Virus record (IMG/VR): IMGVR_UViG_3300043438_002023
Location: 1 to 37,528 of that record
DNA length: 37,528 nucleotides
Direction: 5' to 3' (one strand)
DNA from: a virus
A program made the position numbers and the translations under genes. Under the pieces are notes generated by a model, which did no database searches, had not been told where the DNA came from, and was given only the letters and a program-made list of their open reading frames with translations. Shown one piece after another: positions 1 to 37,528 of this stretch (position 1 is the stretch's first letter; the number at the start of each line of letters is the position of its first letter).

Positions 1-1
1 C

Positions 2-244
2 GACGTAAATCTCGACGCAGAAACCATCCCCAGAGGATGCTACCTCCACGAAGGAAAGCAGCTCATGATCTCCGCTAGAGCAGCCAAGATCCCTTATGGC
101 ATCGCCACCCGCAGAGTCCCCTGCGCGAATTCGACCAGGATTGAAACCGTCGGCATCATCATCCGCGAAGAGCATCGACACCAATTCGAGGCCGCCCTGC
201 ACAGGAAACACGCAAAAAACGCCAAATATCCCGCAAGTCGCTGA
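2..244 (+). CDS. 3' end of an unrecognised gene (5' end outside window)
   Basis: An open frame runs from base 2 to a TGA at 242-244 and encodes at least 80 residues with a basic C-terminus (HRKHAKNAKYPASR). The start lies upstream of the window. I recognise no family. The stretch from about residue 15 (HEGKQLMISARAAK) to REEHRHQF looks like a small mixed alpha/beta domain. A second frame at 96-302 gives a serine- and proline-rich peptide and is most likely its shadow. The stop codon is followed directly by a copy of the CTGCGCCCGT leader motif, and the terminase small subunit gene follows, so this may be the last gene of the preceding transcription unit. Confidence 0.55.
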   Translation, partial: DVNLDAETIPRGCYLHEGKQLMISARAAKIPYGIATRRVPCANSTRIETVGIIIREEHRHQFEAALHRKHAKNAKYPASR

Positions 245-258
245 CTGCGCCCGTATCC
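245..258 (+). promoter_or_regulatory. Leader motif copy 1 (CTGCGCCCGTATCC)
   Basis: First of six copies of CTGCGCCCGT in the window, all just upstream of genes. This one begins immediately after the TGA of the upstream gene and lies 74 bases before the terminase small-subunit ATG, unlike the 43-45 bases of the other five. An AT-rich stretch (about 261-290) follows it. Function unknown. Confidence 0.45.
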
Positions 259-318
259 AAAAGCTTGACCCTCATTTATTAAAATTTCCAGAGACCGCGT
301 GAATAACCGTCCAGATCA

Positions 319-810
319 ATGCAAACAAAACCGACTAACCCGAAGGCAAAGCCAGCGAAGCCCAAGAAAATAAGCACCCAGCCGAAGCCCCTGAACGTCA
401 GGCAAGAGCGGTTTTGCGAGTTCGTTGCAAGCGGAACGAGCGCCACCCAAGCATACATCCAAGCCGGTTACAAAGTAACGGTAAAAGTTGCAGGAACCGC
501 CGGCCCACGTATGATGGAAAATGTTGGGGTAAAAGCCAGGATCGCCGAGTTACGCGCTCCTCAGACCAAAAAAGCCCTACTTTCCAAGGACCGAAAGAGG
601 GAGATCATGAGAGACATCGCGGAGAGTCCGACTCAGAAGACGCAGGACCGACTCAGGGCAATCGAGATCGATGCCAAATTGGCTGGCGACTTCGCGCCTG
701 AGCAACACGTCATCGAGGCCGGACCGAAGACGCTGGACGCGGTGCGAGAACGGGCAAAGCAGATTGGATCACCTCTTGGGCGTGCGATTAACTTGAGGTC
801 ATCTCCATAG
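319..810 (+). CDS. terS: Terminase small subunit
   Basis: 163 residues. After a lysine- and proline-rich tail of about 24 residues comes LNVRQERFCEFVASG, then the helix-turn-helix segment TSATQAYIQAGYK (residues 40-52), then a short helix ending in VKARIAEL. This order is the signature of the Terminase_2 small-subunit family, which binds the packaging start site and hands DNA to the large subunit. The large subunit gene follows 54 bases downstream, which supports the call. The ATG at 319 is the only start close to the conserved region, because a stop in the same frame sits at 304. No clear ribosome binding site is visible. The C-terminal half (from about residue 85) is helical and would carry oligomerisation. 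Confidence 0.85.
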   Translation: MQTKPTNPKAKPAKPKKISTQPKPLNVRQERFCEFVASGTSATQAYIQAGYKVTVKVAGTAGPRMMENVGVKARIAELRAPQTKKALLSKDRKREIMRDIAESPTQKTQDRLRAIEIDAKLAGDFAPEQHVIEAGPKTLDAVRERAKQIGSPLGRAINLRSSP

Positions 811-820
811 TCTGCGCCCT

Positions 821-835
821 CTGCGCCCGTTACGC
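821..835 (+). promoter_or_regulatory. Leader motif copy 2 (CTGCGCCCGTTACGC)
   Basis: Exact 15-base match to copy 4 at 22733. It lies 44 bases upstream of the terminase large-subunit ATG at 865. A partial duplicate (CTGCGCCCT) lies directly before it at 812-820. It does not resemble a sigma-70 promoter, and no AT-rich -10 element lies downstream of it. Confidence 0.5.
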
Positions 836-864
836 TCTCCCCTGCCCCGCTTCATGCTCGCGGG

Positions 865-2664
865 ATGGAACCTGATCCACTCGTCACTCAATTCCGGGCG
901 ACTCTCCAAGCTCTCAGCACGGCCCCAGACGAAGAAGTGCTTGCCGCGGCCATGCGGTCCCCCGCGATCCATTTCGCTCTTTTCTGTCGCATCAAGAACG
1001 ACGACAACGAGGAGATCGAGCCGATGCCGAACGTGCTCCAGCTCCGCATGTGCGAAGCCTTCGAGACGGTGAAAGACCTAGGGATCCGCGTCCGCATTAT
1101 CGTGACGAAGCCACGCCGCGCGGGGTGCTCTTCATTCGTCGAGCATATCGGATACCACAGTGCCATGAACTCGCCGATCAGCGGGATCACCATTTCCGAC
1201 AACAAAGACCACTCCGCAGAGGCCATGCAGAAGCTTGGCAGCTACGCGGCGAGCGATTCCTACCCGTGGGGCGTGAGGATCATTGCCAACCCGGCCCACA
1301 GCATCGCATGGAGCAACGGCAGCACCTGGGTGGTAGACACGGCGGAAAACCCGGACGCCGGAGCCGGGGGCACCTACCAATTCGCGCATTGCTCGGAAAC
1401 CTCGAAGTGGCCGCAGACCACGACCAAGAACGACGTTAAAACGATGACGTGCCTTGCGCCTGCTGTCTCAGGGATGAACACGGTGATGTTTTCCGAGTCC
1501 ACTCCCGAAGGTGCGCGAGGATGGCAGTTCAAGACATGGGGAGAGGCCGTCACCCTCGACGAGTTCATCCGCATGTATGAGTCCGGGATCCGCCCGGAAG
1601 AAATCTGGATCAAGATTTTTGCAGCGTGGTTCGAGTTTGAATCCAACCGCCGGCGCGAACCTGTCTCAGAGCAGGAAATCGAACTCATCGAGAACACGCT
1701 CACAGACCACGAGATTTACGAGATCGAGAAATACAACCTCGATTGGGAGCAGGTGGCCTGGAGACGCGACACGATCAAGAGCAAGTGCGATGGAGATCCA
1801 AAGGTGTTCAGCTACTACTACCCGTCCGATGATGTCACCTGCTGGCTTGCATCGGGTGCTCCTCGCTTTGACATGCAAATTGTCTTGGAGATGGAAAAGC
1901 GGGCAAAGGAATCCACGCCGGAAACTGGCTGGCTGTTCTCGCAAGACGACAAGCGGGTTGTCTGGCAAGGCACGCGTGACGGCACCGGGGATATTCTCAT
2001 CTGGGAGATGCCTTTGCCCGGGCTGAAATACATCGTGGTCTTGGATCCTGCCTCAAACGCATCGCAAACCATCGGCGCGGACACAGATTGCCACTCCCTG
2101 AGCGTGTGGCGAGATGGCTACCACGACACATTGACGGACCGATACAAGCCCGCAAAGCGAGTTGCGCGACTCAAGCCGCCATACCGCGGGGAAGGCTCGG
2201 ACGTTGCAGGCCATGCGGCACGCCTGAGCAACTTCTACGGTCGGTGCATTGTCGCCATGGAGGTAAACATCGGACTTGGGATTCTAGAGCTTCTTCAAAT
2301 CGCCAGCGTTCCGCTTTACAAGCGCAAACCGCTATCTCACCGCACAGGCAAGGTTGAGGAGCAATATGGGTTCAAGATGGGAACCAAAGAAGAACGGGAG
2401 GCGCTGGTTTCCGGACTGGCCACCGCGATTCAGGACCGGAACATCGATCCGAGCTGCCCGCACGCCTGCGCCGAATACAAATCGTTTATCCGCTGGCCCG
2501 ATGGAAAGTCCGCAGCCGCCCAAGGAAGGCACGATGACGACGTTCTTGCCGACGCGATTGCATGGAAGGTGATGCCATCGGCCACGACCTACATCACCCA
2601 CAAGGCCAAGCACTTCGACCCGCCGGACGCGAAGTCATGGAAAACGGTCATTTCAAAGTGGTGA
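865..2664 (+). CDS. terL: Terminase large subunit (ATPase-nuclease)
   Basis: 599 residues, a normal length for the family. The N-terminal ATPase contains TKPRRAGCS (residues 81-89) where the Walker A loop should lie. It keeps the basic run but lacks the usual GK[ST] ending. FAHCSETSKW (about 173-182) fits the Walker B / catalytic Glu region, and SESTPEG (210-216) fits the coupling motif. The C-terminal RNase H-like nuclease has VVLDPA (Asp394), AMEVN (Glu466) and RHDDDVLADA (Asp557-559), the usual three acidic clusters. It powers DNA translocation into the prohead and cuts the concatemer. ATG 865 is chosen because it lies 44 bases after a leader motif. The stop is UGA followed by C, a leaky context, and the +1 frame stays open to 2752. 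Confidence 0.93.
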   Translation: MEPDPLVTQFRATLQALSTAPDEEVLAAAMRSPAIHFALFCRIKNDDNEEIEPMPNVLQLRMCEAFETVKDLGIRVRIIVTKPRRAGCSSFVEHIGYHSAMNSPISGITISDNKDHSAEAMQKLGSYAASDSYPWGVRIIANPAHSIAWSNGSTWVVDTAENPDAGAGGTYQFAHCSETSKWPQTTTKNDVKTMTCLAPAVSGMNTVMFSESTPEGARGWQFKTWGEAVTLDEFIRMYESGIRPEEIWIKIFAAWFEFESNRRREPVSEQEIELIENTLTDHEIYEIEKYNLDWEQVAWRRDTIKSKCDGDPKVFSYYYPSDDVTCWLASGAPRFDMQIVLEMEKRAKESTPETGWLFSQDDKRVVWQGTRDGTGDILIWEMPLPGLKYIVVLDPASNASQTIGADTDCHSLSVWRDGYHDTLTDRYKPAKRVARLKPPYRGEGSDVAGHAARLSNFYGRCIVAMEVNIGLGILELLQIASVPLYKRKPLSHRTGKVEEQYGFKMGTKEEREALVSGLATAIQDRNIDPSCPHACAEYKSFIRWPDGKSAAAQGRHDDDVLADAIAWKVMPSATTYITHKAKHFDPPDAKSWKTVISKW

Positions 2665-2772
2665 CCATGATCACTGGCTACTTGCCGAAGCCGCCGCCCA
2701 CGAGTCCATCTCCCTGAGAGAATTGCTTGCGCGGTGGCGAGAAAAGCGGTAGGGGTTTCCCGCAATCCGCAA

Positions 2773-3001
2773 GCGGCACCCTTTTTAGACCTCGGCTGGT
2801 ATTGGAGGGTGTCGCCCATTATTTTCCAGCGGTGACAAGCAAGCCCCCGACGGGGGGAGCGACCCACCGGTACCGAGACCAGAGCGGCGAGAGGTGCACC
2901 CTCGACCGTAGAATGACTAAAGCCGCATCGCACGTTGTCCGGCGTAAGAAGCCGATGCGTTGGAAAATTTGCCCGCTGTCAGCAATGGCAGCGGGCTTTT
3001 T
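2773..3001 (+). ncRNA. Candidate structured RNA or leader between terL and the giant gene
   Basis: The 370-base gap after terL has no convincing gene but contains a string of predicted hairpins, found by eye. A 10-bp stem pairs 2773-2782 with 2806-2815 (one G-U). A 5-bp C/G stem pairs 2844-2848 with 2852-2856. A stem with one bulge pairs 2888-2894 with 2899-2904 around a TGCA loop. A perfect 7-bp stem pairs 2924-2930 with 2953-2959. The series ends in the strong terminator at 2971-3001. The open frame 2727-3032 across it is rich in Arg, Gly and Pro and looks non-coding. It could be a small RNA, a 3' UTR, or an attenuator controlling the giant gene. I match it to no known RNA family. Confidence 0.4.
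2971..3001 (+). terminator. Intrinsic terminator with GCAA tetraloop
   Basis: An 11-bp stem pairs 2971-2981 with 2986-2996. It has one G-U pair and is closed by a GCAA (GNRA-type) tetraloop at 2982-2985. Five T follow (2997-3001). It separates terminase transcription from the giant gene, whose leader motif begins seven bases later. Confidence 0.88.
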
Positions 3002-3007
3002 CGTTTC

Positions 3008-3020
3008 CTGCGCCCGTTAC
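3008..3020 (+). promoter_or_regulatory. Leader motif copy 3 (CTGCGCCCGTTAC)
   Basis: Lies just after the terminator. It is 28 bases from the ATG at 3036 and 43 bases from the in-frame ATG at 3051. The latter matches the spacing at other copies and suggests 3051 as the true start of the giant gene. Confidence 0.5.
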
Positions 3021-3035
3021 CCGCCAGCGTAGCGC

Positions 3036-6000
3036 ATGGCAGTCTGCGGCATGGCTTCCCGATTCCGCTCTTTGTATGATCCCGCAGCTCAAAACGCATT
3101 GGACCAAGTTCCTACCGCTCCTGAGCCATCCGTTGACATCGCCCGCGCTCAAACGCTGGCCCGTTCATCCTCAAACCCAGCCGCCCAACGTGCAGGACGG
3201 CAAATGCTCGATGAGGCAGCGCGACAACAAGAGCGATCCCGGGAAGCATCTCAGCGCGAGGCGGAGCGTCAGGCACGCAAGGCGGACTATGAGGCACGAC
3301 GCGCCCAAAAAGAGCAGGAAAAGCAAGTCGCAGCCGATCAGGCACGCTCAGTGCGCGAAGCCGCTGCCGCCGGTGCCAAGATCGAAACCGACGTCGCCAC
3401 AGGCAAGCGCGCCGTCGCCACGCATTCAGACGGTGCTGTGAAATTCGAGACTGGCCCTGTCGGTGAACCGTTCGTTCAACAGACAGCGGAAGCCGCCATG
3501 TCGAGTATCCCCGGCATGGGTGGATTCATGTCTCTCACCCGCCCCGCCAACCAGCAATCGCTCGGGCAGACGCAGGAGGTGGCACAGACCTACCGCGATG
3601 ATCGAGGTGGACAGGTGACCGCCGCGCTTCCCACCAAAACCGACCCCAAGACCGGAGCCATCACCAGCACGGTGCAAGACCCTGTAACCGGACGCCCCAC
3701 CGCTGTTACCCTCGGCACCGATCAGGCGATCCAGGCGAAAGCAGCCAAGGATGCGGAGCTTGAGCAACGTCGCCAAGAGATCGCCCTACGGAAGAACCGC
3801 GTCGATCAGGATAAAATGCGCTTCACTCCCCAATGGGAGCCAGTGAAACGGGAGTTTGATGAGGCTGGCGAAGCGCTGAACGCTTTCACCGATCCCGAGA
3901 AGATCAAGTTCATTCGCGACCCCAAGACGGGCAAGATGGCCAAGCGCGACCCGAACACCGGACTTCCCTCGCGGGAATACGTCGATCCGAACGAGTTGGC
4001 GAAGTGGACCCAAGACAAGACCGCTCTCGAAGCCCGTCACGAGCGCGCGAAAGCCGCTCACGACAAGCTCTCCCCGTTCGCGGAGAATCTGAACCGCAAC
4101 GAGACGGAGATCGAGGAAGCCCGCTTGAAGTATGTGGAGGAGAAGATCCGGCACGACTCAGGCATCAAGGAAGACGCCCCGCTGTCATCCTTCACCACTG
4201 AAGGCAAAGCCAAAGCCTTGGAGGAACTCAGCACAGCGAAACCAACGACCGTCAAACTCAAGCAGCAGGACGGTAGCGAAGCTGATGTCCCCATGCTCCC
4301 GCTCAAGACCCAGGACGGGCAGAGCATCCACATCCCAATGGTGGATGAGGCCGGCAAGAAGCTGACCAAGGAACAAGCCCTCGACCAATACGACAAAAAG
4401 GGCACGCATGTAAAGCTGGAGACCGATCAGGACGACTCCGACACGGTTTCCCCGTTCACCCGCAAGCTCGTCAACATGGACATCGAGGCGGCACGGGTTC
4501 GAAGCGCGATGAGCACGGGAAAGGTTAACCCAGTGGCCGGAGAAAAGCGGTTTCAGCTGCTGGCAGAGCTGAAGAATCAGACCATCGAACAGGCCAAAGC
4601 AGAAGCCACCGCACGACTGGAAGCTCAAGGTCGCGAGATCGCAGCAAAGTTCATCGGCACCGGAGTCAAAAGCCAGCAACTCGCGGGGGCGAAGTCAGGG
4701 GGCTATGCCGAGTTCAAAAACGAACTCAACGAAATGGGCGCATGGATCACCGGAAATGAAAACATCCGGGAGAAGACCGCACAACGTTTCAGGCTTTCCG
4801 GCCACAACTTGGATCGCGCCATTACCATGGCAGAAGGCGACACCAAAAAGAGCCTCACGGCCATGAAGGAGCAGTTCGACAAGGCAGGAATAAATCCCGA
4901 GGAACGTGCCCGCATCATCAAGGATGCCGCGATGGCGCAGGCATGGACTGAAAAAGACGCCGACAACTTGCGCCAACTCTCCACGGGGGATTTGGTAATC
5001 AATCCAGGCCGCGTATTCGGTCAGAAGGATGCGCTCATTGCTGAAATCAACGCCAGCGACACGAATCCGGCAGCCAAAAAGGACGCCATTGCCCGACTCG
5101 ATGCGATGCGCAAGGCCATGGCTGAAACCCTCGAAAATGACACCTACTATGCCGACAGCGGATTTGCGGAGTTCGTCCAAGCCAAAGCGGAAAAGGGAGA
5201 GAGTGACAAAGTGGCGATGCTTGACGAGTGGATGGCCCAGCAAAAGAACCGCAACGGAATTTTCAAAGCGGTGGATGCGGTCAAGGTCGGCTTACAGACT
5301 GGCACTATCGGCATCGCCAAGACGGCCGTCGGTGGAGCGGCAGGAATCAGTGCCCTTGTCGGCGCGGACGGAATGGCGGGAAGCCTGGGTGAAAACGCGC
5401 AATTTCTCGGTGAAGCATCCAACCAGATTGGAGCCGCAGGTAAGACCCGCGGACTCACGGGAGGTTACGGCATCACCACCGACCTTACCAATACCGTCAC
5501 CCAGATGGCCCCGATGCTGGTTGGAGGATGGGCGGCAGGCGGACTCAAAGGGGCGTCCCAAGTTGCCACAAGAGGAGCGTCGGTCTATGGTTGGGCGGCA
5601 GCACAAGGCTACGAGTCCAAGCTATCCGATGCTCTGGACATGGCTGCCGCCAAGAAAGGCAGCGCATTGACCAGCGACGAGATCGCCGGGGTGCTGGGTC
5701 AGACCGATACTCAGGTGGCCGGATTCCTCAACGCCGCGCAAACCGTGATCCTCGCCGCCGCATTCCCGAAAGGCGCGGAAGCCGGCGCACTGGGCAAGGT
5801 CTCCGCCAGCATGACGGTTTCCGACTTCCTCCGCCGCGGTGGGATGCGAGCTGTCAAGGATGGCACGCTCCGGCAGGAAATCAAAACCATCGGCAAGAAC
5901 ATCTTCGCGGACGGCAAGGACGAAGCCCTCGAAGAATTCTCCAACCAAGTGCTCGACGGGATGATTTCCGTCGCCGCGCTCGACAAGGAATTGCAGCTCG

Positions 6001-9000
6001 GGACATTGCTGGAGGACTCATTCAAAGCCCTCGCCCTTGGCGGTGGAGTCGGCGGTGTCATGCCGCAGGTTTACGCCGGACAGACCAAGCAACAGCAACA
6101 CGAGCAACTGGCGGCCACCCTGCAAAACCAGATGCTCGGCCAGCCTGACCGCTCCATGGTCTCCACGGCGCTTGCCACCCTCGACCCGCAGACCAAGGCC
6201 CCGACCGAGGCGGAGATCAAGCAGGCCCGCCAGATAGTGCAGCCGTCCGTGGCAGCCTTGAAGGAAATCGAAGAGCGCCGCGCAGCCTATAAAGCCGCCA
6301 TCAAGGCCAAAGACTACAAGGGAGCCGCTGCCATCGATCAGGAGATCAACGACAAGTTCACCCAGGCGCAAACCGACGCCGCTCTCGCCGCTGCCGACGC
6401 AGTGCTTCTCACCCGCGAACTGGCAGGCATCGAAGAGCAGGCGAAAGAGGCAGTCGGCCAAGCAAACGCGGCCCTTTACCAAGCCAAAGCCACGGGAGAC
6501 AAGCAGGGCATCGCCGCCGCCGAGGCGAATCTGGAGCAGGTCACCAAGGACGCGCCAAACGTCCCGCTCGCCCGTGCCGCCGTGAAGCTAGCCACCGGGC
6601 AGGACATCAGTGCTCTCACCGATTCCGAGCTTCGCGCCGTGGGCTACAAACCCGGTGAAAGCGGGGCACCCGTGCAGATGACGACCAGCGAACTGAAAGC
6701 TCAAGGACTCGCCAAGCCACTAGTCCGCATGGATACCGCCGATGGATCAGCCGTCATTCTCGATGAAGCCATCGATCAAGTCATTCAAACCTCTACACTC
6801 GCGGCGCTCCGCATCCAACTTGGCGAGCAAGCCGCCATGGAAGCCGCGCAAGCCCGCTACGACTCCGCTCAACAAGCCACAACCCCACCCACCAATGAGC
6901 AAGACCCGCAAGGAACACCCGGACAAGAAGTCACTCCCGAGAATCCACAACCCGCACCCGCCGACGCGAACGCACCTCTTCCCGCAGGAGGAAATGGAAC
7001 CCCAGCGCCAGTATCAGGAGGAACCGGAGCCACGTCGGCGCAAGCGTCGGTAAACCTGGCCGAGATGGAGGCTGGCAAGTATGAAGCCGCCCGATCGATC
7101 AATCCGAACATGCCGGATGCCGCTTCTACGGTGAAAGTTGCGATTAATCGCAACCAGCCGGTTTCCGTCTCCATGGCCAAGGCTGCTGGAGTCAATCCCG
7201 AGGGATACACCCGCCAAGGCGCTTTGATGGTGCCGAGCGTTCGCGATGCGACTTCAACCCAAAATCAGGGTGATGCGATGCGAAATCCGAACGATTCCGA
7301 CTCTCGCGATGCGACTTCGGGAGAAAAAGACGTTAGAGTAATGCGAAATCCTGAGAAATCAGGATCTCGTGATGCGTTACCCGCTCAACCAGAACCTCAG
7401 TCAGCCGCGCAATCCGCCATTGATCGTGCAAAAGCCCGCTTCCCCGGCCTGACTGGCGGATTCCAGATCGTCGAGGGCGGAGATGGCACCACCGGGGGCG
7501 CTCAAGCATCGGGCGCAACCATTACCATCCTCACCGGAGACTTGGAGCGTGAATTGTCCGGCTATGCCCCGGAAAAGCAGGATTCCCGAGTCGATGCCGT
7601 CATTGACGAGGAGGTTATCCACCTGGCGCAATTCGAAGCAGCCCGCAGGTCCGGAGAATCCGTAGAGGACTTCTATGGCGCTCTCTGGGGTGAGTTCACG
7701 CCCGCGCAACGAAAAGCAGCGGCAAGCACCTACCAAGCGACGTTCGACAAGCAGGAGGATTGGCAAAAAGCAGCGGAAACCGTGCGCATTCTCATCCAGC
7801 AACGGGCAGATGGTCGAGTCACTGAGTTGACCAAGGCCTTCAACAAGAACATTCCCGCCCGCTTGGTCGAGATCCTGAAGGCTGCTGTTGAGTTCCTAAA
7901 ATCCAGCATCGAAAACGGCGAGATTTCCCAGCGCGTGCAAGATGCCATCACCGGGATTGAAGCCATCCTTGCCGAGTATTCCACGGACAAAACAACGGAC
8001 AAGAAGCAGGCTGCGACGCCCGTAAATCAGGCAACTGCGAGGGAAACTCAGGACAAAACAACGGACACAGCAACAACCGAGGAATCCTTTGCAGTTGACC
8101 CAGCCCAAGACCTCCGCGATGCCACCGAGACCATTCGTCAGGCCGTTGTCGCCGCGCTCGCCAGCAATCCCGCGCTCGAAGGCACCGATCTAGGCTTTGA
8201 CTTGGAAGACATCGCCTTCGACATGGCCGAGGCACTCGCCACCGTGCCGGCCGACCAACGGAAAGGCATGGTTGATGCCGCGATTGCAGCATGGCTCGAA
8301 GACAACATCGCCGAGAAACCAGCCAAGGCCACCGGGACCGCCGACCAGAAAGCCCGCCGCAAGGCATGGAGGCAGGCAGCACAGGAAAAACTCAACGCCG
8401 CCGCCCGCGCCATCCTCAACAGTGGTGTTCACGAAGCATTCTCCGCAGTCTTCGACAAGGGACGCATCACGCCAATGCCGAACATCCTCGGACTCATTCG
8501 CAAGCGGAGAGCGGACGGCAAGACGCTCACTCAGAGGGAAATCGACATCTGGCAGAATGAATCCGAGTGGAATGGGGCGCTGAAGAAGTCGAACTACACC
8601 GGAGGCGGGCAGAATCCCCTCGCACGGGCGATGATCGACCTCATCATGGCCCGCCAGGGTGAAGGGCAATCCCCCAACACCATGGCCGATGCCTTGAAGC
8701 GTGTCGGCACCGGGAAACTAAAAGACATGGATTCGGCTTCCGACATGTGGGAACAACTCGCCAAGGAGCTTCGCGCCGTCACCAGTGGCAAAAGCGAGGA
8801 CAAGGCGGGGTATAATCCGATGGATGACCCGAACTACGAACCCACCGACGCCGAGATTGCCGAGTGGGAGGCCAAGCAAGCCGCCACGGCGCAAGATCAG
8901 GATCAGCAGCCATACGTGACTCTTGGAGACGCCTACGGCTACGCCATCGAAGCTTTCGGGCCGGATGCGCCAATCACGCAGAAGATCGGCACTATCTCAG

Positions 9001-12000
9001 AACATGCCGACCGATTCTATCGTGACGACATGCCGTCAGTGCGAGCCGTGATTTCCGCCGAGTTTGCCCGCCATGCGAACGGCCAAGCGATTGTTGAAGC
9101 ACCCAAGCCCGAGTTTGAAGGACCAGCAGCAGCGTTTTATCGATTCTTCATCACCACCCCTGCGGAAAAAATGCGCGAAATGCTGGCATCATTGCCCGTG
9201 GCGGACGTTGACAGTGCTTTGTTTTCCTCTCCCTCACCCGGAAATATCCGGCTCGATCTAATTTCCTCCTTTTCAAAGCCACCCGCCAGCTATACCTATG
9301 AAACATCCAATGAACGCCGTGAAAGCATCCTCAGTATCGCCCGCAAGCATGGACTCCGACTCGTCAATCCGGCAGATCAGGGTACCGCAATCCGGCGGTT
9401 TCAAGAAGTTTATGGAGTCACGGTCACCTTCTATGAAGGAGGCTCCCCCAAGAACACGGGATTTGTTTCCGGCAACAACATCTTCGTCAACTCCGAGCGG
9501 AACGACATCCCGACTTCGTGGACGCTGACGCATGAGCTGATCCACGTCGGACAGAAAGACCTTACAGCAGGAACACCGGAAATCAGTGGATTGATCGGTT
9601 CGCTTCTGAGTGACACGGAACTCAAAGCAGTTGAGGACAGGCTTCTTTCCGAAGGGTACAAACGGCATGAACTTGCCACCGAGATTCCGGCATTCCTAAT
9701 TGCCGACGCCGTTACCGATGGGGAGGTATTTGGATTTGATAGTTTCGCTAGAGGAGCGGAGCTGAAAGCATCGCTGGTCGATTGGTTCGACAGCCTGCAA
9801 TCCTTGAACCCTGAATTGCTGAAAACCGCGACGGATGACGAGCTTACGCGACTTAACTCATCCCCCACCCAGCCCGGCTTCTCCTTCGACCAGACCACCG
9901 ACGCGGGAGACGCGAGCCAGAAGGGGTTCAACTTCGGCACCCTCCCCCCCGGTCCAAACGCCAAGTTTGTCGAGAACACCCAGAAAGCCTACGACCACGC
10001 GACCACCGACAAGGCCCGCGAGAACATCGCCAAGGACAGCGCAGCCCGCGAGGGCATGAAGAACCGCGGGAAAGTGCAAAACGTGCCGCAGGGCATGATG
10101 GACTTCGGCATGAGCGGGAGCTTTGGGACGAAGGATCAGCCTTCGCTCTTCGACGCTGGCCCGAACGGCCGCCCGAGCATCCAGACCACGGACGGCGGCA
10201 CTCTCGAAGCGCCAGGCCAAATCTCGCTTTTCTCGTCGCCTGCATGGCACGGCACGCCGCACAAGGTGGACAAGTTCAGATTGGCCAAAATCGGCACCGG
10301 GGAAGGGGCGCTGGCGTTTGGCTGGGGGCTGTATTTTGCCGGACTAAAAAAAGTCGCTGAAGATTATCAGAAGAAATTGGCGGATGGGTCACTTCTCACT
10401 AGAGACGGTCAAATCTTTGATGATCGTAAAGAGTTAAAGAACATGAATGTTCGCTCTGTTTTAAATCGGAATGACGGCGACATTGATGCTGCTATTGCTA
10501 GAGCAAAACAAGTGATTGAGTCGATTCCTGAAACTCAGGGTGCTGAGTATGCGGCTAACGATATTCAAAGACTTGAAAGGTTGAAGGAAGAGGGCGGTCT
10601 TAGAAAATCTACAGGCTACCTCTACACCGTCACGCTCGACGTAAACGACGAGGATCTGCTGGACTGGGACAAGCCGCTGAGTGAGCAGAGCGAGAAGGTT
10701 CAAGCCGCAATAAAATCACAAATGCCACAGCGTTCATGGGAAATCATGAAAAGCCGCAGCGGGCAGGAGTATTACGAACGTTATTGGAATGCAAAATCTG
10801 CCGCAATGGAGGGCGATATTCGATCAGCTTCACTTGCGATCAATAGCCTCGGCATCCCCGGCATCCGCTACCTCGACGGCAATTCCCGCGCGGACGGGCA
10901 AGGCTCCTACAACTACGTCATTTTCGATGAATCCCTGATCAAGATCACGGAAGAAAACGGGAAACCCGTGGAGACTGCCGCGCTCTTCTCCAGCCCTTCC
11001 AACCAGCGCTCGCTCGACTTCGGCTTCTCCGGATCACTCGGCACCCGCGATCAAGAAGGATTCGACTTCAGCGCCAAACCAGTCACCGGACCCGCCAAGA
11101 TGCCGCGGAGGCTGCCCGACACCGCTTTCACCCGAACCATTGACCGCATGGGCCCCGACCGCGGAGAACTCCGCAAGTTCGACAAGGAAGCCTACGAGGC
11201 CAAATACGACCGGATCAGCAAAGAAGAGCAGGCCAAGGATGCGGCCAATGACGCCAAGATCGACGCATGGCTTGCCACCATCCCCGAGAACAAGCCGATC
11301 AGCTTCGAGGTGGGGAATCCCGCTGAAGACTTCTCCGGATTCAACGTGGTGACCAAGAACGCCTCAGATCCTGCCCGCCCATGGCGTGCGACCTGGTGGA
11401 GACGCTATCCGCGCCCCGAGTGGACCGATGCGCAGGAAGAGGAATACGAAGCCCTTTTCAAGAAAACCCGCACTGGCATGATGGGCGTTTCCGATGAGGA
11501 ATACCGCGCCGTTCACGCCCGCTTGAACGAGCTGGCCGACATCCAACGGCTGCCCGGTAAGACCCGGATGATTCCCACCGGCCACCAGGAATTCAAAACG
11601 CGCCGCGAGGCATTGGATGACGCAGTGAGCATGACCGAGGGCAATCCGGAGCCGATCATCGGAGCGCTGTTCTCCTCACCCACACGAGGCCAAGGCAGCT
11701 TCGACTTCGGCACCACGGGCAGCTTCAACACCCGCAACCAGCCAGGGTTTGATTTCGGAACACCGCAGCAACCGACTCCACAGGATACTGCAAAACCCGC
11801 AGAATCGCCACAAGCGGAGACTCCCAGCCAATCCACACGCCCACGCTCCGCAGTCCAAAACCTCTGGGATTGGGCTTCCGACGCATCCGCCAGCATCGAC
11901 CCACGCGCCCCGCAGGGCAATTTGTTCGACACGACACCGAAAACAACCGATACTCAATCAAATGACATTCCTAGCAGCACCAATCTGGAACCAGATCGCC

Positions 12001-15000
12001 AGAAGTCAAACACTGGAAACGGAGGCCGCCAAGGTGGCGTTTCAACTCGACGGGGATCAACTCGCCAAGCAGGACGATCTTTGGATGAAGGCGGAAGCCG
12101 CAGCGGGGACGCCGGACAAGGTGGCGCGATGCCTGCCGGTGTGCCTTCCGCTACTGACGGAATCACTGGCGATCCAAGCGTATCTCCAACAGAACCCGCA
12201 GCTCAAGGGGGCGATTCCCGAGATTCTGGACGCAGCGGACGCCGTGGACCTGATGACGGCGGACTATCACCTCAACGCCCAGGAGCAAACGAGCCTCGAA
12301 TCAATCTTGTCCTCACCCCGGAAAGCACTGGCCCGCTGGCTCCAAGTAGCCCACGGAGCGCGCAGGGCAGCGTAACGGGTGAATGGAAATCTCCGCTCAC
12401 TCCCGAGCAGCAGGGCGATGTCGAGTTCATCGATGCGCGTCTCAATCAGAACGGGCACCCGGGCGTTCTTCTCACAAATGGCACCGGCACCGGCAAAACG
12501 TTCTCAGGCCTTGGGGCGATCAAACAGGCGCTCGACCGTGGAGCGATGCACATCCTCGTTGTGGCACCATCCGACAAGGTGGGAAGCGATTGGAAGAACA
12601 CCGCGCAAGAGTTTTTCAACATCCAAGACGCCGCGCAGTTGGTCGATACCAAGGATAACGGCGGCACCAACCGGCTGGTGATGACCACCTACGCGAACCT
12701 GGGGCAAAACGCCAATCTAGTGAATCGCCCGTGGGATCTGATCGTGGCCGATGAGGCGCACTACCTGAGCCAGAATAAAGAGGGAAAGGACACCAACGCC
12801 CTCGACACCTTGCGAGCGCTCACATTCCACAAAAACGGGATCTTCCGCCGAGCTGAGATGCTGGAGCCGGAAGCCGCTGAGATCTCGAAGCAAATCCGGA
12901 AACTGCCATTCCGCGAGAGAATGAGCCCTATCCGCACCGCGCAGATGGAGCAGGCCGACCGGGCACTGTCCGCCGCCCGCGAGCGGATCAAGTCGCAGAT
13001 GCCAGCCAGAGAAGCCCGCCCAAAAGCCATCCTGCTATCCGCCACTCCGTTCGCCTGGCATTTCTCGCTTGATTACGCCGAGGGATACCTGTTCGACCAC
13101 GGTCCGGAGCCAACCAGTCGAGCCTACAACACTCCATCCGCCCGAGATCGCTTCTATATTGAAAACTTCGGCTACCGGATGCGGACTGGCAAGCTCACCC
13201 AACCGGATGCCGCCGCCGCGACCGCCACGGGCATTCTAGAGCGTCGGTTTGCCGAGAAGCTCATGAAGGAAAAGGCCATGTCTGGCCGTGCGCTTCAGGT
13301 CGAGCAGGATTACAGCCGTCAATTCATCCTCAGTGAGACGAAGCTTGGCGAGCAGATCGACGCCATCATCAAGGCCATCCGCGAGAATCCACGCTTCACC
13401 GTGCTATCCGATTACATCGGCCTGGGTGACTACCTCGCCCGCCGCTACCTGCTCGAAGGCATGAAAGCCCGGGAATCAGTGGACCGGATCCGCAAGCACC
13501 TCGCCATGGGCCGCAAGGTCGTCGTGTTCCACGATTACAAAAAAGGCGGGGCCGTGAATCCACTTCGGGCAGTCTTCCACAAGGGAGACGTCATTGAGCA
13601 GCGGAATCAAGAAACCGGCGAGATGGAGACGATCAACCTGCCGATGCGATTAGCAGAACTGAAACGGGCAATCCCAGGGTATGCCGCCACCGAGCGCGAG
13701 CTGGACGGACTGCTCTCCCCGATTGACCGGATTGAACGCGAATTCCCGCAAGCCCGCATCTTCAACGGTAGCGTGCCGAAAGGACAGCGCCGCGCCATCG
13801 TGGATGAGTTCAACCGCAGCGGAAGTTCGGTGAACGTCATCCTTGTGCAGCGAGCCAGCGGCAAGGAAGGAATCAGCCTGCATGATCGAGACGCCAAGCA
13901 TCAGCGCGTGTTCATCGATATTGGACTGGCAAACCGTCCAACCGACGCCATCCAGGGCGAAGGCCGCATCTACCGCCACGGCGTGCGCAGCAATGCGATT
14001 GTCGAATACCTCAGCACCGGGACCGACTTCGAGCGGCAGACGTTTGCGGAAACCATCGCCAAGCGCTCCAGCACGGCGGAAAACCTCGCCATGGGTGAAC
14101 GCGCCCGCTCACTCCTGCAATCGTTCGCCAATGGCTATAACGAAGCGGAGGCCATCGATCCGAACGACAACCAAGGCACCGGAGGGAAAGAGATGGACCG
14201 CCAGATTGAGGAAGGCAGTTCCTACAAGACTGCCGTCGCGCTCTTCTACACGAACCAGAAGAAAACCAGCCGCAACAAGAGCAGCGAGGGCTCCGACTAC
14301 TTCGCCACACCGGAGCCGCTTGGCTTCAAAATGGTGGAATGGGCGGACATCCAGCCCGGCGAGAAGGTTCTTGAGCCATCCGCTGGCCACGGTGCGATTG
14401 CCCGCTTCTTCCCAGACAGCACGAACCGCCACGGCATCGAGCCATCCAGCGAGCTCGCCAGCCGTCTTGCCTTGAACGCAACGGACATCACGATTCACCG
14501 CCAGCGGTTTGAAGACTACAACGTGATGAACAAGTTCAACGCGGTGGTCATGAATCCGCCGTTTGGCACCGCGGGCAAGACCGCGATGGATCACCTCATC
14601 AAAGCCTTGGGTCATCTCCGCAACGGAGGCCGGGTTGTCGCGCTCATCCCCGAGGGATCATCAATGGAGAAGCGGTTCGACAAGTGGTATGAATCCGACG
14701 AGGCCAAGAACTACTATGTCCGCGCCGAAATCAAACTGCCGACCAGCACCTTCGAGCGTGCTGGAACTGGGGTAAGCACCCGCGTTGTCATCATCGACAA
14801 GATGGTCGCGCGGAAGGGTGACGAGCAAAAAAACCTTGAAAACACCCGCATCGACCTCACTCGTCACGAGACGCTGCAGGAGTTCATCAATGAATTGGAA
14901 TTCATCACCGTTCCACCGCGCCCCGAGGTTGCGCCAGTCGCAGCCGAGGAAGCCGAAGCCGAGCAAGCCGCAAACCTCGTCACCGGAGGCCGCGATTTCA

Positions 15001-18000
15001 TTCTTCCTTCCACCATCCCGCAACCAGAGGCGGAAACCACATTTTCGACGGCGGAATTCAACCACAGCAAGACCGGAGCACCGCTCTTCGTGGCCAAGAT
15101 CGAGCGCAGGCTGTCAAAAGACGAATACGCCCGCGTTGCGGCATCGGCCAAGGCATTCGGTGGCTACTATTCGAGCTACAACAAGGAAGGCGCGATTCCA
15201 GGCTTCCACTTCAAGAGCGCAGAGGCCCGCGACGTTTTTATCGGTGGTGCGTCCGGTGAGTCGCCGCTCGGATCGTCACCCACCGCGCTGTTCAGCTCGC
15301 CAACGCCAGTAACCAGCGAACAGCTTGGCACAGTGCTTCTTGACAAGATTGGCGAGGAGGCGTTACGTGTGGAGCAACCCAAGGCGAAATATGAAGACAA
15401 GCGCCAGCAACTATTCGACTTCGCGCAAAGCATCATCGAAGGAGATCCGGAATCGGGACAAGATACTGGAAACGATGCCGCCAGTGGAGACGTGGCTGGT
15501 GAACGGATGCTACTCGGACGACTCGGAGACGCTTCCATCATCCGCCAAAGACTCGCCAGAGACATCCAGACGGATCTACAGGTAAGGTTCATCGGAGATA
15601 CTATCGGGTCGCCAGAAGATCTTGCCGTAAAGGCGCAAGCGTTGCGCAATCCACGTTTCGAGACGTTCTATGTGCTCGCAGCCAAACACCGGACGGCCCG
15701 CGCCAAGAATGGAGCGGGATACCAGATCCTTGATGCCATGGCCATCACATCCCGAGTTCCAACATCCGCCGCTGTTTTTGTTGATGGGAAAAACATGGAA
15801 GACGGAATGAAGGATCACCTAGATTTTCTTCAAAGGGTCAATGCCACCCACTATTTCCTGCTCCACAACCACCCGAGCGGCGATCCAAGCCCGTCATCAG
15901 CAGATTTGCGAATGACCATGCTACACGCAAAGGAAATGGAAAAACAAGGTATCAAGCTGGTTGATCATATTGTCATCAACCATGAACCGTTTGCCTCCAT
16001 CGACGCTTACGGGGTGATCAATTCCAACAGCATCCCTGCATCATCCCTGCGTGAAGTCGGCACCGAATACGATCCGTATCGGTGGCCGAGCAAATTCATC
16101 GATGGAGTTAAAGACATCGGCATGGATGGAAACTCCCCCGACCAGATTGCCAGCATCGCCCGAGACATCGAGGCGGACCGCGCCAACCCGGATCATGTTC
16201 TTGGATTCATCGTCAACGCCAGAGGGCGGATTGTCGCTACTTTCACCGGCACGCAAGACCAGGTGTTCACCATCGGAAAAGATGCTCTGGTGGATTACAC
16301 CCGAGATCAGGGAGGAGCGCGGTTGATGCTCCATGCCAAAGCCGCAGACAGGCTTGCTGCCGAAAGGATGATCAACAGCTTCCATGGGCTGAATGTGCGG
16401 AACCTTCTCACGGACATTGTGGTGGACTTCAAGACTGCAAGTGGCCAAACACATTACATCTCGGGAGTGGAATCCGGTTTATTTGTTCCACCTCCCCAAT
16501 TCTACGGAGAAGAAAACAAATCAGCAGGAATGCGCGTGCAAGAGGGAAACCAACCCGACCTCTTCGCCGCCGCAACCGCGCCAGACGCCACACAGCGACT
16601 CGGCACCGTCAAAGTCGGCACCAAGAACGCGCTCGGGGCTTACCGTGCGCTCACAGCCAAGCGAGACGCCGGGAAGGCACTCACGGGCGAGGAAGAGCAA
16701 ACGCTCCTGGATGCCGAGCAGGCCCTTGGGCAGAAGCTGGCATTTGATATGGACGCGCTGAGAAGCACAGCACCCGTAACGGAGACACCTGCCCCCACCG
16801 CGCCCGCCGCAGTCTTCGGCCAGAACCGTCAAGCAGGCCAAGACGAGATGTCCCGCGCCGGGGAGATCGACAGGAGCGGGCAGATCAGCCTGCTTTCAAG
16901 CCCTACGCCCGCGCAAGATGCCGACTACCTCGCCGCTGTGGAGTCCGGCGACATGGAGACGGCGCAGCGGATGGTGGATGAGGCTGCGAAGAAGGCGGGG
17001 TATAACATGAGCCACCGCCAAAGGTCTCCTGACGTGAAAAAGACTGGGGACGTTCTGTTGTTTGTGGACGACACCACATCCAACACTTCCTATGGATCAC
17101 ACGACTTTGTTGTTAAGGGTCTCTCGGAAATCCCTGATTATGTAAAAACTTTTGCGTTTGATTATTACGGGGACGAAGGACAAACCGAACCGGAGGACAT
17201 CCTAGAAAGCGCACAAGCGTGGGATGATAGACAATTTGTTTCCGATTTATGGCAAAAGTATGGCGATACGTTCCTTGACGAAGGAATCGTTGGGTTCAAA
17301 ACCCCGGATGGTGCGGTGGTATTCGACCGCGCTACTGCGCTTGCAAATGGTCAAATCAAGTCCGCCGATCCCGTCACCCGTGACGCGGACGGAAACGTGA
17401 TCCCGCTTTCCCAGCGGTTCAACCCGGCCAAGGATTCCATTCTCTTCTCCTCCCCCACCCCGGAAACCATCGACTGGAAGAAATTCCCGCCCGTCTTCAA
17501 GCTGGTCTATGCAGCCATCCTCGAAGGGCAATCCGTTGCACAAATCGCCAAAAAGCTCCGCATCACCGAGAAGGCTGTCACCAATATCTCGACTCAGCTT
17601 AGCACCCGCGTGCAGGCGCTCGATGAAGCGGCAGACGGCAAGCTGGTTCCAAAGATGAACGACGGACTACTTGAGCGCGGACGCCCCGAGCGGGCCATGT
17701 CCGTCAGCTCGCCAGAAGTCGCCCGGATTCTGCAGATTCGCCAAGACAATGGAGATCCGGAGGTGATTGCCAACGCAGAAACCTACGCCAACGCCAAGCG
17801 GATGATCGCCGCCGACTATCAGGGGACCATCGAGCGCATTACCAACCGCCGCGCCAATGGTGAAGACCTCACCTTGGACGAAGTGGCTGCCGCACAAATG
17901 ATCTTGCTCGGCAAGGTCGGCAAAAAGCGGTCGCAGATGACCCCAGAAGAAAAGGTGCAGCTTGGATGGCTCGCAATGGACTGGGTGGAACAAGGCACCG

Positions 18001-21000
18001 AGGATGCTCGTCGCCTTCAGATCCGCCGCGACGTGACCCACAGCCCCGCCGAACGTGCAGCCCTCTACTTTGCCAAGGAACTCTACACCCCGCAGGACAA
18101 AGCCACCGTGGAAGCGCTGAAAAAGGCGAAAGGTCGCAAAGCCAAGGAGGAGGTGATGAAACGGTTCATGGAGCGCTCCGAGGGATTGAAAAGCCGACTC
18201 AAGGAGCGCGGAATCGACCTCGAAGCCTCTCTCGAAGAGTTCCGCCGGCAGCAGGATGAAAAGCAGGCCATGGAGGAATCCGTGAAGCAGGCGCATGATC
18301 GCCTCACGAACGGGTATCAAGACGAAGTGAGCAGCCTGCAAGACCAGCTTGCTAAGGCAAACGAGGCGACCGCCGCCGCGCAAGCCATGGGGCTTGCCAG
18401 TAAAGAACAGATTGCCAAAATGGAGGCCGACGCCGCAGCAATGGCGGAGAAGCTGAAAAAGGCCCGCGCCGACCTCAGCAAGGCCCGCATGTTGGAACCT
18501 GGACTTGTCCTGAGAACCGCACTCCTCAACCTCACCGACGCCCAAAAGGCAGCAATGGAAACCCTCCTGAACGGTGGCACCATTGAAAACGCCTTGGCTG
18601 TCGGAGGCATGACACAGGAGGCCCTCAAGAAACTTTACATCAACTTTGGCAACGTCTTGAAAAAAGCCCGCCTTGAAGCGCAGGCATTGGCCAAGCAACG
18701 GATGCTGGAAATGCCGCCCGTGCTCATGTCATCCTCCATGGAGTCTGACGAACTCCGCATGGTGGGATACGTGCCATGGGGTGAGTTGGAAGAGCGCAAA
18801 GCCCCGATCACGCCCGAGCAGGTGAAGGTCAAACCAAAGAAGCAGCCCAAGGCAAAGCCAGCGGAACCCGTTACCCTCACGCCCGAGCAGCAAGAGGCCA
18901 TCGACGCCGCGTTCGAGCGATTCAAAAACGCGGATCCTGCCACCTGGACCACGTTGTTCGAAACGGAATCCAAGACGCTTGCACCGCTCATCGGGCAAGT
19001 CGGTTTCGAGGAGTTCAAGGGACGCCTCTTGCAACCGTGGAAAGACCGCTGGCAAACAGAAATGGACGGTATTGCCAATCCCGCCGCGCGAATCACCTTC
19101 GAGGAGTGGATTGCCAAGCCATCGACCAAGGAGACGGCTAATCGCGAGCGCGATTTGTTCCCGCAGCCGATCAACGAAACGACCGGAACCTTTGACACCA
19201 CCGCGCCAAACCGCGAAGGCAGCCTATTCCCCGCTCCGATCAACGAGACCACTGGAACATGGAACGACACCCGGCCTTACACCTCGCAGGGTGAACTCAT
19301 CCGCGAGGAAATCAGCACGACTACCGGACTACTGGATTTCAATGATCCGCTTTCCGTCCGTAACGCACTCCGCGAGATTTCCACCGGCCGCAGTTCCACC
19401 ATGGACAGGATCATGGAATTCTGGCGTGCATCCATCCTTTCCGGGCCGCAAACCGCCATCGTCAACACGATGTCCAACTTTGCCTTTGGAGGATTCAACA
19501 TGGGTCCGCGTCGGGTGGTAGAAGCCGGAGTAAACTCGATGCTCAACTTGGCCGGCATCAAGTCAAACGAATCGGCAGATTTTGGCGAGTTGGTCGTCAT
19601 GGCCAAACACTTGAGGGGAGCCGCCAAGCTTGCCGGGTTAAAAATGTTGCAATCATGGCGTGAGGAATCCGCCAACTTCAAAGCCTATGCCTTGGCCTCC
19701 GAGAACCAACTGAACTTTGGCGGCAAGGATTGGGAATCGTTTGAACCCGCGCTTCCTGGCAAACTGGGAACTTTCATGCGGGCAATCAGTTTCCGCCACA
19801 TGCAGGCTGCCGACGAGTTCATGAAGTTCTTCTTCGGTCAGGTAGAAGCTGCAGCGCAGGCACACCGCATCGCCAAATCAGAGGGACTTAAGGGCAAGGA
19901 CTATCAAGCCCGCCTTGACGACCTCATTGAGCGCAAGGGATCGGAAGCATGGCAGAAAACCTTCGACATCATGCAGCGAAACACATTCCAAGAGGAAATG
20001 GTCCCGCTAGGCGAAAACACCGCCGCCATCCGCATCTTTGACACCATCGCCATGAAAGCAAAAAGCGCCCGCCGGATGCCATACATCGGTAGGCCTATCA
20101 CCTTCTTCCTGCCCTTCATCAACACCCCGACCAATATCGCCAAACAAGCGGTGGAAATGTCGCCGCTTGGCGGGATGCTGGCTCTCATCGACGGATCGCG
20201 CGCCCTCAAACGCCGACTCTCTGCGGGAAAGCTCAATGCCGACGGTATGCGGATTTCCAAGGAGGAAGCAAAAATGATGGCCGATGAACTCTACGACAAA
20301 GAGCGGTTCGTCAAAGACATGACCAACCAGGTAATCGCGTGGGGACTCTACTTTGCCATCTCGGCAATGGTAGATGGTGACGATGACGACGAGCTACCAC
20401 TGATCACCGGAACGATGGCCTACACCATCACCAAGCGTGGCGAGCGCGACGTTGCAGAGCGGGTCATGCCGCCTCAAAGTATTCGAATTCCAGGCACCAA
20501 CACCTTCATGTCCTATTCCCGCATGGACCCGTTTGCTACCATCATGGCAGGCATGGTGGACATGACTCGTTCACTGAATCGGGAAGGAGGAATGAACTCC
20601 AAAGTCGCCACAGATTTCCTTGTTCACACCAAGAACGCCATGAAGGACAAAACCTTCCTCCAGGGAGTTTCAAACATGATCAATGCGCTCGAAGATCCAT
20701 CCCGCGTCATGGAACGGCTTTCCGCTGGCATCCTCACAGGATTTGTTCCTAACCTGATCCGCCAGCCCATCAGGGAATCAGACATGATGAAGCGGGATGT
20801 GAGCCCACGAGAAAGCGATGGTCTAGCCATGTCGATCGCCAAGCGAATTGGATACTCTATCGTCCCGGCATCCGCTCCGCTTAAGATCGACGTCTGGGGC
20901 CGAGAACTCCCCGCAAACCACGGTGAAATGATTGGCGGGCACCCGGTAGCCAATGCCATTTTCCGCACGCTTGATCCCACCAATTTGACAGTGGGAGCCA

Positions 21001-21332
21001 AAATCGACCCGCTGGACCTGTATATTTTCACATGGAACAACGAGGCCCAGGACACCGACAAGATCAGCATCACGCCGATTGAGGACTTCGTGACAGGCAC
21101 GGTAAACGGCAAAAGCACCAAGTTTCCCCTCACGGTGGCAGAGCAGACAGAGGCCAATCGACGAGTGGGGAGGCAGGCGTATGAATTCCTCATGGCACAA
21201 GGACTTGACCATCGATCTACCAGCAAGCAGGGAGCGGAGCTCATTACCGATGCCTTCCGCTCGATGCAGCGCACCGAAAGGGAGCGGATCCGCAACGAGA
21301 AGATCAACGCAGGCCAGCCACCGCTGAAATAA
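3036..21332 (+). CDS. Giant polyvalent protein (about 6,100 residues, multi-enzyme)
   Basis: One uninterrupted frame of 6,098 codons between terminase and portal. It belongs to the class of phage and conjugative-element 'polyvalent proteins' that join many effector domains and are thought to enter the recipient cell with the DNA. Domains with their own entries are: hydrophobic region, degenerate zincin, intact zincin, ADP-ribosyltransferase, SF2 helicase, N6 methylase, short methylase-associated module, RadC-like JAB, small DMETAQ module, helix-turn-helix, coiled coil and membrane-associated C-terminus. Residues 1-120 are an Arg/Gln/Glu/Ala coiled coil. Residues 1016-1440 are helical, then a Pro-rich linker. 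Residues 2650-2877 and much of 1560-2060 I do not recognise. LFSSP-type linkers recur at residues 2062, 2398, 2650, 2878, 4085, 4619 and 4803. The ATG at 3051 fits the leader-motif spacing better than 3036. Codon use is patchy, as expected of a mosaic. Confidence 0.92.
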   Translation: MAVCGMASRFRSLYDPAAQNALDQVPTAPEPSVDIARAQTLARSSSNPAAQRAGRQMLDEAARQQERSREASQREAERQARKADYEARRAQKEQEKQVAADQARSVREAAAAGAKIETDVATGKRAVATHSDGAVKFETGPVGEPFVQQTAEAAMSSIPGMGGFMSLTRPANQQSLGQTQEVAQTYRDDRGGQVTAALPTKTDPKTGAITSTVQDPVTGRPTAVTLGTDQAIQAKAAKDAELEQRRQEIALRKNRVDQDKMRFTPQWEPVKREFDEAGEALNAFTDPEKIKFIRDPKTGKMAKRDPNTGLPSREYVDPNELAKWTQDKTALEARHERAKAAHDKLSPFAENLNRNETEIEEARLKYVEEKIRHDSGIKEDAPLSSFTTEGKAKALEELSTAKPTTVKLKQQDGSEADVPMLPLKTQDGQSIHIPMVDEAGKKLTKEQALDQYDKKGTHVKLETDQDDSDTVSPFTRKLVNMDIEAARVRSAMSTGKVNPVAGEKRFQLLAELKNQTIEQAKAEATARLEAQGREIAAKFIGTGVKSQQLAGAKSGGYAEFKNELNEMGAWITGNENIREKTAQRFRLSGHNLDRAITMAEGDTKKSLTAMKEQFDKAGINPEERARIIKDAAMAQAWTEKDADNLRQLSTGDLVINPGRVFGQKDALIAEINASDTNPAAKKDAIARLDAMRKAMAETLENDTYYADSGFAEFVQAKAEKGESDKVAMLDEWMAQQKNRNGIFKAVDAVKVGLQTGTIGIAKTAVGGAAGISALVGADGMAGSLGENAQFLGEASNQIGAAGKTRGLTGGYGITTDLTNTVTQMAPMLVGGWAAGGLKGASQVATRGASVYGWAAAQGYESKLSDALDMAAAKKGSALTSDEIAGVLGQTDTQVAGFLNAAQTVILAAAFPKGAEAGALGKVSASMTVSDFLRRGGMRAVKDGTLRQEIKTIGKNIFADGKDEALEEFSNQVLDGMISVAALDKELQLGTLLEDSFKALALGGGVGGVMPQVYAGQTKQQQHEQLAATLQNQMLGQPDRSMVSTALATLDPQTKAPTEAEIKQARQIVQPSVAALKEIEERRAAYKAAIKAKDYKGAAAIDQEINDKFTQAQTDAALAAADAVLLTRELAGIEEQAKEAVGQANAALYQAKATGDKQGIAAAEANLEQVTKDAPNVPLARAAVKLATGQDISALTDSELRAVGYKPGESGAPVQMTTSELKAQGLAKPLVRMDTADGSAVILDEAIDQVIQTSTLAALRIQLGEQAAMEAAQARYDSAQQATTPPTNEQDPQGTPGQEVTPENPQPAPADANAPLPAGGNGTPAPVSGGTGATSAQASVNLAEMEAGKYEAARSINPNMPDAASTVKVAINRNQPVSVSMAKAAGVNPEGYTRQGALMVPSVRDATSTQNQGDAMRNPNDSDSRDATSGEKDVRVMRNPEKSGSRDALPAQPEPQSAAQSAIDRAKARFPGLTGGFQIVEGGDGTTGGAQASGATITILTGDLERELSGYAPEKQDSRVDAVIDEEVIHLAQFEAARRSGESVEDFYGALWGEFTPAQRKAAASTYQATFDKQEDWQKAAETVRILIQQRADGRVTELTKAFNKNIPARLVEILKAAVEFLKSSIENGEISQRVQDAITGIEAILAEYSTDKTTDKKQAATPVNQATARETQDKTTDTATTEESFAVDPAQDLRDATETIRQAVVAALASNPALEGTDLGFDLEDIAFDMAEALATVPADQRKGMVDAAIAAWLEDNIAEKPAKATGTADQKARRKAWRQAAQEKLNAAARAILNSGVHEAFSAVFDKGRITPMPNILGLIRKRRADGKTLTQREIDIWQNESEWNGALKKSNYTGGGQNPLARAMIDLIMARQGEGQSPNTMADALKRVGTGKLKDMDSASDMWEQLAKELRAVTSGKSEDKAGYNPMDDPNYEPTDAEIAEWEAKQAATAQDQDQQPYVTLGDAYGYAIEAFGPDAPITQKIGTISEHADRFYRDDMPSVRAVISAEFARHANGQAIVEAPKPEFEGPAAAFYRFFITTPAEKMREMLASLPVADVDSALFSSPSPGNIRLDLISSFSKPPASYTYETSNERRESILSIARKHGLRLVNPADQGTAIRRFQEVYGVTVTFYEGGSPKNTGFVSGNNIFVNSERNDIPTSWTLTHELIHVGQKDLTAGTPEISGLIGSLLSDTELKAVEDRLLSEGYKRHELATEIPAFLIADAVTDGEVFGFDSFARGAELKASLVDWFDSLQSLNPELLKTATDDELTRLNSSPTQPGFSFDQTTDAGDASQKGFNFGTLPPGPNAKFVENTQKAYDHATTDKARENIAKDSAAREGMKNRGKVQNVPQGMMDFGMSGSFGTKDQPSLFDAGPNGRPSIQTTDGGTLEAPGQISLFSSPAWHGTPHKVDKFRLAKIGTGEGALAFGWGLYFAGLKKVAEDYQKKLADGSLLTRDGQIFDDRKELKNMNVRSVLNRNDGDIDAAIARAKQVIESIPETQGAEYAANDIQRLERLKEEGGLRKSTGYLYTVTLDVNDEDLLDWDKPLSEQSEKVQAAIKSQMPQRSWEIMKSRSGQEYYERYWNAKSAAMEGDIRSASLAINSLGIPGIRYLDGNSRADGQGSYNYVIFDESLIKITEENGKPVETAALFSSPSNQRSLDFGFSGSLGTRDQEGFDFSAKPVTGPAKMPRRLPDTAFTRTIDRMGPDRGELRKFDKEAYEAKYDRISKEEQAKDAANDAKIDAWLATIPENKPISFEVGNPAEDFSGFNVVTKNASDPARPWRATWWRRYPRPEWTDAQEEEYEALFKKTRTGMMGVSDEEYRAVHARLNELADIQRLPGKTRMIPTGHQEFKTRREALDDAVSMTEGNPEPIIGALFSSPTRGQGSFDFGTTGSFNTRNQPGFDFGTPQQPTPQDTAKPAESPQAETPSQSTRPRSAVQNLWDWASDASASIDPRAPQGNLFDTTPKTTDTQSNDIPSSTNLEPDRQKSNTGNGGRQGGVSTRRGSTRQAGRSLDEGGSRSGDAGQGGAMPAGVPSATDGITGDPSVSPTEPAAQGGDSRDSGRSGRRGPDDGGLSPQRPGANEPRINLVLTPESTGPLAPSSPRSAQGSVTGEWKSPLTPEQQGDVEFIDARLNQNGHPGVLLTNGTGTGKTFSGLGAIKQALDRGAMHILVVAPSDKVGSDWKNTAQEFFNIQDAAQLVDTKDNGGTNRLVMTTYANLGQNANLVNRPWDLIVADEAHYLSQNKEGKDTNALDTLRALTFHKNGIFRRAEMLEPEAAEISKQIRKLPFRERMSPIRTAQMEQADRALSAARERIKSQMPAREARPKAILLSATPFAWHFSLDYAEGYLFDHGPEPTSRAYNTPSARDRFYIENFGYRMRTGKLTQPDAAAATATGILERRFAEKLMKEKAMSGRALQVEQDYSRQFILSETKLGEQIDAIIKAIRENPRFTVLSDYIGLGDYLARRYLLEGMKARESVDRIRKHLAMGRKVVVFHDYKKGGAVNPLRAVFHKGDVIEQRNQETGEMETINLPMRLAELKRAIPGYAATERELDGLLSPIDRIEREFPQARIFNGSVPKGQRRAIVDEFNRSGSSVNVILVQRASGKEGISLHDRDAKHQRVFIDIGLANRPTDAIQGEGRIYRHGVRSNAIVEYLSTGTDFERQTFAETIAKRSSTAENLAMGERARSLLQSFANGYNEAEAIDPNDNQGTGGKEMDRQIEEGSSYKTAVALFYTNQKKTSRNKSSEGSDYFATPEPLGFKMVEWADIQPGEKVLEPSAGHGAIARFFPDSTNRHGIEPSSELASRLALNATDITIHRQRFEDYNVMNKFNAVVMNPPFGTAGKTAMDHLIKALGHLRNGGRVVALIPEGSSMEKRFDKWYESDEAKNYYVRAEIKLPTSTFERAGTGVSTRVVIIDKMVARKGDEQKNLENTRIDLTRHETLQEFINELEFITVPPRPEVAPVAAEEAEAEQAANLVTGGRDFILPSTIPQPEAETTFSTAEFNHSKTGAPLFVAKIERRLSKDEYARVAASAKAFGGYYSSYNKEGAIPGFHFKSAEARDVFIGGASGESPLGSSPTALFSSPTPVTSEQLGTVLLDKIGEEALRVEQPKAKYEDKRQQLFDFAQSIIEGDPESGQDTGNDAASGDVAGERMLLGRLGDASIIRQRLARDIQTDLQVRFIGDTIGSPEDLAVKAQALRNPRFETFYVLAAKHRTARAKNGAGYQILDAMAITSRVPTSAAVFVDGKNMEDGMKDHLDFLQRVNATHYFLLHNHPSGDPSPSSADLRMTMLHAKEMEKQGIKLVDHIVINHEPFASIDAYGVINSNSIPASSLREVGTEYDPYRWPSKFIDGVKDIGMDGNSPDQIASIARDIEADRANPDHVLGFIVNARGRIVATFTGTQDQVFTIGKDALVDYTRDQGGARLMLHAKAADRLAAERMINSFHGLNVRNLLTDIVVDFKTASGQTHYISGVESGLFVPPPQFYGEENKSAGMRVQEGNQPDLFAAATAPDATQRLGTVKVGTKNALGAYRALTAKRDAGKALTGEEEQTLLDAEQALGQKLAFDMDALRSTAPVTETPAPTAPAAVFGQNRQAGQDEMSRAGEIDRSGQISLLSSPTPAQDADYLAAVESGDMETAQRMVDEAAKKAGYNMSHRQRSPDVKKTGDVLLFVDDTTSNTSYGSHDFVVKGLSEIPDYVKTFAFDYYGDEGQTEPEDILESAQAWDDRQFVSDLWQKYGDTFLDEGIVGFKTPDGAVVFDRATALANGQIKSADPVTRDADGNVIPLSQRFNPAKDSILFSSPTPETIDWKKFPPVFKLVYAAILEGQSVAQIAKKLRITEKAVTNISTQLSTRVQALDEAADGKLVPKMNDGLLERGRPERAMSVSSPEVARILQIRQDNGDPEVIANAETYANAKRMIAADYQGTIERITNRRANGEDLTLDEVAAAQMILLGKVGKKRSQMTPEEKVQLGWLAMDWVEQGTEDARRLQIRRDVTHSPAERAALYFAKELYTPQDKATVEALKKAKGRKAKEEVMKRFMERSEGLKSRLKERGIDLEASLEEFRRQQDEKQAMEESVKQAHDRLTNGYQDEVSSLQDQLAKANEATAAAQAMGLASKEQIAKMEADAAAMAEKLKKARADLSKARMLEPGLVLRTALLNLTDAQKAAMETLLNGGTIENALAVGGMTQEALKKLYINFGNVLKKARLEAQALAKQRMLEMPPVLMSSSMESDELRMVGYVPWGELEERKAPITPEQVKVKPKKQPKAKPAEPVTLTPEQQEAIDAAFERFKNADPATWTTLFETESKTLAPLIGQVGFEEFKGRLLQPWKDRWQTEMDGIANPAARITFEEWIAKPSTKETANRERDLFPQPINETTGTFDTTAPNREGSLFPAPINETTGTWNDTRPYTSQGELIREEISTTTGLLDFNDPLSVRNALREISTGRSSTMDRIMEFWRASILSGPQTAIVNTMSNFAFGGFNMGPRRVVEAGVNSMLNLAGIKSNESADFGELVVMAKHLRGAAKLAGLKMLQSWREESANFKAYALASENQLNFGGKDWESFEPALPGKLGTFMRAISFRHMQAADEFMKFFFGQVEAAAQAHRIAKSEGLKGKDYQARLDDLIERKGSEAWQKTFDIMQRNTFQEEMVPLGENTAAIRIFDTIAMKAKSARRMPYIGRPITFFLPFINTPTNIAKQAVEMSPLGGMLALIDGSRALKRRLSAGKLNADGMRISKEEAKMMADELYDKERFVKDMTNQVIAWGLYFAISAMVDGDDDDELPLITGTMAYTITKRGERDVAERVMPPQSIRIPGTNTFMSYSRMDPFATIMAGMVDMTRSLNREGGMNSKVATDFLVHTKNAMKDKTFLQGVSNMINALEDPSRVMERLSAGILTGFVPNLIRQPIRESDMMKRDVSPRESDGLAMSIAKRIGYSIVPASAPLKIDVWGRELPANHGEMIGGHPVANAIFRTLDPTNLTVGAKIDPLDLYIFTWNNEAQDTDKISITPIEDFVTGTVNGKSTKFPLTVAEQTEANRRVGRQAYEFLMAQGLDHRSTSKQGAELITDAFRSMQRTERERIRNEKINAGQPPLK
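5280..6080 (+). other. Hydrophobic, Gly/Ala-rich region of the giant protein
   Basis: Residues about 749-1015 contain several Gly- and Ala-rich hydrophobic stretches (for example IGIAKTAVGGAAGISALVG and TQMAPMLVGGWAAGG). They are followed by DEALEEFSNQVLDGM, an acidic helix with an 'EE..NQ' core that I associate with large ejected phage proteins. This composition suits membrane insertion or channel formation during DNA ejection. That role is inferred, not shown. Confidence 0.45.
7241..7376 (+). repeat. 63-bp tandem repeat, about 2.2 units, in frame
   Basis: TCGCGATGCGACTTC occurs at 7241-7255 and 7304-7318. ATGCGAAATCC occurs at 7278-7288 and 7341-7351. A third, variant start (TCGTGATGCG) lies at 7367. 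The period is exactly 63 bases (21 codons), so the frame is kept and the protein repeats RDAT...MRNP...SRDA. Unit 2 ends in a perfect 7-bp hairpin with a GAAA loop (7348-7365). It lies in a Pro-rich linker between domains. Confidence 0.75.
7405..7830 (+). other. Degenerate zincin-like domain of the giant protein
   Basis: Residues about 1457-1598. The helix DEEVIHLAQFEAA (1524 on) sits where a zinc metallopeptidase HExxH would be, but the first His is Glu (EEVIH, His1529). The surrounding pattern is a beta-strand (SGATITILTGDL), the helix, then ESVEDFYGALWGEFT. It resembles the metallopeptidase modules of polyvalent proteins. With one zinc ligand missing it is probably catalytically dead or binds metal differently. 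Confidence 0.4.
9250..9840 (+). other. Zincin metallopeptidase domain of the giant protein
   Basis: Residues about 2072-2268. An intact zinc site LTHELIHVGQ (His2166, Glu2167, His2170) follows a beta-strand and loop (NTGFVSGNNIFVNSER). The later helix ELATEIPAFLIAD could give the third ligand. It would be a peptidase acting on host proteins or on the polyprotein itself. LFSSP linkers at 2062 and 2398 bracket it. Confidence 0.7.
10236..10970 (+). other. ADP-ribosyltransferase domain of the giant protein
   Basis: Residues about 2401-2645. The start AWHGTPHKVDKF, followed by GALAFGWGLYFA and, late in the domain, LGIPGIRYLDG and YNYVIFDE, matches the ART module seen in polyvalent proteins (the 'HGT' strand binds NAD, and the 'GLYFA' turn follows). 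It would transfer ADP-ribose from NAD to a host target. The middle (about 10345-10610) is clearly richer in A and T than the flanks, suggesting exchange by recombination. Confidence 0.75.
11962..12375 (+). CDS. Nested gene in +1 frame inside the giant gene, unknown function
   Basis: 137 residues from ATG 11962 to TAA 12373-12375, read in the +1 frame of the giant gene. The product reads as an ordinary soluble helical protein: MTFLAAPIWNQIARS, then acidic helices such as IPEILDAADAVDLMT, ending RKALARWLQVAHG. Over the same bases the main frame gives only a disordered Gly/Ser/Arg/Pro linker. By my count 97 of 137 sense codons in the nested frame end in G or C (71%) against 61 of 137 (45%) in the main frame, so the nested frame has the codon bias of the neighbouring domains. 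No ribosome binding site is evident. It may be expressed separately, or be an older gene trapped when flanking genes fused. I recognise no family. Confidence 0.6.
   Translation: MTFLAAPIWNQIARSQTLETEAAKVAFQLDGDQLAKQDDLWMKAEAAAGTPDKVARCLPVCLPLLTESLAIQAYLQQNPQLKGAIPEILDAADAVDLMTADYHLNAQEQTSLESILSSPRKALARWLQVAHGARRAA
12399..14150 (+). other. SF2 helicase domain of the giant protein
   Basis: Residues about 3122-3705. Walker A NGTGTGKT (Lys3154), DEAH box VADEAH (Asp3239-His3242), motif III LLSATPF (about 3333-3339), and a C-terminal lobe with FNGSVPKGQRR, ASGKEGISLHD and motif VI IQGEGRIYRHG. This is a DEAH Snf2/SSL2-like helicase. Directly fused to the methylase that follows, it forms the pair known from DarB-type antirestriction proteins. 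Confidence 0.88.
14290..14830 (+). other. N6-adenine DNA methylase domain of the giant protein
   Basis: Residues about 3752-3932. Motif I VLEPSAGHGAI (3778 on) binds S-adenosylmethionine, and motif IV VMNPPFG (NPPF at 3840) is the catalytic loop of N6-adenine methylases. DYFATPEPLGFKMVEWA just before motif I is the usual lead-in. It could mark incoming phage DNA against host restriction. Confidence 0.88.
14990..15245 (+). other. Short methylase-associated module of the giant protein
   Basis: Residues about 3985-4070: TTFSTAEFNHSKTGAPLF, then IERRLSKDEYARVAASAKAF, then GGYYSSYNKEGAIPGFHFKS. This small alpha/beta unit often follows helicase-methylase fusions in mobile-element proteins. Its role is unknown; DNA contact is a guess. 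Confidence 0.4.
15330..16500 (+). other. RadC-like JAB metallo-domain of the giant protein
   Basis: Residues about 4099-4488. LHNHPSGDPSPSSADLRM carries the JAMM zinc site (His4277, His4279, Asp4290), and the strand VDHIVINHE follows. The family includes deubiquitinase-type peptidases and bacterial RadC. A second alpha/beta part (about 4330-4488) follows. Possible peptidase or DNA-associated role. Confidence 0.8.
16902..17445 (+). other. Small module after QISLL/SSP linker, giant protein
   Basis: Residues about 4623-4803. It starts with DADYLAAVESGDMETAQRMVDEAAKKAGY, a helical hairpin often seen at the front of enzyme modules in polyvalent proteins. An alpha/beta part with an AT-rich stretch (about 17030-17350) follows. 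It ends with the seventh LFSSP linker. The enzyme type is not recognised. Confidence 0.4.
17470..17610 (+). other. Helix-turn-helix in the giant protein
   Basis: Residues about 4812-4860. VYAAILEGQSVAQIAKKLRITEKAVTNISTQL (written here in part) has the spacing of a sigma-region-4 or LuxR-type helix-turn-helix, with GQSVAQIAKKL as the first helix and turn and TEKAVTNI as the recognition helix. It could tether the protein to DNA. Confidence 0.5.
18130..18490 (+). other. Coiled-coil region of the giant protein
   Basis: Residues about 5033-5152 are charged heptad-like helices (LKSRLKERGIDLEASLEEF, then SLQDQLAKANEATAAAQAMG). They probably mediate oligomerisation or act as a spacer before the C-terminal region. 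Confidence 0.6.
19400..21332 (+). other. Membrane-associated C-terminal region of the giant protein
   Basis: Residues about 5455-6098. MEFWRASILSGPQTAIVNTM, then FFLPFINTPTNIAKQ (about 5690-5704), then the hydrophobic segment VIAWGLYFAISAMV (about 5766-5779) before an acidic run DGDDDDEL. The order 'WR..ILSGP...N..SN' then 'PF..TPTNIAK' recurs at the C-termini of polyvalent phage proteins, where it probably contacts the virion or the membrane during ejection. Confidence 0.55.
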
Positions 21333-21370
21333 CCTTGCGTTCATGGCCTCGATGTTCTATCCGTCGGGGC

Positions 21371-21619
21371 ATGAAAGTTGACTTCTTCCGCCCGCCAAGT
21401 GGTCCCGGCCTCTCTGGCTGCGAGTCAATTCCTGGATTTGGTTCTGAAAACTGCCCGTCGCGAACGCGATTTGAAACCTACGAGATCGAAGTAAAGGCAG
21501 ACGACTGGAAAACGGCAGAAGACGGCCGTCTCTACTTTGTCAGCCCGGTTTCAGGATTCCGCGTTTACGCAAGACAGCCAAAGCAGACAGTGAAGTTCGC
21601 CGTGATTCCAAAGCCATGA
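21371..21619 (+). CDS. Small hypothetical protein
   Basis: 82 residues from ATG 21371, the first ATG after the giant gene that leaves the conserved-looking body intact. The preceding CGGGGC resembles the bases before the ATGs at 865 and 28635. The frame is open further upstream (to 21335), but no good start was preferred there. The first half is Gly-, Pro- and Ser-rich with two Cys. The second half is beta-rich with RLYFVSPVSGFRVYARQ. No family is recognised. The TGA overlaps the next ATG (ATGA), so the next gene is probably translationally coupled. Confidence 0.6.
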   Translation: MKVDFFRPPSGPGLSGCESIPGFGSENCPSRTRFETYEIEVKADDWKTAEDGRLYFVSPVSGFRVYARQPKQTVKFAVIPKP

Positions 21620-21975
21620 AACGCCGCTCATTCCTCGCCACCATCGCAGGCATCATCGCCGCTCCGTTCGTCGCCAAAAAGGCGATAGCGGAGACTCCAG
21701 CAGCCAAGCCCTACACCGTCGCTGTTGATTTCGCGCGGGATTCTGTGCCGGATCGTCACAGCGTCACGCTGATGGAAGTAGGGTCGGATGGAGCGAAGCG
21801 GGTAATGAGCCACCGCAAAGGCATCTTTGATGAACAGAACGAAGCTCTCGATCTTTGGCATAACCGCGCCAAATGGGAGATCACCAGACAAGCCAAGTGG
21901 CAGTTCGGACCGGGATCAAGACCATCCTTCCCTCATCTTTCCGAAGTCACAAAATGGAAAGGACCAAAAGCATGA
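21616..21975 (+). CDS. Small exported protein with Tat-type signal
   Basis: 119 residues. The N-terminus KRRSFLATIAG fits the twin-arginine consensus ([ST]-R-R-x-F-L-x). A hydrophobic stretch (IAGIIAAPFVA) follows, then a probable cleavage site after AIA (about residue 25). The mature part (about 94 residues) is Trp- and Lys-containing with DLWHNRAKWEITRQAKWQFG, and I do not recognise it. It overlaps both neighbours by ATGA, in a four-gene cluster after the giant gene. A folded phage protein sent through the Tat system could act at the envelope. A plain lipid-free Sec signal is the alternative reading. Confidence 0.7.
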   Translation: MKRRSFLATIAGIIAAPFVAKKAIAETPAAKPYTVAVDFARDSVPDRHSVTLMEVGSDGAKRVMSHRKGIFDEQNEALDLWHNRAKWEITRQAKWQFGPGSRPSFPHLSEVTKWKGPKA

Positions 21976-22145
21976 AACATCCTCTACCAACACCTTTTCA
22001 ATCGCAGATTTTGGACATGATCGCCAAGGGTGGAAAGCTGTTGATTTTCCCCTCTCGCAAGCGTGGCATGAGTATCCTTTACCGCATGAGAATCTGCCAG
22101 GAAATCAAAGCCGGGAGATACATTCCCAAAGGACCAGCACAGTAA
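21972..22145 (+). CDS. Small basic hypothetical protein
   Basis: 57 residues from ATG 21972, which overlaps the previous TGA as ATGA. An upstream in-frame extension to 21873 lies inside the Tat-protein gene and is not needed. The protein is basic (KRGMSILYRMRICQEIKAGRYIP), with a helix that could bind nucleic acid. No family is recognised. The short size and the coupling suggest an accessory protein made with its neighbours. Confidence 0.55.
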   Translation: MKHPLPTPFQSQILDMIAKGGKLLIFPSRKRGMSILYRMRICQEIKAGRYIPKGPAQ

Positions 22146-22149
22146 AGCC

Positions 22150-22446
22150 ATGACCTACAAAATCGACCCGTCCAAGTTTCTCACTCAGGAAGAATTGGCT
22201 CTTGTTGAAAAAATCAGCAAGCAGTGTGACACCGCCGCCGAGCATTACCATGCCGAGTGCGAGCGCATCTTGTGCGAAAAGCTCACGGAGTTGATCGGCT
22301 ACATGCCGGAAAGTGCGGAGATGAAAGAGCATGGCACTTGCGCGATTGGTCCAGACGGATCGCGGGTTTTCTCGTGGATGGGAACGCCGTTTCTCCAGAT
22401 CGCGCCAATGTGGAATGGGTTCACACCCCAATCACCGATTTCCTGA
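22150..22446 (+). CDS. Hypothetical protein, 98 residues
   Basis: It starts four bases after the previous stop. An acidic helical first half (FLTQEELALVEKISKQCD, then a His- and Cys-containing helix HYHAECERILCEKLTEL) is followed by a Gly/Pro-rich C-terminus ending FTPQSPIS. No family is recognised. The last 26 bases overlap the 3' end of the convergent - strand gene. Confidence 0.55.
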   Translation: MTYKIDPSKFLTQEELALVEKISKQCDTAAEHYHAECERILCEKLTELIGYMPESAEMKEHGTCAIGPDGSRVFSWMGTPFLQIAPMWNGFTPQSPIS

Positions 22447-22675
22447 GTCTTCTTCGATCCCTCCCGAAGCAATCTGCCACCATCTGCCGCGTCATTCCCA
22501 TGTCGCGGATCATCACGCGCCAAACGTGTTTGCGGGCTTCATCGGCGGCGGGAAGCCTGATATGCGCTGTGATATAGACGCTCGGAACATCGTATTCCTT
22601 GGCGGTCTTAAAGACCAGTTCACGGCATTGCACCGCGAGTTCTCGTGTCATCCGCTGGCTGGGTGGTCGAGGCAT
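22421..22675 (-). CDS. Small DnaA domain IV-like DNA-binding protein
   Basis: 84 residues, read leftwards from ATG at 22675. The C-terminal half, ARKHVWRVMIRDMGMTRQMVADCFGRDRRRLRKS (given in part), follows the pattern of the DnaA C-terminal helix-turn-helix: a 'R..A..' helix, then 'G.(S/T)...(I/V)A..FGRD...'. The preceding helix ELVFKTAKEYDV is also like domain IV. There is no AAA+ part. It is one of only two - strand genes in the window and is divergent from the portal gene. It overlaps the 3' end of 22150-22446. It may be a regulator or replication modulator. In a dense + strand cluster an antisense role is also possible. Confidence 0.6.
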   Translation of the reverse strand: MPRPPSQRMTRELAVQCRELVFKTAKEYDVPSVYITAHIRLPAADEARKHVWRVMIRDMGMTRQMVADCFGRDRRRLRKSVIGV

Positions 22676-22765
22676 GGGCTTTTCACTATATGAACTTCTG
22701 AGGATTGTAAAGCAGGCGTAACAACTCTCCCTCTGCGCCCGTTACGCTTGGGCAAAGCATCGGGA
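22676..22765. promoter_or_regulatory. Divergent control region, DnaA-like gene / portal
   Basis: A 90-base gap between divergent starts. On the - strand TTTACA, 15 bases, TATAGT (about 22690-22716) could be a weak sigma-70 promoter for the DnaA-like gene. Leader motif copy 4 for the portal lies at 22733-22747. Confidence 0.3.
22733..22747 (+). promoter_or_regulatory. Leader motif copy 4 (CTGCGCCCGTTACGC)
   Basis: Identical to copy 2 over 15 bases, with a shared CTC just before it. It lies 33 bases from the portal ATG at 22766 and 45 from the in-frame ATG at 22778. Confidence 0.5.
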
Positions 22766-24820
22766 ATGATGCCCGGCATGATTACGAACGTCGTCGCGCC
22801 AGAAGCTCCAGAAAAGAAAACCCGCAAGGGCATGAACCTTGCCAGCCAGCAAAGCGCCCTCTCCCGCCAACTCGGGGACATCGGCACGCAATGGCTGCTC
22901 AATCACATGACAGAACGATGGGGCCAGCTTCACGGCAACATGGGATCGTGGCGGGCCAAAATGGAGAAATGGGAGCGCATGAGCGAGGAGGATTACTCCG
23001 ACCGGAAAGCGAGCCGCGACAAGGTGAACTCCTCATCCGTGCGTGACATCTTCCTCGACCAGAACGACACGCTTGGCACCTCTGGCGGGTTTGTGGACTT
23101 CCATGCCGCCCAGGCCCGCAACGACATTTTCGGCACCCGGCCATGGTTGGCTGCCGTTCCCGAAGGAAAGGATGACATCGACCTTGCGGAAATCATGTCG
23201 AAGCACGCGCAATGGAAGTTCAACCAAGGGGACTTGGAAGACGCGCTCATCGATGCCATCCGAATTTCTACCTGGGGCGGAACCGCATTTGTAAAACCCG
23301 TGTGGGAATCCGACATCGATGTTTTCACGCGCAAGGTGCCGGCCGCGTATTCTCTTGCCACCGGAGAGCCGATCATGAACGCCGCTGGCGAATACGTGCA
23401 GACTGCCGAGGAGCTCGCCGAGATGGGTGTCACCGAGGACCAGATGGAATGGAAAGAAGCCGAGATCGAGGAAACCCAAGTTATTTCCCAGAACGTCACC
23501 GCCTCCTGCCTCGATTGGAAGGACATTGCCTTCGAGACCACCGCCAAGGCGCTCGACCTCAAACATACCGACGTGTTTTGCCGGTTCCGCATGGGACTGC
23601 TCGACGTGATGGAGCGCTACCAGATTGCGGAAGAGCATCGAAACGACCTGCTTGGAGCCGTGCTTGGATACAGCGAGGAAGCTCGCTCCCACCGCGACGA
23701 GTCCGACCCTGCCACCACTTGGGCCGTCCATGAGATGAACGCCAATCCGCTCGTGACGCTCGTTGAAGCCTTTGTCCGGTGCGATCCTACCGGGAGCGGC
23801 AGACCTCAGCGGATTCACGCCATTTTCTCCCCCGACATGAACATCCTGTTTGCCGTCGATTCCCTCTCGAACATCACCCCTGGCGGTGTGCTTCCCATCT
23901 TTCCGGTCCGAATCAACAAGCTGCCCGGGCGGATTTTCGGCAAAGGCTACTTCGAGAAATACGAGAACGCCAACAACGCGATCGACAGGCAATACAACTG
24001 CATCACCTACCGCAACCGCACCGGGGCCCACATTCACACCGCGTTTCAACCGGACGCCCTGCGCGACGGTGGCGAGAACCGCGAAGTATTGCTGGATCCA
24101 AACAATCCCTACGTGCTTGCCGAGGGGAAAACGATTGACGACCTAATCGCCTTCAAGGTCGCGCCCGAGAACAACGCCACGGCGAACAACCTGCTGAATC
24201 AAGTCATGCAGATGAACCAGATGCGAAGCGGCATCACCTCGGCAGCTCAAGGCGAGCTGAAGGGAGTTCCATCGGCATCGACGGCCACCGGCACCCGTGA
24301 TTTGCAAAGCCGCGGCGCTGTCATCATCAAGGACCCCATCGACACCCAGACCAACGACATCCGCCGCATCGCAGAATACGCCGTGATCGTGCTTTACGCA
24401 AATCAGGACAAAGACGAGACGTTTACATGGTCTGAGGGGACGGCCCAAAAGCTCCTCACGATCAAAGCTGGCGACGTCCAAGGCATCCGGGCAAACGTTT
24501 CGCTCACGCTGGTTCAGGCTCAGAATCAGGCGAAGCTGCAATCCGCGATGACGGCAATCGACGTGGTGACCAAGTATTTTGGCATCATGGAGGCCGACAA
24601 GCAGGCCGCTCGCCCCGCATTTGTGCAGGCGCTTTCCTCGGTCGGGTTTAATAATGCTGACGACATCATTCGCAAGGCCACCGTTGATCCCGAGGGCATC
24701 CTCGCCCTGTGCCCGCCGGAAATCGCGCCACTGGTGCAGCAAGCCTTCGTGGAAGCCGGACTGATCGCCGATCCCGCCGCGCCAGCCTCCCCCGCAGAAG
24801 AGCCCCCTGCGCCCGTATAA
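22766..24820 (+). CDS. Portal protein
   Basis: 684 residues from ATG 22766; the in-frame ATG at 22778 gives the usual leader-motif spacing and may be the true start. A longer TTG start at 22748 would overlap the motif and is not preferred. Typical features are an acidic helical start, AALIDAIRISTWGG-like 'DALIDAIRISTWGGTAFVKP' in the wing, GKGYFEKYENANNAIDRQYN before the stem, and a long C-terminal helical part with MNQMRSGITSAAQGEL. Size and order match podovirus portals, the dodecameric DNA gate on which terminase docks. The last codons are Pro/Ala-rich and contain leader motif copy 5. The scaffold and capsid genes lie 3.8 kb downstream rather than adjacent. Confidence 0.85.
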   Translation: MMPGMITNVVAPEAPEKKTRKGMNLASQQSALSRQLGDIGTQWLLNHMTERWGQLHGNMGSWRAKMEKWERMSEEDYSDRKASRDKVNSSSVRDIFLDQNDTLGTSGGFVDFHAAQARNDIFGTRPWLAAVPEGKDDIDLAEIMSKHAQWKFNQGDLEDALIDAIRISTWGGTAFVKPVWESDIDVFTRKVPAAYSLATGEPIMNAAGEYVQTAEELAEMGVTEDQMEWKEAEIEETQVISQNVTASCLDWKDIAFETTAKALDLKHTDVFCRFRMGLLDVMERYQIAEEHRNDLLGAVLGYSEEARSHRDESDPATTWAVHEMNANPLVTLVEAFVRCDPTGSGRPQRIHAIFSPDMNILFAVDSLSNITPGGVLPIFPVRINKLPGRIFGKGYFEKYENANNAIDRQYNCITYRNRTGAHIHTAFQPDALRDGGENREVLLDPNNPYVLAEGKTIDDLIAFKVAPENNATANNLLNQVMQMNQMRSGITSAAQGELKGVPSASTATGTRDLQSRGAVIIKDPIDTQTNDIRRIAEYAVIVLYANQDKDETFTWSEGTAQKLLTIKAGDVQGIRANVSLTLVQAQNQAKLQSAMTAIDVVTKYFGIMEADKQAARPAFVQALSSVGFNNADDIIRKATVDPEGILALCPPEIAPLVQQAFVEAGLIADPAAPASPAEEPPAPV
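24807..24820 (+). promoter_or_regulatory. Leader motif copy 5 (CTGCGCCCGTATAA)
   Basis: Overlaps the last four codons of the portal gene, including its TAA, and lies 44 bases before the ATG at 24851. The motif is kept even though it is constrained as coding sequence. Confidence 0.5.
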
Positions 24821-24850
24821 AAGCCAGACCACTTGTGCCAGTCTCCGCGC

Positions 24851-25876
24851 ATGAGCGAATCAAACGGCTTACACAAATTCCCGCTTCCTTCACCAGCGGT
24901 TGCAGGAAACAACAACGTCGTTCCCGCTGGATTCGACCACGAAACGATTGCCAAAGCATACCGGCCAAAAGGCGCACCTTCGAATGAGGTCGATTGCGCA
25001 ACATCTGCCCGGTTTGCTCATCGCATGATAAATGCCGCTGGCGAATCCAAATCAGTCGAGGAATTGGGTTCAACCGAAACCACCGCCTCCATCATCGAGA
25101 AGCTTGGTGGGGCGGCGGGAGATCCTGAACGGATTGGGACGGAGTATTTTCCTGATATTGTCGAGGTGGATGGGGTGACGCTAAGTAACTCAAGCGCGGT
25201 GGAGTTGCCCGCTGGAACTCTCGGGTTGAACGCCCAGGGAGCATTGGTTGTTCACGACGGGCAGACGACTGGTGGTCGAGATGTTGCCGGGATGCGGATG
25301 CAGGGAAGTCTCAACCATATAGTGTCGGACAGTATCGCGGCGGACCAAATCCTTGAAATTGCCAGCGTGGTGATTCCTGTTGGGACTTTTAATTCCACAG
25401 CTCGTCCACTCGGAATTGTTGGGAGTGTTTTTGTGCGTTCCTCGTTGAGTGGATACGAACCAGCAGGGAATCCGTCGTTGATTTTCTATTTAGCTGACGC
25501 GGCGGGTGCGCGTAATCCGCTTGCCGAGCCTGACGACGGATTCAGGGTAACCCTTTCGATAGCGGCGACACCAGCTCAACTTACAATTATGGAAATGTGT
25601 GAAACCCTCGTCGTCAATAACCTATCTAACCTGCTAAATATAAATCTTACAAATATCGTTGGAGCAATCAGACGGCGGACATTGGCAGCAGGGGTCGCAA
25701 CCGTGACGGAAACTAATTTATCCACCTCTGGACTTGTAGGCGAAAGAAACATTCCCTACGGCGGAGCGGGACAGTTCGCATTCCTTAAAATCGGTCTGTT
25801 TTTGCCAGCGGACGCTGCCACCGCTAACGCTTCAGGGGCAATCATTGCCACGTGTGACTTGAGGATTATAATCTAA
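24851..25876 (+). CDS. Fibre-like virion protein
   Basis: 341 residues from ATG 24851, 44 bases after leader motif copy 5. A TTG at 24833 is not preferred. Residues 102-145 include IVEVDGVTLSNSS and LVVHDGQTTGGRDV. The 'VHDG.T.GG' turn is common in phage head or tail fibres near their attachment region. The rest is beta-rich with many small and Asn residues (VVNNLSNLLNINLTNIVG). Codon use is AT-richer than in portal or terminase, especially at about 25560-25700, as expected of a host-range gene exchanged between phages. No enzyme motif is seen. Confidence 0.5.
   Translation: MSESNGLHKFPLPSPAVAGNNNVVPAGFDHETIAKAYRPKGAPSNEVDCATSARFAHRMINAAGESKSVEELGSTETTASIIEKLGGAAGDPERIGTEYFPDIVEVDGVTLSNSSAVELPAGTLGLNAQGALVVHDGQTTGGRDVAGMRMQGSLNHIVSDSIAADQILEIASVVIPVGTFNSTARPLGIVGSVFVRSSLSGYEPAGNPSLIFYLADAAGARNPLAEPDDGFRVTLSIAATPAQLTIMEMCETLVVNNLSNLLNINLTNIVGAIRRRTLAAGVATVTETNLSTSGLVGERNIPYGGAGQFAFLKIGLFLPADAATANASGAIIATCDLRIII
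25845..25872 (+). promoter_or_regulatory. Possible sigma-70 promoter
   Basis: TTGCCA (25845-25850), 16 bases, TATAAT (25867-25872), inside the last codons of the fibre-like gene and 12 bases before ATG 25885. The match is good, but the predicted mRNA would be almost leaderless unless translation starts at the in-frame ATG at 25909. Chance in an AT-rich stretch is possible. Confidence 0.35.
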
Positions 25877-25884
25877 GAAAAAAA

Positions 25885-27162
25885 ATGAGGTTCCAGCAAC
25901 GCTTACCAATGCAATTAAATCCGATTGTGGCGATAAATGCCGTTCCTAGTGGGACGCCTGGATCTTCCGTGGTTGGAACTCGTTACACGCTTAACACTCT
26001 AACTGTTACTTTGGATGCAGCTTTCAACAACTGGATGTTTAACCTTCGCGATCCGCTTGCCAATGAAAGCATAACCGTGGAAAACCTAACACCAGAAGTT
26101 TGCAGTATAGCAAACTGGCCACTTGTGGAGCGTGTCACCAGCGGGCTAGCGCGTGTGCGGCTCGCTTACCGCGAAATCAGGGCCACTCGGACGCTTGACA
26201 TGCGCACGTTGACAGGCGGCTTGGTCACTTACTCCATCACAGGGTTTCAATCAGCAACGCTCGGGGACTACACAATGGACATTCTTAATCCGCTTTTAGC
26301 CGAGGGCGGTGATCTTAATCTGCTTTCAGGCGGCGTGGAGACGGGGGGGAATTGGGATTTTGGAGCGGCCACTTACAACCCTGCTTGTTGGGCTAGTATG
26401 TTTAACTTCACGGGGGTTGCTCACAGGAACTCCCGCTGGAACACGCCACATTTCGCAGGCACTGCCATTACGGATCGGCATGTCTTGATGGTGTCTCATT
26501 ACCTCCCACCTGTGGGGACAGTTCTCACGTTCATTGCCGCTGACGGGGCAAAAGTCACGCGGACAATTTTGGGTTACAATTCAGGGAATACGTTTAACGG
26601 GCGCATCAACACAAACCCTGTTGTTGGGGATCTCGCTGTCGCAGTGCTGTCCAGCGGAAATCTTTCGGCGGCAGGGATTGCGGTGTATCCCGTGGTAGGC
26701 CCTTGGTTGCTGCCTAATGCGACGGTCACAACGACAAACGACGCTGTGGTTGCTGGGTGGGTGGGGTTGAAGCTAAATCAGGACCGACAAGTATTATTGG
26801 CAGGTGATGTTGACACGGTGCCTGTTCTTAAAAGCCCTCAAACAGCGATTTACGAAGGATCGACATTGACTGTAGCAAATAGCTCGGTTGGAACAGATTT
26901 TGGGCCAAACATGAACGATGTTGCCTTCCTCGCGGGGTATTCCGCTTTTTACTCGCAGAGTATCGTCGGGGACTCTGGCACTCCAAGGTTTTTCCCGAAA
27001 GCGGACGGTTCGTTGATTTTGGTTGGGTGCGTAACAGGCTCGAACGGAGGCGCTAATTTCCCGTCAGCAAATGTCCTAAACGCTCTCATCGCCTCCGCCG
27101 ATGCTTCCGCAGGAATCAGCACCGGACTCACCGTTACCGTCGCCCCCGATCCAACACTTTAA
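25885..27162 (+). CDS. Trypsin-like serine protease, probably virion-associated
   Basis: 425 residues. After a beta-rich domain (1-160) comes a chymotrypsin-fold pattern: TDRHVLMVSHYLPP with His205 in the position of the catalytic His, VVGDLAVAVLSS with Asp249, and SIVGDSGTPRFF with Ser364 in the exact GDSG box. A strand LILVGCVTGSNGG then closes the pocket. Spacing (44 and 115 residues) is within the range of the S1 family. No signal peptide is seen. It follows the fibre-like gene and shares its AT-richer codon use. It might trim host surface proteins or cut phage proteins such as the giant polyprotein; neither is shown. The Met at residue 9 (25909) is an alternative start. Confidence 0.65.
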   Translation: MRFQQRLPMQLNPIVAINAVPSGTPGSSVVGTRYTLNTLTVTLDAAFNNWMFNLRDPLANESITVENLTPEVCSIANWPLVERVTSGLARVRLAYREIRATRTLDMRTLTGGLVTYSITGFQSATLGDYTMDILNPLLAEGGDLNLLSGGVETGGNWDFGAATYNPACWASMFNFTGVAHRNSRWNTPHFAGTAITDRHVLMVSHYLPPVGTVLTFIAADGAKVTRTILGYNSGNTFNGRINTNPVVGDLAVAVLSSGNLSAAGIAVYPVVGPWLLPNATVTTTNDAVVAGWVGLKLNQDRQVLLAGDVDTVPVLKSPQTAIYEGSTLTVANSSVGTDFGPNMNDVAFLAGYSAFYSQSIVGDSGTPRFFPKADGSLILVGCVTGSNGGANFPSANVLNALIASADASAGISTGLTVTVAPDPTL

Positions 27163-27183
27163 TTCTATCCCCACCTTACCCTG

Positions 27184-27522
27184 ATGTCACAGCTAGTCCA
27201 GCACACTATCTCTGCCGCTGCCGTCCCACTAACCGCCGTCGCCAGCTCGAAGGCGATGACCTATATCGCAGATGCCACAAACGCCTTGCCCGCATGGGTG
27301 ACGCCGTTTGTTGGTCCGGTGGGAGCATTAGTGGGGACACTCATCGCGATCAAATGGTTGCTCGCCCGACTCGACAAAGCCGAAAAAAAGGCAGACGCGA
27401 GAGAGTTGGAGCGGGATAAAAACATGACATTGCTTGCGACTCTAACGGTTCAAAGCCAAACCATTATCGAGCAAAACAGCCAGGTCTTGGAGGACGTTAA
27501 AAAAGCGATACAAAGCAAATGA
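27184..27522 (+). CDS. Holin-like membrane protein
   Basis: 112 residues. One clear membrane segment (about 38-60, WVTPFVGPVGALVGTLIAIKWLL) follows a weakly hydrophobic N-terminus. A charged coiled-coil tail (LDKAEKKADARELERDK) comes after it. It precedes the endolysin by two genes with ATGA overlaps, which suits a holin or a spanin-like accessory. A membrane protein with one segment and a long cytoplasmic tail is a minority holin shape, so antiholin is possible. Confidence 0.5.
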   Translation: MSQLVQHTISAAAVPLTAVASSKAMTYIADATNALPAWVTPFVGPVGALVGTLIAIKWLLARLDKAEKKADARELERDKNMTLLATLTVQSQTIIEQNSQVLEDVKKAIQSK

Positions 27523-27998
27523 CCCTTTCACCCATACACCTCGGAGACGGAGCCATGGAGACGGATCAATGGCCGTTAGTCCTCACCCGTCTCCTTGCGC
27601 TCGATCTGGACCGTGACTTCGGCGGTGTGTGGCATTGCTACTCGGGGAGGCACCTTCTGGGCGTGCTGGCCAACCGGCAAATCATCATTTTTCCCGGCTA
27701 CGCTGGCGATGGATATTCTCCGGTGATTCGCTTCCTCGGTCGATGGCGGCGGCTGACTCCCACACCTGAATGCGGATTTGCTCCCGCCGTGGGTCATGAT
27801 TTCACCCGCCAATTTTACCACGTCGATGGATGTCCATGGGATCGCCGCGACACGGACAACTGGTTTTACAACTGGCTGCACGCAGGCGGTGAGCCTCGCA
27901 CTGGGATCTTCCATCGGGCCGTAGCAGGCCCCATCGGCACCGCCTACATCTGGTTGACCCGAAAAACTGATCCGACTCTCAGAATTGAAAAGCTATGA
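27519..27998 (+). CDS. DUF1353-like protein in the lysis cassette
   Basis: 159 residues. It overlaps the previous gene and the next by ATGA, so the three are coupled. FPGYAGDGYSPV, PECGFAPAVGHDFTRQFY and DTDNWFYNWLHAGG follow the order of the DUF1353 family (D-G-x-S, then a PA-HD box, then a conserved 'D..F...L'). The His-Asp pair could bind metal. Members are common beside phage lysis genes. The function is unknown. There is no signal peptide. Confidence 0.5.
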   Translation: MTLSPIHLGDGAMETDQWPLVLTRLLALDLDRDFGGVWHCYSGRHLLGVLANRQIIIFPGYAGDGYSPVIRFLGRWRRLTPTPECGFAPAVGHDFTRQFYHVDGCPWDRRDTDNWFYNWLHAGGEPRTGIFHRAVAGPIGTAYIWLTRKTDPTLRIEKL

Positions 27999-28570
27999 CA
28001 CGAAACGAAATCATCGCCATGCAGACAAAGATCGGCGCCACGCCGGATGGTGTGTGGGGACCGAAATCACGCGCAGCATGTCAGATGCATCTCCGCGCAC
28101 TTATGCCTAGTCCTAACCCGTGGCCAGCCGACAACACGGCGGCGATCAAAAAATTCTTCGGGCGTGCTGGCGACGTTTCTAACTTAGTCTCTTTCGAGTT
28201 TCCATTTCCGATGTTTTACGCGGGAAAAAGGGTGCTTCGTTCACGATGCCATCACCTAGTTAAGGACTCACTCTTGCGAATTCTCGGTGAGATCGGCACC
28301 CGCTGGATCAACCATCGCGGCATATTGGAGGAGGCTGAGGACTACGGCGGGATTTACAATTTCCGGCAGATGCGCGGGGGACTGTCATTGTCTCGTCACT
28401 CATGGGGTATTGCGATAGACCTCGATCCCGACGACAACGGCAACCGCACGCCATGGCCGCAAAAGGCGGACATGCCGCTGGAAATCATGGAGGCATTCGC
28501 CCGCGAAGGATGGATGTCAGCGGGCGCGTTCTGGGGGCGCGATAGCATGCACTTCCAAGCGACTCGGTAA
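27995..28570 (+). CDS. Endolysin, M15-family peptidase
   Basis: 191 residues. The N-terminus (about 5-38, MQTKIGATPDGVWGPKSRAAC) looks like a short peptidoglycan-binding helix bundle. The catalytic part has SLSRHSWGIAIDLD (His135, Asp142) and DSMHFQ (His186), the zinc triad of the VanY/Peptidase_M15 group. These enzymes cut the peptide of peptidoglycan (D-Ala-D-Ala or L-Ala-D-Glu type) to release virions. No signal peptide, so export would need the holin. It overlaps the preceding gene by ATGA. Confidence 0.85.
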   Translation: MTRNEIIAMQTKIGATPDGVWGPKSRAACQMHLRALMPSPNPWPADNTAAIKKFFGRAGDVSNLVSFEFPFPMFYAGKRVLRSRCHHLVKDSLLRILGEIGTRWINHRGILEEAEDYGGIYNFRQMRGGLSLSRHSWGIAIDLDPDDNGNRTPWPQKADMPLEIMEAFAREGWMSAGAFWGRDSMHFQATR

Positions 28571-28602
28571 GCGTCATCTAACGCCCGGCCCGATTCGTTG
28601 AC

Positions 28603-28616
28603 CTGCGCCCGTTTTC
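28603..28616 (+). promoter_or_regulatory. Leader motif copy 6 (CTGCGCCCGTTTTC)
   Basis: Lies 45 bases before the scaffold ATG at 28648. The CCCGTTT here pairs with AAACGGG downstream (28608-28623), so the motif forms a small hairpin in this copy only. Confidence 0.5.
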
Positions 28617-28647
28617 AAACGGGAATTTCGGGGCATGATTGCCACCG

Positions 28648-29652
28648 ATGACTACCCCAGAACCAACTCTGAGCGAACAGCCGGAGATTGAATCCGCCGC
28701 AACCGTTACGCCTGAGAGCGAACAGCCTCAGAACGCAGCCACCATCAATGACCTCTCCGAAGAACAGCTCTTAGAGCTTGCCACCGGAGACTTTCCGGAA
28801 CCCACCGTAGCAAACGAGCCACCGCCAACTCAGAGCGCACAGCCTGACGGCGAGCAAACACCTGCTGCCAATGGTAACGAAAAGATCAAAGGCCGGATCT
28901 CGCAGCGATTTTTGCCGCCTGACCAGCAACTGGAAAACGCCCAAGCCTACGAACTTGTTCGCAGCAAACAAGCCACCGACCTCCTCGATGCGTTACAGCA
29001 GATCAGGGGAATCGCAAAGCTTCCCGCTGCCAGCCAGCCACCGGACGCAGAAGCCACGCCAGAAGCGCCCGCAGCACAAGAGCCGCCCGCAGCATCCCAG
29101 CCACCCGCCTCCAACACCGTCACGGAACTTGAAGAACAGCTCTCCGACCTCCGCGCCCAGCGCGAAGAAGCCGAAGCCAACTACGAGGACCCGAGAGAAA
29201 AGGCCCGCATCCAGAACCAGATTGAGGATACTATCCGCAAGATCGCCCGCGCCGAAGCTGAAGCCGAAAGGCAGCAAGCCGCCGCCGGGTCTTACTCAGC
29301 GGATTACGACGCCGCAGTCGATGAATTGGAAGCCTCCTACCCCGACGCATTGGATGAGAACAGCACGTTCTACGGACTCCTCGATGACAAGATCGTTGCC
29401 GCTCAGGCCCGCAAGGACCCGGCGCTCCAAGATCCCCGATTCATCCTCAAGTTCGCCGCGGAAATCCACGATCTGATCGCCCCCAAAGTTCCCGGAAGAC
29501 CAGCACCCGCCCCTACCGTCAAGGCCCAGCGCCCGACGGGAGCCGCAGTTGCACCAGGTCATTCACAAGCCCCGCGCCCATCGGCGGATCAAATCAAGGC
29601 AGCTATCGACGCCGCATCTCCAGAAGCACTCCTCGCCGCGCTCTCCAGCTAG
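28648..29652 (+). CDS. Scaffolding protein (probable)
   Basis: 334 residues. The ATG at 28648 is chosen for its 45-base spacing from leader motif copy 6. The protein is Pro-, Ala-, Glu- and Gln-rich, acidic and almost without Cys. It has a disordered first third, a central coiled coil (LEEQLSDLRAQREEAEAN and DTIRKIARAEAEAERQQ) and a Pro-rich end with PSADQIKAAIDAASPEALLAAL. Its position just before the capsid gene and this composition are typical of phage scaffolds, which guide capsid assembly and then leave. No protease box is seen in it. Confidence 0.65.
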   Translation: MTTPEPTLSEQPEIESAATVTPESEQPQNAATINDLSEEQLLELATGDFPEPTVANEPPPTQSAQPDGEQTPAANGNEKIKGRISQRFLPPDQQLENAQAYELVRSKQATDLLDALQQIRGIAKLPAASQPPDAEATPEAPAAQEPPAASQPPASNTVTELEEQLSDLRAQREEAEANYEDPREKARIQNQIEDTIRKIARAEAEAERQQAAAGSYSADYDAAVDELEASYPDALDENSTFYGLLDDKIVAAQARKDPALQDPRFILKFAAEIHDLIAPKVPGRPAPAPTVKAQRPTGAAVAPGHSQAPRPSADQIKAAIDAASPEALLAALSS

Positions 29653-29712
29653 AGCCGGAATTCCGAGGTGTCACTGGTCGGCAAAACCACTCCCTAGAAA
29701 GACACCACTTCA

Positions 29713-31287
29713 ATGCCTGCTAACTACAACGGAACTCCTGCTGCCCGCGATGTCGTCGAGCTTCTTGCCGTCTCGCCAAACAGCCGTCAGGACGCAATCA
29801 CCGCTTACTTCCACAAGGCTTCCGCGCAACACAACGCGCTGATGTCCTTCACCTCCACGTTCGACCCTAACCAACAAAACGGCGGCATCACCTCCATTTT
29901 CGCGGAAAAGACCGAGCTTTCCGCTGGAGGCAAGTCCAAGGTCCACTTCAACACCATCGGTATGCCAGCCGGTCCCGGTGCGGTCGGTGCCGGAGTCCTC
30001 ACGGGCAATGAGTCCCGCAGCTCCATCAACACCTACTTTGCAACCGTCGATTGGGTTCGTGACGCAATCGTTCTCACCGAGGATGAAATCAACATGATCG
30101 AAGCCGGTCGCAACATGAAGGCCACCCTCATGCAGCTTCTCGCGAAGAAGATGGGTCTCACGAAGCAAAATCACATGCTCCAGCGCCTCAAGGTCTCTGC
30201 CGTGGCCGCCAACACCTACCGGGTTGGCAACCGCGCCAGCACCAATGCATTGACCGCTGCCGATACGCTTTCGCTCGACGTGAGCAACATCACCCGCAGT
30301 ATGCTCAACACGCTCGGTGCCACTCCGCTCAAGCAGAACAAGAGCAAGACTGGTTGCCCGGTGAACAAATTCATGATGTTTGCCACTGACGTTTCCATGT
30401 TGCCAATCCGCAACAGCTCGCTGTTTTCCACGGCGGCCAATGCGGATGTTCGCGGTGACGAAAACGCAAACTTCACCGGAGAAATCCTCAACTGGCAAGG
30501 TAACGCCTTCTACGAATTCCCGCAGTCCGACATGGCGTGGGATGACTACAAGGGCGGTCCCCTGCTCGGTAAAGCCAAGGTTGCGGTTGAGGCCAAGCCC
30601 ACCACCGTCAATCCGACGCTGGTCGTGAACCCCGACAACACGAAGAGCCTCTACTTCCAGTGGTTTGACGGGTATCGCTACCCGTTCAGCCGCCAAGAAG
30701 CATTGCCGAACTTGAGCGGAAACGAATACTACTTCTGGGCGTGCAACCCAGACGGTTCGCGAGTGTTTGGGGCCTACGCCGGAAACCACGACGGGAACAA
30801 GATCGCCATCACCAAAATCCTCAGCCCTGCGCAAACAGGGACGACGATCGATCAGGCGACTGTCGGCAACCTCAACATCGGCGGATCCGCTGCGTTTGCA
30901 TCTGGAACCACCGGAGTCTTCGTCCCAGGCGGCACCACCGCATCTGGTCGCCGTCCGCTGCCACTCACTGGCGTGAATGGCTCGTGGGTTTACACCGACA
31001 CCATTGCCCCCGGCGCGATCATCCTGGCCGCAAACGCCAACGGTGCGATCATCGGTCGCTCGTTCACCTTTGCCGCCATGGCCGGGTGCTTCGCCCACGG
31101 GTCTGTCAAGATGGCTGAAATCGGCCAGAACTTTGACTATGACTTCGTGATGGGCAACGGCTACAAGATGATCTTCGGAACCGGAGTTGCTCTGGATCCG
31201 CAGGGCATCCCGAACGGCTACATCCTCATCGAGCACGCCATCGACATTGTTGGCTACTCGGTGCCAATCGCTGGCGCAGTCGCGTAA
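29713..31287 (+). CDS. Major capsid protein
   Basis: 524 residues, not far downstream of the scaffold. GNESRSSINTYFATVDWVRDA and NMKATLMQLLAKKMGLTK resemble the large 'N4 gp56 / DUF4043' capsid group. IFAEKTELSAGGKSKVHF is its front strand region. An open frame of 537 codons on the - strand over the same bases is an echo of high GC, not a gene. No leader motif or clear ribosome binding site is seen. A strong terminator follows. Confidence 0.82.
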   Translation: MPANYNGTPAARDVVELLAVSPNSRQDAITAYFHKASAQHNALMSFTSTFDPNQQNGGITSIFAEKTELSAGGKSKVHFNTIGMPAGPGAVGAGVLTGNESRSSINTYFATVDWVRDAIVLTEDEINMIEAGRNMKATLMQLLAKKMGLTKQNHMLQRLKVSAVAANTYRVGNRASTNALTAADTLSLDVSNITRSMLNTLGATPLKQNKSKTGCPVNKFMMFATDVSMLPIRNSSLFSTAANADVRGDENANFTGEILNWQGNAFYEFPQSDMAWDDYKGGPLLGKAKVAVEAKPTTVNPTLVVNPDNTKSLYFQWFDGYRYPFSRQEALPNLSGNEYYFWACNPDGSRVFGAYAGNHDGNKIAITKILSPAQTGTTIDQATVGNLNIGGSAAFASGTTGVFVPGGTTASGRRPLPLTGVNGSWVYTDTIAPGAIILAANANGAIIGRSFTFAAMAGCFAHGSVKMAEIGQNFDYDFVMGNGYKMIFGTGVALDPQGIPNGYILIEHAIDIVGYSVPIAGAVA

Positions 31288-31307
31288 GCGGCCCCCCCAC
31301 ACCCTGA

Positions 31308-31340
31308 GCGGGGCGGCGATCATCCGCCGCCCCGCTTTTT
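31308..31340 (+). terminator. Intrinsic terminator after the capsid gene
   Basis: A perfect 11-bp GC-rich stem pairs 31308-31318 with 31325-31335. It has a six-base loop (ATCATC) and is followed by TTTTTCTTTT. It closes the portal-to-capsid unit. Confidence 0.92.
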
Positions 31341-31359
31341 CTTTTCCATCACCACCACC

Positions 31360-31986
31360 ATGAACCTACCACCCGTCCTCTCGAAAACCGTCATCGACGA
31401 AATCAAATCACCCGCCGACACCCACGCTGTCCGGGTCATCCTCCACGATGTTCATTCCTCGGTGCCTTACCGCCTAGCGTGCAACCTCCGCCAATACGTT
31501 TTTGACAAGTGCGGGGTGGCAGGCCGTCACATTCTCGACATCCCCGTTTCCCTTTGGATGGCCGGCGCGGAAACAGCGCCATTCCGTGACAACACCTCCA
31601 TCTCCGAAGACTTCCGCACTGCCAAGCATTGCCCACACTCCATCCAGATTGTGCAGATCGGCGCTTCCGCCCCGTCCGCTGACTTCCTTGGCCCGCTTCG
31701 AGAACTTCTCGGCACCCTGGGCGCACCTTCCTGCGTCAATCACGCCCTTGACCTCATCGCCGCCCAAGATCACGGCGCGCTTGTTGCCATGGTCGCACAA
31801 TTTGCCGCGCAACACCGGGCAAGCAGCGAACCGCCAGCGGAAGTCGCAACCGCTGAGGTTGAACAGCCACAGGCCGAGGCCACCGAGCAGCCCGTCGAGA
31901 CACCACCCCGAGCAGAATCTGCCGCTGCCCGCCGGATGCGCGAAAAGCGCGCGCGGGACAAGGCGGCCAAACTTCAACCCGCGTAA
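31360..31986 (+). CDS. Hypothetical protein
   Basis: 208 residues from ATG 31360, 20 bases after the terminator. Residues 1-145 form a mixed alpha/beta part with DTHAVRVILHDVHSSVPYR and HSIQIVQIGASAPS. The tail (about 150-208) is Glu-, Pro- and Ala-rich and ends in a basic helix RRMREKRARDK. No family is recognised. The gene just after the capsid gene in podoviruses often codes for a decoration or head-completion protein, but nothing in the sequence shows that. Confidence 0.5.
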   Translation: MNLPPVLSKTVIDEIKSPADTHAVRVILHDVHSSVPYRLACNLRQYVFDKCGVAGRHILDIPVSLWMAGAETAPFRDNTSISEDFRTAKHCPHSIQIVQIGASAPSADFLGPLRELLGTLGAPSCVNHALDLIAAQDHGALVAMVAQFAAQHRASSEPPAEVATAEVEQPQAEATEQPVETPPRAESAAARRMREKRARDKAAKLQPA

Positions 31987-31989
31987 ATC

Positions 31990-32466
31990 ATGATCCTTGG
32001 AACTAAAATTATTGAAGCCATCATCTCGCAACCGATGATGATGATGGAATGCCAGCAGCAACGGGACGCCGGATGTATTGCCATCTGGAACGGCAACGCC
32101 GATGAGCAAATTGAAGCGATCATCGACGAGCATTTTTGCAATCAAAAGCCCGTATCACAAACCATAGGGCTGACATTTGGCCAAGCGCTTGATGCTGCCA
32201 AACCCAGTGACTTTTCATCTGGAAAACGTATTTCCCGTGAAGGATGGAACGGCAAAGGTATGTGGGTTTGCTATGGTCAAGGACACCCGGCGCTTGAAGC
32301 TGAAAAGTTTTGGAACCCTCACACACGCCAGTTTGCGGAAGAGAACGGCGGCACAGCGGAAGTGCTTCCTTATCTCATTTTCAAGACTGCCGACAACAAA
32401 ATATTAATGGGCTGGCTCGCATCGCAAACCGACATGCTTGCCTCCGATTGGTGCATCCTCGACTAA
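31990..32466 (+). CDS. tad2: Tad2-like (DUF2829) anti-Thoeris candidate
   Basis: 158 residues. From about residue 58 on it reads as DUF2829: LTFGQALDAAKPSDF, then ISREGWNGKGMWVCYGQG, then LPYLIFKTADNKILMGWLASQTDMLASDWCIL. Tad2 proteins of this family bind the NAD-derived signal of Thoeris defence (1''-3' gcADPR) and keep it from the effector. Some members have other roles, and DUF2829 is also widespread without known activity. The first 50 or so residues (MILGTKIIEAIISQ..., with a Met run) form an extra helical segment beyond the core. It sits in the structural operon rather than an early region. Confidence 0.65.
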   Translation: MILGTKIIEAIISQPMMMMECQQQRDAGCIAIWNGNADEQIEAIIDEHFCNQKPVSQTIGLTFGQALDAAKPSDFSSGKRISREGWNGKGMWVCYGQGHPALEAEKFWNPHTRQFAEENGGTAEVLPYLIFKTADNKILMGWLASQTDMLASDWCILD

Positions 32467-32470
32467 CTCC

Positions 32471-33382
32471 ATGAACATCACCGAAGCCGCCGCTCGCCTG
32501 CTTTCGAACTTCTCGCCCGAGGAGCGCGCTATCCCCGATGCTGTCACCTATCCGGGCCGGAATGCTGCGGTGCAAAGCGCGCTGAACAGCGCGTTGCAAG
32601 ACCTGTTCACCAAGGGCAAGCCATGGGTGCGAACGGACAAGCGCGGCGCGGTTTTAAATGCGCCAACCAACGTCACCATCGCGGTCACCAACGGCAGCAC
32701 CGCAGGAACGATCACCGGCTGGGCATCGTGGATGGCTGGATGCTCGATCGTCATTGATGGCGCGGAGGTGGATAACGAGATCCGCAACGCTTCCGCCTCT
32801 GCCATTCTCCGCTACCCGTATTCCGGCACCACCGGCACCAAGACGGCCATCGTTTACCATGACTCGATCACCATGGGAACCGACGTGCTGGAGTTGCACG
32901 CAGAAGTCAAAGTGGACAATCGCACCGTCCACCTGATGAGCGGCCCGAAAGCATTTTCCAGCATCGGTGCTACCGAAGATTTCGGCTTCCCGCAAACCGT
33001 CGAGGACGCTCGGATTGGCGTCACCGTCGGTTTACCCATCGGCTACGAGGTGGAAACCTGGTCACCGGACAGCACCACCGCACCAGTCACCCGCGTGAGA
33101 CTCTACCCAGCGCCCGCTCAGGCCGGAGTTATGAGTTACAGCGCGATGCTCCTGCCCCCGATCATCAGCGACATTGCCAGCACGGACAGCCTGCCGATTC
33201 CCTACCAGTTCATGGAGTCGATCTTCCTCCCCATCGCCACCAAGAAACTCCGCACCTGCCCCTTCTGGAGAGCTGCCACATCCGACCAGCAAATCGAGGC
33301 CGATTACGCCAACGCCATTCAAAACCTCAACGAAAGCGAGCCAACCATGATCCAGCGCCCGCGATTCATCACCCGAGGATAA
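32471..33382 (+). CDS. Probable head-tail adaptor protein
   Basis: 303 residues from ATG 32471, the first good start after the previous stop; a TTG at 32438 would overlap the previous gene and is not preferred. The N-terminal helix NITEAAARLLSNFSPEER and the C-terminal LRTCPFWRAATSDQQIEADYANAIQNLN resemble the adaptor that follows the capsid gene in podoviruses. Between them lies a long beta-rich part. I cannot fix the exact family. Confidence 0.45.
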   Translation: MNITEAAARLLSNFSPEERAIPDAVTYPGRNAAVQSALNSALQDLFTKGKPWVRTDKRGAVLNAPTNVTIAVTNGSTAGTITGWASWMAGCSIVIDGAEVDNEIRNASASAILRYPYSGTTGTKTAIVYHDSITMGTDVLELHAEVKVDNRTVHLMSGPKAFSSIGATEDFGFPQTVEDARIGVTVGLPIGYEVETWSPDSTTAPVTRVRLYPAPAQAGVMSYSAMLLPPIISDIASTDSLPIPYQFMESIFLPIATKKLRTCPFWRAATSDQQIEADYANAIQNLNESEPTMIQRPRFITRG

Positions 33383-33388
33383 TTCCCC

Positions 33389-34126
33389 ATGAGTTCCGAC
33401 GCCTTCAGCCCGATCACCACCTCCCGGACGCTCGAAACGCCGAAGGGGCACCGCATCTATACCACGACTCGGGATGTCGCATCAGAATACCCACTGCCAG
33501 CCATTGGATCGTTACTTTCCGAAACCAACTTCATCGCGGGATTTTCCGGCCATTACGTGTTGGACGTGAATGACAGCCCCAAAGGCAACGGCAAGCGCGT
33601 CACTGTTACTCACGGCAGTTTTCCGGGGGGAGTATTCACGGAATACGAAAGCCTCGCCTACACCTTCCCCCCGATTTATCCGTTGAGTGGATCGGGGTTT
33701 TTCCCGGGCGGATCCAGAGCTCGCAGCCGCGTTGTTCCCGCGCGAGTGACTTACGAATACAGGCTAGCACCAGGGAACTGGTTGAGCGCGCCCACGATCT
33801 GGAACTTCACCGATGTTTTGACCGGCCCTTTTGAAGTGCAATCCTTCATTGCCGAAGCTGCCGGCCAAAATTTCTCAGAGGATGATGGCGCCAGCGGGCG
33901 CGTCGGAGACTTCTTGAACCCGGCATTCATCATGGTGGATACCGTCAACAATCCAATTACCATCAACTCGCCGGGGTCACTTTTCTACGTTGTTCCGGCA
34001 TCCGCCCCAAACGCAACCACCTATGCGTCATGGGTCGCAGCAGGCACTGAGCTCATGGCATCGAGAACCATTCACAAGTGGTATTGTGGCTACATGCGCC
34101 GCACGTCCTATGTCAGAGCACAGTAA
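33389..34126 (+). CDS. Hypothetical virion protein
   Basis: 245 residues, six bases after the adaptor stop. It is beta-rich with many Gly, Pro and aromatic residues (YTFPPIYPLSGSGFFPGG; NWLSAPTIWNFTDVL) and has no enzyme motif or signal. The position in the head-tail cluster suggests a tail or neck protein. No family is recognised. The downstream gene starts two bases after the stop. Confidence 0.45.
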   Translation: MSSDAFSPITTSRTLETPKGHRIYTTTRDVASEYPLPAIGSLLSETNFIAGFSGHYVLDVNDSPKGNGKRVTVTHGSFPGGVFTEYESLAYTFPPIYPLSGSGFFPGGSRARSRVVPARVTYEYRLAPGNWLSAPTIWNFTDVLTGPFEVQSFIAEAAGQNFSEDDGASGRVGDFLNPAFIMVDTVNNPITINSPGSLFYVVPASAPNATTYASWVAAGTELMASRTIHKWYCGYMRRTSYVRAQ

Positions 34127-34128
34127 AT

Positions 34129-34710
34129 ATGTCTTCAGAGCTGCACAGATTCGGGTTTTACGGTGACGGCGACGAGGATCGTTGGAAAGCCGCTGTTGAG
34201 AATTTGCTTCGAGCGCTGATTACCAATCCTCACCTGCGCATCGGAGATCAAAATTCACAAATCGAGTTTCCTTCACAAGCCGCGCCATCGTCACCAAAAG
34301 AAAATGCCGCAGGATCGGCACCTAGCGCTTTTTTTCGCGTTTTTGTCGATGAGGACAAGCGCAAGCTGCAAGGCGGGCAGGTGAGCGGTGGCACAGGAAA
34401 CATTGCGGTGCCGGACATCGATCTTGCGACGGTAGGCAGTGAGCCTGCGGACGGGACATTGCGCTGGCTTCGGATTACTTTTAACGGGTCGGCCACGGAT
34501 GGCTGGTTGAACGCTGGCGGGAACGTGACAGCAGTCACCCCACAAAGCGGAACCAGCCTGCCAGCAAACACGTTGCCCACTGCGGCGAGCCCTTCAGGCA
34601 AACACTACCACCTCCTTCTTGGAAGCTGGTCTGGTGACGTTTTCCTTCCATCGCAGCCAGGCAACATTGCGGTCGGTTTTTGCAGTGATTACACCATTTC
34701 ACGAGGATGA
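34129..34710 (+). CDS. Hypothetical tail-region protein
   Basis: 193 residues. The ATG at 34129 is preferred to a GTG at 34078 inside the previous gene. A short helical N-terminus (RWKAAVENLLRALIT) is followed by a Gly-, Ser- and Thr-rich beta part ending SGDVFLPSQPGNIAVGF. This is the usual shape of a small tail or fibre protein. The TGA overlaps the next ATG as ATGA, so the next protein is coupled. Confidence 0.45.
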   Translation: MSSELHRFGFYGDGDEDRWKAAVENLLRALITNPHLRIGDQNSQIEFPSQAAPSSPKENAAGSAPSAFFRVFVDEDKRKLQGGQVSGGTGNIAVPDIDLATVGSEPADGTLRWLRITFNGSATDGWLNAGGNVTAVTPQSGTSLPANTLPTAASPSGKHYHLLLGSWSGDVFLPSQPGNIAVGFCSDYTISRG

Positions 34711-37121
34711 GCATTAACTTCAGGCGGGTGAGCGTGGCGGACTACAATCGGGAGCGGCCCTGTTGCTGTCCGCAGCCGAATTGTATAGCTCCAGGGTTAG
34801 AGACACAGTTTCGGGACGCGGCAGTCGCTTTGCCAGGCTTTGGCTACTTCCGAACGCCAGACCCGCTGCCTCCCGTGGATGCTCTGGTCCCTGTTTTTCG
34901 GACGTTGACCGAGACCACGACCAGCGGACAAAACAGCACCATCACCTCCTCATCTCGCTACCGGTCCGATGGCGAGACGCAAGGCACTGCGAGCCTGTCC
35001 ATTTCGCAGGTATGGACGGCGACCGCACAGCGCACGGTGGAATGGGGCAAGCTGCGTCACGAGTGGCCTGCCAGCGATCCAGTGGGGCTTTACGGATCAT
35101 GCCCACCGCTCTCCGGCGTGGCATCACCCGCAAAACCCAGTGCACTCAGTGCGGTGGAAGGACTGGGAGCAGGTGTGGAAGCCAGAGAAGGACTCACCGG
35201 ATGGATTCTTTCTTGGGCGGACGTCCGCCCGCTAGACCCGACGTTCGAGGCCAGCGAAGACGACCCAGGGCCGCGCTACCTTGGAGGCTACGTGATAGAT
35301 GGCGACGCGCTCGGTGGAACCTTTTTGACCGCTACGAGCGTCCAGATTTTTCTGGCACCGGACGACAACTCATGCAGGCAATTTTCAGTAGCTAGTGATG
35401 CAGGCTGGAGTGCTCCATTCTATTTCCACGGGGGATCAAATTCATGCTGTCCCACTGTCGATCCAAACCTCTCGAATGGCTCATTTCCGGATTGGAGCCC
35501 ATGGTATTCCAGCGATGGTCTAGCACACATCGACGGGTCCACATTCGTTTACGAAATGTCCCACGGTGAAGAATCGGATTCGGCATCGGGCAAAATGGCG
35601 TGCGATGATTTCCCGGCGGTCGTCGGCGGGCTGGTTTTAGGGCAGACGGATGGCCCGTGGATCACCACCTCGGTGGATAAACTCACGGAAGATGGATGGG
35701 ACATGGTATCGGTGTGGCCGCATGACGCAGAAGAAGTAACCGACGTGGAGGCAGAGGATGTCGAGATGGAGGACGTGTCCGCCACCGACGTGGTGATGGG
35801 GGCGGGCGGTGAAATTGTCTCAGCGGCATTGACGACTGGCAGCCTGAGAACCGGAAATTTGGTCACAGGCTCGCTTGGTCCCGCAAAAACATTATCTGGT
35901 GGCCGCCTGAGAATGGGGACATTGAGCGGCGGAGGCCTGAGCGGTGGCACGTTGTCTGGGGGGACTTTAAGCGGTGGCACGTTATCCGGCGGCAAGATCT
36001 CTGGCACCACAGCCAGCGGATCCACGGCTGAAAACGTATCGCTGGACGGCACGACCGAAGAGACCGAAGGGACACCCGAGGAGGAGGAGACCAGTCCCGG
36101 CTGGTATGCATCAGGCTCCTCAGTCTCAAAACGCCAAACGCAAGGTTTCCGCCGGACGCTGGGGCACGACATGAATCAAGGTCTCGCTCGGCTCGGCTCG
36201 GAGTTCAGCCGAGCTCAAGCAATAGCATCCGGCTACGGTGCGTTAGAGCGGTGGGGCAAAACTTACGCGATGCCAGGTGCCACGGTGCCCGGTGCGTTTG
36301 CAAAAGGCACATTTCCAGTATGGGGAGCGTCGGGCGTGGCAATTACCATGCTTTTCCGTCAAATGAGGTATCGGTGGAGCGTTTCGACAGAGATTCCTGG
36401 CCTATACAAAATCGTTTGGAGCATCGGGGAGTTCTCGGAACAGCACTTGGCGTGGCGTTCGGCATACCACGCTTGGGCGGTCGCAAAATACGACTTCTTG
36501 CACCAGCCTGCCGGAGGCGAACCATTGCCAGACCCCGGCGCGGCACCAGCAGCTCCAGGGGGAGGATTTGCACCCGTCGTCGTGACAGCCGATCTCGAAT
36601 GGGAATGGACACCCGCCCAAGGCGAGCGCGGTCCGGAGTCGGTAGGTGTCTGCGATCCGACTTACGCTGCCCGCGTCCCACAGCCACCCGTGTTACCGGA
36701 CGATCCGACACCCGAAGAGTCGGAGGCATACGCCGAGGCCCTCGAAGCATACAACGAAGCCCTCGAAGCACGGCGGGAGGCGTCCACGCGGCAGAGTGCT
36801 TGGTATGCGGTGACGCCGGGAGGATTTTTCCGGGATGTCATTTACCCACCGCTTCCCGCGCCTCTTCCGACCGACCCGCCGCCGACCAGCGCCCAAGTGG
36901 CGATTCATGCGCGGCAGACCGCAGCGCACACGGCTTTGAAAGCCGAGCACGACGCGATTCCACGGAGGTTCCGGCAAGTGTGCGACGTGCGTTATGTTTG
37001 CAATCCGAACGGCCCCGCTGGCGAGATCGTCACCTACGATCTGGGATTTCCTCAAACTGAGATCCCGCCGCTTGACCCGGCAAACGAAAATCCAAGACTC
37101 TGGACAGCATGGTGGACGTGA
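34707..37121 (+). CDS. Large tail protein with pentapeptide repeats
   Basis: 804 residues. A Cys cluster (RPCCCPQPNC, residues 18-26) and a later SNSCCP may bind metal or form disulfides. The middle (residues about 342-451, 35730-36060) is a pentapeptide repeat, typically xLSGG, which would fold as a right-handed beta-helix. The C-terminal third has helical, Glu/Ala-rich stretches (SEAYAEALEAYNEALEARREA) and Pro-rich linkers. No enzyme motif is seen. It overlaps both the previous and the next gene. Size and place suit a tail or receptor-binding protein; a DNA-mimic role of the pentapeptide part is less likely. Confidence 0.55.
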   Translation: MSINFRRVSVADYNRERPCCCPQPNCIAPGLETQFRDAAVALPGFGYFRTPDPLPPVDALVPVFRTLTETTTSGQNSTITSSSRYRSDGETQGTASLSISQVWTATAQRTVEWGKLRHEWPASDPVGLYGSCPPLSGVASPAKPSALSAVEGLGAGVEAREGLTGWILSWADVRPLDPTFEASEDDPGPRYLGGYVIDGDALGGTFLTATSVQIFLAPDDNSCRQFSVASDAGWSAPFYFHGGSNSCCPTVDPNLSNGSFPDWSPWYSSDGLAHIDGSTFVYEMSHGEESDSASGKMACDDFPAVVGGLVLGQTDGPWITTSVDKLTEDGWDMVSVWPHDAEEVTDVEAEDVEMEDVSATDVVMGAGGEIVSAALTTGSLRTGNLVTGSLGPAKTLSGGRLRMGTLSGGGLSGGTLSGGTLSGGTLSGGKISGTTASGSTAENVSLDGTTEETEGTPEEEETSPGWYASGSSVSKRQTQGFRRTLGHDMNQGLARLGSEFSRAQAIASGYGALERWGKTYAMPGATVPGAFAKGTFPVWGASGVAITMLFRQMRYRWSVSTEIPGLYKIVWSIGEFSEQHLAWRSAYHAWAVAKYDFLHQPAGGEPLPDPGAAPAAPGGGFAPVVVTADLEWEWTPAQGERGPESVGVCDPTYAARVPQPPVLPDDPTPEESEAYAEALEAYNEALEARREASTRQSAWYAVTPGGFFRDVIYPPLPAPLPTDPPPTSAQVAIHARQTAAHTALKAEHDAIPRRFRQVCDVRYVCNPNGPAGEIVTYDLGFPQTEIPPLDPANENPRLWTAWWT
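35730..36060 (+). repeat. Pentapeptide-repeat region (TLSGG type)
   Basis: About 22 successive five-residue units with a hydrophobic residue every fifth position. They begin VEAED, VEMED, VSATD, VVMGA and become TLSGG, GLSGG, TLSGG. The DNA shows near-copies of GGTGGCACGTT... spaced by 15 or 30 bases at about 35940-35990. The acidic first units grading into Gly/Ser-rich ones look like growth by duplication. Confidence 0.75.
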
Positions 37122-37357
37122 TCGATATCAGGTATTTCAAGGACGGCGAGGCGCGGATCCTAAAGCTCGACCGCTATCGGAATTTCATTTCCGACGAGGT
37201 GGATGGCGGATTTGCAGTGCCGCTGCCTGCCGTGATCCCCGAACAGGCCACCCGCGCGGCAAGAGTCATCGTTCGTCCCGTTGGTTCATCCGTGATTGGC
37301 GTAACGTTCGAGGGAATCAGGAAGATCGCTGATTGCCCTAACTGCCCGAAACCTTAA
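37109..37357 (+). CDS. Small hypothetical protein
   Basis: 82 residues. The ATG at 37109 lies inside the end of the tail gene (13-base overlap). DIRYFKDGEARILKLDRYR and a Pro/Ile/Val-rich second half suggest a small beta protein. It ends DCPNCPKP, a CxxC that could bind zinc. No family is recognised. Its last 20 bases overlap the end of the convergent integrase gene. Confidence 0.5.
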   Translation: MVDVIDIRYFKDGEARILKLDRYRNFISDEVDGGFAVPLPAVIPEQATRAARVIVRPVGSSVIGVTFEGIRKIADCPNCPKP

Positions 37358-37528
37358 GCTTCTGAGCGTTTGCCAAGCTTTGTTGATCGTGGATGTGCGA
37401 GTAAGTCGCCAGCAACAATTTCCCGCCGTCCTTGTGGCCGATCCACTTTGCCACCGTCGGGATGTCCACCCCGCAACCAATCGCGTATGATGCGAAGAAG
37501 TGCCGTAGATCGTGGATACGGACATGAG
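37338..37528 (-). CDS. int: Tyrosine recombinase (integrase), C-terminal end only
   Basis: Read leftwards from the window edge, the last 62 residues are visible, ending in TAG at 37338-37340. HDLRHFFASYA carries the His-x-x-Arg box, WIGHKDGGKLLLATYSHI carries the GH box and the active-site Tyr (TYSHI), and the tail QSLANAQKLKVSGS is ordinary. This is the catalytic C-terminus of the lambda-type family, which inserts and excises temperate phage DNA. The catalytic Tyr is present, so the end is intact. It was found only by reading the frame missed by the short - strand ORF at 37286-37525. Its start lies beyond the window. It makes this a temperate phage or prophage. Confidence 0.88.
   Translation of the reverse strand, partial: HVRIHDLRHFFASYAIGCGVDIPTVAKWIGHKDGGKLLLATYSHIHDQQSLANAQKLKVSGS

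Follow-up and report, generated by a model that had tools for sequence, protein, structure and literature searches.

Polyvalent proteins are known from phages and mobile elements (PMC5512222). Here, we analyzed a 37,528-nt stretch of viral DNA (IMG/VR record IMGVR_UViG_3300043438_002023; hereafter, the window), which is a tailed-phage genome fragment with the gene order terS, terL, a giant open frame, portal, and further structural genes. The giant gene (3051–21332, [+] strand; ~18 kb) encodes RadC and ResIII/SNF2-type helicase domains as well as a weak match to an ADP-ribosyltransferase (ART) domain, a set that, judged from the sequence, fits the polyvalent proteins. Its N-terminus is like those of its relatives, and the ATG at 3051 (MASRFRSL), rather than the start of the mechanical ORF (3036–21332), is its likely start because the relatives begin with MASRFRSL or a similar sequence. 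Upstream, the terminase small subunit gene terS (319–810, [+] strand) matched PHROG 51 (E-value of 2.3e-21), while the large subunit gene terL (865–2664, [+] strand) was assigned by tblastn to annotated terminases, a weak match to PHROG 24361, and relatives that are 42–100% identical, taken from viral contigs and, in two cases, from MAG contigs. The phages of this group, which carry giant polyvalent genes, probably infect Verrucomicrobia; one of the phage contigs (L033) belongs to a MAG assigned to Hyphomonadaceae, even though the relatives of this phage indicate Verrucomicrobia, so that a binning error may be involved. Elsewhere in the window, two long open frames of 537 and 524 aa lie nearly exactly opposite each other (29710–31323 on the [−] strand and 29713–31287 on the [+] strand).

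The subject of this analysis is the gap between terL and the giant gene (2665–3050). Its 3′ part resembles described intrinsic (rho-independent) terminators in having a G+C-rich 11-bp stem, a GNRA tetraloop, and a U-run, and also in its placement at the 3′ end of a gene, ahead of the next promoter. It differs from them in having ~200 nt of further structure, of no known function, in front of it. Among catalogued RNA families, Rfam gave 0 matches in the window at gathering thresholds, and at permissive thresholds the best sub-threshold E-value was 0.21. This weak match was to anti-hemB (RF02837) and covered positions 2928–3004, i.e., mostly the terminator hairpin, but its 16.8 bits fall below the gathering score of 49.5, and the window RNA is therefore not a member of that family.

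Predicted fold and content of the gap

A G+C-rich hairpin followed directly by a U-run was found at 2971–3001 on the (+) strand. Its stem (2971–2981/2986–2996) has 11 pairs, eight of which are G-C, and it is closed by a GCAA loop of 4 nt and followed by the tail TTTTTCGTTT, which contains the run TTTTT; the 11-bp GNRA-capped terminator proposed by the sequence-only reading is thus present as described. Upstream of it, the minimum free energy (MFE) fold contains a first hairpin of 12 bp (2773–2784/2804–2815, i.e., 2773–2815, [+] strand; pair probability of 0.98) and a multi-branched domain (2821–2968, [+] strand) closed by a 10-bp helix (2821–2830/2959–2968). The inner helices of this domain measure 5 bp (2844–2848/2853–2857), 10 bp (2884–2894/2899–2909), and 7 bp (2925–2931/2951–2958). 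The four helices of 10, 5, 6, and 7 bp listed earlier were recovered by the fold, some of them longer than stated, whereas the 10-bp closing helix was missing from that list.

Folding energy was compared with shuffled sequence, a check that the same reading had proposed. The predicted folding energy of the 229 nt is −104 kcal/mol (z of −5.2), and none of 200 dinucleotide shuffles was as stable. By part, z was −5.4 for the terminator stretch (2960–3003), −4.2 for the first hairpin (2773–2820), −2.3 for the middle domain (2816–2966), and −2.6 for everything except the terminator. Hence, the terminator and the first hairpin are clearly more stable than chance would give and account for most of the excess stability of the whole, but the multi-helix middle domain exceeds chance only marginally. 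The minus strand of the same region gave a z of −0.9. Across the whole sequence, 163 segments of the same length had a mean z of −0.1 (standard deviation of 1.2; a rough estimate from 15 shuffles each), with one segment at −5.0 and several between −3.8 and −2. A good fold seen in the coarse scan near position 28626 lies mostly inside an open reading frame.

The gap had also been described as lacking a credible gene, with a conserved protein in one of its frames as the observation that would speak against a structured RNA. This description was upheld, as no protein family match was obtained for the three ORFs overlapping the gap and no tRNA was found in it.

A predicted phage-type promoter downstream of the terminator

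By pattern and spacing statistics, a bipartite promoter, TGCGCCCGTTAC-N17-GGCAGTCT, is predicted for the giant gene at 3009–3045 on the (+) strand; its upstream box begins 7 bases 3′ of the terminator T-run, and its second box ends 5 nt before the ATG at 3051. The same upstream box was found on the (+) strand before terL (822–858; ATG at 865), before terS (246–282, here with an A+T-rich second box), and before the portal gene (22734–22770). The motif pattern also occurs 5′ of the gene that follows the portal gene (24808–24844) and after the endolysin gene (28604–28639), both on the (+) strand. Overall, the motif recurs at fixed spacing 5′ of structural genes, both in the window and in related phages. 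Specifically, TGCGCCCGT has 37 exact occurrences in 20 phage sequences, 34 of them on the (+) strand, whereas 200 permuted 9-mers occurred on average 4.7 times (maximum of 20) in the same sequences. Among 40 aligned sites, which include the variant TCCGCCCGTT, the second box (G.CA...T) was found at offset 29 in 20 and at any other offset tested in no more than 2. The two boxes, 17 nt apart, have the geometry of a sigma-factor promoter.

The pattern appears to belong to the phages. One such phage lies in a 3.4-Mb Verrucomicrobia MAG, where the pattern occurred three times, each time on the contig carrying the phage terL; a longer form of the pattern had no occurrence in 58 other genomes of the phylum. 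The second box differs widely from a host sigma-70 −10 element. In the window itself, neither a polymerase nor a sigma factor was identified, and a sigma-70 region-4 protein scoring above the cut-off was found neither there nor in the other records, all of which are fragments. Sigma-70 region-4 proteins were seen on the contig of L034 (G001:C89:8350-8496), which is the phage contig of the above MAG, and in the L045 record (G395:9422-9568), and these are candidate readers of the promoter. Since the second box usually ends 5–8 nt before the ATG, which leaves no room for a leader, the mRNAs started from this promoter are probably leaderless.

The terL–giant gene slot in related phages

In the sequences searched, the window RNA has no recognizable counterpart. 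DNA similarity searches returned only chance-level fragments in 50,697 phage records and in 288 Verrucomicrobia genomes. A single-sequence covariance model of the RNA found only itself across 22 sources and, with filters off, had no match in the gap of the closest relative (L002/L023; TerL 87% identical). The latter gap is 449 nt long, contains its own terminator and two promoter copies, shares neither significant sequence nor significant structure with the window RNA, and folds only slightly better than its shuffles (z of −1.6). The window and the L002 gap also match in inverted orientation (GGGAGCGACCCA), but this match was set aside as compatible with chance (E-value of 0.15). A 28-nt stretch of the window (2724–2752; GCTTGCGCGGTGGCGAG...GGTAG) is 71% identical to one located just after the L002 terL (E-value of 0.15) and may represent a promoter or a remnant of coding sequence. 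The N-terminus of the giant gene, used as a query for more close relatives, yielded none with a new gap.

Other relatives fill the slot differently. In L030, L032, L041, and L043, terL and the giant gene are separated by the promoter alone; L045 has the promoter variant TGCGCCCATT instead. Small ORFs are found there in L021, L026, L027, L028, L033, and L042, and tRNAs in two phages (tRNA-Arg at L034:10329-10414 on the [−] strand and tRNA-Met at L042:7846-7919 on the [+] strand). Terminator-like hairpins with T-runs lie just 5′ of the same promoter in L002/L023, L026, L027, and L033. These comparisons show, at the level of sequence, that the slot is exchangeable between phages and that its content in the window is an orphan; because the slot is variable and holds the promoter alone in several relatives, the window RNA is dispensable. 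Within terL itself, the proteins encoded at L004:5465-8146 and L005:5977-8658 carry an insertion before the C-terminal end that starts with CFIRGTMILTPSG, ends with VHNC, and looks like an intein; by eye, an overlapping ORF inside the insertion in L005 (L005:7902-8510) resembles an HNH endonuclease.

Four relatives (L027, L028, L033, and L053) carry a two-hairpin RNA, modeled here as R1, in the slot. It combines the conserved loops CUCGGGACAG and UUCUGGCUGGUUGU with unlike stems, followed by T-rich sequence. The phage copies (L027:2774-2872, L028:3158-3256, L033:4215-4306, L053:6900-6987, and L114:7020-7113) are single and lie between genes, mostly right after a stop codon; outside the four relatives, R1 occurs in a different phage, directly 3′ of the stop codon of a gene. 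The stems of the four phage copies are largely different. When 39 copies were aligned, 20 of 23 pairs had changed on both sides, and the covariation score was 0.563, compared with 0.191 for shuffles and no more than 0.158 when the partners were slid, although these figures lean upward because many of the 39 copies are related array units and because the copies were aligned to the model. R1 shares with the window RNA its slot and its 3′ end, where a terminator-like hairpin precedes T residues. The two differ in the conserved loops of R1, and the R1 covariance model, run with filters off and E-values up to 10, had no match at 2773–3001. The loop of the first hairpin of the window (GGCUGGU) looked like an R1 loop and was rejected, as this model does not find it.

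R1 is also present in bacterial chromosomes, where it forms tandem arrays of ~105 bp per unit. A pattern search detected such arrays in 6 of 387 Verrucomicrobia genomes, and the model added a further one (G279). Arrays are present in L118–L124; at the loci examined, they occupy the interval from mraZ to the MraW domain, within an open 5′ extension of the mraW frame. In this frame (MLFTPP...), arrays lie at L122:1387-1905, L119:1270-1917, and L123:1384-2316. The unit spacings are nearly all multiples of three, and the loop nucleotides are nearly invariant, third codon positions included. The arrays are possibly a structured nucleic-acid repeat that would also be translated. Rfam had no matching family at the phage and array R1 loci searched, and literature searches by title or abstract gave no match for an RNA at mraZ in Verrucomicrobia or for structured RNAs beside terminase genes.

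Candidate roles of the gap

The terminator sequence, the promoter motif at fixed spacing, the exchangeable slot, and the lack of any RNA homologue among the sequences searched, all documented above, agree with a reading of the gap that we consider probable, i.e., as the boundary between two transcription units, with a terminator followed by the giant-gene promoter. RNA polymerase coming from terS-terL would enter the non-coding 3′ region and stop at 2971–3001, and the giant polyvalent gene would be started anew from the phage-specific promoter at 3009–3045, giving an mRNA that is probably leaderless given the 5 nt between its second box and the ATG. The folded RNA at 2773–2968 would then be the 3′ untranslated end, or a by-product, of the terL transcript. 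Both the actual termination and initiation at the gap and the absence of a leader are what we infer from these sequence features. Two observations count against this boundary: the fold beats 200 of 200 shuffles and its first hairpin is strong alone, neither of which a plain 3′ UTR needs, and the second box is unlike the host −10 element, with no polymerase or sigma factor identified in the window to read it.

Alternatively, ~2760–3001 could be released as a stable, terminator-ended phage small RNA of ~230–240 nt, either transcribed from a promoter of its own or processed out of the 3′ end of the terL mRNA, and acting on host or phage RNA or on a protein. We regard this as possible but rather unlikely. 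The z of the whole, the strong 5′ hairpin, and the terminator at the 3′ end all suit such an RNA, the four relatives with a different, covarying RNA in the slot indicate that structured RNA is not unusual there, and the stretch at 2724–2752 is possibly a weak promoter. However, in a search covering sigma-70-like and phage-type promoters, no sigma-70-like site was found in 2400–3300 and no TGCGCCCGT box just 5′ of 2773. Moreover, no homologue was found in the searches of phages, viral contigs, and genomes of Verrucomicrobia, the closest relative has unrelated sequence in the slot, and the middle domain is marginal against shuffles. Still more speculative is the idea that the slot in these phages serves to accept exchangeable regulatory RNAs and that the window RNA is the first member of a new family acting during infection. 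If true, an RNA of this kind would, for example, control termination or bind a host factor, as R1 may do in the relatives.

The sequence-only reading had alternatively proposed a switch that limits read-through into the giant gene. The part of this proposal that stands is a terminator against read-through from terL, which the sequence supports. In contrast, a phage promoter is predicted 3′ of the terminator, with 5 nt between it and the ATG, which would put the RNA outside the leader rather than in the 5′ UTR of the giant gene; since that gene has its own predicted promoter 3′ of the RNA, the arrangement would be that of a terminator/promoter boundary and not of a riboswitch-like leader, and the giant gene is unlikely to be preceded by a switch. 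An attenuator that decides terL read-through by mutually exclusive helices could be built from a weak terminator-like hairpin with a T-run (2752–2782), which competes for bases with the first hairpin (2773–2815), and the strong terminator downstream (2971–3001). We consider it improbable, as the first hairpin is made only after the T-run of the weak terminator and is therefore too late to prevent termination there, and the slot is empty in several relatives with an otherwise similar giant gene. Lastly, a DNA-level site with incidental inverted repeats, e.g., a packaging or replication signal, would suit the position beside the terminase genes but is very unlikely, being conserved in no relative, although the terminase is, and showing a fold excess on the (+) strand only.

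At the probable boundary, the window's own element is thus an ordinary terminator joined to an orphan folded region, and its context is more useful than the element itself. This context includes a bipartite, phage-specific promoter that lacks an obvious leader before the start codon and that a group of phages carrying giant polyvalent genes has in common. In relatives, the slot holds a covariation-supported RNA that is missing from Rfam and occurs in bacterial chromosomes as well.

Follow-up and report, generated by a model that had tools for sequence, protein, structure and literature searches.

A predicted Gly-core pentapeptide beta-helix in a probable tail protein of an IMG/VR virus record

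Known pentapeptide-repeat beta-helices are right-handed and four-sided, and a beta-helix rises by about 4.8 Å per coil. A review (PMC8145042) requires at least eight contiguous repeats of a pentapeptide repeat protein, and the 2019 consensus given there draws the i-2 residue from A/C/S/V/T/L/I and places L or F at the centre. Published phage pentapeptide genes vary in length in multiples of 15 bases: phages L and ST64T differ by 15 bp, a single repeat, in an early gene (PMC8022706), a pentapeptide gene of Vibrio phage 24 varies by 75 bp (PMC5690320), and a Caulobacter phage pentapeptide gene by 375 bp (PMC11053796); the available text of these articles does not state that any is a tail gene. 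In the portions of the literature consulted we found no published description of pentapeptide repeats inside a phage tail protein, which is no proof of absence.

We analyzed a window of 37,528 bases (the whole stretch of DNA under study) from IMG/VR virus record IMGVR_UViG_3300043438_002023, an uncultured phage in which an 804-residue open reading frame (ORF) carries a run of five-residue repeats. The genes that give this ORF its context are as follows.

319: small terminase, profile match
865: terminase, weak profile match
3036-21332, plus strand: 6098-aa ORF, between the terminase matches and the portal
22748: portal, profile match
27995: endolysin, profile match
28639: scaffold, weak profile match
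29713: putative major capsid gene, assigned by position and conservation and named by no profile
34707..37121, plus strand: 804-aa ORF with repeats, putative tail (virion) protein, the tail role taken from gene order

The first-pass annotation had called the 804-residue product a tail protein. Its gene position after the capsid gene agrees with this name, which no profile supplies: Pfam and PHROG scans at E up to 1 returned zero matches and recognized no domain of any kind. We regard it as probably a tail protein, judging by its position downstream of the putative capsid gene. The ATG of the ORF overlaps the stop of the preceding gene (ATGA). Among the post-capsid genes scanned (32438, 33389, 34135, 34707, and 37109, with 31360 and 31990 left out), none scored below E 0.1 against Pfam or PHROGs. 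The tail-like neighbor 32438 found no relative when searched alone, its family of six yielded no profile match and no credible PDB identity, and ten further proteins from related loci matched no named PHROG.

The five-residue rhythm is pronounced. Within residues 342-452 (35730-36062) the same residue recurs five positions on in 44 cases and ten positions on in 43, and every other lag from 1 to 12 gives 3-15 identities. No shuffle out of 20,000 attained the lag-5 value. This bears out the earlier description of a periodic stretch in an 804-residue protein. With a strict unit defined as small-x-aliphatic-x-x, the protein holds 12 units, five at residues 368-392 and seven at 399-433. The longest strict run, seven, was reached by 0 of 5000 whole-protein shuffles (four reached six) and by 1 of 20,000 shuffles of residues 366-450. 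Gly occupies i-2 in 11 of the 12 strict units and Leu the center in ten. Allowing Ala at the center adds three units, for 15, and L396 makes a sixteenth if Lys is accepted at i-2. Four more come from the acidic block only under a rule that admits Ala or Met as the center residue (VEAED, VEMED, VSATD, VVMGA), and the register of these relaxed units is shifted by one residue relative to the block that follows. The likely reading is therefore graded, with 12 strict units, 15-16 likely, and 20 possible. Of the "about 22 units" first proposed, the periodic array stands, whereas 22 is its length divided by five and so an upper count. The region can be divided as follows.

35730..35801, plus strand: acidic block, residues 342-365 (10 D/E, 0 K/R), with lag-5 identity; no more than a possible part of the beta-helix
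35802..36056, plus strand: Gly/Ser/Thr/Leu-rich pentapeptide solenoid, residues 366-450 (3 D/E, 5 K/R), a predicted beta-helix of about four coils
35808..35882, plus strand: repeat block 1, residues 368-392, five strict units with four Gly and one Ala at i-2
35883..35900, plus strand: one-residue register slip, residues 393-398, a likely bulge between blocks, seen in the L390-L396 spacing (Leu390 to Leu396, six residues)
35901..36050, plus strand: repeat block 2, residues 399-448, seven strict units, ten with Ala center, with regular model strands
36057..36101, plus strand: second acidic flank, residues 451-465 (7 D/E, 0 K/R), set by charge count

A cruder measure, Fourier power of the hydrophobic residues at period 5, agrees in direction with the lag-5 periodicity: it was 1.82 over residues 370-440 (shuffle mean 0.18, highest 1.94 in 10,000), and the best 60-residue window reached 1.87, the highest among 1000 whole-protein shuffles being 1.98. 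Fourier power at this period was not significant in the acidic block (p 0.18). Lag-5 identity is significant in this part (residues 342-365), and its hydrophobic residues alone showed no significant periodicity (p 0.28).

We modeled residues 331-474 by single-sequence AlphaFold (mean pLDDT 60.5, pTM 0.40; pLDDT 69-71 over 401-440). Over residues 395-447 the model has strands of two to four residues at five-residue spacing, and their pattern has a 20-residue period, the one expected of coils made of four units; at this modest confidence (pLDDT 60.5), the regular part is compatible with a quadrilateral helix of four repeats per coil. The fragment model shows regular strands over this stretch and not an unfolded linker. 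In block 1 the strands (370-372 and 379-382) are irregularly spaced, and the acidic part, 342-365, forms a two-residue bridge alone, strands of three or more residues being absent. A full-length model had zero strands in the repeat region at a pLDDT of 35.8, a confidence too low to count.

Foldseek searches of the fragment model against the PDB and viral libraries returned no match at E up to 0.001. Ranks 2-20 of the PDB search (19 of the top 20) were pentapeptide or designed-solenoid chains; among the six top-ranked rows of the viral library, five had a probability of 0.96-1.00 and four have names that refer to pentapeptide repeats. Of the 92 chains that VIA-align 2 aligned, 23 had a Z of at least 8, on a scale where, for repeats, values under about 13 can reflect a common arrangement. 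The best was MfpA (2bm6; Z 9.5, 81 residues, 2.3 Å, over residues 366-448); others included designed 5dn0 (Z 7.9), HetL (7.5), QnrB1 (7.2), and NP275 (7.0), together with SV2 luminal-domain entries at up to Z 9.1. Sequence comparison by phmmer with residues 366-449 matched designed 4yfo at a whole-sequence E of 1.8e-9, which sums several overlapping stretches (best single stretch, E 0.0015), and natural NP275-NP276 at E 1.8e-6. With the whole 804-aa protein as query, 4yfo was again best (E 9.7e-5). The acidic block alone gave no sequence match, a weak test at 27 residues, and a composition control, one Ser/Gly-rich stretch of the related contig L007, found a single unrelated chain (E 1.1). We consider a beta-helix for residues 366-450 likely. 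The pentapeptide beta-helix of the first-pass annotation is supported for these residues by the fragment fold, the MfpA superposition, and phmmer, most firmly over 395-447, and finds no such support in the acidic part, 342-365.

The whole protein had no Pfam pentapeptide match at E up to 1, nor had two fragments at E up to 10, a scan in which HMMER filters drop most matches above about 0.1. Against the eight-repeat criterion of PMC8145042, the array has seven contiguous strict units, or ten with Ala center, and one of the 12 strict units fits the consensus given there at both i-2 and center. The array shares a five-residue period, an aliphatic center, a small i-2 residue, and predicted four-unit coils with PF00805-type proteins (MfpA, QnrB1, HetL, NP275/NP276); it differs from them in being short, broken by a slip, and set inside a large putative virion protein, and in its i-2 Gly and missing Pfam match. 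We call it a Gly-core variant of pentapeptide repeats because of that missing match and because Gly, found at i-2 in 11 of 12 strict units, lies outside the consensus as given in the available text. It probably folds like a pentapeptide repeat protein, and its membership of the family is putative. The best sequence matches, covering most of the block at whole-sequence E 1.8e-9 to 7e-8, are the designed solenoids beta1 and 6beta1 (4yc5, 4yei, 4yfo, and the loop variant 5dqa); these are stand-alone proteins, and their Ala and Asn are often Gly and Thr in the window array.

The first-pass annotation had also noted repeats visible in the DNA, which is true as a consequence of the peptide and shows no excess beyond it. 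Tandem Repeats Finder (minimum score 40) reported zero arrays at the pentapeptide region, and a DNA repeat search there found one 25-nt pair (76%) and one 12-nt pair. Nucleotide identity at lag 15 over residues 368-450 was 0.402, against 0.450 (sd 0.023) expected from the peptide and the phage's codon usage. Identical LSGGT units differ in their Leu, Ser, and Gly codons, and silent positions across the array vary as freely as the phage's codon usage permits. On the repeat finder, the repeat pairs, and the lag-15 test together we reject a DNA-level tandem repeat or recent slippage. In the same lag-15 test, four of six arrays from other phages (L028, L022, L018, and L038) had a clear excess, and L039 (p 0.08) and L010 (p 0.89) had none. 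Because its DNA repeats no more than the peptide forces, the array looks old, the peptide pattern having outlived any duplication that made it. Its silent sites are varied where four of six other arrays show DNA excess, so the pattern appears to have been kept without visible recent duplication; selection presumably maintains the five-residue pattern, and the lack of DNA-level memory argues against frequent slippage or rapid length change in stocks.

We searched for relatives of the phage and of the 804-aa protein. The post-capsid genes 31360 and 32438 are common to the capsid-related loci L002, L004, L005, L006, and L007; gene 33389 has matches in L002, L004, and L007 only, and contig L003 stops after the capsid gene. 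Beyond the shared post-capsid genes, the capsid-related contigs diverge strongly in gene content, and among these loci relatives of 34135 and of the 804-aa gene occur in L004 only. Gene 34135 matches its L004 relative at E 2.8e-15. For the 804-aa protein, L004 has a weak positional relative of 442 aa without repeats; the two proteins share a pair of short, collinear matches, each with a pairwise E of about 0.02, and the remaining listed matches have E of 0.5 or more. A fast-evolving gene after the capsid gene would suit a tail or receptor-binding part.

None of these searches found an orthologue of the 804-aa protein with repeats. Viral contigs gave one pattern match and no relative, and tblastn against annotated phages led to no orthologue, whether from the whole protein or, with the BLAST low-complexity filter on, from the repeat alone. 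Relatives were found in none of six capsid-related records (0/3 and 0/3). The short segment shared with L004, used as probe, gave 22 pattern matches and 0 confirmed; neighbor gene 34135 gave 71 pattern matches, confirmed in L004's own contig alone, and one relative among five records, again that of L004. Among the ORFs of at least 80 aa in L002-L007, 396 in all, no strict run of six or more units occurs, the longest noted being five, in a 92-aa minus-strand frame of L005. The capsid protein's sole genome match was one contig of an Acidobacteriales MAG (L007), and among 299 genomes of that MAG's class it matched that genome only. In this contig, two genes with long serine runs (L007:14427-15296 and 15296-16159) occupy the place of variable tail genes.

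Patterns modeled on the array were sought in the viral collection. The tight pattern GGTLSGGTLSGG found three stretches, of which just one, L010, is read in frame by an ORF of at least 60 aa; a looser pattern found 33, of which three with in-frame stops were dropped, leaving 30 open frames that are pattern frames of putative coding status. Nine of the 30 share a single 95-aa frame, and in two pairs both members lie on the same contig. Seven, picked by eye as likely proteins, were run against Pfam and PHROGs: three matched clear tail families (L028, L010, and L032) and four matched families of unknown function only. L028 has Prophage_tail (E 6.4e-27), fn3, and minor tail protein PHROGs, and L010 and L032 have tail fibre PHROGs. 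Only two have long arrays: L028, with 37 consecutive units, and L039, with 10 units and no tail family. L010 and L032 never exceed three strict units in a row, a length that shuffles often reach. The L028 repeats match the same solenoids as the window array (E 4.5e-8), and the L010 stretch matches QnrB1 (E 6.2e-4). A long Gly-rich array inside a clear tail protein elsewhere is thus one case, L028. Its units are likewise of the GG-T/A-I-T/S type, in a protein with Prophage_tail and fn3; it differs from the window array in being more than three times longer, in having Ile and not Leu at the center, and in its DNA-level excess, and our comparison showed no homology between the two proteins.

Several observations accompany this survey. 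The L028 gene (L028:746-4111, minus strand) encodes a tail endopeptidase protein with 37 contiguous Gly-rich pentapeptides; its C-terminal part, which matches a tail protein PHROG, resembles what we take to be an S74-type chaperone domain, one that Pfam did not report at E 0.01. GGTIx arrays at L018:1448-2026, L022:5733-6791, and L038:10712-11161 have PHROGs 7964, 20532, and 20449, all of unknown function, as their best matches; in the GGTIxGG units counted, x is W, R, E, or M only, and the DNA repeats, 15 bases long with one variable position, are far more alike than the peptide requires. The Gly-rich 95-aa pentapeptide frame, identical over the part shown, is present in L011, L012, L017, L019, L020, L024, L034, L035, and L041; the sample numbers differ, and the frame may represent mobile DNA, contaminating DNA, or a widespread element.

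A folded rod has to be weighed against a flexible Gly/Ser-rich linker between two domains, whose rhythm would be left from low-complexity growth with no helix. The Gly-rich composition, the acidic flanks on both sides, the absence of strands from the region in the full-length model, and the moderate pLDDT and irregular block 1 of the fragment are all compatible with a linker. A linker, however, needs no Leu or Ile every five residues while the other residues change (RTGNL, VTGSL, LRMGT); the model strands are regular over 395-447; the missing DNA-level repeat memory means that the array is not a fresh slippage product, and the one Ser/Gly-rich control failed to match solenoids. We regard a linker as unlikely, though worth keeping in view.

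Two other readings accept a beta-helical structure. Phage fibres are often trimers, and the Gly-rich five-residue rungs of three chains could together build a beta-helical stalk, either intertwined or side by side, of the sort seen in many trimeric phage fibres; the long array of similar Gly-rich repeats in the L028 tail protein might suggest this. Against such a stem, the strand period is 20 residues, the best structural matches are single-chain coils, and no domain of any kind was recognized in the 804-aa protein; we judge it quite improbable. The structural matches to MfpA, the best, and to QnrB1 raise the further idea of a DNA mimic acting, like Qnr or MfpA, on gyrase or host DNA-binding proteins. 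Those mimics have a strongly acidic helix surface, whereas the helix at 366-450 carries 3 D/E and 5 K/R and only its flanks are acidic, a charge count on which we reject DNA mimicry by the helix; it is also only about four coils long and forms part of a protein of 804 residues whose gene follows that of the capsid, and a shared fold shows no function. A mimic of this kind is very hard to credit.

With moderate confidence, we favor the reading that residues 366-450 are a short pentapeptide-type beta-helix acting as a small rigid spacer in a probable tail protein. The periodicity belongs to the protein level, and both sequence and model resemble pentapeptide solenoids; we infer the fold itself, the placement in the tail, the end at which the protein is anchored, and the function as a spacer. 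About 15-16 units would form four coils, with mostly Gly at the inward i-2 site and Leu or Ile at the center, giving a rod of roughly 2 nm, as four coils of about 4.8 Å imply. This helix, neutral to slightly basic, would sit mid-protein between two acidic, probably flexible segments that may serve as solvated joints, and as a stiff spacer or stem it would fix the distance between the N-terminal and C-terminal parts.

If so, a short modular rigid rod would be added to the known parts of phage tails, and its length, adjustable in five-residue steps, would make it an easily dialed spacer. Pfam pentapeptide models miss Gly-core arrays both here and in L028, and phage tail proteins may therefore hold more rods of this kind than annotation shows. 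A bolder version, which we consider rather unlikely, holds that Gly-core pentapeptide solenoids recur in phage tail proteins unnamed by Pfam, with Gly replacing the Ala-type i-2 residue; here the acidic block would continue the helix in a shifted register (centers A349, M354, A359, and M364), so that the rod would have about 20 units, two bulges of one residue each, and a gradient of charge along its length. The array is genuine yet fairly ordinary, since a longer run of the same kind exists in the L028 tail protein, and it is a modest departure from known pentapeptide solenoids.

The record has other features of note. The single 6098-aa ORF (window 3036-21332, plus strand) takes up nearly half of it and has RadC, ResIII, and DEAD helicase matches above Pfam cut-offs, with ART-PolyVal, Helicase_C, and methyltransferase matches below them; this is the domain make-up of phage polyvalent proteins as described in the available text of PMC5512222. 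Within the 804-aa ORF, at window 36726-36770 (plus strand), lies a 21-base tandem repeat of 2.1 copies (87% matches) that encodes EAYAEALEAYNEALEA, a segment that is helical and the most confident part of the full-length model (pLDDT 77-88). At 37338-37526 on the minus strand, a frame open at the window end (HVRIHDLRHFFASYA...) resembles what we take to be the C-terminal end of a tyrosine recombinase, and the record may therefore be an integrated or temperate phage cut at that edge.
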